From Arenicella chitinivorans (GTDB taxonomy: Bacteria; Pseudomonadota; Gammaproteobacteria; Arenicellales; Arenicellaceae): a DNA stretch of 64,000 nt. The translations under genes were made by a program, and so were the position numbers. Shown here in pieces: positions 1 to 64,000 of this stretch; position 1 is the stretch's first letter; each line of letters begins with the position of its first letter. The stretch spans positions 310,001-374,000 of the forward strand of contig NZ_BMXA01000001.1 in NCBI RefSeq assembly GCF_014651515.1. Direction: 5' to 3'. The notes beneath the pieces were generated by a model. That model had not been told where the DNA came from. It did not search any database and saw only the letters and a list, made by a program, of their open reading frames with translations.

Positions 1-328
1 CGCACTGAAATTCAAAGTGTTCAAAGGTCTGTTTGCTCGGCGCAAACGGCAGCGAGAAGAGCCCACCGTCCCGAGCGTCTTTCACGTACACGAAGCGACC
101 AGGGCTGTGCTCGAAAATCGGCTGCTCTGGTTGCATAAATGTGGTGGCTTCAAGGCTCGGACCACTGGCGTATTTAGCCGGTTCGGGTTGTAAGAACTGC
201 GCATTGGCGTAGCCTTGGCAATTCACTTGCAGCAAAGTATGGGCGTTCCATAGGTAACTGCCAGCGGTGGGGACAGCCTGTGGGTCGAACAAGCTGACGG
301 TCTTGTCTTTCTGGTGAGCTAAGCGCAT
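1..328 (-). CDS. 5' part of a sugar-active enzyme gene, possibly GH94-type phosphorylase (truncated by window edge)
   Basis: Reading leftwards from an ATG at 328, the frame stays open for 109 codons to the window edge. The N-terminus begins MRLAHQKDKTVSLFDPQ and has no signal peptide, so the protein is probably cytoplasmic. A stretch around residues 75-100 (SPGRFVYVKDARDGGLFSLP) resembles the N-terminal beta-sandwich of GH94 / glycosyltransferase-36 phosphorylases, but this is a weak family guess. The start lies 2 bp past the stop of the upstream GPH sugar symporter, so the two are almost certainly co-transcribed. A cytoplasmic phosphorylase would fit an imported beta-glucoside. The catalytic part is outside the window. 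Confidence 0.5.
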   Translation of the reverse strand, partial: MRLAHQKDKTVSLFDPQAVPTAGSYLWNAHTLLQVNCQGYANAQFLQPEPAKYASGPSLEATTFMQPEQPIFEHSPGRFVYVKDARDGGLFSLPFAPSKQTFEHFEFQC

Positions 329-330
329 GG

Positions 331-1707
331 TTAACGTGTCTCGAGATCAAGCTGTATTTGCCGCAAACGCTTACCGGTCAGTGTGTAACGTGTGACCAGC
401 ACTGCCGCTATAAGGGCAAATACGCCGGGGATGACGGTTTGTAATAGATTGATGCCCACCAGTGACGACCCGGCTTGCGCTTGGTTCGCCTGATATCCGA
501 GTAGTGCAAGCAGCCATAGCATGATCGCAGATCCGAACGCGCCACCCAGTTTTTGTGAAAATGTGGCGGCGGCAAACGTCATGGCTGTCGCACGGCGTCC
601 CGTTTTCCATTCCGTATAATCGGCGGTGTCGGCGTACATCGACCAAGTCAGTGGCGATTTGGGTCCTAAACACAAACTGATCAGGCAATTGAGAGTAAAA
701 ATAAGCGGAATGCCATCTTTGGGTACAAAGTACAGACAAATAGAGAACGTGGCAGTCAAAGCCATCAGTAACATGAGCAGCTTGGCTTTGTCGATAAAGC
801 GCGTCATCAACGGTGTGCATGCTGCGCCAACGGCGTAGAAAATCATCTGCCAGAAAAGGTACGACGACAAGAGCTCTGGCTTTACGAGATAGTAGTTAAA
901 ATAGTAATACGAAGAGCCCGCACGCATGGTAATGGTCAGCATGATAATCAGTGCCAACGCGAACAGAATCAACCAAGGTTTGTTGTCGAGCAGGTCTTTT
1001 AAATCCCCGACGGCATGGCTTTGTTGTGTTATCGGTGGCGCGATGCGTTCTCTCGTGCTGAGAAAGGTCAGAAGAAAGACCAGCGTCGCCAGTATGCCGT
1101 AGAGGCCAATCGTCAACTGCCAGCCACGAGCGGGGTCACCCTGACCGAACTGTTCAACTAACGGTAAGGTATAGCGATTAACGAGCGCACCGCAACCAAA
1201 GGCAAAAATAAAGCGGATGCTGATTAGCGAGGTGCGATCCTGGCTACGTGATGTCATGACGCCCGACAGCGCAGAATAAGGTGTGGAGACAATCGTGTAA
1301 CAGATCATCATCACCGAATAGGTCACGTAAGCCCAGACCAGTCGGCCCAGAGCACCGAGTTCGGGCGTGGTAAACGTCATTAACGCGGCCAGTGCCAGTG
1401 GCGCGCCGCCCCATATCAGGAAAGGGCGAAACTTACCCCAACGCGTGCGGGTACGATCTGCTACGGCACCCATGACCGGGTCCGTGAAAGCGTCAAAGAT
1501 CTTGGTCACCAATAACATGGTCCCGGCAGCCGCAGCGCTGATGCCGAAGACGTCAGTGTAAAACGCTGCGATAAACGACGCAATGGTGGTCCAGTATAGA
1601 TTAAATCCAGCGTCGCCTAGCCCGTAGCCGAGCTTCTCCTTGGTGCTCAAAGGTGTGCTTCGAGTCGTAGTGGTGGTTGTATTCACGAGACTGAGTCCCT
1701 GTATCAT
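331..1707 (-). CDS. GPH-family (MelB-like) sugar:cation symporter
   Basis: This 458-residue polytopic protein belongs to the glycoside-pentoside-hexuronide symporters of the major facilitator superfamily, which bring glycosides into the cytoplasm with Na+ or H+. The sequence shows the typical start KLGYGLGDAGFNLYWTTI, then FTDPVMGAVADRTRTRWGKFRP, the loop 2-3 signature, and about 12 hydrophobic segments. The N-terminus carries a run of six threonines. No clear Shine-Dalgarno precedes the ATG at 1707; a GTG seven codons in is possible. It heads a two-gene minus-strand unit with the truncated enzyme gene and is divergent from a TonB receptor, with a perfect palindrome between them. By context the cargo is probably a beta-glucoside; the specificity is inferred. 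Confidence 0.9.
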   Translation of the reverse strand: MIQGLSLVNTTTTTTRSTPLSTKEKLGYGLGDAGFNLYWTTIASFIAAFYTDVFGISAAAAGTMLLVTKIFDAFTDPVMGAVADRTRTRWGKFRPFLIWGGAPLALAALMTFTTPELGALGRLVWAYVTYSVMMICYTIVSTPYSALSGVMTSRSQDRTSLISIRFIFAFGCGALVNRYTLPLVEQFGQGDPARGWQLTIGLYGILATLVFLLTFLSTRERIAPPITQQSHAVGDLKDLLDNKPWLILFALALIIMLTITMRAGSSYYYFNYYLVKPELLSSYLFWQMIFYAVGAACTPLMTRFIDKAKLLMLLMALTATFSICLYFVPKDGIPLIFTLNCLISLCLGPKSPLTWSMYADTADYTEWKTGRRATAMTFAAATFSQKLGGAFGSAIMLWLLALLGYQANQAQAGSSLVGINLLQTVIPGVFALIAAVLVTRYTLTGKRLRQIQLDLETR

Positions 1708-1826
1708 TATTATGTTGCGGGGATTATGGTCGAAGCCGCACTGGTGATAAGTTCAACTTTCGGAGTAGGCCGGAATTTGAACGCAATGCTAGACAAACTG
1801 AAGCGCTGAGCGGCCTGGTTGTATTG

Positions 1827-1856
1827 GTTCAACTTTCGGTTTACCGAAAGTTGAAC
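1827..1856. promoter_or_regulatory. Perfect 14-bp-arm palindrome, candidate operator between divergent genes
   Basis: GTTCAACTTTCGGT and its exact reverse complement are separated by TT, about 120 bp from the GPH symporter start and 108 bp from the TonB receptor start. A copy of 13 bases of the arm (GTTCAACTTTCGG) recurs at 1751-1763. A further small palindrome TTGAACGTTCAA overlaps the right end (1851-1862). The position between divergent genes, with no T-tract, points to an operator and not a terminator. No cognate regulator is identifiable next to it; the AraC-like gene at 7576 is one candidate. Confidence 0.65.
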
Positions 1857-1963
1857 GTTCAATTTCAGGTCCGAACCGAATGTTTGTCGACCGCCTAAAG
1901 TGAAATACACTAACGTAGACCTGCTTGGATACCAAGCCAATCCATTAATGGGAGGAGATAATA

Positions 1964-4588
1964 ATGAAAAATACAACAACGAGGCCACTGGCCAGGGGCG
2001 TCACTCGACTGTCCCGAATTGCACTTAGTTTAGGGTTTGCGAGTCTGACGCTGTTGAGTTCGGCGGCTTTGCAGGCGCAGGAAGACGATAATGCCGAAGT
2101 GAATCCCTATGATATTGAAGAAATCATAGTGACCGCGAATCGTCGAGAGCAAAGCATTCAAGATGTATCGGGCGTGGTCCAAAGCTTATCCGCCGATGAG
2201 ATTCGTAGCGCCGGCATTACCGAGTTTCGTCAGTTGCAGCTCGCTGTACCCGGTTTAAGCATCGCCAATCAGGAAGGGAATGTTGAGTTGTTTATCCGTG
2301 GCGTAGGTTCTGCGAACAATACTGAGTTGGGTGACCCAGGTGCGGCACCGCACTTAAATGGCGTCTACATTCCGCGTCCGCGTGGATTAGGCGGCATGTT
2401 CTACGACTTGGAGCGTGTTGAGGTTAATAAAGGCCCGCAGGGAACCCTATACGGACGTAATGCACTGGCTGGCACACTGAATATCATTACCAAAAAGCCG
2501 ACTTTTGATGAAAAAGACGGTTATTTTCAGGCAGAGGTTGCCAGTCGTGGCGGCTATGGGGCGGAAGGTGCCACCAACGTTTCGTTGTCGGACAGCAGCG
2601 CACTGCGTATCGCTGGTTATTATCAAGAGCGTGACTATGGGTTCAATAATGCCGGCACGCAGTCTTTGGACCCAGCGGGTCTACAGGAAGATAAAGGAAT
2701 TCGTCTGACTTACCTAAATGAGCTGAGCGATACGGCTAGCTTGTCAATCGTCGCGGATTACGCCGAGGAAGCGGGTACCGGGTACCCGGGCACAAACATT
2801 AACGCCGCGGTGCGAGATACGGGGCTGCGCCCGTCTGATCTGAATCTGCGTGATGTGCGTTACCGCGGATTGCAGGGTGAAATGGAAAATGAAATCGCTG
2901 GCATCCAGGCTGTGTTCAAGAAGTCATTCGACAGCGTTGACCTCGAAGTTAACACGTCGTTTCGTACCGTCGATTTCTATCAACGAAATGCGGCGTCGGA
3001 CGGTATTGCTTATGACGGTGTTGGAGCACTGGATGAGGATAACTTCAGTGGCCAATTCTGGGCCTCGACATCAGAAGCCCTGGTTGCAGAGTTGCGCTTA
3101 AGCTCCAATACGGATGGTCGTCTCCAATGGTCTACCGGTGTTTTCGGTTTCTCTGAAGACCAAGAAGTGGGTTTCTTCTCTCTGGCAGATAAAGGCTACT
3201 GTTGTTACTCGGGAACCGAGTTCACGATGCCGGACGTGGATGGCGATGCGTTCGCAATTTACGGCGACATGACGTTTGATTTTTCAGATCGCTTCCGCGG
3301 GATGGCTGGGTTGCGTTATACCGACGAATCAAAATCACGTTATGGCATTGGCGGTAACTGGGCGCTGACACTGGGTGGTCGAGATTTCGCCTGTTGTGTG
3401 GCGACGCGCTTGGGTACCGAAGGATTTGTTCCGGCACTGCTGGATCGACCTAATTTCGATGTGTCTGGCCTTGATACACCACAGGCGCAAGCGCAATTTC
3501 TGCTTGAAGGTATTGTCACGCCGGGTGCGCGGGATACGCTCATTCAACAAATATCTGCGGTCGCAAATGGTGGTCCCAACGGGGAGTGTTTTGTACGTCC
3601 AGATATCGACAATGGGTTTGTGACGTGTCCGGATGATGGCTTTTTTACCTACACCAATCTGACAATTCCAGCGCAGCAGCAGGGTGAATCTGAAGCAGAT
3701 TATACTGACTTCCGACTGGGTTTTGAGTACGACGTCTCCGATTCGCATATGGTGTATGCCAAAGTGTCGTCTGGCCACAAAGCGGGTGGATTCAATGACA
3801 GCTTTCAAGGCTTCCTGCCAGAAGTGTTTGAGCCAGAAGATATTGTGGTTTACGAAGTTGGGTCGCGCCTCGACTATGAGGCATTTGGTGGCCCCGCAGT
3901 ATTCAATGCGACCGCATTCTACTACGACTACTCTAATCAGGTATTCCAGGATTTAACCTGCATCAACTTTGATGTGCGGGAAGAAGAGTGTAATGGCTTT
4001 GCCTTGGTGAATCGAAATGTCGGTGCTTCAGAGTTGTATGGGCTAGAGATTGAAAGCCGATTCAATTTTGAGAACAACGTGTCCCTCGACGTTTTCGCAA
4101 CATTTTTGGACAGTGAGGTCACTGAAGGCGTGGTGGCTGACGTGCGTGAGCAAGATTTTGGCAATGGTGGTATCACGCCGCTGATTGACTTGACGGGTAA
4201 CAAGCTGCCGTTGCAATCTGATTTCTCGGCCACAGTACGTCTGGCACAGGTTGTGGACCTCAGTGGTGGTTCGTTTGATTGGCAGATTCTCGCCAGTTAT
4301 CGTTCGGACTACTTCCTAAGCCAGTTCAATGAGCGCGATATCGTTCTGCTGAGCGGTGACCGCTTATCGGCGTTGGAAGTTGGACACCCTGAGAAGCAGG
4401 ACGGCTTCGCAACCATCAATGTGGGTTTTGGTTACACCTTCGCCGATGGTCGTTATCGAATTGAGGCTTATGGTCAAAACATTACCGATGAAGTGGCATC
4501 GCAAAAAGCCATTGTTGGCAACACGACCAATGTGCGCTTTCTGAATGATGCACGTACCTATGGACTCAGAGCGATCGCAATTTTCTAA
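1964..4588 (+). CDS. TonB-dependent outer-membrane receptor
   Basis: This 874-residue outer-membrane transporter has a signal peptide (about residues 1-39, ending LQAQ), then a TonB-box-like segment DIEEIIVTANRREQSIQDV at about 51-69. The plug domain contains the ERVEVNKGPQGTLYGRNALAGTLNIITKKP motif, and a long beta-barrel ends in the aromatic residue F required for barrel assembly. A GGAGGAG Shine-Dalgarno 6 bases before the ATG fixes the start. Two vicinal Cys-Cys pairs occur in loops (GYCCYSG, FACCVAT), consistent with extracellular disulfides. The neighbours (GH3 glucosidase downstream, GPH symporter divergent) suggest oligosaccharide uptake, probably beta-glucan fragments. It is separated from GH3 by a strong hairpin terminator. 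Family is certain; substrate is inferred. Confidence 0.92.
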   Translation: MKNTTTRPLARGVTRLSRIALSLGFASLTLLSSAALQAQEDDNAEVNPYDIEEIIVTANRREQSIQDVSGVVQSLSADEIRSAGITEFRQLQLAVPGLSIANQEGNVELFIRGVGSANNTELGDPGAAPHLNGVYIPRPRGLGGMFYDLERVEVNKGPQGTLYGRNALAGTLNIITKKPTFDEKDGYFQAEVASRGGYGAEGATNVSLSDSSALRIAGYYQERDYGFNNAGTQSLDPAGLQEDKGIRLTYLNELSDTASLSIVADYAEEAGTGYPGTNINAAVRDTGLRPSDLNLRDVRYRGLQGEMENEIAGIQAVFKKSFDSVDLEVNTSFRTVDFYQRNAASDGIAYDGVGALDEDNFSGQFWASTSEALVAELRLSSNTDGRLQWSTGVFGFSEDQEVGFFSLADKGYCCYSGTEFTMPDVDGDAFAIYGDMTFDFSDRFRGMAGLRYTDESKSRYGIGGNWALTLGGRDFACCVATRLGTEGFVPALLDRPNFDVSGLDTPQAQAQFLLEGIVTPGARDTLIQQISAVANGGPNGECFVRPDIDNGFVTCPDDGFFTYTNLTIPAQQQGESEADYTDFRLGFEYDVSDSHMVYAKVSSGHKAGGFNDSFQGFLPEVFEPEDIVVYEVGSRLDYEAFGGPAVFNATAFYYDYSNQVFQDLTCINFDVREEECNGFALVNRNVGASELYGLEIESRFNFENNVSLDVFATFLDSEVTEGVVADVREQDFGNGGITPLIDLTGNKLPLQSDFSATVRLAQVVDLSGGSFDWQILASYRSDYFLSQFNERDIVLLSGDRLSALEVGHPEKQDGFATINVGFGYTFADGRYRIEAYGQNITDEVASQKAIVGNTTNVRFLNDARTYGLRAIAIF

Positions 4589-4603
4589 GTCTGGTATCTC
4601 CGT

Positions 4604-4665
4604 CGTTCGTTGCATCATCGAGGTTTTTCCCCTCTCTTTCTCGATGGTGCAGCGAGCGATTTTTT
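4604..4665 (+). terminator. Long intrinsic terminator after the TonB receptor
   Basis: Arms 4604-4622 and 4640-4658 can pair over 19 bp with a few G-U pairs and a 17-nt pyrimidine-rich loop, followed by A and six T. It lies 15 bp after the receptor stop, so the downstream GH3 gene probably has its own promoter or depends on read-through. Confidence 0.85.
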
Positions 4666-4751
4666 AAACTCTCGACAAGGATCGTTCATTGTTCGGTCCA
4701 CCATACCCGTAATCCAATCGTATCTAGCGCTGGTTAGGAAGTTAGTGTCTT

Positions 4752-7367
4752 ATGAATCTTAAAACTGTTGTACTTTGCCTTTTGGTGACACTGGGCGTCG
4801 TGGTTCTGCTGTTGGGCAAACACAATCAATCGGCTAAAGAAGAAGTAACCGATACTGAAAGTATCACCAATGACAATGGCTTTGATCTACAAACCTGGCC
4901 GGCACGTGCAATGAGCCCGCGTAGAGATCCAGTCATTGAAGCTCGGATTGATGCGTTGTTAGCGCAGATGAGTATTGCAGAAAAAGTTGGGCAAATTATT
5001 CAGCCGGAGTTGAAATATGTGACACCGGAGGACGTTAAAACCTATCACTTAGGTTCTATTTTGAATGGCGGTGGCACCACACCAAACAATGACAAGTACG
5101 CTTCATTGGATGACTGGGTGAACACCGCAGATGCCTTTTATACTGCATCGATGGATGAGTCTGATGGCAACATCGCCATTCCGCTGATCTGGGGGACCGA
5201 TGCTGTTCACGGCAACAATAATGTTTATGGGGCAACAATTTTTCCACATAACATTGGTCTGGGTGCGGCAAATGACCTACCGTTGATGTATCGTATTGGG
5301 CAGGTGACCGCGCGTGAAGTCGCAGCGACCGGCGTGAACTGGACCTTTGGGCCGACGGTGGCGGTAGCACGTGACGTCCGCTGGGGGCGAACGTATGAGT
5401 CTTACTCTGAAAATCCGGAACTGGTAAACCAGTATGCGCGCGAGATGGTACGCGGCATTCAAGGTGAGTTTAAAAATTCCATGCGGGTCGGGCCGAACCA
5501 TATTGTGTCGACCGCAAAGCATTTCCTGGGGGATGGTGGCACCTCGATGGGGGTAGATCGAGGTGATACCGTCGCCAGTGAATGGGAGTTGCGGCAAGTG
5601 CATGGTGCTGGTTATATCGCCGCGCTGGATGCCAACGTCTTGACCACCATGGCGTCATTTAATTCCTGGAACGGCGATAAATTACACGGGCATCGCTATC
5701 TACTTACTGATGTTCTAAAGGAGCGCATGGGGTTTGAGGGGTTCGTGGTGGGTGATTGGAATGGTCACCAGCAGGTTCCAGGGTGTCATGTATCGCGTTG
5801 CCCTGCAGCAATTAATGCCGGGCTCGATATGTTTATGGTGCCAGAACACTGGAAAGCGTTATACGAAAATACTCTCAAGGACGTAGAACAAGGACACATT
5901 TCGCCTGCGCGGTTAGATGATGCGGTACGACGAATTCTGCGTGTTAAGCTGATCGCTGGATTGTTTGATGCGGGTCCGGTGGCGGACCGGCCATTGGTGG
6001 GTGACGTCGGATTAATTGGTCACCCGGACCACCGTGCGCTAGCCAGAGAGGCGGTACGTAAGTCGCTGGTGTTGTTAAAGAATAACGGCGGCGTGTTGCC
6101 ATTGAAGCCAGGGAGTCGGGTTTTAATCGCAGGTGATGCGGCTGACAACATTGCCAAGCAGAGCGGCGGCTGGAGCCTTACTTGGCAGGGTACCGGAAAT
6201 CAAAACAGCGATTTTCCAGGTGCGACAAGTATCCTTGTGGGTTTGCAGTCGGCTATTGAGCAGGCAGGCGGGCAGAGCCTCTACGCTGCGGATGGCGTTT
6301 GGGAGCCAAGTGATTTTGGTGAATCCGGACGCCCGGACGTCGCCGTCGTCGTATTCGGTGAAGAACCCTATGCAGAATGGCACGGCGATCTAATTAATAT
6401 CGAATACCAGTACGGGGATAAGCGCGATCTGCGCTTACTGCAGGCGCTCCAGGCGCAAGGTATTCCGGTGGTGTCGGTGTTTATTACTGGGCGACCTTTA
6501 TGGGTGAACAAAGAAGTGAATGCATCAGATGCGTTCGTGGTCGCTTGGTTACCCGGAACTGAAGGTGCAGGCGTCGCTGACGTGTTGGTTGCCGACGCCG
6601 CAGGGAACGCACCGTTTGATTTTCAGGGGCGACTCTCATTTAGCTGGCCCAAGTACGTCAATCAGGCGCGCCTGAACTTTGATGAGACTGGATACGATCC
6701 ATTGTTTCCGCTGGATTATGGATTGAGTTATGCGTCAACAAACCCACCACTCGGCCCGTTGGACGAGCGTAATGCGCGTCAACCAAACAGTGTATTGGAT
6801 GAACTTTGGGGCTTCGTCTCTCGGGCGAACGCGCCATGGTCGATTGTCGTGCGGGAGCGCGACGAAGCCTTAATCGCCATGCAAGGAAATTCGGTTTCGA
6901 CCCCAACCGAGATGCTGGTTGTACAGTCCGTCGACAAAGTGGCCCAAGAAGATGCGCGCCGACTTAACTGGTCCGGTGTCGGCAGTGCGACATTTGCGCT
7001 TAATGCCCAGGTTCCACAGGATTTGAGTGCGTACCAACGGCATAGCGCAGTCATGACGTTATCGGCGCAATTAAACGCCACGACACAGGCAGATGTGGCG
7101 TTTTCGGTGCTGTGTGATGCGCAATCCTGTGCCGATCTACCTGAGGTGGCAGCCGCTGTGACAAATCTAAGCCCAGGTGCATGGCAGAACATCGTGATAG
7201 ACAGCACATGCCTGGCGCGGAGCGAACAGCGTTTTGCTGGCGTCAGACAACTATTGGCAATTCGCACCGACGGCGAGCTGGATCTGACGTTGGCGGATAT
7301 CAAGCTCGTGCCTCAAGCGCGTTTGATGGAAGACCCAAGCGCGCTCACGGTACGGTGTGGTGGCTAG
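4752..7367 (+). CDS. Exported GH3 beta-glucosidase / exo-beta-glucanase (ExoP-like)
   Basis: This 871-residue glycoside hydrolase family 3 enzyme should release glucose from beta-glucan or cello-oligosaccharides by a retaining mechanism. Residues 4-22 form a hydrophobic signal or membrane anchor without a lipobox, so it is probably periplasmic or outer-membrane facing. The (beta/alpha)8 domain shows WGTDAVHGNNN, AKHFLGDGG and the nucleophile region FVVGDWNG with Asp335. The second domain contains FGEEPYAEWHGD, where Glu542 aligns with the acid/base of plant ExoI-type enzymes. About 170 C-terminal residues form an extra beta-rich domain as in ExoP-type proteins. It follows the TonB receptor and would process what that receptor binds. 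Exact linkage specificity cannot be read from sequence. Confidence 0.93.
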   Translation: MNLKTVVLCLLVTLGVVVLLLGKHNQSAKEEVTDTESITNDNGFDLQTWPARAMSPRRDPVIEARIDALLAQMSIAEKVGQIIQPELKYVTPEDVKTYHLGSILNGGGTTPNNDKYASLDDWVNTADAFYTASMDESDGNIAIPLIWGTDAVHGNNNVYGATIFPHNIGLGAANDLPLMYRIGQVTAREVAATGVNWTFGPTVAVARDVRWGRTYESYSENPELVNQYAREMVRGIQGEFKNSMRVGPNHIVSTAKHFLGDGGTSMGVDRGDTVASEWELRQVHGAGYIAALDANVLTTMASFNSWNGDKLHGHRYLLTDVLKERMGFEGFVVGDWNGHQQVPGCHVSRCPAAINAGLDMFMVPEHWKALYENTLKDVEQGHISPARLDDAVRRILRVKLIAGLFDAGPVADRPLVGDVGLIGHPDHRALAREAVRKSLVLLKNNGGVLPLKPGSRVLIAGDAADNIAKQSGGWSLTWQGTGNQNSDFPGATSILVGLQSAIEQAGGQSLYAADGVWEPSDFGESGRPDVAVVVFGEEPYAEWHGDLINIEYQYGDKRDLRLLQALQAQGIPVVSVFITGRPLWVNKEVNASDAFVVAWLPGTEGAGVADVLVADAAGNAPFDFQGRLSFSWPKYVNQARLNFDETGYDPLFPLDYGLSYASTNPPLGPLDERNARQPNSVLDELWGFVSRANAPWSIVVRERDEALIAMQGNSVSTPTEMLVVQSVDKVAQEDARRLNWSGVGSATFALNAQVPQDLSAYQRHSAVMTLSAQLNATTQADVAFSVLCDAQSCADLPEVAAAVTNLSPGAWQNIVIDSTCLARSEQRFAGVRQLLAIRTDGELDLTLADIKLVPQARLMEDPSALTVRCGG

Positions 7368-7409
7368 CGAATTGCCTTTGTGTGTTGATTTTTACTGATT
7401 CAGACTTGA

Positions 7410-7463
7410 TTGATGCGCTCGCTCTGCGCAGACTAGACAGCCAAAGTGAGTGGAGCGCATCAA
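7410..7463. repeat. 11-bp inverted repeat between GH3 and the AraC-like gene
   Basis: TTGATGCGCTC at 7410-7420 is exactly complementary to GAGCGCATCAA at 7453-7463, separated by 32 bases. There is no T-run after it. It may be an operator pair or a long hairpin in the GH3 3' UTR. Confidence 0.4.
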
Positions 7464-7575
7464 CGTTGAGCTTTTCCATCATGTAAGCGTGCGCTGTTCT
7501 CCAATGATTCTGTGAGGGAGGCGAGCACTGCGTACGCGAGACAACTACCAGACTGAACTAAGACACCGGCAACGG

Positions 7576-8496
7576 ATGGAAGCCGCGGTGTCGTATGTGT
7601 TGCAGTCGCTGGACGACTCTCTAACCCTGCAGCAGGTGGCGGCACGCTGTTTCTATTCGCCGGTGCATTTTCAGGCTTTATTTGCTGAGTATATGGGCGA
7701 GACGTTTTCAGAGTACTTATTGCGCAACCGTTTGTTTCTGGCAGCCAAGCGATTGACTGAAACACACGCGCGGTTACCAGAAATAGCCGTATTGTCTGGC
7801 TTTTCAAGCCAAGCGAATTTTTCACGCGCCTTTGGGCAGTGGTTTGATAGGTCTCCGGCCCGATTTCGGCATGACTATTTCGGCTCGCCGGTGCCGGTTA
7901 TACGTCGACGCGGGCGGGCGCGACGTTCTGACTTAGAGCCAAAACTTGAATGGTTTGATGCCAAAACCTTTATTACTTGCGCCGCTCAAGGCTATATGTC
8001 TGCGCGATTTGAGCACACGCTTTGGGAGGCGATGGCAAGACTATGTCACTCAGTGTGTGGTTTGTCGGGCAACATTCAATTTTCCTCAGAACCGATGTAT
8101 TTAACTGGTGATGTGTTGGATCTTACTCGGCTGGATCAAGGTGTTAAGTTGGCGGCCATTGAGGTGCTCTCAGGCAATGTCCCGAATGTGCCTGGCTGCG
8201 CAACCGTCGAATTTACCGGTGGCCACTATGCCACCTTTGTTCATCAGGGTGTGTTACCAGAACAAACATTGAATATTGCGTTATTCGATTGGTTACCCGC
8301 CAGTGACTATTGTCTGGATCCTGCACGGCCAGTGGTAATGCGGTCACAACAATTACGCTTGACGGATCTGCTGCCCGCGTTGGAGTCACGAGTATTGCAG
8401 GATTCGCAGTGTGTATTGAGTGATGGTCTGGGTTTAAGCGCTCGCCTGCTTGGTGAGTTTGAAGTCACGCTGAGCGTGCCGTTGATGTTGCGTTAA
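7576..8496 (+). CDS. AraC-family regulator with GyrI-like effector domain
   Basis: The first ~105 residues form the double helix-turn-helix of AraC regulators (LTLQQVAARCFYSPVHFQALF and LPEIAVLSGFSSQANFSRAFGQWFDRSPARFR). Residues from about 125 on resemble the GyrI / effector-binding fold (about 160 residues), which binds small ligands in MarA/Rob-type relatives. The usual AraC N-terminal sugar-binding domain is missing. The ATG at 7576 has no Shine-Dalgarno; a GAGGGAGG at 7514-7521 lies 6 bases before an in-frame CTG at 7528 and would add 16 residues (LRTRDNYQTEL...), so initiation may be upstream at a non-ATG codon. Targets are unknown; it sits between GH3 and a convergent dipeptidase gene. 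Confidence 0.85.
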   Translation: MEAAVSYVLQSLDDSLTLQQVAARCFYSPVHFQALFAEYMGETFSEYLLRNRLFLAAKRLTETHARLPEIAVLSGFSSQANFSRAFGQWFDRSPARFRHDYFGSPVPVIRRRGRARRSDLEPKLEWFDAKTFITCAAQGYMSARFEHTLWEAMARLCHSVCGLSGNIQFSSEPMYLTGDVLDLTRLDQGVKLAAIEVLSGNVPNVPGCATVEFTGGHYATFVHQGVLPEQTLNIALFDWLPASDYCLDPARPVVMRSQQLRLTDLLPALESRVLQDSQCVLSDGLGLSARLLGEFEVTLSVPLMLR

Positions 8497-8511
8497 TTTG
8501 TGGTGGCGTAA

Positions 8512-8540
8512 GGGGAAGCGCGCGTCCTGCACGCTTCCCT
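8512..8540. terminator. Hairpin between convergent genes, weak bidirectional terminator
   Basis: GGGAAGCG at 8513-8520 pairs with CGCTTCCC at 8532-8539, with an outer G-U pair. It lies 16 bp after the AraC-like stop and 15 bp before the end of the minus-strand dipeptidase gene. The T-tract is poor on both sides. Confidence 0.45.
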
Positions 8541-8554
8541 AAAGTTCGTTTGTT

Positions 8555-10102
8555 CTAGTTGTTAGCCGCGATAGTCTGAGCGCGTTCCCACATCACCACG
8601 AAGCGTTCAGCGGAATTATCCAAGTGATCTATGTACTGTTGTGGTACGCCAATGTTGTGCAGATCCTGCACCAGCTGTGGTAGCAAGCCGACGTGTGCTA
8701 GGCCTTTGCGTTGAATATCCTGTGTTGCCGGGTCGTTGTCGGGGTAGCAACGCGGTTTCATCTGGGTGATAAAGCCATTCAGGTCAGCTCCGAGGCCAAG
8801 ACTCAAGCCTTGGTCAACGCCAGCCATCAACGATTGAGCGAATGAGCGGATGGAACCGTCACAGTAGTTGCCAACACTGGTGTTATAGGTGGTCGCAGCC
8901 TCCAGACCCGTACGCAAGCCCACCATACCGCCGGTGCCATTGATGAGGCTGATTTCGTCTGACTTGATGTACTTTTCATTGCGCTGATCCTTGTTACCGT
9001 CAATGGAGTCAAATAAATGCGCATGTGAATAGAACATCGGATAATTGTTGTTCTGACTCATTATTGTGTGAATCTGTTTGAGTGACTTTCGTGACACATG
9101 CGCTACGTCGACAAGCATGCCACGGTCAATCATGGCATTCACCAGTTGCGCGCCATCTGCGGTCAATCCCTGCGTATTTAAATGCGTGTCACCATCGCAG
9201 TTGTTGCCACAACTGACGTCATTAATCGGGCTCATCTCACCTTTAACTACTTCAACCAAATCGACGGTCTGTACCAGTTTGGGGATTGGTGCTGCCCCCG
9301 AGAAGCGATTATTGTGGTGGTGGACAAGTTGTACAGATCGAACACCTTTGTTGTAAAGTTGGTCTAGTTGGTCAGTAATACTGCCATTTGGAAACAGCTT
9401 GCTGACCTCAACAGCTATCACCAACGCGAGTTTGTTCTGCGCTGCCAAAGTTCGCGCTTGAGCAGGTGAACGCGCGATGCCAACCCAGCTGGAATGGTTG
9501 GCGACGAACTGGTTTAGTTTGTCGAGTTGGCGGTGTACAGAGGCCATCTCGTCACAATCATAGCGTCGCTTGGACGATGGCGTATTGCGACATAGAAAGT
9601 TGGATTCTGCAAGCGAGACCACCATGACCTTCATGCCGCCATCAAACGCCTGTTTCAGGTGTCCGTGCCACATTTGCTGATGTGCCAGTCCATCGTGTCG
9701 TGGCCAGTGTTCAAAGTGTGGTCGCGGACAGGTTCCGGGAATGGTAACGCCGAAGATTTTTTTACATTTTCGACGGTCATAGCCACGGCGTTTGCCCAGA
9801 TGGATGCCAGTGTCCGTGGCGATAAATTCGGCCACACCCGGAAGGTTCTCGATGGCTCCGTGACTCTGCGCCGGGTTGCCATCACAGCGTCGTAGTGCCC
9901 AGTCCAACGAGCCTTCAACGGTGCCCCAGTACCAGCTGCCGCCGAAGGTGTGTTCCGCCATCAAATGCGAGTGCAGGTCGACAAATCCATCAATTGTTTG
10001 TGCTTTAGTACGTGGGCTGATTGCGAGTAAACTTACTGCCAATAGCAATGTTGTGGTGATAGAGAGCCACCTGGGTGGTGTGAGTGTTTGTGGTGCTGTC
10101 AT
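8555..10102 (-). CDS. Exported M19-type membrane dipeptidase homologue
   Basis: This 515-residue zinc metallopeptidase-like protein has a signal peptide (TTTLLLAVSLLAISPRTKA, cleavage about residue 35). Motifs of the M19 renal-dipeptidase fold follow in order: VDLHSHLM (first metal site, HxH instead of the usual HxD), AVEVSKLF (bridging Glu region), QLVHHHNNRFSG, FYSHAHLFD, and GLGADLNGF with the active-site Asp. Extra segments make it about 100 residues longer than typical members. It probably acts in the periplasm on dipeptides or related amides. Its ATG overlaps the upstream beta-propeller-like gene by 4 bp (ATGA), so the two are translationally coupled. Confidence 0.82.
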   Translation of the reverse strand: MTAPQTLTPPRWLSITTTLLLAVSLLAISPRTKAQTIDGFVDLHSHLMAEHTFGGSWYWGTVEGSLDWALRRCDGNPAQSHGAIENLPGVAEFIATDTGIHLGKRRGYDRRKCKKIFGVTIPGTCPRPHFEHWPRHDGLAHQQMWHGHLKQAFDGGMKVMVVSLAESNFLCRNTPSSKRRYDCDEMASVHRQLDKLNQFVANHSSWVGIARSPAQARTLAAQNKLALVIAVEVSKLFPNGSITDQLDQLYNKGVRSVQLVHHHNNRFSGAAPIPKLVQTVDLVEVVKGEMSPINDVSCGNNCDGDTHLNTQGLTADGAQLVNAMIDRGMLVDVAHVSRKSLKQIHTIMSQNNNYPMFYSHAHLFDSIDGNKDQRNEKYIKSDEISLINGTGGMVGLRTGLEAATTYNTSVGNYCDGSIRSFAQSLMAGVDQGLSLGLGADLNGFITQMKPRCYPDNDPATQDIQRKGLAHVGLLPQLVQDLHNIGVPQQYIDHLDNSAERFVVMWERAQTIAANN

Positions 10103-10752
10103 GGTTCCTCCTGTGTGGAATGGGTGAGTAGGGTAATGGTTTTCATTGTGGAATTTCCCTCATCGTCAAACTGGATAGCGAACTTTGCTCGCCCCAGGCT
10201 GTCGCCGAGGTATAGGGTGTTAGACACAGAATCAAATCCAAGCCCGTGAACAGCCTGACTCGGCAAGCTGAGCAATCGTTGCTCTTGACGGGTCCCGGCT
10301 TGATGATCGACTGAGTGGCGATGTATCGCGCCTTCAGATATGAAGAGCAGGGTATGGCCATAAGACGATGCAATCGTCAGGTCGTAGGGGTCCTCGAAGT
10401 TGCTTTCAATGGTGCGAATATTGTTGCCGTCCGCGTCTGCGACTTTAAATGTTTGGTCGCCAGCGCTGGTCCACACGAGCGCCGACGACGGAGGGATAAC
10501 ACCAAATGCATACGGTTGATTGAGCTGAGATAGGAAGTTTTTCGAGTGATATATCGGCACGCTACTGGGTTGGTCCGTTAGCGTGGAATCAGATTTTTTA
10601 GGTGTGCTCAGGGTGCCTGCAATGGCGTCGGACGGCGCTTCGATGTTTGGTGTTTTATCACTCGTAGGCACAGCGGGGGCGTGCGGGCGCTGGAACCACC
10701 ATAGGGCGAGTGCGAATGCGGCTAACACCGTCGCGTAGGCAAAGCGTTTCAT
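10099..10752 (-). CDS. Membrane-anchored beta-propeller-like protein of unknown function
   Basis: This 217-residue protein has an N-terminal hydrophobic anchor (YATVLAAFALALWWF), then a Pro/Ser/Thr-rich linker to about residue 65. The rest has short repeats typical of six-bladed propeller proteins (LVWTSAGDQTFKVADADGNNIRTI, DPYDLTIASSYGHTLLFISEG, VHGLGFDSVSNTLYLGDSLGRAKFAIQF). It is too short for a complete propeller, so it may be a partial propeller. It precedes and overlaps the dipeptidase gene by 4 bp, which suggests a periplasmic partner role. I do not recognise a named family. Confidence 0.65.
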   Translation of the reverse strand: MKRFAYATVLAAFALALWWFQRPHAPAVPTSDKTPNIEAPSDAIAGTLSTPKKSDSTLTDQPSSVPIYHSKNFLSQLNQPYAFGVIPPSSALVWTSAGDQTFKVADADGNNIRTIESNFEDPYDLTIASSYGHTLLFISEGAIHRHSVDHQAGTRQEQRLLSLPSQAVHGLGFDSVSNTLYLGDSLGRAKFAIQFDDEGNSTMKTITLLTHSTQEEP

Positions 10753-11271
10753 TTTACCGGGCCGGTTGTTCGCCCATGCCTGGATGCAAAATCACTGAGT
10801 ATCAAGGTCATACGAGGTCGCCAATTGAGTGAGTCAACTTGTCCACGTACACAGAGTCTGTGGTGTGTTACTAACTCAAAAAACTATAGCAAGCTCGCCG
10901 TGTTCAGTTTTTATCAATTTTTAGGATTTTGTCGCCCCTCATTAAAATGAAACTAAAAACAAGGGGCCGGGAGTCATTTAAGGAACGTTTTTGCGCGGGG
11001 CAACCACAGAGCACCCCTAACGCTTTGCTAAACAACGTGTTTGATCGCTGTGCTTAATTTTTGGCAAAATTCATCAAGGGGTTGTTCTTCGATGATGAGT
11101 GCGTCAGAGACATGCCGGCAGTAACGGTATTTCGGACGAGTATCCGGTTATGCGCCACATGGTTAACCTCCAAACAGTGAACACTTACGAAGGTACGCAC
11201 GACGTTCATGCGTTAATATTGGCGCGAACCCAAACTGGGATCGCTGCTTTTTAACTATTTCGAGAATTCAG
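10753..11271. other. 519-bp intergenic region, no complete gene
   Basis: This region separates the minus-strand beta-propeller gene from the plus-strand CoA-transferase and must hold both promoters. On the minus strand an ATG at 11160 with GGAGG six bases upstream opens an 18-codon frame. In the next reading frame a 39-codon stretch ([20 protein letters not shown]...) runs to a stop at 11028. It could be a frameshifted small gene. No repeat or RNA structure stands out. Confidence 0.4.
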
Positions 11272-12438
11272 ATGACCAATGCTGCCTTATCTCATATTCG
11301 AGTGTTAGACCTTTCACGTGTTCTGGCCGGCCCTTGGGCTGGGCAAACGATGGCAGATTTGGGGGCCGATGTCATTAAAGTTGAGCAGCCCGGAAAAGGC
11401 GACGACACGCGTCACTGGGGGCCGCCGAACCTTTCGCGGACAGACGGTGAGACTGGGGAGAGTGCATATTTTCTATGCGCTAATCGCGGCAAGCGTTCTG
11501 TTTGCATCGATATTAAATCCGCACAAGGTCAGGCTCAATTACACCGGCTAATTGCGGAGTCGGATGTAATAATCGAGAACTTCAAAACCGGACAGTTGGC
11601 TGATTATCAACTCGATTACACCACTGTATCGACCATAAATCCGCGCATCGTCTATTGCTCGATTACAGGATTCGGTCACTCTGGACCTTACGCTAAACGG
11701 CCTGGCTATGACTTCTTAATTCAGGGAATGAGTGGACTAATGAGTGTGACTGGAGCGCTCAATGGCGAGCCACAAAAAGTCGGCGTGGCTGTCACGGATA
11801 TCATGACGGGCTTGTACGCCACAATCGGCATTCTTGCAGCCCTGGCGGAGCGAGAGCGGTCTGGCTTGGGTCAGCACATTGACATGTCGCTCATGGACGT
11901 GGCGGTGTCAACAATGGCGAACCAGGCAAGTAACTATTTGGTTGGTAACATCGTGCCAAAACCTATGGGCAACGCACATCCGAACATCGTCCCGTATCAG
12001 AGTTTTGCAACTAAAGACGGACATTGCATTGTGGCGGTCGGCAATGATAGTCAGTTTGCGAAGCTGTGTGATGCAATAGGTTGGTCGAGTTTGGCAGAAA
12101 ACCCTAGATTTTGTACCAACCAACAGCGCGTTGCCAACCGCGACGCGTTAGTTACCATTATCGCCGAGGCGATGTTGATGAGAGAGACAGCCGATTGGCG
12201 GCAACTTTTCGATGAATTGGGTGTGCCGAGTGCGCCAATAAATACGCTCGACACGGTGTTCACTGATCAGCAGGTGCTCGCGCGAAATATGGTTGTCACA
12301 CTCCCTCATCCTCAGCACGCAGAGCTGAAATTAGTTGCGAACCCGATCAAGTTTTCACGCACACCGATACGCTATCACCGGCCTCCACCGCTACTGGGCC
12401 AGCATACCTCGGATATTCTCGATGAGATCCTAGAATAG
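11272..12438 (+). CDS. CaiB/BaiF (family III) CoA-transferase
   Basis: This 388-residue cytoplasmic enzyme moves CoA between carboxylic acids. The N-terminal motif VLDLSRVLAGPWAGQTMADLGADVIKVEQP is diagnostic, followed by YFLCANRGKRSVCIDIK and YDFLIQGMSGLMSVTG. Asp176 in VTDIMTG aligns with the aspartate that forms the acyl intermediate in formyl-CoA transferase and AMACR. Length is normal for the family. It stands alone between two long intergenic regions, so its acid substrate cannot be inferred. The gene ends about 105 bp before the first chitinase operator and is probably unrelated to the chitin genes. Confidence 0.92.
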   Translation: MTNAALSHIRVLDLSRVLAGPWAGQTMADLGADVIKVEQPGKGDDTRHWGPPNLSRTDGETGESAYFLCANRGKRSVCIDIKSAQGQAQLHRLIAESDVIIENFKTGQLADYQLDYTTVSTINPRIVYCSITGFGHSGPYAKRPGYDFLIQGMSGLMSVTGALNGEPQKVGVAVTDIMTGLYATIGILAALAERERSGLGQHIDMSLMDVAVSTMANQASNYLVGNIVPKPMGNAHPNIVPYQSFATKDGHCIVAVGNDSQFAKLCDAIGWSSLAENPRFCTNQQRVANRDALVTIIAEAMLMRETADWRQLFDELGVPSAPINTLDTVFTDQQVLARNMVVTLPHPQHAELKLVANPIKFSRTPIRYHRPPPLLGQHTSDILDEILE

Positions 12439-12543
12439 CCATCTGTCCCTGTTGTGCCGCGTCGATGTGACATGGATTGACTCAAGCAATCGTAGCTTAT
12501 CCGCGCTGACTCCGCATTTCGTTCACAATTAAATACTAGACAT

Positions 12544-12587
12544 TAGACAACGTTGTCGAATTCATGTAGGATTCGGACAACGTTGTC
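12544..12587 (+). promoter_or_regulatory. Chitinase promoter with two GACAACGTTGTC operators
   Basis: Two perfect copies of the palindrome GACAACGTTGTC lie at 12546-12557 and 12576-12587, 30 bp apart. A likely promoter is TAGACA (12544-12549), 17 bp, TAGGAT (12567-12572). The first operator overlaps the -35 box and the second covers the expected transcription start, a layout suited to LacI-type repression. The start codon of the chitinase is at 12735, leaving a leader of about 155 bases. Confidence 0.8.
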
Positions 12588-12734
12588 ATTATGTCGGCCA
12601 GTTAGCGGTGATCTTTGGTCGAATTCGCCATGCTGCTGCTACTGCGTTCCTACTCTCAAGTAGTGGTTCAGCATTTTTACTCATTTAGCCGACAACCCTA
12701 CATACAGGTTGGCTATTTAATGGAGGATTAGTAG

Positions 12735-15089
12735 ATGTACAAGTTAGTCAAATCGTTAACTATCGCTACCGCCGGGCTTTTCTCGGCCACCGCGTTTGCA
12801 GTTGACTGTAGTTCGCTGAACAGTTGGAGCGCGTCTCAGGTTTACAATGGCGGTGATACGGTAGAAGCGAATGGTAGCGCATACAGTGCCAATTGGTGGA
12901 CGCAAGGCAATGACCCCGTCACCAACAGCGGACCCAGTGGCTCCGGACAGCCTTGGAGTGTACTGGGTCTCTGTGATGGCGGCAGTAATCAAAGCCCGGT
13001 TGCGAATGCCAACGGACCATACTCCGGTACGGTAGGCAGCAATATTGCCTTTAGCAGTGCTGGCTCGAGTGATTCAGATGGTCAGATCGTGTCGTATTCC
13101 TGGAACTTTGGTGATGGCGCTTCTTCCAGCGCTGCAAGTCCGGCGCATGTGTATTCCAGTGCGGGCAACTACACGGTTGCACTCACGGTGACGGATGATG
13201 ACGGAGCGACCAGCAGCGCATCGACGTCGGCGACCATTTCCGGTGGCACCTCCGGCGGATGCAACGGCTTGCCGACATATTCAGCCGGGCAGAGCTATTC
13301 GGCCGGCCAGCATGTGAGTAATGTAAATAAAGAATTTGTTTGCAATGTCGCTGGCTGGTGTTCTTCGTCCGCAGCGTGGGCGTATGAGCCAGGTGTCGGC
13401 GCTCATTGGCAGGATGCCTGGTCTGAAGTCGGTGATTGCAGCGGCAATGCGGCACCCAGCGCCGATGCCAATGGACCTTACTCAGGAACCGCTGGTTCCG
13501 CGATTAGTTTCAGTAGTGCCGGCTCGGTTGACCCTGATGGTCAAATCGTCGGCTACAGCTGGAGTTTTGGCGACGGAGGTAGTGCTACGGGTGCGAATCC
13601 GACGCATACCTACGCGACTGCCGGGAATTATACAGTCACACTAACAGTGACTGACAATGGCGGTGCATCTGCAAGCAACTCAACCACGGCGACGATTTCG
13701 TCAGTTGGCGGTAATCTGGACCCGGTTGCCAATGCCAATGGGCCATACAGTGCCTTAGTTGGTAACAGCATCGCCTTCAGCAGTGCCGGTTCGCAGGATT
13801 CTGATGGCAATATCGTGAGCTACGCTTGGGATTTTGGCGATGGTGCGAGCTCGAGTGCAGCGACTCCGGCACACGCCTACGCGACTGCTGGAAACTACAC
13901 AGTGAGTCTCACAGTGACAGATGATGACGGCGCAACGAATACCAGTAGTACCACAGCCACGATCAATACAAGCAATCCGCCAACCGGAAATAAGAAGGTG
14001 GTTGGCTATTTTACCGAGTGGGGCGTTTACGGCCGTAATTATCACATCAAAAACCTGGTCACCAGCGGATCTGCGGAAAAGTTAACGCACATTGTCTACG
14101 CCTTCGGTAATGTACAGAACGGCGAGTGTAAGATCGGCGATTCGTACGCTGCGTACGACAAGTATTACGATGCCGGAGCGAGTGTGGATGGTACCAGTGA
14201 TACATGGGATGCGGGTGCATTGCGTGGAAACTTCAATCAGATTCGCAAACTGAAAGCCATGTATCCAAACATCAAAGTTGTGTGGTCGTTTGGTGGCTGG
14301 ACTTGGTCTGGCGGTTTCGGTCAGGCGGCAGCCAATGCGCAAGCCTTTGCTGATTCCTGCTACAACCTCGTCAATGATGCGCGCTGGTCGGATGTGTTCG
14401 ATGGCATTGATATCGACTGGGAGTACCCTAACGCCTGTGGCTTGTCGTGTGATTCTAGTGGTCCGGCGGCGTATCCAACGCTAATGGGTGCCTTGCGTGC
14501 TCGTTTCGGCAATCAGTTAGTAACCTCAGCGATTGGCGCGGGCAGTGCTAAGTTGAATGCGGCTGACTATGGCCCAGCTGCGCAATACCTAGACTTCTAT
14601 ATGTTGATGACCTATGACTTTTTCGGCGCATTCGATGCCGATGGGCCTACGGCACCACATTCCCCGCTTACCGCCTACCCTGGTATTCCGATTGCGGACT
14701 TCCATTCGGATAATGGCGTACAACTGTTGAAGAGTTTCGGTGTGCCATCTGAAAAAATCTTACTCGGCATTGGCTTTTATGGACGAGGCTGGACCGGTGT
14801 GTCACAAAGTGCGCCAGGTGGCTCCGCCAGTGGTGCCGCGCAAGGCACGTACGAGGCGGGCATTGAAGACTACAAAGTTTTGAAGAATTCATGTCCTGCG
14901 ACCGGCGTCGTGGCTGGAACTGCGTACGCATATTGCGGCAACAATTGGTGGAGCTTCGATACGCCCGCGACTATTCAAGGGAAAATGAATTACGCAAACC
15001 AACAAGGTCTCGGTGGTGCGTTTTTCTGGGAATTTAGTGGAGACACGGCGAATGGCGAGCTGATCCAAGCTATTTCAGACGGTCTGTAA
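12735..15089 (+). CDS. Secreted GH18 chitinase with CBM5/12, PKD and CBM73-like modules
   Basis: This 784-residue secreted endo/exo-chitinase has the order: signal peptide 1-22 (ends AFA), CBM5/12 chitin-binding module 23-80, PKD domain about 88-168, Cys-containing chitin-binding module about 176-236 with GWCSSSAAWAYEPGVGAHW (CBM73/CBM5-like), PKD about 241-322, PKD about 330-412, GH18 from 420. The catalytic motif DGIDIDWE spans 556-563 with Glu563 as acid. KVVGYFTEWGVYGRNYHIKNL is the typical first strand of ChiA/ChiD-type enzymes. Two GACAACGTTGTC operators lie upstream, so it is probably induced by GlcNAc or chitin oligomers. A terminator follows. Confidence 0.95.
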   Translation: MYKLVKSLTIATAGLFSATAFAVDCSSLNSWSASQVYNGGDTVEANGSAYSANWWTQGNDPVTNSGPSGSGQPWSVLGLCDGGSNQSPVANANGPYSGTVGSNIAFSSAGSSDSDGQIVSYSWNFGDGASSSAASPAHVYSSAGNYTVALTVTDDDGATSSASTSATISGGTSGGCNGLPTYSAGQSYSAGQHVSNVNKEFVCNVAGWCSSSAAWAYEPGVGAHWQDAWSEVGDCSGNAAPSADANGPYSGTAGSAISFSSAGSVDPDGQIVGYSWSFGDGGSATGANPTHTYATAGNYTVTLTVTDNGGASASNSTTATISSVGGNLDPVANANGPYSALVGNSIAFSSAGSQDSDGNIVSYAWDFGDGASSSAATPAHAYATAGNYTVSLTVTDDDGATNTSSTTATINTSNPPTGNKKVVGYFTEWGVYGRNYHIKNLVTSGSAEKLTHIVYAFGNVQNGECKIGDSYAAYDKYYDAGASVDGTSDTWDAGALRGNFNQIRKLKAMYPNIKVVWSFGGWTWSGGFGQAAANAQAFADSCYNLVNDARWSDVFDGIDIDWEYPNACGLSCDSSGPAAYPTLMGALRARFGNQLVTSAIGAGSAKLNAADYGPAAQYLDFYMLMTYDFFGAFDADGPTAPHSPLTAYPGIPIADFHSDNGVQLLKSFGVPSEKILLGIGFYGRGWTGVSQSAPGGSASGAAQGTYEAGIEDYKVLKNSCPATGVVAGTAYAYCGNNWWSFDTPATIQGKMNYANQQGLGGAFFWEFSGDTANGELIQAISDGL

Positions 15090-15116
15090 ACTAACCCCAC
15101 TGTCTTTAGGGCAGCG

Positions 15117-15153
15117 CTGCCGGGTGCCAACTGTCACCCGGCAGTATTCTTTT
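15117..15153 (+). terminator. Intrinsic terminator after the first chitinase
   Basis: CTGCCGGGTG at 15117-15126 pairs perfectly with CACCCGGCAG at 15135-15144 around an 8-base loop, followed by TATTCTTTT. It lies 28 bp after the stop codon and 41 bp before the second chitinase start. Confidence 0.88.
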
Positions 15154-15193
15154 CAACTCACATTCTGATCGTCAGTCGACGAGTGAGGTAATC

Positions 15194-17179
15194 ATGACTT
15201 TCCTACGTTTATGCACCGCACTGTATTGTGGTGCGCTCTTATTTGTTCCTGCATCGGCTTTGGCGGTCGACTGCAGTAGTCTATCTTCCTGGACCAGCAG
15301 TACAGTGTACGTTGGTAATGATCAGGTTAAGCATGCGGGATCTGCCTATCGCGCGAAATGGTGGACACAAAACCAAAACCCAATTAACCATTCGCAACAA
15401 TGGGATGTCTGGGCCGTGTTGGGATCTTGTGGGGATACGCCGACTAACCAAGCACCGAGTGCACAAATCAACGGTCCCTATCAGGCGCTGGTTGGTCAAA
15501 CACTTAATTTCAACAGTGCTGGATCAACCGATGTCGATGGCACGATTACAGGCTATCAGTGGCAGTTTGGCGACGGTGCTTCGAGTTCGTTGCCCAATCC
15601 GCAACACACCTACACGACGGCGGGCACCTACACCGTCACCTTAACTGTTATCGATAATCAAGGCACCAGCAGCGTCGCCTCCACTTCGGCGGCAATCAGT
15701 GACGATTCTGGCGGCGAACCAGGCAGTTGTGATGGCGTTCCGGCGTATGTTGCTGGCGCGAGTTATGCAGCTGGTGACATGGTGTCCAATGCCGGCAAGC
15801 GTTTCGAATGCCTGATTGAGGGCTGGTGTTCTTCGTCCGCAGCTTGGGCATATGAACCAGGCGTCGGTGCGCATTGGGGAGATGCCTGGAATGAGTTTGG
15901 TGATTGCCAAACAAGTGGCAACAATCAACCGCCCGTTGCTGAGATTAACGGCCCTTACTATGGCCAGGTTAACCAGATGATTAACTTCACTGCCGCAGGC
16001 AGTAGCGACCCAGATGGCAGTGTCGCCAATTATAGCTGGAGCTTCGGTGACGGGGCACAGTCTAACCAGTCATCTGCCTCGCATAGTTACACCAATACGG
16101 GAACCTATACGGTCACGCTAACCGTCACCGACAATGACGGGGCTGCAACCACCGTGTCAACGGTGGCGAATATTAACGATGGCAGCGCAACGGGCAGTCC
16201 ATTACCACACCGTGTATTGGTTGGTTATTGGCATAACTTTGTGAATCAAGCAGGCTACCTTCCTATTGGATCGGTCAGTGATGTCTGGGACATCGTAAAC
16301 CTTTCATTCGCTGAAAATAAACTCGGTGGTCAGCCGGGTGAGGTGGCGTTTGCACCGGCTGAAGAGAGCGAAGCAGCATTTATGGCGGGTGTCCAGATGT
16401 TACAGGCGCGTGGGCAAAAAGTGCTTATCTCGCTGGGTGGTGCAAACGCGCATATCACGCTCGATAATGTCACAGAGCGCGATAACTTTGTGCGCACCAT
16501 GGGCGATATAATCGCGCGCTATGATTTGGACGGCATGGACATAGATCTCGAAGGCGGATCGTTAAACATGAATCCCGGCGATACTGTGGCGAACCCGCAA
16601 ACTCCGGCGATTGTGAATTTGATTGAAGCGACACGTCAGTTGAAAGCGCGCTTTGGTCCCGACTTTATCCTCACAATGGCCCCAGAAACCGCATACGTCC
16701 AGGGTGGCTATGCGAATTTCGGTGGCATCTGGGGAGCGTATCTGCCCTTGATTCACGCCTTGCGTAATGATCTGAATCTGTTGCATGTACAGCACTACAA
16801 TTCCGGTTCCATCCTGGCCACTGATGATGTTGCCTACAACGCCGGAACCGCCAATTTCCATGTGGCGTTGTCAGACATGATGATCACGGGTTTTCCAGCT
16901 GGACGAGATGCCAACAATTTCTTCCCTGGCTTGCGTGCCGATCAGGTAGCGATCGGACTGCCAGCCACAGCCGGTGCTGCTTCATCAGGGCTTACCTCAA
17001 GTAGCGTTGTGCATTCTGCTTTAGATTGTTTGATCAAGCGCACTGGTTGTGGGGCTTATGTGCCGGGGCAGGCACACCCGGATTTTCGAGGTCTGATGAC
17101 CTGGTCTATTACCTGGGATGCCTATGGTAACGGTAGTTTTTCGAATCCGCATCGTGCTTATCTGAACGCAAACCCTTAA
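15194..17179 (+). CDS. Second secreted GH18 chitinase (ChiC/ChiD-type catalytic domain)
   Basis: This 661-residue secreted enzyme has signal peptide 1-24, CBM5/12 about 25-79, PKD about 87-168, the same Cys-containing CBM as its neighbour at about 179-238, PKD about 246-328 and a GH18 domain from 338. Catalytic motif DGMDIDLEGGS contains Glu453. The first strand HRVLVGYWHNFVNQAG is of the short, open-cleft bacterial type, so it is probably endo-acting and complements the first enzyme. The binding modules are paralogous to those of the upstream chitinase while the catalytic domains are from different GH18 subgroups. It has no operator of its own and follows a terminator by about 40 bp, so expression may rely on read-through or a weak promoter. 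Confidence 0.94.
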   Translation: MTFLRLCTALYCGALLFVPASALAVDCSSLSSWTSSTVYVGNDQVKHAGSAYRAKWWTQNQNPINHSQQWDVWAVLGSCGDTPTNQAPSAQINGPYQALVGQTLNFNSAGSTDVDGTITGYQWQFGDGASSSLPNPQHTYTTAGTYTVTLTVIDNQGTSSVASTSAAISDDSGGEPGSCDGVPAYVAGASYAAGDMVSNAGKRFECLIEGWCSSSAAWAYEPGVGAHWGDAWNEFGDCQTSGNNQPPVAEINGPYYGQVNQMINFTAAGSSDPDGSVANYSWSFGDGAQSNQSSASHSYTNTGTYTVTLTVTDNDGAATTVSTVANINDGSATGSPLPHRVLVGYWHNFVNQAGYLPIGSVSDVWDIVNLSFAENKLGGQPGEVAFAPAEESEAAFMAGVQMLQARGQKVLISLGGANAHITLDNVTERDNFVRTMGDIIARYDLDGMDIDLEGGSLNMNPGDTVANPQTPAIVNLIEATRQLKARFGPDFILTMAPETAYVQGGYANFGGIWGAYLPLIHALRNDLNLLHVQHYNSGSILATDDVAYNAGTANFHVALSDMMITGFPAGRDANNFFPGLRADQVAIGLPATAGAASSGLTSSSVVHSALDCLIKRTGCGAYVPGQAHPDFRGLMTWSITWDAYGNGSFSNPHRAYLNANP

Positions 17180-17194
17180 GTAATAACACCAAAA

Positions 17195-17230
17195 ACGCCC
17201 GTTGTGACCGGTTCAGGTTGCCGCGGGCGT
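17195..17230 (+). terminator. Weak hairpin after the second chitinase
   Basis: ACGCCCG (17195-17201) can pair with CGGGCGT (17224-17230) across a 22-nt loop; only a poor T-rich stretch follows. It is a possible but weak terminator. Confidence 0.35.
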
Positions 17231-17294
17231 GTTCGGTCGATGTAGAACTAAATCGCACTTAGTACGCGAAAACAACATTCTGTTACATATCAAT

Positions 17295-17364
17295 GACAAC
17301 GTTGCCAAAAAAATCGTATTTTTCACATCGCAAGATTGACAACGTTGTCTTATGTTTGTACTTT
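17295..17364 (+). promoter_or_regulatory. TonB receptor promoter with one perfect and one near-perfect operator
   Basis: GACAACGTTGCC (17295-17306, one mismatch) and GACAACGTTGTC (17338-17349) lie 43 bp apart. TTGACA at 17336-17341 is a perfect -35 box whose last four bases are the first four of the operator; 17 bp later TACTTT (17359-17364) is a modest -10. Binding of the LacI-type protein here would block the -35 region directly. Confidence 0.75.
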
Positions 17365-17464
17365 GTTCCCACTAGGTGAGAACCCAGTGCTCATTTGGCG
17401 AATAATAATGTAAAAAATTCAGATACGAGTTTGTGACAAGTTACCGTTTCGGTAGGAGATGAGA

Positions 17465-20053
17465 ATGTCCAAAAAGTTCAATAAAATGCCACTCAAGGCC
17501 AAGCTAAAGCGAATTAGCGACCCGGCTTTGTATGGTGCGGTTGGTACCCTTGCAGCGGCAATGCTTGCGCCTGTAAACAGTGGCTATGCGCAGGATGCGC
17601 AAGTGAATGCAGAGATCGAAGAAGTCGTTGTCTACGGCACACGTGGCGCATTACGCAAAGCACTGGAAGTAAAGCGTGCAGCAAACTCGGTAGTGGATGC
17701 AATCTCCGCGGAAGACATTGGTAAATTCCCAGACAAAAACCTGGCCGAAGCGTTACAGCGTGTACCTGGCGTGACGATTAACCGCGGTTTCGTTGGCGAA
17801 GGTAACGAAGTGTCGATTCGTGGTGTAAACCCAGAATTGACACACACCATGATGAACGGTCAGTTTGTAGCATCTACGGAATGGTTCTCATTGGGTGCGA
17901 ACAACCGCAGCTTTAACATGGACTTGTTGCCATCTGAGCTGGTTTCGAGCATTGAAGTACATAAGTCGCCAACCGCATCGCTGGATGAAGGCGGAGTGGG
18001 TGGTACTGTTATCGTCAATACCCGGCGTCCACTGGAAGCGACGGATGCGTTAACAGTTTTCGCATCAATCGAAACGAATAGCAACAGCTTGGCAGATAGC
18101 GATGACACCGGCATTGGTGCGACTGGTTATGTCAGTTGGAAAAATGATGACAGTACTTTTGGTGTATCCGGCATGGTGCACAGCAATGAAATTGTTGGTC
18201 GTGCGGACAAAGCAGAAAACTATTGGGAAGAATCCTGGTCAGCAATCGGTTTGGCAGAATTTCGGCAAAATCGTGAGCGCCAAACGGTTGATCTAACCTT
18301 GGAGTACGCGCCAACGGACGAGCAGTCTTACACGCTTGAGTACTTGAAGACCGAAATCGACGCGCAAAACATTAATCAGAACTTCCTGGTAATTAATGCC
18401 AGCGATATTACCCCATCTACGTCGCGCGTTGCCCCATCAGCAGCCTGTTGTGGTCGCGCAGAAGTATTGCCGCTGGCGGGCACAGTCAATGCAGCAGCGA
18501 ATCTGGCTCAGGACGCGAACGCACGGATGCCCGTGATGGAAAGCGATGTATTGCACTTTACCGGTGAGTATGACGGTGAGGGCTGGACTTTGAGCTATGA
18601 GCTGGGCAAAACCACGGCCGAAGGCGGTAACGGTGGCAATGCGAACGCGTTGATTGGATTAGGCGCGTTTGATGCCACATCGGGTGTCACCGTGGATTTC
18701 GATGCCGATCTGCCGCAACGGATTATTGCTAACATTAATGGGACGTCGGTTGCCAACGCGTCGGGCAGTACCGTGCTGAGCATGGCGCTGGCAGAAACGG
18801 TGTTGGAAGACGAGGAAACCTACTACCAGGCGGACTTGAATTTTGATGTCGATTGGGGTGTGTTCAACTCCGTCGACGTTGGTGTCAAATTGCGTGATCA
18901 TGCGCAAGAGCAGAACCAATTCAATTCCACTGTGTCATTGCCAGAAGGTGCAACAGTCGCCAGTCTGGGAATAGGCGATGGTGCGCTGAACGTCGATGGC
19001 GATGTGTGCGGTGGGAACGCGTGTAATTATGTCCGTATTGATAGCGGCGCGCTGCACGGTGCAGCGACTAGCCTTGCCGGTGCCCCGCAGCGTGTAGATA
19101 ACGCGTTTGGTCGCATTGAAGAGGACATCACGGCATTTTACGCACAAGCAAACTTTGCCGGTGACAGCTATCGCGGTAATGTTGGTGCACGTTATGTGCA
19201 GACGGATGTGACTGGTACGTCGGCGTTCAACGTGGTTGAGTCGGATTACTCAGAATTGTTGCCAAGCTTCAATATCGCGTTTGATTTGTCGGACGACCTG
19301 TTGTTACGTGGTTCGATGGCGCGCGTGATGTCGCGTGCAGGGTACAGCAGCCTGAATCCGGCATTTGGAGCTATCGCCAACATTCAACAAACTGCAACGC
19401 AAGGTAACTCCGCGATTGAACCATTCATTGCTGACCAAGCAGATATCGGTTTGGAATGGTATTTCGGTGAAGGTTCGTTGTTGTCTGGATCGATCTTCCA
19501 CAAAGACATCAAATCCTTTATCACGACGACGTCAGAAGTGCGCACGTTGACACTGCCTGGTGAGCCACCTCTGCCATACCGCACAACGATCCCTGTCCAA
19601 GGTAAAGGCGGTGACTTGACTGGCTTCGAAGTTCAGTTCCAAAAAGAGTTCGAGAACGGCTTTGGCTTGATTGCGAACTACACCTACGTCGACGCGGAAG
19701 GTGAGTTGGATGATGGCACTAAGGTCGATTTGCCGGGTACCTCTGAGAGCGCGTACAACCTGAGCGGTTACTACGAGAACGAAAAAGTCTCAGTGCGTTT
19801 GGCGTACACCTATCGCGACGCCTTCCTGGCGGAAGGTACGGCACTGGGGACAGCGCTTGATTCGTTTGAAGATCAGTCGTTCGTTGACTTGTCTGCGACT
19901 TACCACATCACCAATAACCTGGATATCTCTTTTGAAGGCGTGAACCTAACGGAAGAGGTCACCATCCAGAACTTTGGTTCAGGCCTGAATAGTCTGCGTG
20001 TTGCATCAGTGAATGGCGCGCGCTACTTCGTCAAGCTGGCGTATCGTTACTAG
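17465..20053 (+). CDS. TonB-dependent receptor of the chitin/GlcNAc regulon
   Basis: This receptor of about 862 residues probably carries chito-oligosaccharides across the outer membrane. After a long positively charged leader and hydrophobic segment ending SGYAQ, the TonB-box region IEEVVVYGTRGALRKALEVKR and plug motifs FPDKNLAEALQRVPGVTINR, GEGNEVSIRG and EVHKSPTASLDEGGVGGTVIVNTRRP follow; the barrel ends in KLAYRY. An ATG two codons earlier (17459) directly abuts TAGGAG, so the ATG at 17465, 6 bases from it, is the better start. Operators upstream tie it to the LacI regulon. A strong terminator follows, then halogenase-like and SapC-like genes. Specificity is inferred from context. Confidence 0.92.
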   Translation: MSKKFNKMPLKAKLKRISDPALYGAVGTLAAAMLAPVNSGYAQDAQVNAEIEEVVVYGTRGALRKALEVKRAANSVVDAISAEDIGKFPDKNLAEALQRVPGVTINRGFVGEGNEVSIRGVNPELTHTMMNGQFVASTEWFSLGANNRSFNMDLLPSELVSSIEVHKSPTASLDEGGVGGTVIVNTRRPLEATDALTVFASIETNSNSLADSDDTGIGATGYVSWKNDDSTFGVSGMVHSNEIVGRADKAENYWEESWSAIGLAEFRQNRERQTVDLTLEYAPTDEQSYTLEYLKTEIDAQNINQNFLVINASDITPSTSRVAPSAACCGRAEVLPLAGTVNAAANLAQDANARMPVMESDVLHFTGEYDGEGWTLSYELGKTTAEGGNGGNANALIGLGAFDATSGVTVDFDADLPQRIIANINGTSVANASGSTVLSMALAETVLEDEETYYQADLNFDVDWGVFNSVDVGVKLRDHAQEQNQFNSTVSLPEGATVASLGIGDGALNVDGDVCGGNACNYVRIDSGALHGAATSLAGAPQRVDNAFGRIEEDITAFYAQANFAGDSYRGNVGARYVQTDVTGTSAFNVVESDYSELLPSFNIAFDLSDDLLLRGSMARVMSRAGYSSLNPAFGAIANIQQTATQGNSAIEPFIADQADIGLEWYFGEGSLLSGSIFHKDIKSFITTTSEVRTLTLPGEPPLPYRTTIPVQGKGGDLTGFEVQFQKEFENGFGLIANYTYVDAEGELDDGTKVDLPGTSESAYNLSGYYENEKVSVRLAYTYRDAFLAEGTALGTALDSFEDQSFVDLSATYHITNNLDISFEGVNLTEEVTIQNFGSGLNSLRVASVNGARYFVKLAYRY

Positions 20054-20073
20054 GCGGCGATCGGCGATTAGAG

Positions 20074-20100
20074 GGGAGGGCAGTGTCCCTCCCTTTTTTT
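20074..20100 (+). terminator. Strong intrinsic terminator after the chitin receptor
   Basis: GGGAGGG (20074-20080), loop CAGTGT, CCCTCCC (20087-20093), then seven T. It lies 20 bp after the receptor stop and 66 bp before the halogenase-like gene, which therefore needs read-through or its own promoter. Confidence 0.92.
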
Positions 20101-20166
20101 GTAAAGTGTGGCCTGAAGCAGTCTTCATGCTGAGTTTGTTTCAGGTTCACTAAGCATGGATAGAGC

Positions 20167-21756
20167 GTGCAATGGAGTATACTAGTCTGCATGAAATTGG
20201 GTGAGCTTCGAGTTGAGCAGGTGGTCATCGTTGGTGGTGGCACCGCGGGTTGGCTAACAGCCTGCACATTAGCTAAAAACCTTGTGTCAACGCGACCCGG
20301 TGCGATCCGAGTTTGCGTGATTGAATCGCCGGATATCCCGACTATCGGTGTGGGCGAAGGTACTTGGCCAACCATGCGTCGAACGCTGGAAAATATTGGT
20401 TTGGATGAAACCGAGTTCATTCGAGAATGTAACGCAACCTTTAAGCAAGGCAGCCAGTTTATTGATTGGAAACAAAATGCAGACGACGCTCAGCCGCATA
20501 CGTATTACAACCTTTTTAGCTCGATCTACAATCCTGCCGACTTTAATCTCGCGCCGTATTGGGTGCTTGGGCATGCTGGGCGTGATGTCAGTTACGCAAA
20601 TGCGGTGAGTGCTCAGGGTGTGGCCTGTGATCGCGGTCTGGCGCCCAAGAAAATCACCACGCGCGGTTACGATGCGGTTCAAAGTTACGCGTATCATTTG
20701 GATGCGGGCAAGTTCGCCGCACTACTTAAGCGGCATGCGGTCGATAAGCTGGGCGTCCATTTTGTGCCCGCCAACGTCACGCAGGTAAATTGTGACCACG
20801 ATGGGTTCATCACCGACGTCGACACCGAAGAGCAAGGCAAAGTCAGCGGTCAGTTGTTTGTGGACTGCACTGGTTTTCGGAGCTTATTACTCGGCGACAC
20901 CATGCGAATACCGTTTAACGACGTAAACGACGTATTGCTGACCGATACCGCAATGGCTGCTCAGATTCCGTACCTTTCGAAAGATGCAGATATCGCGTGT
21001 GTGACCAAAGCAACGGCGCAGGCAGCTGGTTGGATTTGGGATATCGGGCTGCAAAACCGGCGCGGAGTTGGTCACGTGTTTTCTTCCGCGCACATCAGCG
21101 ACGATCAAGCTGAGCAGCAGCTGCGAGCATACTGTGGTGACCTAAGCGGTGAGCTGAGTGTACGCAAGATTAAAATGCGGGTAGGCTATCGGGAAAAATT
21201 TTGGCACAAAAATTGTGTTGCGATTGGCTTGTCAGCCGCGTTTGTGGAACCGCTCGAAGCATCAGCGATCTTTTTGGTAGAGGCAGCAGGGAACATGTTG
21301 TCTGATTTATTCCCTCGATCACGGGGTGCAATGGCACACACAGAGAAAAAATTTAATAAATCGTTCCGTTTTCGGTGGGATAAGACTATCGACTTTATAA
21401 AACTGCATTATTATCTGTCTTCTCGTCAGGAACCATTCTGGCGAGACAATAAGCAGTCCGAAACGGTCCCCAACAGTTTGTTGGATAAGCTGGATGCCTG
21501 GTCTCGGCATCCAGTCAGCAAATACGACTTCTCGGACACGAATGAACCCTTTCCGCACGAGAGTTATCAATACATCTTGCACGGTATGGGGTTCGAGCAA
21601 TCGTTGCAGTCGAGCGCATCGACATTTGCCCAGGTGGAACAGGCCAAGATGTCTTTTGCCAACGTGGCCAAAGCCACTGAGCATGTGTGTCGAGACTTGC
21701 CGTCGCATCGATCGTTGATTGACAAAGTATGCCAATATGGCTTTCCAAAGATTTAA
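20167..21756 (+). CDS. Flavin-dependent tryptophan-halogenase-like protein, copy 1
   Basis: This 529-residue protein is of the PrnA/tryptophan 7-halogenase fold. The FAD motif VVIVGGGTAGWLTA is at 19-32, and Lys93 in ATFKQGSQF aligns with the lysine that relays hypohalous acid. EPLEASAIFLVEAA at 361-374 matches the active-site Glu region. The diagnostic WxWxIP is changed to WIWDIG (289-294). It starts with GTG at 20167 or ATG at 20191; neither has a strong Shine-Dalgarno. Together with the SapC-like gene and a second copy it forms a tight trio behind the chitin TonB receptor. Relatives commonly sit beside TonB receptors, and their true substrate is unknown; halogenation is not assured. Confidence 0.85.
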   Translation: MQWSILVCMKLGELRVEQVVIVGGGTAGWLTACTLAKNLVSTRPGAIRVCVIESPDIPTIGVGEGTWPTMRRTLENIGLDETEFIRECNATFKQGSQFIDWKQNADDAQPHTYYNLFSSIYNPADFNLAPYWVLGHAGRDVSYANAVSAQGVACDRGLAPKKITTRGYDAVQSYAYHLDAGKFAALLKRHAVDKLGVHFVPANVTQVNCDHDGFITDVDTEEQGKVSGQLFVDCTGFRSLLLGDTMRIPFNDVNDVLLTDTAMAAQIPYLSKDADIACVTKATAQAAGWIWDIGLQNRRGVGHVFSSAHISDDQAEQQLRAYCGDLSGELSVRKIKMRVGYREKFWHKNCVAIGLSAAFVEPLEASAIFLVEAAGNMLSDLFPRSRGAMAHTEKKFNKSFRFRWDKTIDFIKLHYYLSSRQEPFWRDNKQSETVPNSLLDKLDAWSRHPVSKYDFSDTNEPFPHESYQYILHGMGFEQSLQSSASTFAQVEQAKMSFANVAKATEHVCRDLPSHRSLIDKVCQYGFPKI

Positions 21757-21764
21757 AAATAATT

Positions 21765-22487
21765 ATGACATCACTCGTAGCACTAAATTCCGATGCCCAC
21801 CGTAACCTAAAGGTGGAAGTTAAAGACCAAGTGGCACTGGCCGAAGGGCACAACCTGTTGCCGATTTTTATGGCTGAATTTGGACCTTGTTCCTCTGAAT
21901 GCCCGGTTGTATTTGCAAAAAATAACGAAACAGGTCAGATCCGCCCCGTTATCATGACCGGCTTTACACCCGATGAGAATTTGCTGTGTGAGAACGGCAA
22001 ATGGCTGGGCCGCTATCTGCCGGGTAGTTTGAGACCGTCAGCGCTGGTTGCTATGCCTGATAAGAACAATAGCGAGAAACTGGTTATCTGTGTTGATGAG
22101 GACTCGAAGCTGGTGAATACCGATCTGGGCGAGCGGCTTTTTGATGACGAAGGAAATCAAACTGAATTCCTTCAGCATCAGTCAAAATTAGCTGCGGAAG
22201 TGCGCGCGCATGGCATGCAAATGCTGGACTTTATTGACACCTTAACCGAGCTGTCACTGTTGAAGAGCAACCCGATCTCCATTACACCGCCGAGTGGTCA
22301 GCCATTCAATGTCACGGGGCTGTACTTTGTTGATGAAGTTGCCCTGGGCGAATTACCGGCGGAGAAGCTGGCCGAGTTGCGAGACAAAGGGTATCTGCGT
22401 GCTATCTACGCGAGCTTGGTGTCTTTACATCGACTGGACGATCTGATGCAACGACGTGCTAAACGGAGCGCTCAGGAAGCCAAGTAA
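21765..22487 (+). CDS. SapC-like protein of unknown function
   Basis: This protein of about 240 residues begins MTSLVALNSDAHRNLKVEV, typical for the SapC family (named after an annotation in S-layer context; biochemical role unknown). Other visible features are HNLLPIFMAEFGPCSSECPVVFAKN, IMTGFTPDENLLCENGKWLGRYLPGSLRPSALV, a central acidic stretch, and a basic C-terminus with QRRAKRSAQEAK. There is no signal peptide or membrane segment. An in-frame ATG at 21729 lies inside the halogenase-like gene, but the ATG at 21765, 9 bp after its stop, matches the family start. It lies between two halogenase-like genes, an arrangement I recall as recurrent beside TonB receptors in other gammaproteobacteria and alphaproteobacteria. 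Confidence 0.8.
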   Translation: MTSLVALNSDAHRNLKVEVKDQVALAEGHNLLPIFMAEFGPCSSECPVVFAKNNETGQIRPVIMTGFTPDENLLCENGKWLGRYLPGSLRPSALVAMPDKNNSEKLVICVDEDSKLVNTDLGERLFDDEGNQTEFLQHQSKLAAEVRAHGMQMLDFIDTLTELSLLKSNPISITPPSGQPFNVTGLYFVDEVALGELPAEKLAELRDKGYLRAIYASLVSLHRLDDLMQRRAKRSAQEAK

Positions 22488-22513
22488 TTGGCAGATCAGC
22501 ACGTAACGTCGAT

Positions 22514-24070
22514 ATGAGCAGGGTAACGCGTGTCTTAATTGTTGGCGGTGGCACAGCCGGCTGGATTACCGCAGGCTTGCTGGCCAAACGGTTTAATTGC
22601 GCAGATGACCCGACTATCACGGTGTCGTTGGTGGAATCACCGAATGTACCAATTATGGGTGTTGGTGAAGGCACTTGGCCGACTATTCGAACCACACTGC
22701 AAGTGCTCGGTATTGATGAATCCGAGTTTATTCGATGCTGCGACGCCACGTTCAAACAAGGGTCTGAGTTTGTCAACTGGGTGCACACACCCGAGCCGGG
22801 TGAACGTCACAGCTATTATCACCCATTGAACGCGGTGTTTCATGCAGCCTATGACTTCAATCTCGCGCCGTACTGGATACTCGGTGACGGCGGAGATTTG
22901 CCGTATGACATGGCAACCGCCACGCAGGCTCAGATGTGTGCGCGTAATTTGGCGCCTAAAAAGATTACAACGCCAGCCTATGCAGCAATCCAAAATTACT
23001 CATATCATCTCGATGCCAATAAGTTTGCGGACTTTTTGCATGAGCACTGTGTCGCCCATTTGGGGGTACAGTTTCACTCAGCAGATGTGAATGAGGTCTG
23101 TCTGGATGAGCAGGGCGATATCATGGCCGTTGAAACTGACCAAGTTGGACGTTTGGAAGCCGATCTATTTGTGGACTGTTCCGGCGCTAAAGCAATTCTG
23201 TTAGGCGAAGCGCTGGGTGTACCGTACCAAGATATTTCGGACATCATTTTTAACGATACGGCGCTGGCGATACGCGTGCCCTATGAAGATGATCAAGAGC
23301 CGATAGCCACGCACACCATTGCTACTGCATTTGCAGATGGTTGGACTTGGGATATCGGCCTGACCGAGCGCCGTGGTGTTGGCTTTGTTTACAGTTCAAT
23401 GTATACGGATGATGCACAGGCTGAGGAATATTTACGCGCCTACCTTGGTGAGGCAGGGAACCAGTTCGAGGCACGCAAAATCCGGTTTCAGAGCGGTTAC
23501 CGTCGTGAATTTTGGCACAAAAACTGTGTCGCGATTGGTATGTCGGCCGCGTTTATCGAGCCGTTAGAGGCTTCCGCAATTTTTCTGGTGGAGGCCGCCG
23601 CCAACATGTTGGCCGAACAATTTCCCAACACACGGAAGGAAATGCAGTACGCGGCGGATCAGTACAACAGTATTTTAAATTTGCGCTGGGATAAAACCGT
23701 CGACTTCGTTAAGCTTCATTATTGCGTGAGTAAACGGCGTGACAGCCAATACTGGATCGACAATTGCGACCCAAAATCCATTCCAGAATCGCTGCAGCAA
23801 CGCTTAGCATACTGGAAGACACACGTTCCCAGTAAGTACGATTTCGATTACGCGTTTGAGCCATTCGTGTTGGACAGCTATTTATTTGTGTTGTACGGCA
23901 TGCAATACGAGGTTGATTTGCGTGACAGCGAACATCAGTTTGCTCAGAAGCGCTCGGCTCGACAACGGTTTGATGAGGTTCGTCGTTCGGTATCGACGCT
24001 CGAAACCCAATTACCAACGCATCGTCAACTGTTGGAGCAAGTGCACAAGTTTGGATTTGCTAAGATTTAA
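22514..24070 (+). CDS. Flavin-dependent tryptophan-halogenase-like protein, copy 2
   Basis: This 518-residue paralogue of the protein at 20167 shares the same architecture: VLIVGGGTAGWITA near the N-terminus, Lys81 in ATFKQGSEF (close to PrnA Lys79), WTWDIG at 277-282 in place of WxWxIP, and EPLEASAIFLVEAAANMLAEQFP. The C-terminal halves are very similar, including SYLFVLYGM / SYQYILHGM. It starts 26 bp after the SapC-like gene, so the trio is one transcription unit. The retained Lys and Glu suggest an active oxidative site; a flavin reductase partner is not encoded nearby. Whether it halogenates a small molecule or serves receptor function is unknown. Confidence 0.85.
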   Translation: MSRVTRVLIVGGGTAGWITAGLLAKRFNCADDPTITVSLVESPNVPIMGVGEGTWPTIRTTLQVLGIDESEFIRCCDATFKQGSEFVNWVHTPEPGERHSYYHPLNAVFHAAYDFNLAPYWILGDGGDLPYDMATATQAQMCARNLAPKKITTPAYAAIQNYSYHLDANKFADFLHEHCVAHLGVQFHSADVNEVCLDEQGDIMAVETDQVGRLEADLFVDCSGAKAILLGEALGVPYQDISDIIFNDTALAIRVPYEDDQEPIATHTIATAFADGWTWDIGLTERRGVGFVYSSMYTDDAQAEEYLRAYLGEAGNQFEARKIRFQSGYRREFWHKNCVAIGMSAAFIEPLEASAIFLVEAAANMLAEQFPNTRKEMQYAADQYNSILNLRWDKTVDFVKLHYCVSKRRDSQYWIDNCDPKSIPESLQQRLAYWKTHVPSKYDFDYAFEPFVLDSYLFVLYGMQYEVDLRDSEHQFAQKRSARQRFDEVRRSVSTLETQLPTHRQLLEQVHKFGFAKI

Positions 24071-24101
24071 CCAAGCAGTCCCCTATGGGCTGTCGAGATT
24101 T

Positions 24102-24122
24102 GCTGAGCTTACTCAGCTCAGC
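24102..24122 (+). other. Stem-loop between halogenase-like copy 2 and the LacI gene
   Basis: GCTGAGCT (24102-24109) and AGCTCAGC (24115-24122) form a perfect 8-bp stem with a 5-base loop, 31 bp after the halogenase-like stop. No T-tract follows, so it is a weak terminator or processing site. Confidence 0.5.
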
Positions 24123-24169
24123 CGTCTAGGGCCTGTGACCAAGGCGCAGTCAATAAGTTAGGATTAACC

Positions 24170-25213
24170 ATGAAAGTCACCATAAAAGATGTTGCCGAAC
24201 TGGCCGGTGTGTCCTTCAAAACCGTTTCGCGCGTCGTAAATCAGGAAGGCGGTGTTAAAGCCGAGATGCGCGAAAAAGTGCAGGCCGCGATCGAGAAGCT
24301 AAATTATCAGCCAAACTTGTCTGCAAGGCGTCTGCGCGGAAAGTCTGCCACCATTGGCTTCATTTATAACAACCCCAACAGTAATTATGTGATTACGATG
24401 TTGCACGGCATTCTCGCAGCAGCGAGAGCGAATTCGTACGAGTTGGTAGTACATCCTTGTGAGACTGAGTCAGATCCAGTTGCTATTGTGGAAGAAATTA
24501 TCGCCCTAACCAGGCGGAGCATGGTCGCAGGGTTGGTGCTTACGCCACCAATTTCAGAGAACCCCGACATTTTGTCTAAACTAGATGCGGCCGAGATTCC
24601 GTATTCTCGAATTGTATCTAGCTCCAGTCCACCGTCAGATGCCGAGCGGACAATTTATATCGACGACCGCCAGGCGGCATATCAGATTACCCAACATTTG
24701 CTGACGCAAAAACACACGCGGATTTGTTTTTTGAATGGCGACCCAGAACACATGTCCAGTGGCGAACGACTGGAAGGTTATAAGCAGGCACTTCGTGAAC
24801 ACGGACTGCCTGTCGATGACACGCTGGTGCTCGAGGGGCATTATACGTTTGAGTCCGGCATGGAGCGCGCCCAGCAAGTGTTAAGTCAGCCGTCGGCGCC
24901 GACAGCCATCTTCGCCTGTAATGACGAAATTGCCGCAGGTGCACTGTTTGCGGCACGAATGCGGGGCGTCCGAGTCCCTGAGCAGCTGGCGATTGCCGGT
25001 TTTGAGGATAGCCCTTTCTCAAGGCAGACATGGCCTTCGTTGACCACGGCTAAACAGCCCATGGACGAGATCGCACAGCATGCGACAGAGATACTCATTC
25101 GCCTGGTCAGCGGAGAAGCTCATGATGATGCGGGTTACCGTGATCATGCCTATTTGCCGGAGATCATTGTACGAGAATCTTCAACGCAGATTAAAAATAA
25201 GCCTTTAACCTAG
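24170..25213 (+). CDS. nagR: LacI-family repressor of the chitin/GlcNAc regulon (NagR-like)
   Basis: The 347-residue protein has the LacI helix-turn-helix VTIKDVAELAGVSFKTVSRVVNQEGGV at the N-terminus, the hinge helix LSARRLRGKSATIGFI, and a periplasmic-binding-protein-like sensor domain ending with FEDSPFSRQTWPSLTTAKQPMDEI. LacI proteins bind palindromes with a central CG. The GACAACGTTGTC sites upstream of chitinase, receptor, nagA and nagK genes fit that class, so this protein is the obvious candidate regulator. In several gammaproteobacteria a LacI-type NagR controls GlcNAc use. The effector (GlcNAc-6-P or GlcN-6-P) is inferred. No operator precedes its own gene. Confidence 0.88.
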   Translation: MKVTIKDVAELAGVSFKTVSRVVNQEGGVKAEMREKVQAAIEKLNYQPNLSARRLRGKSATIGFIYNNPNSNYVITMLHGILAAARANSYELVVHPCETESDPVAIVEEIIALTRRSMVAGLVLTPPISENPDILSKLDAAEIPYSRIVSSSSPPSDAERTIYIDDRQAAYQITQHLLTQKHTRICFLNGDPEHMSSGERLEGYKQALREHGLPVDDTLVLEGHYTFESGMERAQQVLSQPSAPTAIFACNDEIAAGALFAARMRGVRVPEQLAIAGFEDSPFSRQTWPSLTTAKQPMDEIAQHATEILIRLVSGEAHDDAGYRDHAYLPEIIVRESSTQIKNKPLT

Positions 25214-25343
25214 ATCTAGCAACCCTCAGTTCTGCAATGAGAGTACACCAATTCAGCATGCTGCTAGATGCGGTATTCGCAGACACGGGATTCGCTTAGC
25301 TAGGCTGGGCGCGCGTTATGTGCTTTACTTTAGAATCATATGA

Positions 25344-25372
25344 TTGCATAATTGACAACGTTGTCAGATAAT
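25344..25372 (+). promoter_or_regulatory. nagA promoter with operator
   Basis: A perfect GACAACGTTGTC lies at 25354-25365. TTGCAT (25344-25349), 17 bp, GATAAT (25367-25372) is the best promoter fit and places the operator between the boxes. TTGACA at 25352 also overlaps the operator as at the other promoters, but has no good -10. The nagA ATG is 36 bp beyond the -10. Confidence 0.7.
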
Positions 25373-25408
25373 TCCTGAACCTATGCTTTTTGACCCTTAT
25401 ACACCGTC

Positions 25409-26572
25409 ATGACCGAGTTCGCCCTTCAAGCCGATCGGATATTCAACGGCGATCAATTTCTTGAGAACCATGCTGTGGTTGTGGAACAGAACCGCATATC
25501 CGCGGTGACAGCACGCAGTGAACTTCCCTCAGATATGGTGGTTGAAAACTTGGGTTCGGGTGTTTTGGCCCCCGGATTTATCGACTGGCAGGTCAATGGT
25601 GGTGGCGGCGTGTTATTCAATAATGACACGACGGTCAATGGTATTCGGCGCATACTGCGTGGCCATTATCAGGGTGGCACCACGGGGTTGTTGCCCACCT
25701 TGATCAGTGATACGCAATCAGCCCGTGGCCTTGCTGTTATGGCGACCCGTGCAGCGATTGCCGAAGGTGAACAAAGCGTTTTGGGATTGCATCTAGAAGG
25801 CCCATACTTCGCTGCGGCGAAGCGTGGCACACACCATGAGGCGTTCATGGCGTCGCCCAGCGATGCAGAGATTGCTTGGCTGATCGACAATGCGGATTTA
25901 CCTCTACTCGTAACCTTGGCGCCGGAAGTAGTTGGCTGCCAGCAGATTCAGCGTCTTAGCGATGCCGGCGTTATAGTTTGTGCTGGGCATACTAACGCAG
26001 ATGCTGCGACCGTGAATAAGGCCTTACGGGCTGGCTTACGTGGCTTCACGCATCTTTACAATGCGATGCGCCCGGCGACGGGGCGGGAGCCAGGCGTGGT
26101 CGGTGCGGCGCTGGTTGATCGACAAGCTTGGTGCGGCATTATTGCCGATGGACATCATGTGCATGCGGATATGATTCGCTTGGCGTGGCATGCCAAGCCC
26201 ACCGGCAAACTGTGCCTGGTAAGTGACGCCATGGCCACAGTAGGCGGTGTACATAGATCTTTCGAATTGTATGGTCAAACGATTACTGAGCGTGATGGCA
26301 GACTATTGAACAGCGAAGGGAATCTCGCTGGATCAGCGATTACGATGATCGATGCAGTGCGGATCGCGCATCAACTGGCGGGAATTGAGCTTGGGGAAGT
26401 CTTACGGATGGCCTCCTTGTATCCAGCCGAATTTCTACGCCAACCGAAGTTAGGCTTGGTTAAACCTGGCTATCGTGCGGATTTGGTGCACTTTAACTCA
26501 GAGTTTCAGGTGCAGCAGACGTGGGTTGCAGGGCAAGCCAAGCTGCCATCAAACAAGCGTGTTTTATCATGA
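25409..26572 (+). CDS. nagA: N-acetylglucosamine-6-phosphate deacetylase
   Basis: NagA converts GlcNAc-6-phosphate to glucosamine-6-phosphate and acetate in the cytoplasm. The 387-residue protein (E. coli 382) has [11 protein letters not shown], metal-binding Glu130 in LHLEGPYF, His194 in CAGHTNA, His215 in GFTHLYNAM, the DGHHVH motif and catalytic Asp273 in LVSDAMAT, all in register with E. coli NagA (Glu131, His195, His216, Asp273). No Shine-Dalgarno is obvious. It is the first gene behind a perfect operator and overlaps nagB by 4 bp. Confidence 0.97.
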
Positions 26573-27363
26573 GAGTAGTGATTGTTGGATCTGCACACGA
26601 TGCGGCCGCGTACGGGTGTGATTTGTTTCTAGGTCAGCTTCACGATAAGCCCACGTCGGTGTTTGGTTTAGCCACCGGATCGACGCCATTAGCGTTGTAT
26701 CAAGCCTTGATCGACGCACATCGAAATCAAGGTATCAGTTTTGCTCAAGTGACCACGTTTAATCTTGATGAATACGTCGGCTTAGCGGGCGATCATTCGC
26801 AAAGTTATCGCCATTTCATGCAGCGAAACCTGTTTGATTGCATTGACGTTGCGCCCGAAAATACCCATGTTCCAAACGGTATGGCGGAAAACGCGGAACT
26901 TGCGTGTGCCGAATACGAAGCACAAATCATGAATGCAGGCGGTATCGATCTCCAGTTGCTTGGTGTCGGGCGCAATGGCCATATTGGGTTTAACGAGCCT
27001 TCGTCATCGCTGGTGTCGCGAACGCGCGTTAAAACCTTGACTGAGGGAACGATCGCGGACAACGCTCGCTTCTTTGCTGATGGTGAGTACCAACCGAGCC
27101 TGTCGCTAACGATGGGTATTGGCACGATTATGGATGCGCGTCGGGTGCTGTTAATTGCAACCGGAGACTCCAAGGCGGATGCGATGCGGGCGGCGATTGA
27201 AGGGCCGGTCAGTGCCGCTTGTCCAGCATCGATATTGCAGATGCATGCAGATGCGATCGTGGTTATGGATGAAGCAGCGGCTGCAAAATTACGGAATGCA
27301 GAATTTTATCGTTTTGTGGAAACGCAACGGATCAAGCTGGCAGCAAAATCCTCTGCGGCATAA
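26569..27363 (+). CDS. nagB: Glucosamine-6-phosphate deaminase
   Basis: NagB converts glucosamine-6-phosphate to fructose-6-phosphate and ammonia. The start [11 protein letters not shown] at 26569 overlaps the nagA stop as ATGA and gives 264 residues, close to E. coli NagB (266); a longer frame opens earlier inside nagA but is not conserved. Visible motifs are [21 protein letters not shown] with Asp67, and [13 protein letters not shown] with His138 and Glu143. The position of E. coli Asp141 is Asn136 here, a change also seen in Gram-positive-type NagB. The gene is convergent with the symporter gene, 33 bp away. Confidence 0.96.
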
Positions 27364-27395
27364 GATTATTCCGTATCGGCAATATCCCTTTCTGT

Positions 27396-29468
27396 TTATC
27401 GTTCTCGATTAATTTTATTCATGCCTCGGATCACGATCAGCATGGTGATCGTAAATATGCTCAGCAAGATACTGGCAACGCCATAGTCGAGTCGCAGGCC
27501 ATAGCCAATGCCAAACATCCCGGCGTAGATCCCAATCGAGCCTAAAACAAAATACAACATGGATGCGGCAAAACTTCGTGCAGGTTGATGGGCTTGGTTC
27601 AAATTTTTCCACAACCCGATCGGCTTGACCTTATCAACAAAGCGCTGCAGCGTTGCGTCTGGTACCGCTGGCGTAATGAATGTGGTGACGAGAGACACCA
27701 GGGCTGCGCAGACAGAGATCCAGCAGATGACGTGAATCGGATGGCTCGCAATTGCGGTAGGAAAGATCGATATCTGACCGGAAGGCAGCAGAGTATTGTA
27801 TTCGAGTACATAATTACCAAGCGCCAGCAATAGCCCCGTCAACATGCCGGCCAACTCGGACCACGCATTGGCGCGCCACCAAAACCAACGCAACAAGTGC
27901 GGCAGGCCAAGGCCGGCCATCATGCCCAGATATAATTGCCACATAGCGCCAACATTCTCGATAAACGATGCAAATGTCACGGCGGCGACCGTGATGCCCA
28001 GTGTGGCAAGACGACTCACCAGCGTAAGGCGCTGATTAGTGGCTTTCGGGTTAACGAAACGTAGGTAGAAATCGTTCGCGATGTACGATGCGCCCCAATT
28101 AATGTGCGTCGATACTGTCGACATGAACGCACCCATCAAGGCGACCAGTGCCAAACCGAGTAAGCCGGTGGGTAAGACGTCTTTGATCATAGCAGGATAA
28201 CTGCGTTCACGGTCCTCGCGGAATTCGACCTGAGTGGTGCCGTCAGCCTGGGTAATATGTTTTTCGTACAACAGACCAAACTCGTCAATCTGGCACGCGT
28301 ATCGACTGTCTAGACAGGTGCGCTGTGCGATACTGCAAACTTGAGAGTCGTTCAAACAGGCGTTGAATTGTGCGGCGACGTCGTTCACGGCGACTCGCGG
28401 ATAAATAACCAATGCGGCGATGCCAGCGATGACCCAAGGCCAGGACCGAAAGACAAAGTGCGCCAGGCCGTACCATAGGGCCCCTTTTTCCGCTTCGCTG
28501 TTATCCGCTGCACTGTAGAGACGTTGTGCAAAAAAGCCAGCACCATCCACGTTTCCGTTAGTCCACCACATAAACGTCAGCGTTAGAATAAAGGCCGAAA
28601 AAGGAATGCCGAGGGAACCAACAGCCTCGTCGGAGAATGAAGGGATAAACGAGCTGAGTTGTTGGTGGTCCAGAAAGGCCTTGCCATCCAGATCTGTTGC
28701 ATTGCCGCCGACCGGATAGGTTGTTTCCAGGCTGGCCCACAATTGATCTAAGCCACCGACATGAGACACAGCGAAATAGCTGAGAGTGATGGCCATAGTC
28801 ATAGCCAGTACGAACCAGATCATGTCAGTGACCAGAATCGCTTTGAGTCCGCCAACGGCGGAATAAGTGAGTGTAACCACGACGAGAGTAAAAATTGTCA
28901 GACTGGTGTTCAGGTCATTAAAGATCAGCACCTCTGGATATATGCTCTCGATAACGGTGTAGAGCGTGGAGCCGAGCAAATATTGCCAGTCCATAAACGG
29001 TTCCGCAATTTTGGACATGCCCGCAAACACCCAGCCCAGGACGACACAATTAACGATCACAGAAAACACGAAGGCTTTGCTGGTGCGCAATACAGTCGCG
29101 GGTTTGCCGCCATAGCGCAATTCCGCAATTTCAGCGTCAGTGACGACTCCGGTGGAGCGCCAAACCCGCGCAAAAAACACGGTAATGGCCACGATGCCTA
29201 TGGCGCCGCCCCACCAGAACCAGTTCCCGGCGACGCCGTAGTCGGCAATCCAGCCGGTAATCACCAGCGGTGTGTCGGAGGCAAAGGTTGTGGCGGCGAT
29301 TGATGTCCCGAGAAACCACCATTTAGCCGAGCGATTGGCAGTGAAAAATTCTTCAACGCCGCCTTTCCCGCCGCTGTCTTTTAGTACTAGGCTGATGACT
29401 AACGTCAGGCCCAATATCAGGCCGATTATGAGCCAGTCGAGATGAGAAAGAACGGTAGTGTGCGTCAT
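27396..29468 (-). CDS. Sodium:solute symporter (SSS family), probable GlcNAc or chitobiose importer
   Basis: This 690-residue protein belongs to the SSS (SGLT-like) family of Na+-coupled importers. It has about 14 hydrophobic segments, VEEFFTANRSAKWWFLGTSIAATTFASDTP near the N-terminus, TYSAVGGLKAILVTDMIWF, and LVALMGAFMSTVSTHINWGASYIANDFY, all typical family elements. An insert at about 360-425 has four cysteines at 371, 378, 385 and 392, each separated by exactly six residues; this is unusual and may form disulfides in an external loop. It is the last gene of the nagK-GH20-symporter operon (11-bp gaps). Substrate is inferred from neighbours. Confidence 0.9.
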   Translation of the reverse strand: MTHTTVLSHLDWLIIGLILGLTLVISLVLKDSGGKGGVEEFFTANRSAKWWFLGTSIAATTFASDTPLVITGWIADYGVAGNWFWWGGAIGIVAITVFFARVWRSTGVVTDAEIAELRYGGKPATVLRTSKAFVFSVIVNCVVLGWVFAGMSKIAEPFMDWQYLLGSTLYTVIESIYPEVLIFNDLNTSLTIFTLVVVTLTYSAVGGLKAILVTDMIWFVLAMTMAITLSYFAVSHVGGLDQLWASLETTYPVGGNATDLDGKAFLDHQQLSSFIPSFSDEAVGSLGIPFSAFILTLTFMWWTNGNVDGAGFFAQRLYSAADNSEAEKGALWYGLAHFVFRSWPWVIAGIAALVIYPRVAVNDVAAQFNACLNDSQVCSIAQRTCLDSRYACQIDEFGLLYEKHITQADGTTQVEFREDRERSYPAMIKDVLPTGLLGLALVALMGAFMSTVSTHINWGASYIANDFYLRFVNPKATNQRLTLVSRLATLGITVAAVTFASFIENVGAMWQLYLGMMAGLGLPHLLRWFWWRANAWSELAGMLTGLLLALGNYVLEYNTLLPSGQISIFPTAIASHPIHVICWISVCAALVSLVTTFITPAVPDATLQRFVDKVKPIGLWKNLNQAHQPARSFAASMLYFVLGSIGIYAGMFGIGYGLRLDYGVASILLSIFTITMLIVIRGMNKINRER

Positions 29469-29479
29469 GTTGGTCGCAA

Positions 29480-31699
29480 TCAGGTGACGGTTATTTCATC
29501 GACGTAAAGCGGCGGGATGATGTCGCGGGCGTCTTCGAAGGAGTAAATGGTTTGCCGGTTGTCGACACTGAAACGAAGAAATCGATAGGTGTGTTCTGCA
29601 CTTGAAAGTGCCCAGCGCCCGGTCGGTTGACTGGGTTGTAATTGACCTAGTACTTTCCAGTCTTGCTCATTCTGTGAACCGTGGACCGTGACGCTAACTG
29701 GAAAATAGAGGGACCGTCCGAGCGCGCCGTCAAAGCCGACAGAAATAGTCGAAAAAGTCTGCGTAGTGCGTAAATCGAGATCAATATGAAAACTGTCCAA
29801 TGCTTCAAACAGCGCCCATTGCGCATGCTGAAAACGAACACCTTGCTGAGGCAAGCCATTGGTCAATTGGTTGAGATGATCGATCTCGATCAGGTTTAAT
29901 GCGCTGTCCTTGGCTACCACCTTACAGCCCATTGCGTGATGTGGAAAAACAAACAGTGGCACCACACCGCTGGCCGGCTTGTTGTCAGTTGAAAAGCAGC
30001 CGGCATGCAGGAGGGTCGGTTCGGTAATCAGCAGCGGTTGTTGATAAGCAGAGGAGCCCTCTGTAGGGCGAGTGCCGTCGGACGTAAAGTAGATCGGCAA
30101 TTGAGGAAACTCCGAATGTAGCGCCACACGTAAATAGCCTGTGCCTCGATCGAGCACGTTGAACTGCGGTACAAACACGGAATCAGCGGCGTGATATCCG
30201 AGTTTCTCATAGCGTTCCAGAAGAGCTGGAATGCGTTGTCTAAACGCTGTCCATGATTGTTGTGATTTGGGTGTCCATGCGATCTCAGCGAGTGCCGCAA
30301 GCCTGGGCAGCAAGGCGTACTCCAGTTTGGGCATGGTGTCGATGTACTCGGTCCAGACATTGGCTTGCACGCCTTGGATTGTGTCTGAGTGTTCTAAGGG
30401 GTCGTAGTTGTAGACCTCTTTAAGTGGGGCATGCCCGTGTATCGCGAAGGGTTCGTCAATCGACAAGGACTGGTAAAAATCGAAGTAGAGCTTGCTCTGA
30501 GTCATGATTACATCATGACCACGCGTGAGCGCGTCGCAGGCTTTCTCTTCACCCAGCCAAGACATGATTTTTACGCTCTGATCTAGGTTATCAGAATCCA
30601 GTACGTCGTCCCAACAGATGGCGCGCTTGTTGAGGTTAGCCAGAATTTTTGTGACACGTTGAATAAAGTACCCGTGTAAGGCTTCGCTATTCGATAGCGC
30701 ACGATCTCGTAACACCTGCTGGCAGTCTGGGCAGCTATCCCAATGCGTTTTTTTGACTTCATCGCCGCCGATATGCACGTACGGCCCAGGAAACAATACG
30801 GCGAGTTCGGTAAACAAAGTTTCTAGGAACGTGAAAGTGGATTCACGGTTGCACAAAACCTGCGTGAAAATACCAAAATGCGTTTGCACACGCGGCGGCG
30901 TCGGTGCGTTGTGGCATGCCAAGACTGGGTATGCGGTAAGTAATGCTGAGCTGTGACCCGGCAGGTCGATTTCAGGAATCACCGTAATGTGGCGGGCCTT
31001 GGCATACGCGACGATGTCTCGGATATCCTGCTTTGTGTAAAAACCACGGTGTGGGGTATTATCGAGTTCATTGTCTCGATCCAGTGTGTGTTTGGTAACG
31101 GTGCCGGGTCGATGGCTGCCAGTTTTGACCAGGTCTGGGAACGCGTCTATTTCGAGTCGCCATCCTTGATCATCCACTAAGTGCCAGTGAAAGTGATTCA
31201 ATTTATGCATGGCCATCAAATCCAGCACACGTTTGACGTTGTCAACCGGATAAAAATGGCGACTGACATCGAGGTGCAGTCCACGATACTTGCAGCGTGC
31301 GGTATCGCGAATCTCGAGCGTCGGTAGGTATGGCCCCAAACTTTGAGCCAATTGAATCAAGGTTTGTACGCCATAAAACATCTGTGTTTCATCGCGGCCG
31401 GTTAGGCTGACCGTGTCCACGCCTATTATCAATTCGTAATCTGAGTCGAGCGCCGCATTCAAGTTGAGCGCAATAGCTGGACTTTTCCCTGAGCGTTCAG
31501 CGTCAAGTTGAACGTTATGCTTGGGCAAATCAAGCGCAGCGTGTAGGACTTCGGCGTACTCGCTCAGGCATTGGTTGGCATAGATCGTTGCCAGCTCGAG
31601 ATTGAATCTGTGGTCATTCGCCGCCAGCTCGCAATGGGCGGGGTACGGCGCGAGAGGAAGATTGGTTATTGAGCGCCGAATGTTCACCGCGTAGGCCAT
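29480..31699 (-). CDS. GH20 beta-N-acetylhexosaminidase, apparently cytoplasmic
   Basis: This 739-residue family 20 hydrolase releases GlcNAc from chito-oligosaccharides by substrate-assisted catalysis. The GH20b N-terminal domain comes first, then the catalytic barrel with YRGLHLDVSRHFYPVDNVKRVLD, FHWHLVDDQGWRLEI and the Asp313-Glu314 pair in HIGGDEVKKTHWDSC. After about residue 540 come a chitobiase-type C-terminal segment (YFTSDGTRPTEGSSAY) and a discoidin-like beta domain. The N-terminus MAYAVNIRRSITNLPLAPYP has no hydrophobic core, so it is not exported by Sec. This implies that disaccharides or longer oligomers reach the cytoplasm. It lies between nagK and the SSS symporter in one operon. 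Confidence 0.95.
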   Translation of the reverse strand: MAYAVNIRRSITNLPLAPYPAHCELAANDHRFNLELATIYANQCLSEYAEVLHAALDLPKHNVQLDAERSGKSPAIALNLNAALDSDYELIIGVDTVSLTGRDETQMFYGVQTLIQLAQSLGPYLPTLEIRDTARCKYRGLHLDVSRHFYPVDNVKRVLDLMAMHKLNHFHWHLVDDQGWRLEIDAFPDLVKTGSHRPGTVTKHTLDRDNELDNTPHRGFYTKQDIRDIVAYAKARHITVIPEIDLPGHSSALLTAYPVLACHNAPTPPRVQTHFGIFTQVLCNRESTFTFLETLFTELAVLFPGPYVHIGGDEVKKTHWDSCPDCQQVLRDRALSNSEALHGYFIQRVTKILANLNKRAICWDDVLDSDNLDQSVKIMSWLGEEKACDALTRGHDVIMTQSKLYFDFYQSLSIDEPFAIHGHAPLKEVYNYDPLEHSDTIQGVQANVWTEYIDTMPKLEYALLPRLAALAEIAWTPKSQQSWTAFRQRIPALLERYEKLGYHAADSVFVPQFNVLDRGTGYLRVALHSEFPQLPIYFTSDGTRPTEGSSAYQQPLLITEPTLLHAGCFSTDNKPASGVVPLFVFPHHAMGCKVVAKDSALNLIEIDHLNQLTNGLPQQGVRFQHAQWALFEALDSFHIDLDLRTTQTFSTISVGFDGALGRSLYFPVSVTVHGSQNEQDWKVLGQLQPSQPTGRWALSSAEHTYRFLRFSVDNRQTIYSFEDARDIIPPLYVDEITVT

Positions 31700-31710
31700 A
31701 AAGTTATGTG

Positions 31711-32625
31711 TTAACCGGCTTTTTTATTCGCGTTGGCGGATTCGGTTTTGGCAAAATGAATTGCGCCATCTTCCGGTGCATGTATTGGGTCTGATAAGGT
31801 GTTTTTGACATCCTCTGCCAACCAGGGCGTGATCTCTGAACGCAGCCCACCAAGTAAAGACAGGCGACCAGGATTGTCAGTCAGAATCTTGCGTGCCATG
31901 CTGTCTAAGTAAGATACGCCTTCTTCGAGAATGGATACGGCGACAGCATCCCCACTTTTTGCTTCCGTAAAGACGATGGATGCTAGCTTCGCAAACTCTT
32001 TGGGTGGTTGATTCGCCATTGCATCCGCAATCCCGCGAGGGCGGGCACCTAGGTAATCACAGATTCGATCGGTGAGGACGGTTGCAGGGCCGAGGTCGTC
32101 GGACGCAAGCAGAGCGGCGACAATTGCTTTCCATCCGAGCCAAGCGCCACTCCCTTGATCGCCCAAGGGAAACCCATGTGCGCCGTACATCTTAGTTTTA
32201 CCGTCAATCATCGAAATCCCGCAGGAACCGGTGCCGGAGATGATCACTGAGCCATCTTGCCATGCGTGTGCACCTAGGCAAGCAATATGCAGGTCGGTTG
32301 TAAGGTGCATTTCTTTAAATGGGTGAGGCCAGTTGTTCACCTGCTCGAACAGGGACGGTAAATTAACCCCAGCAAGCCCAATACCCGCGATCACGTTGCG
32401 AAGTGCTCTGCGCGGCAGGTCGGCGTCGGCTAAGGCTTTGTGCGCCGAATCAACGATGGATTCCAGCGTGGTTTCCATACCGTGTACGGGGTTAGCGCGA
32501 CCGGAAATACCGACGCCGACAAACTTGGCATCGTCTGAAACGAGCTTGGCTTTACATTTGCTGCCGCCGCCATCGATGCCAATATAGAGCGAAGGAAGGG
32601 GGTCAAGTATGTTGGCCTGAGTCAT
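31711..32625 (-). CDS. nagK: N-acetylglucosamine kinase (BadF/BadG/BcrA/BcrD ATPase family)
   Basis: This ASKHA-fold kinase phosphorylates free GlcNAc to GlcNAc-6-phosphate. LYIGIDGGGSKCKAKLVSDD at the N-terminus is the phosphate-1 motif. GISGRANPVHG, IISGTGSCGISM (phosphate-2), GFPLGDQGSGAWLGW (family signature) and LLGGLRSEI (adenosine motif) follow. A frame opens at 32694, but the consensus promoter on this strand would start transcription about 10 bases before that codon, so the ATG at 32625 (MTQANILDP, 304 residues) is the better start. It is the first gene of the operon with GH20 and the symporter, and it supplies the substrate of NagA. Confidence 0.92.
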   Translation of the reverse strand: MTQANILDPLPSLYIGIDGGGSKCKAKLVSDDAKFVGVGISGRANPVHGMETTLESIVDSAHKALADADLPRRALRNVIAGIGLAGVNLPSLFEQVNNWPHPFKEMHLTTDLHIACLGAHAWQDGSVIISGTGSCGISMIDGKTKMYGAHGFPLGDQGSGAWLGWKAIVAALLASDDLGPATVLTDRICDYLGARPRGIADAMANQPPKEFAKLASIVFTEAKSGDAVAVSILEEGVSYLDSMARKILTDNPGRLSLLGGLRSEITPWLAEDVKNTLSDPIHAPEDGAIHFAKTESANANKKAG

Positions 32626-32710
32626 GATGATATCTACTAAATTTGGTGTGAACCGAGACTCAGTGAGTCTTGCTAAGTTCGAATTCAAGTCCATTACTAT
32701 TTATATCCCG

Positions 32711-32739
32711 ATCATAGCCATCAATGACAACGTTGTCAA
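32711..32739 (-). promoter_or_regulatory. nagK operon promoter with operator
   Basis: Reading the minus strand: TTGACA (plus 32734-32739), 17 bp, TATGAT (plus 32711-32716), a near-perfect sigma-70 promoter. The perfect operator GACAACGTTGTC covers 32726-32737, so its first four bases are the end of the -35 box. Predicted transcription start is near 32704. Confidence 0.85.
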
Positions 32740-32922
32740 TTAATTGCTGAGTGCAAATTGGTGTGGTTGCGAGTAGTGCAAAACTGACACCAACGCAACA
32801 TGCTTCTACTCGCGGATGCGCCGATTGGCAATGTCCTATTCTAACTTGATAAACACCTTGTTGTCGGTGGTTAAGTAAGTTGGTATTGACCGTAAGGAAT
32901 GTACCATGGGCCATGCTACATG

Positions 32923-32964
32923 AAAAAAATTAGCCGAAGGTAGGAAGCATCAACCTTGGCTAAT
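32923..32964 (-). terminator. Orphan minus-strand intrinsic terminator
   Basis: On the minus strand ATTAGCCAAGGT (32964-32953) pairs with ACCTTCGGCTAA, one bulged base, across an 11-base loop, then runs into seven T (plus-strand A-run 32923-32929). No protein gene on this strand lies upstream of it (to the right) before the pilus genes, so it may end a small RNA from the 33.0-33.5 kb region. Confidence 0.7.
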
Positions 32965-33529
32965 GGGGTGTTGTCAATTAAATATCTCATAGTTATGTAT
33001 AATAAATGCACATTTATAAAGCATTGAAAAACTTATGATTATAAGATTTATAATTGATATTTGTTATTAATATTGGTGTTTTTGCAGGCGGAACGATTAT
33101 AAATGCCATTAGACTTTAGTCTAATAATTGACGAATATTTTATTTTTTCTTGCCTTTTTTTTGTCTTCTGACCATATTGGTTAGGCAGGAGCAAGTTGTA
33201 CCGCAACAGCTCGGCATAGGGTCAACTAATACAACTGATTATTTCTTGAACAATTATCAGTAGACTCCTATCCACTGGCTGCGCGGCCTGACTTGACAAG
33301 AATAGTGGTGTGAGGAGTCTTGGCAAGTTAATTGTTTCTGCAAAAGGGGGGAGGCTTGGGGGCCAACTTCTGATAGTGACATCTATCACAGAGTGATGTC
33401 GTGGGGGTAAGTATGGTAAACGAGCAAATCCATTGCTTGCCTCCACGACATGTAATAGAGGCACTATTGGAGATGCGTTTTCAAGCTTCAAAATACATTG
33501 TTTAATTGACAACAATTTTGGGGACAACC
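32965..33529. other. AT-rich gene-free region upstream of the pilus genes
   Basis: No convincing coding frame. The part 32970-33180 is markedly more AT-rich than the surroundings. It contains the inverted repeat ATTAGAC-TTTA-GTCTAAT (33108-33125). The rest presumably holds the pilin promoter. It may also encode a minus-strand RNA ending at the terminator at 32923-32964. Confidence 0.55.
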
Positions 33530-34072
33530 ATGCGATATATTAAACCTGCTTTCAATGCAGTACTGCCAATCCTGGCATTTCTTTCATTCTCATCTTCTGT
33601 CAGCGCTGCCACAGTCAGCGATACCTTCGAGGTGCGTGTCACGGTTGCCGAAGTGTGTGAAGTCACCGCCAACGATCTTGATTTCGGTACCTATGACCCT
33701 CTTGATGCATTGCCCCTGATTAGCGGGCTCGCATCGATCGATGTGACGTGTGCTTTATTGACGCCGCACAACGTGGGGATTGACGCTGGGCAAAACGGAA
33801 CCGGTGTCTCTGACCGAAAAATGATTATCGACGGTGCTGGTACGGATACAATCGACTACACCTTGGGTTGTGCAATTAACCTGCCTCCACTAGGTGCAGT
33901 GCTGACCAACTGTGCGACGAATTGGGGAAATACCGTCGGTACTGACACATTTGTGGGCCTTGGAACTGGCTTACCGATACCAATCATTATGACGGGAACA
34001 ATACCGGCTGGGCAGAATGTTCCCATCGGTACCTACCGTGATAATCCGGTTACGGCGACGGTCACATTCTAG
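33530..34072 (+). CDS. Csu-type (spore coat U domain) pilin subunit, probable major subunit
   Basis: This 180-residue secreted protein has a signal peptide (MRYIKPAFNAVLPILAFLSFSSSVSA) and a single spore coat U (SCPU) domain as in Csu/archaic chaperone-usher pili. CEVTANDLDFGTYDPLDALPLISG is the SCPU first strand, later IDYTLGCAINLPPLGAVLTNCATNWGNT contains paired cysteines, and VPIGTYRDNPVTATVTF is the conserved C-terminal donor-strand-complementing end. ATG 33530 has GGGGA upstream; an in-frame TTG at 33506 is unlikely. A stable stem-loop separates it from the chaperone gene, as is common after an abundant pilin. Confidence 0.88.
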   Translation: MRYIKPAFNAVLPILAFLSFSSSVSAATVSDTFEVRVTVAEVCEVTANDLDFGTYDPLDALPLISGLASIDVTCALLTPHNVGIDAGQNGTGVSDRKMIIDGAGTDTIDYTLGCAINLPPLGAVLTNCATNWGNTVGTDTFVGLGTGLPIPIIMTGTIPAGQNVPIGTYRDNPVTATVTF

Positions 34073-34251
34073 GCGATGTGTGAAGGGTTCCGCGAATGAT
34101 GAACGCCAAGTTCTTATGCGATTCACGCTGTGGAGCCCATTTGGTACGAGTCGGCCTCTTTGATTGAGTGCACTGACTCTTAATGGCGCTGGGGTAGTTT
34201 TTCAAACCCTATTTTCTCCTCTTCTGCCTCAGTTGCCATTTTTCTCTACTC

Positions 34252-34280
34252 GATGAGCATGGTATATCACCATGCTCATC
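34252..34280 (+). other. Stable intercistronic stem-loop after the pilin gene
   Basis: GATGAGCATGGT (34252-34263) and its exact complement ACCATGCTCATC (34269-34280) flank a 5-base loop. No T-tract follows, so it more likely protects the pilin mRNA 3' end or sets differential expression than terminates fully. Confidence 0.65.
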
Positions 34281-34317
34281 TAACAGGCTTAACAATAAAA
34301 ACAACATGGAGCGGTAG

Positions 34318-35115
34318 ATGAAAACCCTGTGTCAATTGATGCATTTGGTTCGCATAATTGGGGGCACTGTTCTCGTTACGACATCGTTGACGGTGAATGC
34401 AGCCTCATTCAACGTATTGCCCGTGCGGATCTATATGCCGGCAGAACGGCCCGTGGCCAGCATCAAAGTTGAAAATAAAGAACAAACGGCTGTCACGGTT
34501 CAATCCGAAACCGTATTGTGGGCGCAGCAAGACAACCGCCAGATACTGACGCCAACCAATGAGCTGATCGTGTCGCCGGCTATCTTTGAGTTGCCCCCAG
34601 GCGGGTCCCAAGTTGTGCGTGTGGCTGTGCGTGGTGATACGCCCATCAATCAACAACGCACATTTCGTCTCTTTCTTAGCGAAGTCCCTGCAATTGAAAA
34701 ACAAAGCGCGAACGCAACGGGCGTCACTGTGGCATTGCGCTTGAGCTTGCCAATCTTCGTGACGCCAAAAGAGAGTAAGGCGGTGTTTTCTTGGCGGCTC
34801 GCCAGACGCTGCGATGACGCGACTAAGCAGGATCTACTCGTACAAAATCTGGGTGATCAACATGCCATGATGTTGAAAATGACCTTGCGCGGCGAGACCC
34901 AACTCGAGCAAATATATCATCCTCGCTATGTATTGCCTGACTCGCGCGCATTCTGGCCCTTAACAACCGACATATCCAAATTGCCTCAGACACTGTGGTT
35001 GGATTACGAAACCTTGAGCGGCGCAACAGATTCGGCAGAGTTGCATGTAGATGAGAATAAATGTTGGCAACCTGAGACTGTCACAGCGCGGCCGGAGGTT
35101 TCGGTAGGGGGTTGA
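34318..35115 (+). CDS. Pilus assembly periplasmic chaperone (PapD-like, Csu type)
   Basis: This 265-residue protein has a signal peptide ending TVNAAS, then the two immunoglobulin-like domains of chaperone-usher chaperones. FNVLPVRIYMPAERPVASIKVENKEQTAVTVQ forms the first strands, and ILTPTNELIVSPAIFELPPGGSQVVRVAVRG carries the conserved chaperone G1-region pattern. QQRTFRLFLSEVP and VALRLSLPIFVTPK are the later signature strands. It holds subunits in the periplasm for delivery to the usher. The stop TGA overlaps the usher ATG (TGATG at 35113-35117), giving translational coupling. Confidence 0.92.
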   Translation: MKTLCQLMHLVRIIGGTVLVTTSLTVNAASFNVLPVRIYMPAERPVASIKVENKEQTAVTVQSETVLWAQQDNRQILTPTNELIVSPAIFELPPGGSQVVRVAVRGDTPINQQRTFRLFLSEVPAIEKQSANATGVTVALRLSLPIFVTPKESKAVFSWRLARRCDDATKQDLLVQNLGDQHAMMLKMTLRGETQLEQIYHPRYVLPDSRAFWPLTTDISKLPQTLWLDYETLSGATDSAELHVDENKCWQPETVTARPEVSVGG

Positions 35116-37589
35116 TGCGAATGCGTTGGGGGCAATTGTGTAATGGTACGATCATGGCAGCCGCTATTGGAGCGCTGTTGGTGGCCTCGCTGATGGTTAG
35201 TGTGCCGGTCGCGGTCGCCGCAAGCGATGCTGATCGACGGTTTTATCCTCACCTCGACATTAGCCAGGCCACAGAATTACTTGTAAGCATTGAACTCAAC
35301 GACCGTCTAATTCACGGTGGTGCTTTTGTGTACCAACATGAAGGCGATTACTGGGTGCCAGAATCAGTATTGTTCGCTAACCGATTGTCAATACCGCACC
35401 ACGCGACGGGCAACAGCGCGCATACGGCAAGCGATCGATTTATCGCTCTCAGCAGTCTACCGTCGGTCCGCTTCGAGTTTAATCCATCTCAGCATGCGTT
35501 GTTATTGAAGGCAATGCCTAGCGCATTTGTCGCGCGAGAAATCCAGTCGTCACGGAACGCCGAAAACCAACCGCCAGATGGTTTGACGTCGTTATTTTTA
35601 AACTACAGTACAAATACGACGTACAGTGCGGGCCAGACTCAATCCAGTGGATTTACGGAATTTGGTCTGACTTTGCCGCGAGCGGTGTTCACGTCATCGT
35701 TCATATTATCGGACTGGAGTGCAGCGGAGAAGCTGGTACGGTTAGACACGGTGTTGACCAAGGACTTTTTGGATACGCGCACGCGATTCAGTCTGGGTGA
35801 CACGATTGCGCAAAGTGCGGATGGTAGCGAACTGGGTTCAACTTTTCGCTTTGGTGGCGTTCAGCTGGGCACCCGTTTCGAGCTGGAACCCGGCCTAGTA
35901 AGGTATCCCTTGCCGAGTCTCTATGGTGAAGCGTTTGGTCAATCTTCGGTGGATCTATTTGTTGGTGAGTCGCTGCGCTATCGGACGCAAACTGACACGG
36001 GCCCGTTTATCATTGAGCAACCGCCGATCATGAATGGCGCAGGTGATGTGCGCGTGGTGGTGACGGATCTGCTTGGCCGTGAAACTGTGTTCACCACGCC
36101 GTTTTATGTGAGTTCGCGTTTGCTTGATGTCGGTCTGAATGACTACGAACTAAATGTTGGGAAATTGCGCCACGGCTATGGTGTTCGCAGTGCCGACTAC
36201 GGAGATTCGTTCGCTACCGGTCGCTTTCGTCGTGGACTCACTTCATACTTAACCGCTCAGGTCGTGGTGGAAAAATCTGAAAGTTTGGAACTGTTAGGGG
36301 TCTCAGGTGTGGCTGCCGTGCCCACCGTTGGGGTGCTCGGAATGTCACTGGCAGGCAGCGATAGCTCAGTGGGAACTGGACGTCAGCTTACTGCGTCGTT
36401 TGAGAGGCAGACAGATCGAGGCAGTCTTGGCCTACGATGGAAGCGTTTTGATGCCGACTTTCGCAGTTTGTCGCAAAACACCCTTGGGAGTCGAGTTCGA
36501 GAGGAAATATCGTCTAACTTCCGGTGGTCACCAACACGTAATGGCTCGCTTTCACTAATTTATACTAACCGCGAGTTTCACGATGCCACTGATTTGAAAT
36601 TGCTGTCACTCACTTATTCGCAACGAATCGCAGAGGGCGCTATGTTCAGTGTCAGCGGTAGTTTGATACGGGGCTCGGAATTTTCCGATGTTGGGCTCGC
36701 AGAGTTTGAGGATCAGTCTATTGAAGTTTCCATTGCCAAGAGCTTTGGTAAACGCCGTTCGGCCAGCGCCAAAGTAAAGCTGGATCGCGAATTCATGCCG
36801 CAAAGGCGTCAAAATACAGTCAGTACCTTATCGTTTCGAAAATCCATTCCGCGTGGACTTGGCGTGGGTTACCAGGCCTCGATTGAGAGAATGGAGGGGC
36901 AAGACACTACACGCGCCAAAGCAGGGCTAGACTGGAGCACGCGCAATGCAATTTTTAATCTCGGCGCAGCAAAGTCCAACAATAATGATGCGGTCAATGC
37001 CAGTGCCGATGGCTCTATCGTCCTGATGCATAACAATGTGTTTTTGCAGCGCCCACTCCGTGAGGGCTTTGCTTTGGTCGACGCTGGCGGTTACTCAGAT
37101 ATCGGGATTTACCGTGGTGGCACCTTGGTTACCCGCACCAATCGCAACGGGTACGCGATTCTTCCGGAACTCGCACCGTATCGAATCAATTCGATCTCCA
37201 TCCAGGCTAATGAGTTTCCAATCGATGCTCAGTTAAACAGTGAGCAAGCCCGAGTGATGCCGTATTTTAAAGGTGCCACCCGGGTCGGGTTCGGCGTGCA
37301 TCGTGAATACGCCAAACTCGTGACGTTACTCGACGAAACTGGGCAAGCATTGCCTTTAGGTACGCTCGTGACCGCAATGGGGTCGGGCGAGCAAGCGCGG
37401 GTCGCAATGGGAGGGGCTGTCTACCTGCGTGAATTGGATCAACAACGAACTTTTACCGCGATGTACGCTGACCGCATCTGCCAATTCGACGTTGATTATC
37501 GGGTGGATGACCCGGGTAGCCAGCGCATGCAGGCAGCGTCGGTAGTTTGTCGACACACAGTTGATACACCAGCGAGGTCATCCCAATGA
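35115..37589 (+). CDS. Outer-membrane usher protein (Csu/FimD type)
   Basis: This usher of about 824 residues forms the outer-membrane pore through which pilin subunits are assembled. It has a signal peptide (MAAAIGALLVASLMVSVPVAVAAS), an N-terminal periplasmic domain, a long beta-barrel (FLNYSTNTTYSAGQTQSSGFTEFGL, RFSLGDTIAQSADGSELGSTFRFGGVQLG, VELEPGL-like strands), a plug-region PFIIEQPPIMNGAGDVRVVVTDLLGRE, and C-terminal domains with GFALVDAGGYSDIGIYRGG and TNRNGYAILPELAPY. The start overlaps the chaperone stop and the end overlaps the last gene by 4 bp. Confidence 0.94.
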   Translation: MRMRWGQLCNGTIMAAAIGALLVASLMVSVPVAVAASDADRRFYPHLDISQATELLVSIELNDRLIHGGAFVYQHEGDYWVPESVLFANRLSIPHHATGNSAHTASDRFIALSSLPSVRFEFNPSQHALLLKAMPSAFVAREIQSSRNAENQPPDGLTSLFLNYSTNTTYSAGQTQSSGFTEFGLTLPRAVFTSSFILSDWSAAEKLVRLDTVLTKDFLDTRTRFSLGDTIAQSADGSELGSTFRFGGVQLGTRFELEPGLVRYPLPSLYGEAFGQSSVDLFVGESLRYRTQTDTGPFIIEQPPIMNGAGDVRVVVTDLLGRETVFTTPFYVSSRLLDVGLNDYELNVGKLRHGYGVRSADYGDSFATGRFRRGLTSYLTAQVVVEKSESLELLGVSGVAAVPTVGVLGMSLAGSDSSVGTGRQLTASFERQTDRGSLGLRWKRFDADFRSLSQNTLGSRVREEISSNFRWSPTRNGSLSLIYTNREFHDATDLKLLSLTYSQRIAEGAMFSVSGSLIRGSEFSDVGLAEFEDQSIEVSIAKSFGKRRSASAKVKLDREFMPQRRQNTVSTLSFRKSIPRGLGVGYQASIERMEGQDTTRAKAGLDWSTRNAIFNLGAAKSNNNDAVNASADGSIVLMHNNVFLQRPLREGFALVDAGGYSDIGIYRGGTLVTRTNRNGYAILPELAPYRINSISIQANEFPIDAQLNSEQARVMPYFKGATRVGFGVHREYAKLVTLLDETGQALPLGTLVTAMGSGEQARVAMGGAVYLRELDQQRTFTAMYADRICQFDVDYRVDDPGSQRMQAASVVCRHTVDTPARSSQ

Positions 37590-38050
37590 AAAGGTTAATG
37601 CTGATTTGCATGCTGTTGGTGTGTGCGAGAGCAAACGCCTGTTTGTCGATTGATGTAACCACCACCGATCTCATCTTTGGTATCTACAATCCACTTGAAA
37701 ACACGCCTTTGCAATCGAGCTTTGATGTGACGGTCGACTGTGTAACGGACGGCGTAGTGCCAGCCCTCACGACCGTCTTCTCACTCGGATTAGTTGCTAA
37801 TTCAGAGGTCTCGCAAGGGTACCGTATCTTATCGTCTGGTACCGATCAGCTTCAATACACTGTCAGTCGCAACTATGGCGCGGGACCAGAGTGGGGGGCA
37901 CTGAGCAGCGGCCGTGTGTTTAGCGGGCGTTTTGCGGCGATCTTATTGCCACAAGCGCAGGTGTTCAGGGGGTACGCCTCGATCGCGCCTCGACAGAATG
38001 TGCGTGTTGGTACCTATACCGATACCTTGGTGTTGGAAGTAGCGTTTTAA
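37586..38050 (+). CDS. Second spore coat U domain protein, probable minor or tip pilin
   Basis: This 154-residue secreted SCPU protein has signal peptide MKRLMLICMLLVCARANA, then CLSIDVTTTDLIFGIYNPLENTPLQSSFDVTVDC, a central SQGYRILSSGTDQLQYTVSRN and the end VRVGTYTDTLVLEVAF, matching the other SCPU protein of the cluster. In Csu pili the last gene encodes the tip adhesin, which usually has two domains; here there is one, so the role is uncertain. Its ATG overlaps the usher stop (ATGA). Confidence 0.85.
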   Translation: MKRLMLICMLLVCARANACLSIDVTTTDLIFGIYNPLENTPLQSSFDVTVDCVTDGVVPALTTVFSLGLVANSEVSQGYRILSSGTDQLQYTVSRNYGAGPEWGALSSGRVFSGRFAAILLPQAQVFRGYASIAPRQNVRVGTYTDTLVLEVAF

Positions 38051-38072
38051 TCTCGTTGCTGTGTGACGTTGG

Positions 38073-39053
38073 CTATATCCATTTTTTCCACTTGAAAAAG
38101 CTAATCAACCCGAGTGTGGCAATAACCATCAGCAGGCTTGCGAACACAAAACCGTACGGGCTTTCTACACCAGGTAGGCCACCAACGTTCATGCCAAGTA
38201 GACCGGTCAAAAAACCCAACGGCAAAAATATGGCTGCCACCACAGATAGAACATACATTCGCGTATTTTGTTGTTGCGCGAGCTGACTCAAGAAAGCCTC
38301 CTGCAAAACGATCGCGCGTTCACGAGCAAGGTCAAGGTCCTCAAGATAGCGAGAAATCCGGTCCGACTCTTCGCGTAAGCGCTGCCGGTCGTGATCTGTG
38401 AAAATATTGTTTTCCACGTAGTGCATCCTATCTAATGCATCGCGTTGAGGCGCCAGGAAGCGGCGCACCGATGCGATTTGGCGACGTAACGAACCAAGTC
38501 TGCTGCGTAAATCATCGGCATCGTTATCTTCCAATGAATCCTCTGCCTCCGCCAATTCGTCTTCCAGTCGATTAACGTAGTCTCCAATTCGATCAGCCAC
38601 GCGTTCAATTAGATCAGTTAGGAATTCTCCGGACGTGTGCGGGCCATCCTCTTGGTCCAAACTGTTGGCGAGATCGCACACCGAAAGCAAGCGGCGATTT
38701 CGACTGGAGATAATGCGATTCTTTTCGATCCAGATTCGAACCGAAACCATATCCTCCGGATTGTGTCCAGGGTTGGTGTTGACACCGCGCAACACCACCA
38801 GAACGCCTTGCTTGTGCGCGAATGCTCGTGGCCGAGTCTCCTGTGCTGCGAGTGCTTCAACAATTACGGGGTCGACGCCAGCGGCCTCACTCAGCCATGG
38901 GTAGCTCTCAGGCTTACTTAAATCAAGGTGTTGCCAAAGGCAGGCTTCAGGATCGTCGGGCAAACTGGCCTGATGATCGGTAGTGAGCTGAATGTTGGCC
39001 GTTGGTGACAGCAGGTATTGGAATAAAAACAACGGCTCAGACGGACTATTCAT
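38073..39053 (-). CDS. CorA-superfamily ion transporter, ZntB-like
   Basis: This 326-residue inner-membrane protein has a large soluble N-terminal domain with a long coiled helix (about 150-260), then two C-terminal membrane helices. The signature between them reads GMNVGG, which is the ZntB type (zinc-linked) and not the GMNFE-type CorA magnesium transporter. YVLSVVAAIFLPLGFLTGLLGMN is typical, and the end ISFFKWKKWI is positively charged. It is convergent with the pilus genes, 22 bp away, and upstream of it on the same strand is MscS. Confidence 0.9.
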   Translation of the reverse strand: MNSPSEPLFLFQYLLSPTANIQLTTDHQASLPDDPEACLWQHLDLSKPESYPWLSEAAGVDPVIVEALAAQETRPRAFAHKQGVLVVLRGVNTNPGHNPEDMVSVRIWIEKNRIISSRNRRLLSVCDLANSLDQEDGPHTSGEFLTDLIERVADRIGDYVNRLEDELAEAEDSLEDNDADDLRSRLGSLRRQIASVRRFLAPQRDALDRMHYVENNIFTDHDRQRLREESDRISRYLEDLDLARERAIVLQEAFLSQLAQQQNTRMYVLSVVAAIFLPLGFLTGLLGMNVGGLPGVESPYGFVFASLLMVIATLGLISFFKWKKWI

Positions 39054-39077
39054 TAGCTCATTACCTCACATATTCGC

Positions 39078-39956
39078 CTAACGGTCGGTTTCGCGATCGA
39101 GTTTGATTGCGAGTGGTGTCTGGGTGTAGAGATGAATATCTCGTTGTGGAAAAGCGACGACAATCTCAGCGTCTTTCAGCAATGCATGCAAGCGAAAACG
39201 AATCTCGCTGCGTACTTGGCGCAGCGGTTTCTCACCCAGCACATCGCACCATAATAGGGCTTCAAATATTAGTGCATTGTCGCCAAAGTCATCAAACACG
39301 ATTTCCGGTTTGGGTTTTTCAATGACTTCAGGTTGTTCAAGTACCGCCTGTAGGAACAGCTCGCGAACGCGTTCAATCTCAGAACCGTACGCCACGCCAA
39401 CGCGCACCGATGTGCGGGTATATTGGTCTTCGAGTGTCCAATTGGTGACGGTGTTTTCGAGTAGTTTAGAATTAGGTACCAGAAGGTGTACGCCGTCAAC
39501 TCGGCGGATGCGTGTGGAGCGTGTGCCAACGTGCTCAACAACCCCGAGGTTACCGTCAATCTCGATAAAGTCTCCCAAACGAATTGGGCGCTCGGCGATC
39601 AGTATCCAGCCGCTGATAAAATTGTTGATAATGTTCTGCGCCCCGAACCCAACCCCAATCGCTATTGCGCCGGTGGCGAAAGCAAATGCCGTAATCGGTA
39701 TACCCAACAGGCTCAGCGTCGTGATGCCAACCAGAATCATGATCGCATAGAATGACACGCGCTTGATGATGTCTACCGCGTCGGCACGTAATTCGGTATG
39801 TGCGAGTTTGCGCGCCAGTAAAAACTCAACCAGTCGACTCAAGAGATAGCCGGCCAGCAGTAATATGAGCACGAGTGTGATATCGCCGACAGTGACGTTG
39901 ATTCCTCCATTGGTGGCAATCACGCTGGTATTCCAAATTTGTGTAATGGCTTGCAT
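39078..39956 (-). CDS. Small-conductance mechanosensitive channel (MscS family)
   Basis: This 292-residue protein has three membrane helices followed by the beta and alpha/beta domains of MscS. The pore helix TM3 contains AFAFATGAIAIGVGFGAQNIINNFISGWILI, with the Gly/Ala packing pattern of the channel. RPIRLGDFIEIDGNLGVVEHVGTRSTRIRRVDGVHLLVPNSKLLENTVTNW is the conserved beta domain. It releases solutes during osmotic down-shock. The start of the zntB-like gene is 24 bp downstream, so the two may form an operon. Confidence 0.95.
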   Translation of the reverse strand: MQAITQIWNTSVIATNGGINVTVGDITLVLILLLAGYLLSRLVEFLLARKLAHTELRADAVDIIKRVSFYAIMILVGITTLSLLGIPITAFAFATGAIAIGVGFGAQNIINNFISGWILIAERPIRLGDFIEIDGNLGVVEHVGTRSTRIRRVDGVHLLVPNSKLLENTVTNWTLEDQYTRTSVRVGVAYGSEIERVRELFLQAVLEQPEVIEKPKPEIVFDDFGDNALIFEALLWCDVLGEKPLRQVRSEIRFRLHALLKDAEIVVAFPQRDIHLYTQTPLAIKLDRETDR

Positions 39957-40102
39957 CAGGTTGTCAGACGTGGCGTTGTTGCATCGTTATTTTTGTTTAT
40001 CAAGCTGGCAGTATAATGGACTTGTGCGCGCCTCACCAAGCAAGACAGCGTGTGTTCAATTCAATGACGCGATGCTCACGTCTGAGTAGTATCGTGCTGT
40101 GC

Positions 40103-40510
40103 ATGAACTATGTTATTGCGTTTCTTGGTTTTTTGACCAGTTTTCTTGTGTTGGACTCGATCTGGATCAGTCAAGTCGTGGTTGGGATGTATCGAACTCA
40201 GGTGAATCATTTGATGGCGCAGGACGCGAATGTGCTGGCCGCAGTGCTGTTCTATATTCTGTATGCGGCGGCGGCCGTGTTTTTTTGTAGACCTGCAATT
40301 AAGCGTGGCTCACCACGTTTGGCTGTAGTCTACGGCGGAACTACCGGCGGCTTGGCTTATGGTACTTACGCGCTCACCAACTTTGCCGTACTCGACGGGT
40401 GGACCTGGCAATTGGTGGTCGCCGATGTGCTGTGGGGTATTACTGTGACCGCGGTCTGTTGTGCCATCGCTGTATTTGTAACACGGTGGCGGAATACCAG
40501 CGTAACTTAG
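40103..40510 (+). CDS. DUF2177 family membrane protein
   Basis: This protein of about 135 residues has four hydrophobic segments and matches the pattern of DUF2177: FLVLDSIWISQVVVGMYRTQVNHLM near the N-terminus and YGGTTGGLAYGTYALTNFAVLDGWTWQLVVADVLWGI further on. The start MNYVIAFLGFLTSFLVLD at 40103 fits the family; a longer frame from 40016 adds 29 residues with no match. No function is known for the family. It stands alone, divergent from mscS. Confidence 0.85.
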   Translation: MNYVIAFLGFLTSFLVLDSIWISQVVVGMYRTQVNHLMAQDANVLAAVLFYILYAAAAVFFCRPAIKRGSPRLAVVYGGTTGGLAYGTYALTNFAVLDGWTWQLVVADVLWGITVTAVCCAIAVFVTRWRNTSVT

Positions 40511-40600
40511 CCCGGCATTGATTCTTGTTCGAACCCAGTTACACTACGCGACTATGAATCGCGTCAACACAAACAAGGCTATCACCGCGCAGGCGTCAGT

Positions 40601-41788
40601 ATGAATATCGTGATTGCGGGCGCCGGTATTGGTGGTTTGACCACAGCGTTGTGTTTAGCACGTGACGGCCATCACGTGACGTTGCTTGAGCGAAAATCTG
40701 AGTTTTTGGAACTTGGGGCGGGTCTGCAATGTGGTGCGAACGCGATGCGAGTCTTGTTGTCTCTCGGTTTGGGTGCTGCGTTGGAAGAGTATGCGGTTGC
40801 GCCCGGTGCGGCGGTGTTTCGTCATGGGATAAGCGGAGCGCAATTTCATTCAGCCGAGCTTGGTGCGTCATACGCTTCTCGTTACGGTGCACCTTACTAC
40901 CACCTCCACCGCGCGCACCTACAACAGGTCCTCGTTGATGCCGTGCGGCAGGAATCGAGTATCGAAATTCATATGAATAGTCGGGTCGAAACATTTAAGG
41001 CCGACGTGAATCACGTACGGGTTCGAGCTGGTAGCCTCCAATTAGAAGCCGATTGCCTGATTGGCGCGGACGGAATCCGATCCGCAGTCAGAACACAGAT
41101 GAATCCCGGCGTCGCACCACGCAAAACAGGCAACGTGGCATGGCGCGGAGTCATTGATGTATCACGCTTGCCGAGCGACTTTATGCCGCTCATCGCCACT
41201 AACTTTGTCGGACCCGGGCGACATATGGTGGTCTACTACGTCGATGCCGGCCAATTGCTTAATTTTGTTGGTGTGGTCGAGAACCGGCGCAGCGATGCAC
41301 TGGATTGGGTTAGTGTCGCGCCATGGCAAGAACTCAAAGAGGATTTCAGCGGCTGGCATCCCATGGTTCAGACACTTATTGATGCGGTCGACCGGCACGC
41401 CTGCTACCGATGGACGCTATGTGATCTGCCAACGATGTCAACGTGGACTCAGGGGCGAGTTGCCTTGTTGGGAGACGCGGCGCATGCGACGTTGCCATTT
41501 ATGGCGTCCGGCGCGGCCTTGGCAATTGAGGATGCGCGTGTTCTGCAACGTTCACTGGCGGCTGAGCCGAACCTGCCAATGGCCTTGAAGTTCTATCAAA
41601 ACACGCGGCGAGCCCGTGCACACAAAGTACAACGAGACTCTGCGCGAGTCGGGCGTTTGTACCATTTGTCGTCAGCCTGGTTACAGAAGCAGCTGTTTGG
41701 TGGTTTAAGCATTGCCGCGCAGCGACAAGCACGTTTTTTGGCTGAGTACGACGCCAATCACACACGCTTAGTGTCGGCCAGTGATTAA
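40601..41788 (+). CDS. FAD-dependent aromatic-ring-type monooxygenase
   Basis: This 395-residue protein of the p-hydroxybenzoate/salicylate hydroxylase superfamily has the FAD dinucleotide motif IAGAGIGGLTTALCLARDGHHVTLLER, YYHLHRAHLQQVL, the DG motif region CLIGADGIRSAVR and the second FAD motif GRVALLGDAAHATLPFMASGAALAIEDA. It hydroxylates an aromatic or similar ring with NAD(P)H and O2. Closest named types are salicylate and 3-hydroxybenzoate hydroxylases, but no ring-catabolism genes are beside it. Its stop shares the sequence TTAA with the stop of the convergent reductase gene (4-bp overlap). Confidence 0.88.
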   Translation: MNIVIAGAGIGGLTTALCLARDGHHVTLLERKSEFLELGAGLQCGANAMRVLLSLGLGAALEEYAVAPGAAVFRHGISGAQFHSAELGASYASRYGAPYYHLHRAHLQQVLVDAVRQESSIEIHMNSRVETFKADVNHVRVRAGSLQLEADCLIGADGIRSAVRTQMNPGVAPRKTGNVAWRGVIDVSRLPSDFMPLIATNFVGPGRHMVVYYVDAGQLLNFVGVVENRRSDALDWVSVAPWQELKEDFSGWHPMVQTLIDAVDRHACYRWTLCDLPTMSTWTQGRVALLGDAAHATLPFMASGAALAIEDARVLQRSLAAEPNLPMALKFYQNTRRARAHKVQRDSARVGRLYHLSSAWLQKQLFGGLSIAAQRQARFLAEYDANHTRLVSASD

Positions 41789-42999
41789 ACGAGTAACGAC
41801 TTAAGTGGCACTTCCTGGTTACTCAGGTCATCTGTATCCGGTGTTGCGCGAGACAGAATCAGCTTTTTGCCAAGCATAAAATCAGCCGGTGAATTGATTG
41901 CATCCACCGCAATGACGTGGCCGTCCTGCAGATAGAAAACTGAAAATTTACGCGTTGCTTGATCACCGCGAACCACCACCTGATCGAATCCGTCAAACAA
42001 ACCGGCGGTTTGTAGTTTTAGATCGTATTGATCAGACCAGAACCATGGTAGTTGATCGTAGACAATAGCTTGTCCACAAATGCTGGAGGCAGCAGTTTTG
42101 GCTTGCTCAACTGCATTCGGAACCGATTCGAGTCGCAGGTGGCGGTTATAAAATGGATTGTGATGATAACTGCAGTCGCCAACGGCATAAATATGCGGGT
42201 CGTTGGTTTGCGCATGTTCATTCACCACAATGCCGTTGTCACACACCAGGCTAGCGCCGGCTGCGAGTTCGGTATTCGCCACTACACCAATACCAACCAA
42301 GGCAATATCAAACTCGAGCTTTGACCCGTCTCCCAATTCTGCTTGAGAGTTATCTGGCTGGTGCGTAAAACCTGTGACCGACGCATTGAGGCGTAAGTCC
42401 ACGCCAGCGTTTCGGTGCACTTGTTGGTAAAACTCTGACACCGTCTCACTGGTGACACGAGCAAGCACTCGTTCCATTGCTTCGAGCACGGTAACCTGGC
42501 AGCCGAGCTGCAGCGCTGATGCCGCCACTTCGAGCCCGATATACCCAGCGCCAACGATCAGCATTTTAGTGCCTTCAGTTAGTTTAGCCTGGATTACTTC
42601 CACGTCTTGCAACGTGCGCAAATAATGTATGCGTTCAGAATCCGCACCGTCCACTGGCAGTTTTCGGGCACGTGTCCCGGTCGCCAGAATCAGATATTGA
42701 TAGTCGAGTTGTTCGCCATTATCCAGAACCACCCGATTCGCAGGTCGGTCAATTTCGACCGCGCGACGACCGAGATGCAATTCAACATCGTGTTTTTGAT
42801 AGAAAGACTCCGGCCGGATGAGCAACTTGTCTGCGCTTAGGTCACCCTTCAAAAATGCTTTGGACAATGGTGGGCGATGGTAAGGCAGATGAGGTTCATC
42901 GCCGATCAGGATAATCTTGTCAGTCCAACCCAGCTTTCGCAGGGTGGCAATGGCTTCGGTGGCCGCATGGCTAGCGCCGATAATCACAACACTGTGCAT
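41785..42999 (-). CDS. NAD(P)H-dependent ferredoxin/rubredoxin-reductase-type flavoprotein
   Basis: This 404-residue protein is of the putidaredoxin/rhodocoxin reductase family. It carries VVIIGASHAATEAIATLRKLGW (FAD motif with the family's GASxA), DEPHLPYHRPPLSKAFL, the NADH motif MLIVGAGYIGLEVAASALQLGC, IYAVGDCSYHHN and a C-terminal reductase domain with PWFWSDQYDLKLQTAGL. It should pass electrons to a [2Fe-2S] ferredoxin serving a P450 or Rieske oxygenase, none of which is in the window. Whether it supports the convergent monooxygenase is doubtful, since that family uses NAD(P)H directly. Confidence 0.92.
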   Translation of the reverse strand: MHSVVIIGASHAATEAIATLRKLGWTDKIILIGDEPHLPYHRPPLSKAFLKGDLSADKLLIRPESFYQKHDVELHLGRRAVEIDRPANRVVLDNGEQLDYQYLILATGTRARKLPVDGADSERIHYLRTLQDVEVIQAKLTEGTKMLIVGAGYIGLEVAASALQLGCQVTVLEAMERVLARVTSETVSEFYQQVHRNAGVDLRLNASVTGFTHQPDNSQAELGDGSKLEFDIALVGIGVVANTELAAGASLVCDNGIVVNEHAQTNDPHIYAVGDCSYHHNPFYNRHLRLESVPNAVEQAKTAASSICGQAIVYDQLPWFWSDQYDLKLQTAGLFDGFDQVVVRGDQATRKFSVFYLQDGHVIAVDAINSPADFMLGKKLILSRATPDTDDLSNQEVPLKSLLV

Positions 43000-43105
43000 A
43001 GGTACGCTGTTTGATTAGATGGACAAAGCGTCAGTGTAGCTGGAGATTCACGAGAATTCTAATTGAACTTTTTGAAGCTTGTTGTTGAGGCTCGGTGTTG
43101 TTTGG

Positions 43106-43125
43106 TTTACGTTTACGTAAACGTA
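43106..43125. promoter_or_regulatory. Perfect 20-bp palindrome upstream of the thiolase operon
   Basis: TTACGTTTACGTAAACGTAA is a perfect palindrome 76 bp before the thiolase start. It resembles sites of MerR-type LiuR regulators of branched-chain amino acid breakdown as I recall them; no such regulator gene is in the window. Confidence 0.65.
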
Positions 43126-43201
43126 ATGTTTAAGGTATACTTTTGCGAACTTCCAGCGAACCAGCAATGACGCTGACGGGCTGACAATAGCGAGATTGAT
43201 G

Positions 43202-44380
43202 ATGCTTAAAGAGATTTATATCGTGAGTGCCAAGCGCACGCCGCTGGGCGGCTTTCAGGGTGCTTTGTCTTCGCAAACCGCGCCGCAACTTGGAGCGGTC
43301 GCCATTCAGGCTGCGCTGACCGCTGCGGGCATTCAGCCTGATCAAGTAGATGAAGTGTACATGGGTAATGTGATCAGCGCCGGCGTTGGTCAGGCACCAG
43401 CGCGGCAGGCGGCATTGAAAGCCAGCTTACCCGTCTCAACACCGTGTACAACGGTGAGTAAAGTGTGTGGCTCGGGTATGAAGTCTGTCATGTTGGCAGC
43501 CGATGCAATGCAGTTGGGCGGCGTTGACTGCGTAGTCGCTGGCGGTATGGAGAGTATGAGTTTGGCGCCGTACCTGCTTCCCAAAGCACGAGCGGGGTTT
43601 CGTCTGGGGCACCAGTCGACCAAAGATTCGATGTTTGTCGACGGGTTAGAGGACGCTGACAGTGGACGTTTGATGGGCGAGTTTGGTCAACAAACCGCCG
43701 ATCGATTCGGGATCGGTCGTGAGGCCATGGACGCCTTTGCGATTGAATCACTGCGCCGCGCAACCGAAGCAACAGATAAAGCGTATTTTACCGATGAAAT
43801 TGCAGCGCTCGAAATTCAAGGCCGCGGCGGTGTCACGACGGTTGTAGAAGACGAACAGGTTCGCACCGCAAAGCCAGAAAAAATCCCGCAGCTAAAACCG
43901 GCATTCGCCAAAGACGGTACAGTCACCGCGGCTAACTCGAGTTCTATTTCCGATGGCGCCGCTGCATTGGTGTTGATGACCGAGGATGCCATGGCAGCTC
44001 GAGGCGCCAGCGCATTGGCGAAAATTTCTGCGTATGAGAGCCATGCGCAGAAGCCGGAAGAGTTCACCTTAGCCCCGATCGGTGCCATGCAAAAATTGTT
44101 GCAAAAACTCGATTGGCGGGTTGACGATGTGGACTTGTTTGAGATTAACGAGGCCTTTGCCGTGGTGACCATGGCGGCCATGCAAGAGCTGGGAATTCCC
44201 CGCGATAAAGTGAATGTCAATGGTGGTGCTTGTGCGTTAGGCCATCCACTCGGCGCATCTGGTGCGCGGATTATCGTGACGCTGGTACACGCCTTACGGC
44301 GGCTGGATAAAAAACGCGGCATCGCCAGCTTGTGTATCGGCGGTGGTGAAGCGACTGCCATCGCGGTTGAGTTGGTGTGA
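43202..44380 (+). CDS. Acetyl-CoA C-acyltransferase (thiolase)
   Basis: This thiolase of about 392 residues carries the nucleophilic Cys89 in VSKVCGSGMKSVMLAADAM, the NEAFAVV loop, His in GGACALGHPLGASGAR and the second Cys in ASLCIGGGEATA. Two ATGs (43199, 43202) and a TTG lie in a row; GCGAG at 43190-43194 favours 43202. In this operon with an acyl-CoA dehydrogenase and an HSD10-like dehydrogenase it would cleave 2-methylacetoacetyl-CoA or acetoacetyl-CoA, the final step of isoleucine degradation. It could equally serve general short-chain metabolism. Confidence 0.94.
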   Translation: MLKEIYIVSAKRTPLGGFQGALSSQTAPQLGAVAIQAALTAAGIQPDQVDEVYMGNVISAGVGQAPARQAALKASLPVSTPCTTVSKVCGSGMKSVMLAADAMQLGGVDCVVAGGMESMSLAPYLLPKARAGFRLGHQSTKDSMFVDGLEDADSGRLMGEFGQQTADRFGIGREAMDAFAIESLRRATEATDKAYFTDEIAALEIQGRGGVTTVVEDEQVRTAKPEKIPQLKPAFAKDGTVTAANSSSISDGAAALVLMTEDAMAARGASALAKISAYESHAQKPEEFTLAPIGAMQKLLQKLDWRVDDVDLFEINEAFAVVTMAAMQELGIPRDKVNVNGGACALGHPLGASGARIIVTLVHALRRLDKKRGIASLCIGGGEATAIAVELV

Positions 44381-44386
44381 TCCGAC

Positions 44387-45529
44387 ATGGACTTTTCGTT
44401 AACTGAAGATCAGCGTTTGATCCAAGAGACTGCCGCAAACTTTGCAGGCTCAGTCTTGGCACCGGCTGCAGTGAAAGTAGCGTCCGACCGCACCTTATTC
44501 CTGCATAATTTGCATGCCCTGGCGGAGCTGGGTTTCATGGGGCTAAATGTCAGCGCCGAATACGGTGGCAGTGATGTTGGTACGGTAGCATTCAGTCTCG
44601 CGATTACCGAGATCGCCAGTGCCTGTGCGTCTACCGCGGTGACGGTGTCCGTCAATAATATGGTGGCGGAGGTGATCGAATCAGTGGCTGATGAGGCGCA
44701 AAAAACGCGCTATCTACCGCGTCTGTGTGACGGTACTTACCCGGCCGCAGGATTCTGTTTAACCGAAGCTGGAGCGGGATCGGATCCTGCCGCCATGCGC
44801 ACCAGCGCAACACGTGACGGCGATGACTGGGTGCTCAACGGCAGCAAGTTATACATTACCAGTGCTGAGTATGCTGGCCTATTTGTGGTCTGGGCAGTGA
44901 CCGATAAAACGGCGCCCAAAGGACGCGGTATTTCCTGCTTTTTGGTTGAGGCGGATACACCGGGTATTACCATCGGCACGGCTGAGAAAAAGTTGGGGCA
45001 ACATGCGTCGAGCACCAATGAAGTGGTGTTTTCTGATTGTCGTGTGCCCGCCAGCGCCTTAATGGGGGGCGAGAATCATGGCTATAAAATTGCGGTATCG
45101 GAACTGACCGGCGGCCGAATTGGCATCGCGTCGTTGGCCTTGGGGCTGGGGTTTGCGGCGATGGATTACGCGAAAGCATTCATCCAAGAGCGATCGCAGT
45201 TTGATCAGAAAATATCTGAGTTTCAAGGTGTGCAGTGGATGGTTGCCGATGCCTATACTGAACTGGAAGCCGCACGTTTACTCACCATGCAGGCGGCCTA
45301 CAATAAGCAAGCAGGATTACCGTATGCCAAGCAGGCCTCGATGGCCAAACTGTATGCCAGTGAAACAGCCAATAAAGTGTGTGGTACGGCCGTGCAGCTT
45401 TTAGGTGGCGCGGGCTATTTGGAAGATCACCCGGTTGAGCGCTATCTACGCGATGCGCGTATCACCACGATTTATGAAGGCACATCGCAAATACAGAAAA
45501 TTATAGTCAGTAAACATCTGTTTGCTTGA
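44387..45529 (+). CDS. Acyl-CoA dehydrogenase, short/branched-chain type
   Basis: This 380-residue FAD enzyme introduces the alpha,beta double bond in acyl-CoA. Visible are MDFSLTEDQRLIQETAANFA, the FAD-contact motif FCLTEAGAGSDPAAMRTSA, the second motif QLLGGAGYLEDHPVERYLRDARITTIYEGTSQIQ, and the catalytic Glu364 in IYEGT at the position used by short/medium-chain and SBCAD enzymes. It starts 6 bp after the thiolase stop. Context suggests 2-methylbutyryl-CoA as substrate; electrons go to ETF. Confidence 0.94.
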   Translation: MDFSLTEDQRLIQETAANFAGSVLAPAAVKVASDRTLFLHNLHALAELGFMGLNVSAEYGGSDVGTVAFSLAITEIASACASTAVTVSVNNMVAEVIESVADEAQKTRYLPRLCDGTYPAAGFCLTEAGAGSDPAAMRTSATRDGDDWVLNGSKLYITSAEYAGLFVVWAVTDKTAPKGRGISCFLVEADTPGITIGTAEKKLGQHASSTNEVVFSDCRVPASALMGGENHGYKIAVSELTGGRIGIASLALGLGFAAMDYAKAFIQERSQFDQKISEFQGVQWMVADAYTELEAARLLTMQAAYNKQAGLPYAKQASMAKLYASETANKVCGTAVQLLGGAGYLEDHPVERYLRDARITTIYEGTSQIQKIIVSKHLFA

Positions 45530-45538
45530 GGGTTAGAA

Positions 45539-46294
45539 ATGAATATTACCGATAAAGTGGTCGTGATCACCGGCGGCGCGTCCGGTTTAGGTGGTGCTTG
45601 TGTGGATTGGTTTGTACGCCATGGTGCCAAGGTGGCGGTGCTGGATCGTCGCATACCAGACCCCACAGCCGATCCGCAAATCGTTTATCTTGAAGCGGAT
45701 GTCACGCAGGCCGACAGCGTTGCCGCGGTGATGGACAAGATCGCTGAGCAGCTCGGTGAGATTCGAGTTTGCATTAATTGTGCGGGTATTGCGCCAGCGG
45801 GCAAAACGGTCGGTCGTGACGGTGCCTTGGCGTTGGATAAGTTTCGTCAGGTGATTGATGTGAACCTGATCGGCAGCTTTAACGTATTGCGGCTAGCTGC
45901 GGAAAAGATGCTGGCATTGGAACCCTTGGATGCGGACGGTGCGCGTGGTGTGATTATCAATACAGCCTCTGTAGCGGCGTTTGAAGGCCAGATTGGTCAG
46001 GCGGCGTATGCCGCGAGTAAAGGTGGTGTGGCTGCCATGACCTTGCCGATTGCGCGAGATTTGGGCCCCCGTGGTGTACGCGTTAATACCATTGCGCCGG
46101 GTGTGTTTGAGACGCCAATGATGGCTGGGCTGAATGAGGAGTTCGTCAAACCACTGGAGCAAGCGGTGCAGTTTCCTAAGCGCCTGGGGCGTGCCGAGGA
46201 ATTCGCTAAGTTGGCCGCACACATTGTCGATAACGACTATCTAAATGGTGAAGTAATTCGATTGGATGGCGGAATTCGCATGGGGCCGCGTTAG
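45539..46294 (+). CDS. Short-chain dehydrogenase, HSD10-like (3-hydroxyacyl-CoA type)
   Basis: This 251-residue SDR has the NAD motif [32 protein letters not shown], the [10 protein letters not shown] helix, [24 protein letters not shown] with the YxxxK pair, and [13 protein letters not shown]. The loop pattern matches type-10 17beta-HSD / 3-hydroxy-2-methylbutyryl-CoA dehydrogenase, which acts just before thiolase in isoleucine breakdown. GAGGG lies 6 bases before the ATG, 9 bp after the acyl-CoA dehydrogenase. An enoyl-CoA hydratase is missing from the cluster. It is convergent with kynureninase, 5 bp away. Confidence 0.9.
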
Positions 46295-46299
46295 ATCCG

Positions 46300-47550
46300 T
46301 CACGTTACCGGCCCGGCAGTACTTTTGCTGAACTCGGGCCGCAAGTAATCTTGTTCACGGACGATACGAATTAATTTTTGTGCCGCCAGCCAAACGTCTT
46401 CGTAGCGTAGATAGAGTGGCGTAAAGCCGAAACGGATAACATCCGGTGCGCGAAAATCGGCCACGCAACGCGCTGCGATTAAGGCTTGTGTGATCGCGTA
46501 GCCGTGCGGATGCGCCAATGCGACTTGGCTACCACGTTCAGCATGCTCGGCAGGGGTTAATAGGCAGAACTCATGCCAGCATTCTTCGGCTTGTAGGATG
46601 TTGATGAACAAGTCTGAGAGTGCCAGTGACTTGGCTCTTATTGTCTCTAGATCGACGCCGTCAAACACATCCAGCGCGGCATCCAGCGCACTCATTGCCA
46701 ATACACTGGGTGTGCCGCATAGATACTGATTTATTGAAGGTGCAGGTGTGTAGTTCGGGCTGAACTCGAAAGGCTTGGCGTGTCCCATCCAACCGCTTAG
46801 CGGCTGCGTATGTGCGCCGTGATGGCGACTGGCGGCATACACAAAGGCTGGCGCTCCAGGCCCGCCGTTCAGATACTTGTATCCACAACCAACGGCGAAG
46901 TCAACCTTCCACTCGTCCAGTGATAGGGGCATCGCCCCGGCGCTGTGTGCCAGGTCCCAGATAACGAGCACGCCTGCCTTATGCGCGGCTTCGGTCAGTG
47001 CGCGCATATCATGACAATAGCCAGTACGAAAATTTACTTGTGTCAACATCAGTACGGCTACCGAGTTGTCCAAGTGATCGATTAATTGGTTGGTATCAAG
47101 CGTGACGAGTTCGCATCGTGTTTCACCAAGGAGTGAGGCCAGGCCTTCGACCATGTATAAGTCTGTCGGGAAGTTATCCCGCTGAGAAACGATGCGATGC
47201 CGACCCTGTTTGGCTTGGATTTGCAGTGCAGTAGATAACACCTTGAACAGGTTGACGGAAGTTGAATCGCAACACACAACTTGCCCGGGTGCGGCCCCGA
47301 TCAAGGTGCCGATCTTATCTCCGACCTGCTGTGAAAGCCGGATCCAGCCATGTTTATTCCAGCTGGTGATTAAGTCTTGTCCCCATTGTTGCTGTACCAC
47401 GTGTTCGAGTCGTTGGCGGCTCGCACGGGGTAACGGCCCCAACGAGTTCCCGTCCAGATACTGGGTCTCAACAGGCAATTCAAATAGCGCCCTGGTATGC
47501 TTCAAGGGGTCTTGTTGATCCAGTGCGCGAATTGAGTCTGGACACGTCAT
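46300..47550 (-). CDS. kynU: Kynureninase
   Basis: This 416-residue PLP enzyme cleaves kynurenine to anthranilate and alanine. It shows YLDGNSLGPLPRASRQRLEHVV, WGQDLITSWNKHGWIRLSQQVGDKIG, the WDLAHSAGAMPLSLDEWKVDFAVGCGYKYLNGGPGAPAF segment with the PLP lysine Lys225 (P. fluorescens Lys227), and GWMGHAKPFEFSPNYTPAPS. Length is standard. Its ATG overlaps the upstream hydrolase gene by 4 bp. Tryptophan 2,3-dioxygenase is not in the window. Confidence 0.96.
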   Translation of the reverse strand: MTCPDSIRALDQQDPLKHTRALFELPVETQYLDGNSLGPLPRASRQRLEHVVQQQWGQDLITSWNKHGWIRLSQQVGDKIGTLIGAAPGQVVCCDSTSVNLFKVLSTALQIQAKQGRHRIVSQRDNFPTDLYMVEGLASLLGETRCELVTLDTNQLIDHLDNSVAVLMLTQVNFRTGYCHDMRALTEAAHKAGVLVIWDLAHSAGAMPLSLDEWKVDFAVGCGYKYLNGGPGAPAFVYAASRHHGAHTQPLSGWMGHAKPFEFSPNYTPAPSINQYLCGTPSVLAMSALDAALDVFDGVDLETIRAKSLALSDLFINILQAEECWHEFCLLTPAEHAERGSQVALAHPHGYAITQALIAARCVADFRAPDVIRFGFTPLYLRYEDVWLAAQKLIRIVREQDYLRPEFSKSTAGPVT

Positions 47551-48440
47551 GGTAGTAACTCCGCCAGATTTCGTAATAAGGACTTAAACGCAGGTGTGCC
47601 AGGGTGAACCCAGTCGAAATGGCCCGCTCCCTCGGTGATCTGAGTCAATTCTTGTAGGGCTAGTGTTTGCTCAATCGGCACGATCGAGTCTAGGTCACCG
47701 TGTAATAAACGTGTCATTGGGTGCAGCGTTCTATGAATTGGATTAGCTTCTCGGTAGTGCCGTACTAGTTCATCCGGTGTGCCCCCCATAAACGCAGGTG
47801 TTGCAGTTTGGCAGCTATTTTTGCCACGCGCGTAACGCTCGATATCCACAATTGCCGCTAAGCCGATGACGCCTTGTAGCCGTTCAGTACGATCGCTTCC
47901 GGCCAGCAATGCCAGATGGCCACCGGCGGAATGTCCGGTTAGTACGACGCGACTTAAATCAAGCGGCACGGTGTCAAGCTCGAAGAGTGCATCAATGCCG
48001 TTCAACACGTCAGTATAGGTGTTGGGCCAGCCGCCATTGGGGTCGCCTGTACGACGATACTCGAGCGACCAAACTGCGTAGCCAGCATGCCTTAGCGCGG
48101 TGCTCATGGCATGGCTGTGGCTGATGTCGAACTGGTTCAACCAACAACCGCCATGAATAAAAATCACTACCGGATAGCCGTCTTCCGGCACCACGCTAGA
48201 CTCGCCCGAAGGTAGCCATAGCTCGGCAATCTCGACCTCTGATTCCCCGTATTGGTGGCGTGAAGAGGGCGCTGAAACTGGCAGTGCGGTGACTGCTGAA
48301 TAGGCTACATTGCGTGCCGAGGGGAGGTCACACAATGCGCCGTCGTTGTTTTCTCTTTCAATCAGAGACGTAGCCGCAGCATGGTTCATCGCGGCGAGCG
48401 CGAAGCATATAATGACGTGAATTAGAGCAAGTGTTTTCAT
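47547..48440 (-). CDS. Exported alpha/beta hydrolase, kynurenine-formamidase-like
   Basis: This 297-residue alpha/beta hydrolase has an HGGCW oxyanion motif (VIFIHGGCWLNQFD), as in arylformamidases, and a nucleophile elbow TGHSAGGHLALLAG with Ser171; GDLDSIVPIEQ and the His in GAGHFDWVHPG complete the triad. The gene overlaps kynU by 4 bp, which suggests it hydrolyses N-formylkynurenine. However, it begins with a signal peptide-like segment (MKTLALIHVIICFALAAMNHAAA), which is unusual for that cytoplasmic step. It may be a periplasmic esterase or formamidase. Confidence 0.8.
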   Translation of the reverse strand: MKTLALIHVIICFALAAMNHAAATSLIERENNDGALCDLPSARNVAYSAVTALPVSAPSSRHQYGESEVEIAELWLPSGESSVVPEDGYPVVIFIHGGCWLNQFDISHSHAMSTALRHAGYAVWSLEYRRTGDPNGGWPNTYTDVLNGIDALFELDTVPLDLSRVVLTGHSAGGHLALLAGSDRTERLQGVIGLAAIVDIERYARGKNSCQTATPAFMGGTPDELVRHYREANPIHRTLHPMTRLLHGDLDSIVPIEQTLALQELTQITEGAGHFDWVHPGTPAFKSLLRNLAELLP

Positions 48441-48586
48441 CGCACTAGTTTACTGCAAAATGATGTAATATCCGTTTGAAATGTAATTTCATGGCGCGCC
48501 GAACTCGCTGTGACTGACTTGAAGTTGATCTGCTGTCCGGCGACTCATGGCTGATTACGCCACTAACCAGAACCGGAGAATGAATC

Positions 48587-49039
48587 GTGCAACAACCATT
48601 CACACATTATTTGCGAGTGCGTTATGCAGAGTGCGATGCGCAAGGTGTGGTCTTCAACGCGCGTTACGGTGAATACGTCGACGTCGCTGCCACGGAGTTC
48701 TCTCGGGCGGTGTGGGGAAATTACCAAGATCTTTTGGCGCGAGGTCTCGACACTCAAGTGGTTAAACTCACCACTACTTGGGTTGCACCAGCTCGATTTG
48801 ACGACGTGCTGGCAATCGACGTCGCACTGGCCCATCTCGGGCGCTCTTCGTATCAGTTGACATTGACACACCGTTGTCATCCGACCGGTAAGCACATTGC
48901 CACCTCCGAAATTACGTATGTGATGGTGGACAGTGGCGCATATCAGTCCACGCCGATACCCGATGATCTACGTCAACGCCTAACAGATGCCGGTGCGGGG
49001 CAGGTCAGCAACCATGCTGGTGTTGAGCTCCCTGGATGA
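48587..49039 (+). CDS. YbgC/FadM-like acyl-CoA thioesterase
   Basis: This 150-residue hot-dog-fold protein has the 4HBT signature YLRVRYAECDAQGVVFNARYGEYVDVAATEF near the N-terminus, with the active-site Asp in ECDAQG. It hydrolyses short- or medium-chain acyl-CoA. The start is GTG at 48587 with GGAG eight bases upstream; no in-frame ATG is near. It is divergent from the kynurenine genes and upstream of the efflux genes, separated from them by an inverted repeat. Confidence 0.88.
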   Translation: MQQPFTHYLRVRYAECDAQGVVFNARYGEYVDVAATEFSRAVWGNYQDLLARGLDTQVVKLTTTWVAPARFDDVLAIDVALAHLGRSSYQLTLTHRCHPTGKHIATSEITYVMVDSGAYQSTPIPDDLRQRLTDAGAGQVSNHAGVELPG

Positions 49040-49048
49040 GTGAAAAAC

Positions 49049-49077
49049 TAAACGAAAATTTGAACTATTTTCGTTTA
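49049..49077. promoter_or_regulatory. 10-bp-arm inverted repeat upstream of the RND genes
   Basis: TAAACGAAAA (49049-49058) and TTTTCGTTTA (49068-49077) are perfect complements around a 9-base spacer, 10 bp after the thioesterase stop and 86 bp before the efflux adaptor start. AT-rich arms and no T-tract favour an operator over a terminator. Confidence 0.5.
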
Positions 49078-49162
49078 CAGTAAGCGAATCGTCACGTTGC
49101 CGCCTTTTTGCGGTGGTATCCTACCGAACGATATTGGCCTAAGCTGAATTTAGAGAAAGATA

Positions 49163-50254
49163 ATGTTGTTAAGATCTGTATTCCTCACCCTGAGTGTTTG
49201 GCTACTTGCCGTTGGTACGCCTGTGCAGGCGCAGAATGATGGCGGTGCGACTGGCGTGTTTGTCGCACCGGTTAAACTGGCGTCTTTTTCCGATGATATC
49301 GAGGCACTTGGCACCTTGACGTCAATACAAAACGTGACCCTAGCGTCAACCGTGACTGAACTGGTGACTGCCGTACATTTCCGTGATGGGCAGCGCGTGA
49401 AGCAAGGTGAGCTATTGGTTGAAATGGATGCCTCGGAAGAGTTGGCAGAACTTGCCGAAGAGCAGGCCTTAGTGGAAGAGGCGCGTCGTCAAGTGAATCG
49501 CTTCGAGCCGTTGGCTGGTCGTGGCGCTGCGTCTGAAGCGGCCTTGGATGAGAGCCGACGGTTGCTGAAAACTGCGCAGGCGCGAGTGCAGGCTGTTGAA
49601 GCCCGAATTGCACAACGTAAAGTAGTTGCACCATTTGATGGCGTGGTTGGCTTGCGGCAGATCAGCGTGGGGGCTTTAGCGCAACCAGGCGCTATGATTA
49701 CCACAATCGACGACGACAGTGTTATGCAACTGGACTTTTCAGTCCCAGAATTGTTTTTGCGTACATTGGTTCCCGGATTGAAGATTTCGGCCACGGCTGC
49801 GGCGTTTCCAGGACAAAGCTACGACGGTGAATTAACCAGCGTCGATAGCCGCGTCGACCCCATTACTCGCGCCATCACCGCCCGAGCTTTAATTCAAAAT
49901 GAGTCGCGACAACTCAAACCGGGTTTATTGATGCGCGTGACACTGCGCAACAATCCACGTCAAACTTTGGTGGTGCAGGAAGAGGCGATAATTCACAACG
50001 CTGATAAAGCGTTCGTATTGGTGGCGATACCAGAAGGCGAGGCGCATCGAGCAGAGCGCCGAGAGGTAAAACTCGGTGTGCGACGCGAAGGTGAAGTAGA
50101 AGTCCTTGATGGTGTGGCTGCCGATGAGCTGGTGGTGGTGCATGGCACCATGACTGCGCGCGATGGTGGCCTGCTGGCGATTCAGGCGATCGAAAGCAAG
50201 GGAGAAACGCTTAAGCAAATGTTGGAAGCGACGCCAAGTCAGGACGCCTCATGA
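49163..50254 (+). CDS. RND efflux periplasmic adaptor (membrane fusion protein)
   Basis: This 363-residue HlyD-like adaptor links an inner-membrane RND pump to an outer-membrane channel. Signal peptide 1-24 (ends VQAQ), then the lipoyl half VASTVTELVTAVHFRDGQRVKQGELLVEMDASEELAELAEEQALVEEAR with a short helical hairpin, VVAPFDGVVGLRQISVGALAQPGAMITTIDDDSVMQLDFSVPE, and the beta-barrel domain with VDPITRAITARALIQNESRQLKPGLLMRV. No lipobox is evident. It overlaps the pump gene by 4 bp (ATGA). Confidence 0.95.
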   Translation: MLLRSVFLTLSVWLLAVGTPVQAQNDGGATGVFVAPVKLASFSDDIEALGTLTSIQNVTLASTVTELVTAVHFRDGQRVKQGELLVEMDASEELAELAEEQALVEEARRQVNRFEPLAGRGAASEAALDESRRLLKTAQARVQAVEARIAQRKVVAPFDGVVGLRQISVGALAQPGAMITTIDDDSVMQLDFSVPELFLRTLVPGLKISATAAAFPGQSYDGELTSVDSRVDPITRAITARALIQNESRQLKPGLLMRVTLRNNPRQTLVVQEEAIIHNADKAFVLVAIPEGEAHRAERREVKLGVRREGEVEVLDGVAADELVVVHGTMTARDGGLLAIQAIESKGETLKQMLEATPSQDAS

Positions 50255-53200
50255 TTCTGTCGGATATTTCAGTTAAACGGCCAGTGTTTGCGGCCGTAAT
50301 TTCATTGTTGCTGATTGCCTTTGGTCTGGTCGCCTTCGAGCGATTATCCTTGCGAGAATATCCAGACATCGACCCGCCGGTCGTGACCGTGCAGGTGGAC
50401 TATCCGGGTGCGCCTGCGAATATCGTCGAGACTCGCATCACCCAGATAATAGAAGAACGCGTCGCGGGTGTAGCGGGGATTGAATTTATTGAATCGACGT
50501 CTACTGACGGACGCTCCAGCGTGGTGATCGAATTTTCAATTAACCGTGATATCGACTCGGCAGCGAATGACGTGCGTGATCGAATTGCCGGCGTGATGGA
50601 CAACCTGCCCGAAGAGGCTGATCCTGCTGAGGTTCAAAAGGTCGACAGTAACAACGACGTGATCCTTTGGCAGAATTTGGTGAGTGATCGATTGACGGTG
50701 CCGGAGTTAAGCGACTACGCGCGTCGATACTTGATTGAACAATATTCGGCGCTGGACGGCGTCGCACGTGTGATTGTAGGCGGTCGCCAGAGTTACGCGA
50801 TGCGAATCTGGCTGGATCGACAAGCGTTGGCCGCACGTGGTCTAAGTGTGAGTAATGTTGAGTCGGCTTTGCGCGCCGAGAACATAGAGCTACCCGCGGG
50901 GTCGATTGAATCGAACGAAGTACTTTTTAAAGCACGCGTTGATCGTAGTTTCAAAACGCCGGAGGACTTCGCGAAACTGGTATTGCAGCAAGGGGAAGAC
51001 GGGTATTTGGTGCGTCTGGGCGACGTGGCGCGCGTCGAAAAAGGGCTGGTAGAGGATCGCACGTTTTTCCGTGGCAATAAGGAGCCGATGGTGGGCTTAG
51101 GTATTGTACGGCAGTCGACCGCAAATACCATTGATGTGGCTCGGGCGGTGAAAGCCTTGAGTGCACGATTGAATAAAAATTTACCGGAGGGAATGTCTGT
51201 CAAGCAGAGTTTTGACGCGTCAATTTTTATTCAGTCATCCATTAATGAAGTGTACAGCACGTTGTTCATCTCGATTGCCTGTGTGGTATTCGTAATTTAT
51301 CTTTTTCTGGGCAGCTTTCGGGTGATGTTAATCCCGGCAGTGACGGTTCCCGTGTCGCTTATTGCCACGTTTATCGCCATTTACGCCTTCGGGTTCTCGG
51401 TTAATTTATTGACTTTGTTGGCGCTGGTGTTGGCGATTGGCCTGGTGGTGGACGACGCGATCGTAGTGCTGGAAAACATCGTGCGACGGATTCAGGAAAA
51501 AAATGAGCCGCCGTTAGTCGCGGCTTATCGAGGCGCGCGACAGGTAGGGTTCGCGGTCGTGGCAACGACATTGGTACTCATCGCGGTATTTGTACCGATC
51601 ACCTTTTTGGAGGGAGATTTGGGACAACTGTTCACGGAGTTTGCGTTGACCATTGCCGCAGCGGTAGCGTTTTCCTCTTTGGTCGCGCTGACCTTGTCCA
51701 CCATGTTGGCCTCTAAAATTTTGTCGTCCGAAACACCCAAGCCCAATCGCCTGGTGGCCGGCGTTGACAATTTGTTTCGTAAGACGCGCCGGGCATATCG
51801 CCGAATTTTAGTGCGTACTTTTCGGGCGCCGGCCATTCCACTGGTGGTATTTGGTATTTTGATTGTGGTCTCGGGCTTGTTATACAAGGGTATCGAGCAG
51901 GAGTTCAGCCCGGCCGAGGATCGCGGTGCTTTCTTTTTGTTGGTTAACGGTCCAGAAGGTGCCAGTTTTCAATACATCAACGAATACATGACCGAAATCG
52001 AGGCGCGTCTGATGCCCTTGGTGGAGAGTGGAGAGATCAATCGACTCCTGGTGCGCGCGCCACGCGCGTTCGGCTCGATCGAGAGTTTCAATAGTGGTAT
52101 CGCGATTGTGATTTTGAACGATTGGTCGCAGCGACGTTCTGGTTGGGAAATCATGGACGATGTGCGTGAACGTATCAAAGATCTACCCGGGGTTCGTGCG
52201 TTTCCAGTCATGCGGCGAGGCTTTGGTGGTGGCACGCAAAAACCGGTCCAATTTGTGGTCGGCGGCTCAACCTATGAGGAAATTGCCGAATGGGTCGATG
52301 TCTTAAAGGCTAAGATTCAGGAAGACAACCCAGGCTTTTTGGGGTTGGACAGTGATTTCAAGCAGACGCGACCACAAATCGATTTTGTTGTGGATTACGA
52401 ACGGGCCGCCGATCTCGGCGTCACCATTGCGGAAATTGGGCGTACGCTCGAAACAATGATGGGTGGGCGTCGGGTTACCACGTATCTAGAGCGGGGTGAA
52501 GAGTACGACGTCATTCTGGAAGGTGAGCGCAGTCAACAACGGTCGTTTAATGATATTCAAAATATCTACGTTCGTTCCGCGCGGACTAACCAGTTAATTC
52601 CGCTGTCGAATCTGGTAAATATCAAAGAGTACGGGGCTGCAAATAGTCTAGCGCGGTTTAATCGAGTGCGTGCTATCACGCTGGATGCCAACCTGGCCGA
52701 TGGGCTTAGTTTGGGCGAAGCATTGGCGCACTTGGAAGCGCTTGTAGATGCCCATTTGCCGGACGAAGCTGTGGTTGACTATAAGGGTGAGAGTCGCGCA
52801 TTTATGACGTCGGGTGGTTCCATAATGTTTGTGTTCTTACTCGGGATTGCCGTGGTGTTTTTGGTTCTTGCAGCACAATTCGAGAGCTTCTTGCATCCGT
52901 TGATTATTTTGACCACGGTACCCCTGACTATTGGTGGCGGACTACTGGGTTTGGCTGTTACCGGCCAATCTCTGAATATTTATTCGCAGATTGGTTTGAT
53001 AATGTTGGTTGGCCTGGCTGCGAAGAACGGCATCTTGATCGTCGAGTTCGCGAATCAGCTCCGCGATGCGGGCTACCGATTTCGGCGCGCAATTTTGACC
53101 GCTTCGGTGACTCGATTGCGTCCGATCGTGATGACGGGGTTGACTACCGTGGCCGGAACAATTCCGCTAATTCTCGCCAGTGGCGCAGGCGCCGAGACGC

Positions 53201-53364
53201 GTTTGGTAATTGGGACGGTCATTCTCTTTGGTGTGCTCGCATCCACGGCACTAACGGTGTTTATTGTGCCTGTGGTGTACAGTTTGGTGGCCCGTCGGAC
53301 GACTTCGCCAAATGAAGTCGCCCGACAGCTGGAGACGGAAATTAGCGTTACGCGGCGGGCTTAG
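50251..53364 (+). CDS. RND multidrug efflux transporter (HAE1 family)
   Basis: This 1037-residue proton-driven pump has 12 membrane helices and two large periplasmic loops. Signatures include LSDISVKRPVFAAVISLLLIAFG, YPDIDPPVVTVQVDYPGAPANIVETRIT, LLALVLAIGLVVDDAIVVLENIVRRI (helix 4 with the two Asp of the proton relay) and VGLAAKNGILIVEFANQLRDAGY in helix 10. The length fits HAE1 pumps. It forms a two-gene operon with the adaptor; no TolC-like gene is in the window. Its stop shares 4 bp (TTAG) with the stop of the convergent oxidoreductase gene. Confidence 0.96.
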   Translation: MILSDISVKRPVFAAVISLLLIAFGLVAFERLSLREYPDIDPPVVTVQVDYPGAPANIVETRITQIIEERVAGVAGIEFIESTSTDGRSSVVIEFSINRDIDSAANDVRDRIAGVMDNLPEEADPAEVQKVDSNNDVILWQNLVSDRLTVPELSDYARRYLIEQYSALDGVARVIVGGRQSYAMRIWLDRQALAARGLSVSNVESALRAENIELPAGSIESNEVLFKARVDRSFKTPEDFAKLVLQQGEDGYLVRLGDVARVEKGLVEDRTFFRGNKEPMVGLGIVRQSTANTIDVARAVKALSARLNKNLPEGMSVKQSFDASIFIQSSINEVYSTLFISIACVVFVIYLFLGSFRVMLIPAVTVPVSLIATFIAIYAFGFSVNLLTLLALVLAIGLVVDDAIVVLENIVRRIQEKNEPPLVAAYRGARQVGFAVVATTLVLIAVFVPITFLEGDLGQLFTEFALTIAAAVAFSSLVALTLSTMLASKILSSETPKPNRLVAGVDNLFRKTRRAYRRILVRTFRAPAIPLVVFGILIVVSGLLYKGIEQEFSPAEDRGAFFLLVNGPEGASFQYINEYMTEIEARLMPLVESGEINRLLVRAPRAFGSIESFNSGIAIVILNDWSQRRSGWEIMDDVRERIKDLPGVRAFPVMRRGFGGGTQKPVQFVVGGSTYEEIAEWVDVLKAKIQEDNPGFLGLDSDFKQTRPQIDFVVDYERAADLGVTIAEIGRTLETMMGGRRVTTYLERGEEYDVILEGERSQQRSFNDIQNIYVRSARTNQLIPLSNLVNIKEYGAANSLARFNRVRAITLDANLADGLSLGEALAHLEALVDAHLPDEAVVDYKGESRAFMTSGGSIMFVFLLGIAVVFLVLAAQFESFLHPLIILTTVPLTIGGGLLGLAVTGQSLNIYSQIGLIMLVGLAAKNGILIVEFANQLRDAGYRFRRAILTASVTRLRPIVMTGLTTVAGTIPLILASGAGAETRLVIGTVILFGVLASTALTVFIVPVVYSLVARRTTSPNEVARQLETEISVTRRA

Positions 53365-55601
53365 TTAAATCGTACGTGCTTGCTGAAAGGTAGCTCGCGG
53401 ATTCGCTTTCCAGTTGCTGCGAAAATCGCGTTCGCGAGCGCTGGTGCGGCCGGCGGTACGCCGGGTTCACCGACGCCGCGGACTTTGTCGCCATTTTCCA
53501 ATACTCGTACCTCGATCTCAGGTGCTTGATTGAAGCGCAAGGAAGGGTAGTTGTGAAAGTTGCGTTCTTGTACCTCGCCGTCTTTTACCGTAATTTGTCC
53601 CATCATGGCAGCAGCTAGGCCGAAGTTCATGCCGCCCATGACCTGAGCTTTGACATTGCGCGGATCCAGAGCGATACCGACATCCACAGCAGCCCAAGCT
53701 TTGACCAACTTGATACTGTCATCAATCGCAGCAACTTCGATCACCTGTGCCGTGGGTACGCCAAATGACAAAACAAAGGCAAGCCCTAGGCCATGTCCGT
53801 TTGGTCGTTCGCGGCCCCAGTCAGAGAGTTCGGCTACCGCCTCCAGTACCTTGCGAGACACATCATGATTAATTAATTGCAGCCGCATTTCCAACGGGTC
53901 CAAACCGCCGGCATGAGCAATCTCATCTAGCATGCTTTCATGAAAGAAGCCATTCTGAGAGCCGCCGACCGAACGCCATGAGCTGACCGGAAAGGCCTTG
54001 GGTGTGCGATAACCGGTAACACGATAGTTTTTAATGTCGTATGGTTGGTCCCAGGCAGCTTGCACGATCATGATGTCCGGCCCACCGACTGGCACACCTA
54101 AACGGCCCATCTGTGACTCAGCCACAGATGGCGCGGCGAGATGTAAATCACAGGTATCGATCGTGTTATTTTCGAGTTTGGCTTTGAAACGCGCGATTGC
54201 CATTGGTCGATAAAAGTCATGGCTAGTGTCTTCTTCACGTGTCCAGGTGGTCTTAACCGGTGTGCCTTCGAATTCTTTAGCAATACGAATTGCTTGAATT
54301 ACAAAGTCCATCTCGGCGCGTCGCCCAAAGCCACCGCCCATTAACGTTGTGTGAACACGTATGTTTTCTTCGTCGAGGCCGGTAATCGCTGCGCCTTCTT
54401 TGAGTGCCTGAGTTGGCAACTGGTTGCCTGCCCAGATATCGAGTTTGCCATCGCGCAGCCACGCGGTGGCATTCAATGGCTCCATGGCCGCATGTGCCAG
54501 ATACGGTACCTGATACTCTGCCTCAATCACTTGGCCAGACTGCAGAGTTTGTTCGACGTCGCCGTCGTCACGAAATTGACTGTCTTGATGATCTGCCGTG
54601 AGGCTGTCGCGTACCGCCGCAAGGAGCCCTTTAGTATCGTTGGCGTAGCTTGCATTGGCCCAGTTACATTGCACTGCATTAACTGCTTTAAACGCATACC
54701 AAGTGTTGCTAGCCACCGCTGCAACGCCGTTGTTGACTTGAATGATGCGTTTCACGCCGGGCATGGTTTCGGCTTTGCTGGCGTCGAACGAGGTCATCGG
54801 AGCGCCGAGTCGGGGGTTCATTCTGACCGAGGCGTAAAGCATCTCCGGTAACTCGACATCGATACTGAACTCCGCAGTGCCGGTTGATTTAGCGACTACG
54901 TCAACTCGTGGCATTGACTTGCCCAGCAGTTTCCACTGAGATCGCGGTTTAAGTACCGGTTCCTTGGGCGGTTCAAACCTAGCCGCTGTAACCGCTAATT
55001 CGGTGTACGCCAGGCTGCGGCCATCGCTGGCCAAAACCTGGCCTTCGTTGGCAGAAAGTTGACTGGTCGCCACGTTTAGTTGGGTACTCGCAGCTTGTAG
55101 CAGTACTTCGCGCGCGGCTGCGCCGGCAATGCGCATCTTGTAAAATGCATCGGGTATAGAGGACGAGCCGCCAGTGATTTGAAGTCCAAGAAACTTGGCC
55201 GGAACTTTGGTGAACTCGCGCACCATGTTAGCCGTCCGGCTGACATCGGTCGTTGCGAATGGAATGCCTTCTTCGAGTACGGCGGCGTTGAAATACGCAT
55301 TCGATGCTGGGCCGTGGAGCACGTTAATAGAGTCCAGTGCAACTTCGAGTTCTTCCGCAACCAAGGCGGCCAACGTGGTGTGTACACCCTGACCCATCTC
55401 CGCCCGCGGTGCAATAATGCTGACACCTTGCTGATCAATAATGATGTACGGCGTGAGTGCGGTTGCCGAGTCATCTAGGTCGGATTTGAGCGGGTTTTCT
55501 ATTGGTTGTTTGTACTTCCAATAGCCGAAAGCGACACCACCGGCGATGGCGACGGAGCCGACCAAAAAAGTACGTCGGGTTATTTTGCCCAATGTGCTCA
55601 T
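53361..55601 (-). CDS. Isoquinoline 1-oxidoreductase-type molybdenum hydroxylase, large subunit
   Basis: This 746-residue periplasmic molybdopterin subunit is of the xanthine dehydrogenase superfamily (IorB/aldehyde-dehydrogenase type). It starts with a Tat signal ([22 protein letters not shown]). Molybdenum-cofactor motifs include [81 protein letters not shown] and [32 protein letters not shown], with the catalytic Glu in GVGEPG. It partners with the [2Fe-2S] subunit encoded just upstream (4-bp overlap). Substrate is probably an aldehyde or N-heterocycle; a cytochrome subunit is not seen here. Confidence 0.94.
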
Positions 55602-56092
55602 GCCGTGCCCTCCGCGTCATCATTCTGTGGAACCGATTGTGAACGCAAAGCTTGAGCTGCGCTCTTAATCGCCGCTCGAATCTTGGGGTAGGTGCCACAG
55701 CGGCACAGGTTGCCCGACATGGCGGTGTCAATTTCCGCATCCGACGGGTTGTTATTGGTCTCGAGTAACGCGGCGGCAGACATTATTTGTCCGGACTGAC
55801 AGTAGCCACATTGGGCGACCTGATGCTCAATCCAGGCGTGTTGCACAGTGTGCAATGCGTCCGGTTGTCCCAGGCCCTCGATGGTGGTCACCGCACCTTG
55901 CACGGCAGACGCCGGGTAAGAGCAGGCGCGCACCGGGCGGCCATCAATGTGCACCGTACACGCTCCGCACATTGCAATGCCGCAGCCGAATTTGGGGCCC
56001 TTGATGCCCAATTCGTCGCGCAGTACCCAGAGTAACGGCATATCTGGAGTGACCTCGACGTCATACTCCTGCTCATTGACAACAAGCTTCAT
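55598..56092 (-). CDS. Isoquinoline 1-oxidoreductase-type [2Fe-2S] small subunit
   Basis: This 164-residue iron-sulfur subunit has two clusters: the plant-ferredoxin-like site [21 protein letters not shown] and the helical-domain site [16 protein letters not shown] ... [15 protein letters not shown]. It passes electrons from the molybdenum centre of its partner. It has no signal peptide and is presumably exported with the Tat-bearing large subunit. First gene of the pair; its stop overlaps the partner's ATG. Confidence 0.95.
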
Positions 56093-56185
56093 GGTTTGCC
56101 TCCCGACCCTCTATAATTTTGTGGTTTAGGAATAATCATACACTTCGTCGAGTATAAATTGTATGGTCTTGCGCTTGCCTGTGTA

Positions 56186-57025
56186 TCAGTCCGTCAAGTG
56201 TTCAGCATGAAACGCGATATGCTCGCCGATAAAGCTAGCAATAAAAAAATAAGAGTGATCATAGCCTTCCTGCATTCGGATTTGCATCGGGTACTTGGCG
56301 GCTTGGGCTGTTTCGACCAGCAACTCAGTTTTGAGCTGCGTCTCCAGAAAGTCGTCACCGGTGCCTTGATCAACTAATACCGGAAGTTGGTCTGTGGCTA
56401 TAGCAACCAAGGAGCACGCGTCGTACTGCAGCCAATCGTTCCGGTCGCCGCCGAGGTAATGCGTAAAGGCTTTCTCGCCCCAAGGACATTGAGTGGGGGC
56501 AACGATGGGTGAAAAGGCGGACACCGATCGAAAGCGAGCTGTGTTTTTGAGTGCGATCGTCAGTGCGCCGTGCCCGCCCATCGAATGACCTGAAATCGCC
56601 TGTCGTTGTGAATCGATCGGAAAGTTCTGCTCAATGAGCGTGGGCAATTCTTCAATCACGTAATCGTACATCTGATAATTCGTGGACCAAGGTGGCTGGG
56701 TCGCGTTTAGATAAAAGCCGGCACCTAAACCGAAATCCCAGCCGCCGTCTGAATCATCGGGAACACTGTCGCCGCGTGGGCTGGTGTCGGGACAAACGAT
56801 GGCTATGCCGTGCTCCGCTGCATAAACCTGTGCGCCTGCCTTGGTTACGAAATTTTGATCAGTGCAGGTCAAGCCCGAGAGCCAGTATAGTACCGGCACT
56901 GGACCAAACTCGGCTTGTAGTGGCAGGTAGATAGAGAACGTCATCTCACAGGACAACGTTTGTGACGGGTGTGTGTACTGGCGTTGTCGTCCACCGAATG
57001 ACTTGATATCGGAGTTCAGTTGCAT
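56186..57025 (-). CDS. fghA: S-formylglutathione hydrolase
   Basis: This 279-residue serine esterase completes glutathione-dependent formaldehyde oxidation (S-formylglutathione to formate). It aligns throughout with E. coli FrmB/YeiG: IKSFGGRQRQYTHPSQTLSCEM, VLYWLSGLTCTDQNFVTKAGAQ, CPDTSPRGDSVPDD, GAGFYLNATQPPW, and the nucleophile Ser148 in SGHSMGGHGAL. A longer frame reaches 57130, right against the terminator at 57131; the ATG at 57025 with GAGG eight bases upstream gives the family length. The usual glutathione-dependent alcohol dehydrogenase gene is not in the window. Confidence 0.93.
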   Translation of the reverse strand: MQLNSDIKSFGGRQRQYTHPSQTLSCEMTFSIYLPLQAEFGPVPVLYWLSGLTCTDQNFVTKAGAQVYAAEHGIAIVCPDTSPRGDSVPDDSDGGWDFGLGAGFYLNATQPPWSTNYQMYDYVIEELPTLIEQNFPIDSQRQAISGHSMGGHGALTIALKNTARFRSVSAFSPIVAPTQCPWGEKAFTHYLGGDRNDWLQYDACSLVAIATDQLPVLVDQGTGDDFLETQLKTELLVETAQAAKYPMQIRMQEGYDHSYFFIASFIGEHIAFHAEHLTD

Positions 57026-57130
57026 GAAAAAGGCCTCGTGACCAAACGTTTGAATAGACATCAGTGTAGCTGCTGCTCGTGTCGACGACCAGTGCGGATT
57101 CCGGATTCGCCTGCTGGGCTCTGAAAACAA

Positions 57131-57157
57131 AAAAGGGCATGCTAAGCATGCCCTTTT
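57131..57157 (-). terminator. Strong terminator after the third TonB receptor
   Basis: AAAAGGGCATGC (57131-57142) and GCATGCCCTTTT (57146-57157) form a perfect 12-bp stem with a 3-base loop. On the minus strand it is followed by a T-rich run, 21 bp after the receptor stop. It could also work in the other direction. Confidence 0.9.
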
Positions 57158-57177
57158 TGGTCGCCGTTTTTAACGGT

Positions 57178-59391
57178 TTAGAAGCGTTTTGTGAACTCTA
57201 ATCCCCAGAAGGCGGGTTCATTGACGAAGGCGGTCAGATTCAGGAAGTCGAGTGCGCCATCGGCTACCACTTCATCCGTAATGTTGCGTCCAACCAATGC
57301 GATATCGATGCTGTTGTCCGCGTTTTTGTAGCCAATGCGTAATCCACCGATCCAGCGTTTCTCTGCTACAAATTCAACCGATTCGTACAAGAAGATATTG
57401 GAGTCGCTGCGGTAATTCCAGTCGGTTTGTGCGTACACCAGACCATTCTCAAGCTCGTAATCGTAGTCGAGTGAGAAATTGAATAGCCACTCAGGTGCGC
57501 GAGGCAGTGGGTTGCCGTTTACAGAGACCAGATTGACGGTGCCAAAGAATCCCGGGAAGGTGTCCACAATCGGGTCCAGTGAGGTACACAGTGGTGTGGC
57601 TGAACACAATTCGGTATTTAGATTCGGATCTTTGATCTCTGTTTCGTTGTAACTCAAATTGGTGTTCAAACGCAGATTGTCCGTGACCAGGAATTCGAAC
57701 TCAGTTTCAAAACCGGAGCCGGTCACCTCGGCTGCATTCAGCAGTTCATTGGTGTTGCCAGTCCCGCCGGTAGCGGTCAGTTGCTGGTCGTCAATGGTGA
57801 AAGTGTACACCGTGGTGTTCCAGCGGCCGCGCCCGTCAAATAGGTCGGCTTTGAAGCCGACTTCAAACGACGTGATTTCTTCGGTATCCGCCTGGCTGAC
57901 GAAGCCAAATCGACCCAGTGTAACCGGCCCGCGAGATGCCGTGGCCAATCGTGCGTAGGTGCTCCATTCGCTGTTCAAATCGTAATTGGCCGACAGTTCC
58001 CAGCTAAAGTAGTCATCACTGGCTTCGATGGTCGCTGCTGGTGCGGTAGACCCTGGTCCTGGAATGACTTCAAGCTCCTTGTCATCGTCTGTGTAGCGCA
58101 GACCGCCAGCGATAGAGAACTGCTCGGTCAGATGAAACTCGGCTTGGCCGAAGACTGCCATCGAGCGCGTGTCCTGCTGTGCTTGAGTCAGTTGGATGCG
58201 GTCACCCGAGTTGGCAAAGTCAATGCTGTCTACCGTAATGTCTTCATCTAAGAAGTACACGCCAACTTGATAAAACAGATCATCCAGATCAACCGCATAA
58301 CGCAATTCTTGAGTTAATTGACTGTGATCTGATAAGCCGTCACCAGAAGACACGCTGAAGAATGCTTGACCACCTAATTGGCCGATTGCTTCAGGTCCAC
58401 CCTGAACGCCGCCGTCAATGTCAGCTTGGCTGAAGCTCTCGACGGTATCGTACGCGGTGATTGATGTGATTGTGGTGTTGTCCCGATCAAACGTTAGTTT
58501 GGCACTGCCGCCGAAGTGGTCAAGCTCCATGCCCGATACCAGCGCGTCGTGTGACGCGACCTCAGGATTAAAGCCTGGCCGCAGACCTTCAACACCGGGT
58601 GTGAACGCGTTGCCATAAAATATTTGTGGCTGGTTGCCGTCTTGTTTGAAACCGTGCAATTTGAATAAGGCTGAAAATTGGTCATTCGGTGTTGCCAACA
58701 GTTGTAAACGGTAAGCAAATTCATCAAATTCACCAAAATCATCGCCCGCCCCGTTGAAGGTATTGTCGATCCAGTTGCCACGATCCAAGTATTTGAATGA
58801 CGCGCGTGCAGCAAGTGTGTCGCTTACAGCGCCACCGACTGCACCTTCTGCCGACACGGTTTCGCGGCTGCCATAGCCCAAGCGGATATAGCCCTCCGAT
58901 TCTTCGGATGGTTGAACCGAATCGACTTTAACCACGCCAGCCGTGGTGCTGCGACCAAATAGCGTGCCTTGTGGGCCTTTTAACACCTCGATGCGTTCTA
59001 CATCAAACAGCGGGATGCTTTTTAGTACCGAGTTCTCTAATGCGACCTCATCCATAATCATGGACACTGGCTGTGTGGCATTGACATCGAAATCATAGTT
59101 GCCAAGGCCGCGAATATAGAATCGTGGCGACTGGCGTCCATTCGATGATTCGATTTGCAGGCTCGGTACACGTCCCGCCAGTGCGCGAATATTTTCGCCA
59201 GCACCCAAGAGGTCCTGCACTTGCTCTGATGGAATCGCCGACACGGCAGCGGGGATGTCCTGTAAGGTTTGTTCACGTTTTTGCGCGGTGACAACAATTT
59301 CCTCAAGGGTTAGATTGTTCTGCGCGGAAGCGACAGTCGAGAGACTGGCTAGTCCCACAACCAGTGGGGCAGTAATGAATCGAATACTCAT
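57178..59391 (-). CDS. TonB-dependent receptor (third)
   Basis: This 737-residue outer-membrane receptor has signal peptide MSIRFITAPLVVGLASLSTVASA, the TonB-box region LTLEEIVVTAQKREQTLQDIPAAVSAI, plug motifs SPRFYIRGLGNYDFDVN and DVERIEVLKGPQGTLFGRSTTAGVVKVDS, and a barrel ending LEFTKRF. The frame also opens seven codons earlier at a GTG (59412), but the ATG at 59391 gives a cleaner signal peptide. It resembles the broad VTAxKR subgroup of receptors and no substrate gene is beside it. It is a single-gene unit with its own terminator. Confidence 0.92.
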   Translation of the reverse strand: MSIRFITAPLVVGLASLSTVASAQNNLTLEEIVVTAQKREQTLQDIPAAVSAIPSEQVQDLLGAGENIRALAGRVPSLQIESSNGRQSPRFYIRGLGNYDFDVNATQPVSMIMDEVALENSVLKSIPLFDVERIEVLKGPQGTLFGRSTTAGVVKVDSVQPSEESEGYIRLGYGSRETVSAEGAVGGAVSDTLAARASFKYLDRGNWIDNTFNGAGDDFGEFDEFAYRLQLLATPNDQFSALFKLHGFKQDGNQPQIFYGNAFTPGVEGLRPGFNPEVASHDALVSGMELDHFGGSAKLTFDRDNTTITSITAYDTVESFSQADIDGGVQGGPEAIGQLGGQAFFSVSSGDGLSDHSQLTQELRYAVDLDDLFYQVGVYFLDEDITVDSIDFANSGDRIQLTQAQQDTRSMAVFGQAEFHLTEQFSIAGGLRYTDDDKELEVIPGPGSTAPAATIEASDDYFSWELSANYDLNSEWSTYARLATASRGPVTLGRFGFVSQADTEEITSFEVGFKADLFDGRGRWNTTVYTFTIDDQQLTATGGTGNTNELLNAAEVTGSGFETEFEFLVTDNLRLNTNLSYNETEIKDPNLNTELCSATPLCTSLDPIVDTFPGFFGTVNLVSVNGNPLPRAPEWLFNFSLDYDYELENGLVYAQTDWNYRSDSNIFLYESVEFVAEKRWIGGLRIGYKNADNSIDIALVGRNITDEVVADGALDFLNLTAFVNEPAFWGLEFTKRF

Positions 59392-59561
59392 AGTAAAAAT
59401 CCGGGTAAACACGTTGGGTCAAGCTGAAAAACTCTAGGAGTGGTGACTTTACCACCAACGACGTTGCAAAGAACCCCTAAACTCATGAATTGCCAACATT
59501 TTGGCCGCAAAAATAGCGAAACGCGATACTATAGCGGTCTGATCAACCATGCTATTTTCCC

Positions 59562-60200
59562 ATGCCTGCTGAGCTATTTACCGTCACCAATCTACTGGTG
59601 GCAATCACCTGTGTTGTCTCCTTTCTGGTGATGGAAAACCAAGCCGTCAAATCCCAGTTGTTATTTCATCCTGCGACGGTGCGACGGGAAGGTGAGTGGT
59701 ACCGCTTTTTGACTTCCGGGTTTATTCACGCGGATATGTTGCACCTGTTGATCAACATGTTTGTTTTATGGTCATTTGGTAATGCCCTGGAGACGAGCTA
59801 TTTTCCCGTGTTTCTGGGTGAGGGGACCGCGCTTAAGTTTTTGATCTTGTATCTGGGCGGCATTGTGGTGGCTTCGATTCCGGACTATTTTCGTCATCGT
59901 TACAACAGTACTTACGCTGCTTTAGGTGCGTCTGGTGGGGTATCAGCCGTGGTGTTTGGCGTGATCATTTTTGCGCCTTGGCAGAACCTTTACCTGTATG
60001 GTGTGATCGCCATTCCACAAATCGTGGCTGGGGTTGGCTATCTCTGGTACTCCTGGGTCAAGGACAAACAGGCCAATGACAACATAGGTCATATGGCACA
60101 TTTCGCCGGCGCTGTGTGGGGTTTTGTTTTTACTGGCTTGATGAATCCGTATCTATTCGTGTCGTTCGTGCAGCAAACGCTGGCTGGCCCGAATTGGTGA
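59562..60200 (+). CDS. Rhomboid-family intramembrane serine protease
   Basis: This 212-residue protein has about six membrane helices. It shows the rhomboid motifs REGEWYRFLTSGFIHADMLHLLINMFVLWSFGNALE (loop 1 and helix 2 with the HxxxN-type pattern), GASGGVSAVVFG with catalytic Ser124, and GHMAHFAGAVWGFVF with His180. Both dyad residues are present, so it is likely active. It cleaves transmembrane segments; targets are unknown. The next gene starts 22 bp later on the same strand. Confidence 0.92.
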   Translation: MPAELFTVTNLLVAITCVVSFLVMENQAVKSQLLFHPATVRREGEWYRFLTSGFIHADMLHLLINMFVLWSFGNALETSYFPVFLGEGTALKFLILYLGGIVVASIPDYFRHRYNSTYAALGASGGVSAVVFGVIIFAPWQNLYLYGVIAIPQIVAGVGYLWYSWVKDKQANDNIGHMAHFAGAVWGFVFTGLMNPYLFVSFVQQTLAGPNW

Positions 60201-60221
60201 TCGGCGAACACTCGTAATCCG

Positions 60222-61001
60222 ATGATGTCTGCATTAGATCTCAACGCGGCGATGACTGCGGGACTAATGGTGGCCGCATTTGTCACAGCCGTAGTACACG
60301 GTGCCACCGGCATGGCTGGTGGGATTTTGTTGGCCGCAGTCCTGACTCATGTGGTCGGGATTAAAAATGCAATTCCGTTGACCACGTGTGCTTTGATCAT
60401 CAGTCATAGCAGCCGCGTTTGGTTGCATCGACATGAGATAGACTGGCAATCGGTGCGACTCGTTGGCCTGTTCGCGGCACCAGGAATTTTGTTCGGGGCG
60501 TGGCTGTTTGTCGGTTTATCTGCGACCACGGTGGCATTGGTGATGGCTGCGTTTTTAATATGCTCGATTCCGGTTAAGCTCTGGGCGCGACGACAAAATT
60601 TGCAGGTGAGCGACGTGTTGCTTGGCTTGGCCAGCAGTGTTTGGGGCGTGTTAGCTGGGAATGTCATCGGCCCGGGCTTTGTGCTGGCACCGTTCCTGCA
60701 AGGCCGTCGCTCGCAATCTTTGCGTGGCCAGTCACGGACTCTCACACGAACTGAGTTTGTCGGCACCTTGGCGTGTATCGTGTTGGGCATGAATTGCATC
60801 AAGTTGCTGGTTTTTAGTGGCACCGCCTTGCTCACCTTCGATGGGCTGTGGTTGGGCGTTGCCTTGGGGCTGGCGACCATTCCCGGAAACTGGTTGGGTA
60901 AAACGGTGTTGCTACGCCTGAATGACGATTCACATCAACACCTAATTAACGTGATGACAATCCTGCTCAGCGCGTATTTTTTCTATCAGGCAGCATCGTA
61001 A
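60222..61001 (+). CDS. TauE/SafE-family (TSUP) permease, copy 1
   Basis: This 259-residue membrane protein has about eight hydrophobic segments, GATGMAGGILLAAVLTHVVGIKNAIPLTTCALI near the N-terminus and NVIGPGFVLAPFLQGRRSQSLRGQSRTLTRTEFVGTLACIVLGMNCIKLL in the second half. TSUP proteins are linked to sulfite, sulfoacetate or other organic-anion transport. It follows the rhomboid gene closely and precedes a second, dissimilar TSUP gene by 81 bp. Confidence 0.85.
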   Translation: MMSALDLNAAMTAGLMVAAFVTAVVHGATGMAGGILLAAVLTHVVGIKNAIPLTTCALIISHSSRVWLHRHEIDWQSVRLVGLFAAPGILFGAWLFVGLSATTVALVMAAFLICSIPVKLWARRQNLQVSDVLLGLASSVWGVLAGNVIGPGFVLAPFLQGRRSQSLRGQSRTLTRTEFVGTLACIVLGMNCIKLLVFSGTALLTFDGLWLGVALGLATIPGNWLGKTVLLRLNDDSHQHLINVMTILLSAYFFYQAAS

Positions 61002-61081
61002 GCTGCTACTCTCTGGCGCTGGGCGGTCGTCATACGATGTGCCCGTGCGCCGATTGATCAATTTTCTACTCTCGTTCACCG

Positions 61082-61873
61082 ATGGATTTTAGTTACTGGT
61101 ATTTTTTCCTGCTCGCGTTGTTTGGTGCTGTGGTGGCGAATTCCACTGGTGCGGGTGGCGGTGTGGTGTTTGTGCCGGCGTTTAATTTGTTGGGGTTGTC
61201 CCCTGATTCCGTGATTGCTACCAGTTTCGCGATCCAGTGCTTTGGGATGACCGCCGGTACGCTCGCGTGGTTCAAGCATGCCAAGCTGCAACAGGCGAGC
61301 AGTGCACCAAGTGTTTGGCGCGAATACTTGCCGCATATTATATGGTTCGGTTTGCCTTCTATGCTTGGTGTTGCGGCAGGTCAAATCTTGTTTGAGGCGC
61401 GTGCTGCGCATGAGGTTGTGAGTCTGTTTAAAGGCTTCTCGATTATGTTCGCGATCTCGATTTTAGCGACCACGTATTATCTTATTCGGGCGCAGAAACG
61501 GAAGCTACCGCCCGTACAGGCACAGGGATACTTCTACCTTCTGTTTATGACGGTCGGTCTCGTTGGCGGTGTGATTACCGCTTGGTTATCCATTGGCGTT
61601 GGCGAATTAGTCGCCGTGCTGCTAATTTTAATGCGATATCCGGTGCGTATGGCCGTCGGCGTCGCGGTGAGCGTTAGCGCAATGTCGGTCTGGGTCGGCG
61701 TACAAAAATACCTTTGGTTGATGCCTGCCATCGATTGGAATGTCTTGGTCTTCGCTGGCCCAGCAGCGTTGGTCGGTGGCACGCTGGCGAAGCACGTGAT
61801 TGCTTGGTTTACCCCAGTGCAGCTTAAATTATTCATCGCTGCCTGGATTCTGTTTAGTGCCATTGCCATGTAG
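61082..61873 (+). CDS. TauE/SafE-family (TSUP) permease, copy 2
   Basis: This 263-residue membrane protein shows the TSUP half-repeats: GAVVANSTGAGGGVVFVPAFNLLGLSPDSVIATSFAIQCFGMTAGTLAWF and GLVGGVITAWLSIGVGELVAVLLILMRYPVRMAVGVAVSVSAMSVWVG. The pair of family members in tandem may act on related anions, but substrate is unknown. About 175 gene-free bases follow, containing a short hairpin (GCCCG-TAGAT-CGGGC at 61972-61986) near the start of the sensor gene. Confidence 0.85.
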   Translation: MDFSYWYFFLLALFGAVVANSTGAGGGVVFVPAFNLLGLSPDSVIATSFAIQCFGMTAGTLAWFKHAKLQQASSAPSVWREYLPHIIWFGLPSMLGVAAGQILFEARAAHEVVSLFKGFSIMFAISILATTYYLIRAQKRKLPPVQAQGYFYLLFMTVGLVGGVITAWLSIGVGELVAVLLILMRYPVRMAVGVAVSVSAMSVWVGVQKYLWLMPAIDWNVLVFAGPAALVGGTLAKHVIAWFTPVQLKLFIAAWILFSAIAM

Positions 61874-62048
61874 TATCAATAGCTGGGGGTACAATTGGGC
61901 TTCACGGCGGGCTGGACAGGCTCTCCATCCAGTGTTACAACGGTAGGGTTGCGATTGACTCACGCCGACCGGCCCGTAGATCGGGCTCCCTTAAAATTAC
62001 ACAATACATTAACTCTGCTCTGCTCCTGCCAGGGTGCTTAGAGGGAAT

Positions 62049-64000
62049 ATGGTTACGACTGCTCGCCTAAACAAAACTCGCTATGCCTCGCTGCTCGCTG
62101 CGATGATAATCCTATTGGTGCTGGGCTTGCTGGGGCAGGTGTTTTGGTTGCAGCCTGCGCTGAATCAAGCCGCGACGCGTTTGAGCGCGGGTCTGACAGA
62201 GCAAAAATTGTGGTTGAACGCCGATGTATCCGGTCGAGTAAAACGTGCGTCGCTGAAGAATTTTGTTTTACAGTTGCAGCAAGGTGGCGCGGTTGCTACT
62301 CCGCTTGATGCGGTCGAAGTGCCTGCGTTACCCAATCAGGTGCTTGCAACTGAACTCAATAATTTGGTCATTGCAATGCAGGATGGCGATGACCCTGCAA
62401 TTCGTTCCGCGGTGGAAACCCTAAATGCCGGACTCTTGGCGCAATTGCAGCAAAAGCAACTTGCTCGACTGGTATTCTGGCTCGCGATTTCATTGGGTGT
62501 GGTTGGGTTAACGGCGAGGTTAGTGTTGGGTTTACGCAAGGCACTAGTGCGCTCAGAAATTATGTTGAGCGCAAGTCAGCGAGAGAACAAAACGATTTTG
62601 GAAGCCACCAAGGAAGGCTTATTTATCGTTAAACCCAATCACCAGGTCGGCTCGGTTCAGTCGCAAGCCGTGCAGACGTTGTTTGGAATCGATGAGCCAA
62701 TTCGTGGCGACTTTTTTGAATTTTTAAAGCGATTGATTAGTTTCGATGACCTGAATGAAGTTCGTGCCCATGTTACCGCCAAGCTGGCGGGTAGCCGGGT
62801 CGAGAGCAGTACCGTCGCGTCTCAGGCTTTGAATGAGATTGAAATCGTCACCGAGAATAATAAGGGCTACGTGAAGCGCAAGTACCTGAGCTTTGAATTT
62901 GCTCGCAACGAACAAAATCCTGCTGCAGGTTTGTTGGTGACCGTGTCGGACGTTACGCCGCAAGCGGATCTCAAGCGAGAGTTGAAAGAACTCAGCCGCC
63001 AAAATGACGAGCGGTTTCAGTTGTTGCTGGGCAGTGTTGCAACGCAGACTGCTGAGACCAAATCATTTTTCCTACAAACGCATCAGCATTTGAAGGCAAT
63101 TAACGATGCATTGCGAAACTCAGATCAGCTTCATGCCTCACATGAGGGCAAAATGCAGGAAATTAAAACGGCAGTGAATGCGCTTAAGCAACAAGCGGCA
63201 GAGGTTGGTAACGTGCTTTTAGAGACTTCGGCACAGGCGTTTGAGGTAAAAGTTGATGTTCTGTTGGAGGCGTCAGAAGTCAGTTCTGAGCAGATCGTGA
63301 ACCTCGGCGCGCCACTAAAGCAAATGATCGCCGAGTTGGATATCCTTGAGAAATTGTCGGCAAGACTCGGTGTTAGACAAGCAACGACACCAGCTTTGTC
63401 AGTAGTCAGTCAGCCACAGGGAGTGCCGAGTAACGCAAGAACTTCCAAGAACGATGAACTGTCTCACTTTGCTCAAGCGTTTGCTGCGAGTCAGCAAAAG
63501 CAGGCATCGTTGGTACTGTCTGGGTTCGATGAAGATGTTTTTCAGCCTCAGTATAAGCCTGAGTTGATTAAATTATTTCAGCAGTTGGTCGAAAATGCGG
63601 TGATGCACAGTTTGGAAGTTCCCAATGAGCGTCTTCGTGCAGGTAAGGCCGCCACGGGCGTTGTCACCATACAGCGACACGACTCGAGCCAGTCGGAGGT
63701 GCGCTTTTCGGTGCAGGATGACGGTGCGGGCATCGATTTTGATGCAATCAAACAGGCAGCGGTGTCGCGTGGCATTCTGACAAAAGAGGTAAGTGAACGT
63801 TTATCTAAAAATGAGCTAGTGCGCCTGGTGTTTATTTCCGGGTTCTCGACGGCAGCCACGCAAGCCGATGAGCCGGAGCAGGGCATGGGCCTGGAGCGCG
63901 TAAAAGCGGCCTTGACTGAGATGGGTGGTAAGATTGGTATCGGGTCGCCAGATGGTGTTAGGGCGCAATTTATGATCAGCCTTCCGACATCCGTGTTGAG
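62049..64000 (+). CDS. Membrane sensor protein with CheA-like histidine kinase ATPase domain (truncated by window edge)
   Basis: From ATG 62049 (GAGGGA just upstream) the frame is open to the window end, 650 codons. Residues about 15-38 and 139-161 are membrane helices flanking a ~100-residue periplasmic part. A PAS-like segment follows (ILEATKEGLFIVKPNHQVGSVQSQAVQTLFG, about 182-212), then a long helical region of about 300-460. The ATPase domain has the N box LVENAVMHSLEVPNERLRAGK, the G1 box VQDDGAGIDFDAI and GFSTAATQADEPEQGMGLERVKAAL. The N-box pattern and ERLRAGK insert are those of CheA, not of ordinary HisKA kinases. No H-box or HPt-like histidine is evident before the ATPase; the end, perhaps with a CheW or receiver part, is missing. 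Confidence 0.85.
   Translation, partial: MVTTARLNKTRYASLLAAMIILLVLGLLGQVFWLQPALNQAATRLSAGLTEQKLWLNADVSGRVKRASLKNFVLQLQQGGAVATPLDAVEVPALPNQVLATELNNLVIAMQDGDDPAIRSAVETLNAGLLAQLQQKQLARLVFWLAISLGVVGLTARLVLGLRKALVRSEIMLSASQRENKTILEATKEGLFIVKPNHQVGSVQSQAVQTLFGIDEPIRGDFFEFLKRLISFDDLNEVRAHVTAKLAGSRVESSTVASQALNEIEIVTENNKGYVKRKYLSFEFARNEQNPAAGLLVTVSDVTPQADLKRELKELSRQNDERFQLLLGSVATQTAETKSFFLQTHQHLKAINDALRNSDQLHASHEGKMQEIKTAVNALKQQAAEVGNVLLETSAQAFEVKVDVLLEASEVSSEQIVNLGAPLKQMIAELDILEKLSARLGVRQATTPALSVVSQPQGVPSNARTSKNDELSHFAQAFAASQQKQASLVLSGFDEDVFQPQYKPELIKLFQQLVENAVMHSLEVPNERLRAGKAATGVVTIQRHDSSQSEVRFSVQDDGAGIDFDAIKQAAVSRGILTKEVSERLSKNELVRLVFISGFSTAATQADEPEQGMGLERVKAALTEMGGKIGIGSPDGVRAQFMISLPTSVL

Follow-up and report, generated by a model that had tools for sequence, protein, structure and literature searches.

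The window analysed here, a 64,000-nucleotide stretch of the Arenicella chitinivorans genome, carries three adjacent genes, Hal1, a SapC-like gene and Hal2, behind a TonB-dependent receptor and among genes for chitin and GlcNAc utilization (Table 1). All three reading frames are intact in the ORF listing of the window and are separated by gaps of only 8 and 26 bp, which bears out the initial annotation of two PrnA-type paralogues placed around a SapC-like gene in one tight unit. Hal1 and Hal2 match the Trp_halogenase family over its whole length (E-values of 5.8e-126 and 1.1e-122; 421.4 and 410.7 bits against a cut-off of 21), and the protein between them covers profile positions 1-220 of 220 of the SapC family (E-value 9.2e-62; 208.9 bits against a cut-off of 28.9). 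The likelier start of Hal1 is the ATG, which is preceded by GGAG and gives a protein of 521 amino acids, rather than the GTG; the Hal1 reference sequence used in the comparisons began at 20194, one codon after this ATG. The distance of 66 bp from the terminator and the lysine position 93 that had been given for Hal1 both hold when counted from the GTG, whereas from the likelier ATG the lysine becomes K85; K81 of Hal2 stands as described.

Table 1. Features of the chitin/GlcNAc locus, in window positions
Feature	Position	Strand	Basis or remark
Two NagR-like palindromes (12545, 12575; 2 and 1 mismatches)	12545..12588	+	5' of first chitinase-like ORF
Chitinase-like ORF, first	12735..15089	+	ORF listing
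Chitinase-like ORF, second	15194..17179	+	ORF listing
Two NagR-like palindromes (17294, 17337; 1 mismatch each)	17294..17350	+	5' of receptor
TonB-dependent receptor	17459..20053	+	TIGR01782, 600.9 bits, cut-off 310
Terminator-like hairpin and T run	20073..20101	+	between receptor and Hal1
Hal1	20191..21756	+	PF04820; WIWDIG, EPLEASA; ORF and profile match; alternative GTG start 20167
SapC-like	21765..22487	+	PF07277; ORF and profile match; alternative ATG start 21729
Hal2	22514..24070	+	PF04820; WTWDIG, EPLEASA; ORF and profile match
LacI-family regulator, NagR candidate	24170..25213	+	profile match; no NCBIfam equivalog cut-off reached
NagR-like palindrome, exact	25353..25366	+	5' of nagA
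NagA	25409..26572	+	TIGR00221 above cut-off
NagB	26569..27363	+	TIGR00502 above cut-off
Sodium:solute symporter family protein, candidate GlcNAc permease	27396..29468	-	profile match
GH20 beta-hexosaminidase	29480..31699	-	profile match
NagK, SO3507 type	31711..32694	-	NF046058 above cut-off
NagR-like palindrome, exact	32725..32738	+	5' of nagK

A predicted NagR regulon

The first of the two chitinase-like ORFs, both of which we take by eye to encode GH18 enzymes, shares an upstream palindrome with the nag and receptor genes and, together with the LacI-family gene, these putative operators point to a predicted NagR regulon. At up to three mismatches the palindrome occurs 11 times in the window, whereas 100 shuffled sequences average 4.08 and one of them reached 11. 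The element that had been proposed to control the receptor lies on its 5' side as two putative, one-mismatch sites. Among 16 hand-picked loci of relatives, a copy with at most two mismatches was found at the receptor start in all nine chitin-type loci that hold a receptor and in none of six non-chitin loci. A terminator consensus scan of positions 17180-25450 returned 13 sites compared with 9.7 in shuffled sequence, so that the scan by itself is no proof of a terminator behind the receptor.

The WxWxIG motif marks a clade

In the alignments, both flavoproteins have the EPLE segment and carry WIWDIG (Hal1) or WTWDIG (Hal2) in place of the WxWxIP of flavin-dependent halogenases, as was noted at the outset; like those enzymes, they possess GxGxxG and the catalytic-type Lys and Glu, the choice of which Glu is catalytic in this family being our assumption. 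A midpoint-rooted tree of 243 sequences (one of 244 was dropped for length) places WxWxIG as the mark of a phylogenetic clade of 105 members that occupies chitin and non-chitin loci alike. The suggestion that the motif tracks with chitin receptors failed: its final residue is G in 11 of 15 clade members from chitin loci and in 80 of the 90 others (Fisher p 0.11, with the odds lower in chitin loci), and a chitin-specific motif is therefore rejected, the ending following the clade. The catalytic-type Lys and Glu are each kept in 241 of the 243 sequences, and Gln comes after that Lys in 99% of clade members. At the Trp1 segment, which reads GTWPTM and GTWPTI in the window proteins, GEGT[W/F/V]P is found in 97 of 105 clade members, while ATIP is found in 87 of 127 WxWxIP proteins. 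The same Hal1/Hal2 duplicate pair is kept in four chitin loci.

Linkage to TonB receptors and to SapC

Halogenase-like genes are found next to receptors far more often than chance would place them there. Across seven of eight genomes, 27 of the 30 listed genes have a TIGR01782 receptor no more than 6 kb away, with 1.3 expected; this count leaves out genome G301 because its receptors spread over many contigs and disregards two receptors that G361 carries on its second contig, and one G390 receptor scores below the family cut-off. A chance neighbourhood, the outcome that would have spoken against the initial annotation, is thereby rejected, and the tie of the trio to carbohydrate uptake that it envisaged gains support from this linkage and from the distribution of the palindrome. 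In 15 random control regions, one of which itself carries halogenase-like genes, one has a receptor at most 6 kb from its centre and two have one at most 9 kb away. All six full-length halogenase-like genes in the A. chitinivorans genome, which has six receptors above the TIGR01782 cut-off, are located in four loci, each beside such a receptor. Within the clade, 88 of 105 members lie on the same strand as a receptor and downstream of it by no more than 6 kb, 73 of them by no more than 1 kb; the distances behind this placement, the random control and the neighbour-independent SapC counts below were taken from stop-to-stop ORFs and are slightly short.

SapC follows a similar pattern, being present in 35 of the 36 genomes that have the halogenase-like family at an E-value of 1e-60, compared with 69 of 263 genomes. 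In a sample picked regardless of neighbours (85 genome regions around 108 hits from other genomes, with at most five candidates scored per genome), SapC lies within 6 kb of 15 of 17 clade members and of 27 of 102 others. Several counts go against a receptor-accessory role: halogenase-like proteins that lack the motif also adjoin receptors (83 of 102), SapC is absent from the surrounding 6 kb throughout a subclade of 17 halogenase-like proteins, and a listed halogenase-like gene lies near 22 of 77 receptors, so that the majority of receptors manage without one. The 80 named loci, the best 80 of 560, were picked by similarity to WxWDIG proteins, and counts in them are accordingly uninformative on the frequency of the motif. 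The receptor, SapC, cupin and LacI models were built from seeds in the window and its own genome plus strong locus hits, and those for receptors miss another class of TonB receptor (locus L294 is an example); the statistics throughout take no account of kinship among genomes.

The divergence of the accessory proteins parallels that of the receptor. Over a common set of 21 loci, the correlation with receptor divergence is r 0.88 for SapC, 0.81 for the halogenase-like protein and 0.52 for the local LacI protein (bootstrap fraction with a difference from LacI of zero or less, 0.0045 for SapC and 0.001 for Hal), values that carry no control for gene distance and for which the nearest LacI gene may differ from the locus regulator. 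A separate set of 41 loci gave 0.87 for the cupin described below, 0.83 for SapC and 0.67 for Hal. Inheritance of the genes as a block can also produce such co-divergence. In receptors linked to the clade (84), to other halogenase-like proteins (58) or to none (5), no column of Trp or Tyr distinguishes those linked to the clade; Phe at the column of window receptor residue 687 (0.88, 0.45 and 0.40, respectively) is mildly enriched with the clade and not exclusive to it. The receptor has no PDB match at an E-value of 1e-10.

Of 20 loci in which SapC stands alone, in genomes that lack halogenase-like genes, at least 7 have secretion or surface-protein genes beside it, of the RTX, two-partner-secretion, outer-membrane efflux (OEP) or TonB-receptor kind, as judged from 16 hand-picked neighbours that were identified; the Pfam tallies cover 80 of 104 and 80 of 92 proteins, from different genomes, and the 25 leading families. 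The third SapC of the A. chitinivorans genome goes against a receptor-accessory role, as it lies between ORFs that, read by eye, are presumably glutathione-transferase-like (with one small ORF intervening) and dehydrogenase-like, and no receptor occurs within the 3.7 kb examined. The AlphaFold2 model of the window SapC has a pLDDT of 96.2, and no PDB match was obtained by sequence (best E-value 0.5) or by fold (best E-value 0.32).

Possible functions of the trio

Taken together, the computed gene anatomy, operator-like sites, non-random linkage, clade with its motif, and co-divergence suggest that the trio serves the receptor rather than antibiotic synthesis. That Hal1 and Hal2 serve a secondary-metabolite pathway as ordinary tryptophan or indole halogenases, and are located here by accident, is highly improbable: the family name and the deposition of the nearest solved relatives under tryptophan halogenase speak for it, whereas their surroundings between 12735 and 32694 consist of chitin/GlcNAc genes, the LacI regulator and the symporter, the linkage to receptors is general, and the Trp1 segments are of another type. 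A better case, possible although on the doubtful side, can be made for small-molecule enzymes that halogenate or hydroxylate an aromatic compound entering with the glycan or freed from it, for scavenging, detoxification or signalling and aided by SapC. The retained catalytic-type Lys and Glu are compatible with such a role, as are the tryptophan halogenase depositions of 2pyx, 9lu2 and 9ltb and, in the accessible portions of PMC5945002 and PMC7336383, the activity of the distant relatives BrvH and Xcc4156 on indole derivatives. This gene set, however, occurs not only in chitin loci but also in others that carry GH16, GH1 or none of the hydrolases sought, and from one set across such differing glycan loci no single aromatic substrate follows; furthermore, there is no flavin reductase among the ten window proteins scanned, and the clade has its own Trp1 segment in place of ATIP. 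Alternatively, the flavoproteins might sense redox state or a ligand and thereby adjust receptor expression or TonB energisation, with no dedicated product of their own. Their location behind the receptor, in a locus with operator-like sites, would fit this role, which we nonetheless judge improbable, as the catalytic-type residues are kept, a separate LacI regulator is present and a profile scan of the trio proteins returned no DNA-binding domain.

Our leading reading, held tentatively and at less than even confidence, is that the trio represents, for a chitin locus, a widely distributed receptor-accessory set whose task would be the maturation or escort of the receptor or of a different surface protein. 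The set comprises a TonB receptor, a WxWD[I/V][G/A] halogenase-like flavoprotein and SapC, to which many other loci add a JmjC-like Cupin_8 protein and a WxWxIP halogenase-like protein. For transcription, substrate and reaction we infer the following course: the trio would be transcribed after the receptor from NagR-controlled promoters, at a level that the intervening hairpin would reduce; SapC would recognise an outer-membrane or secreted protein ahead of export; the flavoproteins, elsewhere with the cupin, would act by oxidation or halogenation on a residue in that protein or in its bound peptide; and a correctly matured receptor would arrive at the surface. The activity of characterised relatives on free indole derivatives, as given in the available parts of PMC7336383, argues against maturation.

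A more specific version of this maturation reading, which we consider rather unlikely, is that SapC, the WxWDIG flavoproteins and, elsewhere, the cupin constitute a post-translational maturation set for surface proteins that leaves an oxidised or halogenated residue on glycan TonB receptors, with SapC as a general recognition part that also serves RTX proteins and two-partner-secreted giants. If true, this would represent a novel type of modification of outer-membrane proteins. The name "tryptophan halogenase" used by Pfam and in PDB entries may well mislead, since in the sampled genomes most members go together with TonB receptors, and a defined partner set accompanies the WxWDIG clade. The NagR-type chitin uptake locus offers a concrete and testable place to learn what the trio does.

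Comparison with known systems

With the PF04820 halogenases PrnA, RebH, BrvH and Xcc4156, the window proteins share GxGxxG, the catalytic-type Lys and Glu and the two Trp of WxWxI; they differ in having WxWDIG and not WxWxIP, GTWP and not ATIP at Trp1, a Gln after the Lys, and EPLEASA where the others have a motif of the ESTG or ESTS type, that of PrnA being of the ESTG type. The nearest solved relatives, 2pyx, 9lu2 and 9ltb (E-values of about 1e-126 to 1e-144), read WIWDIG/EPLEASA in 2pyx and WxWDIA in the other two; of the three, 2pyx alone was found named with halogenase in the papers searched, in PMC7336383, whose accessible part gives no account of its function. Tryptophan halogenases of groups A and B have Trp1 segments such as ATIPSL or ATFSTV (PMC8269204), from which those of Hal1 and Hal2 depart. 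Compared with protein-modifying flavoproteins, Hal1 and Hal2 stay below the NCBIfam cut-offs for QhpG (48.5 and 39.3 bits against 240) and LodB (28.6 and 23.4 bits against 400), and Hal1, which alone matches GoxB, scores 24.7 bits against 400. A literature search that lacked most subscription journals returned no paper pairing SapC or WxWxIG with halogenase; the two papers containing both "tryptophan halogenase" and "TonB-dependent receptor" do not describe a gene linkage in their accessible portions, and among the matches listed none is devoted to a halogenase-receptor association, by title and the start of the abstract.

The surrounding genes correspond, in the available parts of PMC2996990 and PMC5343134, to the gammaproteobacterial NagR regulon for GlcNAc and chitin, with LacI, NagA, NagB, NagK of the SO3507 type, symporter, receptor and palindromes in common. 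The main texts of these two papers mention neither a halogenase nor SapC, and the trio is the difference here. The SapC family itself is matched over its full length and is partnered, at this locus, by a TonB receptor and flavoproteins.

Genomic linkage of halogenase-like, SapC and receptor genes

The association of TonB receptor, SapC and halogenase-like genes that the initial annotation had pointed out around the Hal1-SapC-Hal2 trio is non-random across genomes. In seven genomes, 27 of the 30 halogenase-like genes listed lie within 6 kb of a TIGR01782 receptor gene, as against 1.3 expected, and chance neighbourhood is rejected; among 299 genomes of the window's phylum, Pseudomonadota to judge by named relatives, a full PF04820 gene (E 1e-60) is found in 36 and SapC in 104, with both in 35 of the 36 (Fisher p 2.9e-17, kinship not corrected for). 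In the same seven genomes, only 22 of the 77 receptors have a listed halogenase-like gene within 6 kb, so that the majority of receptors manage without one. Around the matches listed, a receptor lies within 6 kb of 99 of 120 full-length halogenase-like genes and SapC within 6 kb of 42; in a control set of 15 regions drawn at random from these genomes, a receptor occurs within 6 kb of the centre in one and within 9 kb in two. In A. chitinivorans itself, the six full-length PF04820 genes are spread over four loci, and every one of these loci has a TIGR01782 receptor, of which the genome has only six above the cut-off. SapC is present at two of these loci, and the 3.7 kb stretch examined around its third copy contains no receptor.

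SapC also occurs in genomes devoid of halogenase-like genes. In 20 such genomes, no TIGR01782-like receptor was found within 9 kb of SapC (0/20); among named matches, an RTX, two-partner-secretion, OEP or different TonB-receptor gene adjoins it in at least seven of the 20 loci (L286-L305; Table), and 5 of 80 proteins neighbouring solitary SapC have an HlyD match. None of these secretion and surface families is among the 25 leading families of 14 random regions, which came from other genomes. The confidently predicted fold of the window SapC (pLDDT 96.2) has no match in the PDB (best E 0.32).

Table. Features of the window and of the loci compared
Locus	Position	Feature
Window	1964-8496	second TonB receptor (PF00593), then GH3 enzyme and AraC-type regulator; none of the genome's six full-length PF04820 or three SapC genes
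Window	34318-37589	PapD_N chaperone and outer-membrane usher genes, adjoining the chitin locus
L016 (own genome)	1362-16085	GH16-like, receptor, WIWDIG protein, SapC, Cupin_8, WQWRIP protein, second Cupin_8, second GH16-like ORF (GH16 by reading of the sequence)
L316 (own genome)	1983-1996	sole palindrome with at most one mismatch outside the window chitin locus
L316 (own genome)	630-2114, minus strand	ORF containing this palindrome
L286 (solitary SapC)		giant RTX protein beside SapC
L288, L289 (solitary SapC)		ShlB/FhaC two-partner secretion beside SapC
L291, L292 (solitary SapC)		OEP outer-membrane efflux proteins beside SapC
L293 (solitary SapC)		PPIC rotamases
L294 (solitary SapC)		TonB receptor of different type beside SapC
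L297 (solitary SapC)		TPS exoprotein beside SapC
L303 (solitary SapC)		weak M50/HlyD match

The chitin locus and its predicted regulation

The window locus for chitin/GlcNAc comprises two ORFs that read as chitinase-like, the TIGR01782 receptor, the trio, a LacI regulator, NagA, NagB, a sodium:solute symporter, a GH20 hexosaminidase and NagK. The Hal1/Hal2 pair goes back to a duplication that four chitin loci retain, those of the window, L019, L020 and L021 (tree support 0.976 for the Hal1 group, 1.0 for Hal2 and 0.869 jointly), and in L019, from a marine MAG, the searched-for genes follow the same order from receptor to GH20. In many other loci, SapC is accompanied by one WxWDIG protein, one WxWxIP protein and a Cupin_8/JmjC-like protein (Pfam confirmed Cupin_8 on two proteins).

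The palindrome TGACAACGTTGTCA, with 0-2 mismatches, lies upstream of the first chitinase-like ORF, the receptor, nagA and nagK. A whole-genome scan allowing one mismatch returned six sites. Five belong to this locus; the sixth, on a different contig, falls in the 5' part, within the first 45 codons as listed, of an ORF that reads as a secreted chitinase-like protein with an apparent carbohydrate-binding part. The scan found no such site directly upstream of the trio, which is separated from the receptor by a terminator-like hairpin; partial read-through of this predicted terminator would thus be the simplest way for the trio to share receptor control. The NagR regulon is treated in PMC2996990 and PMC5343134, whose main texts contain no occurrence of halogenase or SapC, and no paper in the literature searched has the two together.

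Co-divergence and possible function

In 75 receptor/Hal/SapC triplets, distances correlate at 0.71 for SapC-receptor, 0.66 for Hal-receptor and 0.59 for Hal-SapC, values reached in 0 of 2000 permutations for each pair; partial correlations are 0.54, 0.42 and 0.23, respectively. At 21 loci with a LacI gene, correlation with the receptor is 0.52 for LacI versus 0.88 for SapC and 0.81 for Hal, and the coupling therefore exceeds what sharing a locus yields for LacI, although regulators may be exchanged more easily, and the LacI gene closest by may be foreign to the locus. Where a cupin is present (41 loci), correlation with the receptor is 0.87 for the cupin, 0.83 for SapC and 0.67 for Hal.

Since the set spans loci for quite different glycans and diverges with the receptor, and since SapC is common to other surface-protein loci, service to a protein fits better than service to a glycan. 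On these grounds we tentatively read the trio as serving maturation or escort of the receptor or a surface protein, at somewhat less than an even chance. QhpG, LodB and GoxB modify protein residues; the window flavoproteins match QhpG, LodB and, for Hal1, GoxB far below cut-off. Counting against maturation or escort, the receptor alignment revealed no Trp or Tyr column that sets linked receptors apart, Phe 687 is enriched in clade-linked receptors but not exclusive to them (0.88 of 84, versus 0.45 of 58 receptors beside other halogenase-like genes and 0.40 of 5 unlinked ones), and characterised relatives act on indoles (PMC5945002, PMC7336383). Small-molecule chemistry by the halogenase-like proteins is only slightly less likely than maturation or escort, and a sensing role of the trio appears improbable.

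Clade and motifs

In a tree of 243 proteins, 105 form a clade (support 0.999) whose motif, WxWD[I/V], ends in G in 91 members, in A in 9, in C and P in 2 each and in S in 1. Of the 88 members of its core (support 0.997), 83 have SapC and 85 a receptor within 6 kb, compared with 0 and 7 of the remaining 17; the other large group (n=123), mostly WxWRIP/EPLESTS, has an adjoining receptor in 105 and SapC in 48. Across 85 regions picked regardless of neighbours, SapC is within 6 kb of 15/17 clade members versus 27/102 others, and a receptor of 15/17 versus 83/102. The proposal that WxWxIG tracks chitin receptors is not borne out: the motif ends in G in 11 of 15 clade members in chitin loci (those with two or more of GH20, NagK and NagA) versus 80 of 90 elsewhere, and thus does not follow chitin; it is the mark of a clade. 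A separate group of five (L022, L028, L031, L046, L056) combines WxW[Q/E]ID with EPLESTG; all five have SapC and a receptor, and four of the five lie in chitin loci.

Among known systems, PMC5945002 describes BrvH and proposes that WxWxIP blocks monooxygenase action, PMC8269204 the motifs Trp1 to Trp4, and PMC7336383 Xcc4156, whose native substrates are unknown; the relevant passages of PMC11337851 and PMC3377617 describe no gene linkage. The clade-typical substitutions are concentrated at known motifs: WxWDIG replaces WxWRIP, Gln replaces Leu after the catalytic-type Lys, GEGT[W/F/V]P occurs in 97/105 clade members (GEATIP in 87/127 WxWxIP proteins), and EASA in 58/88 core members (ESTS in most of the other large group). 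As the catalytic-type Lys and Glu are each kept in 241 of 243 proteins, the halogenase-like proteins are unlikely to be dead enzymes.
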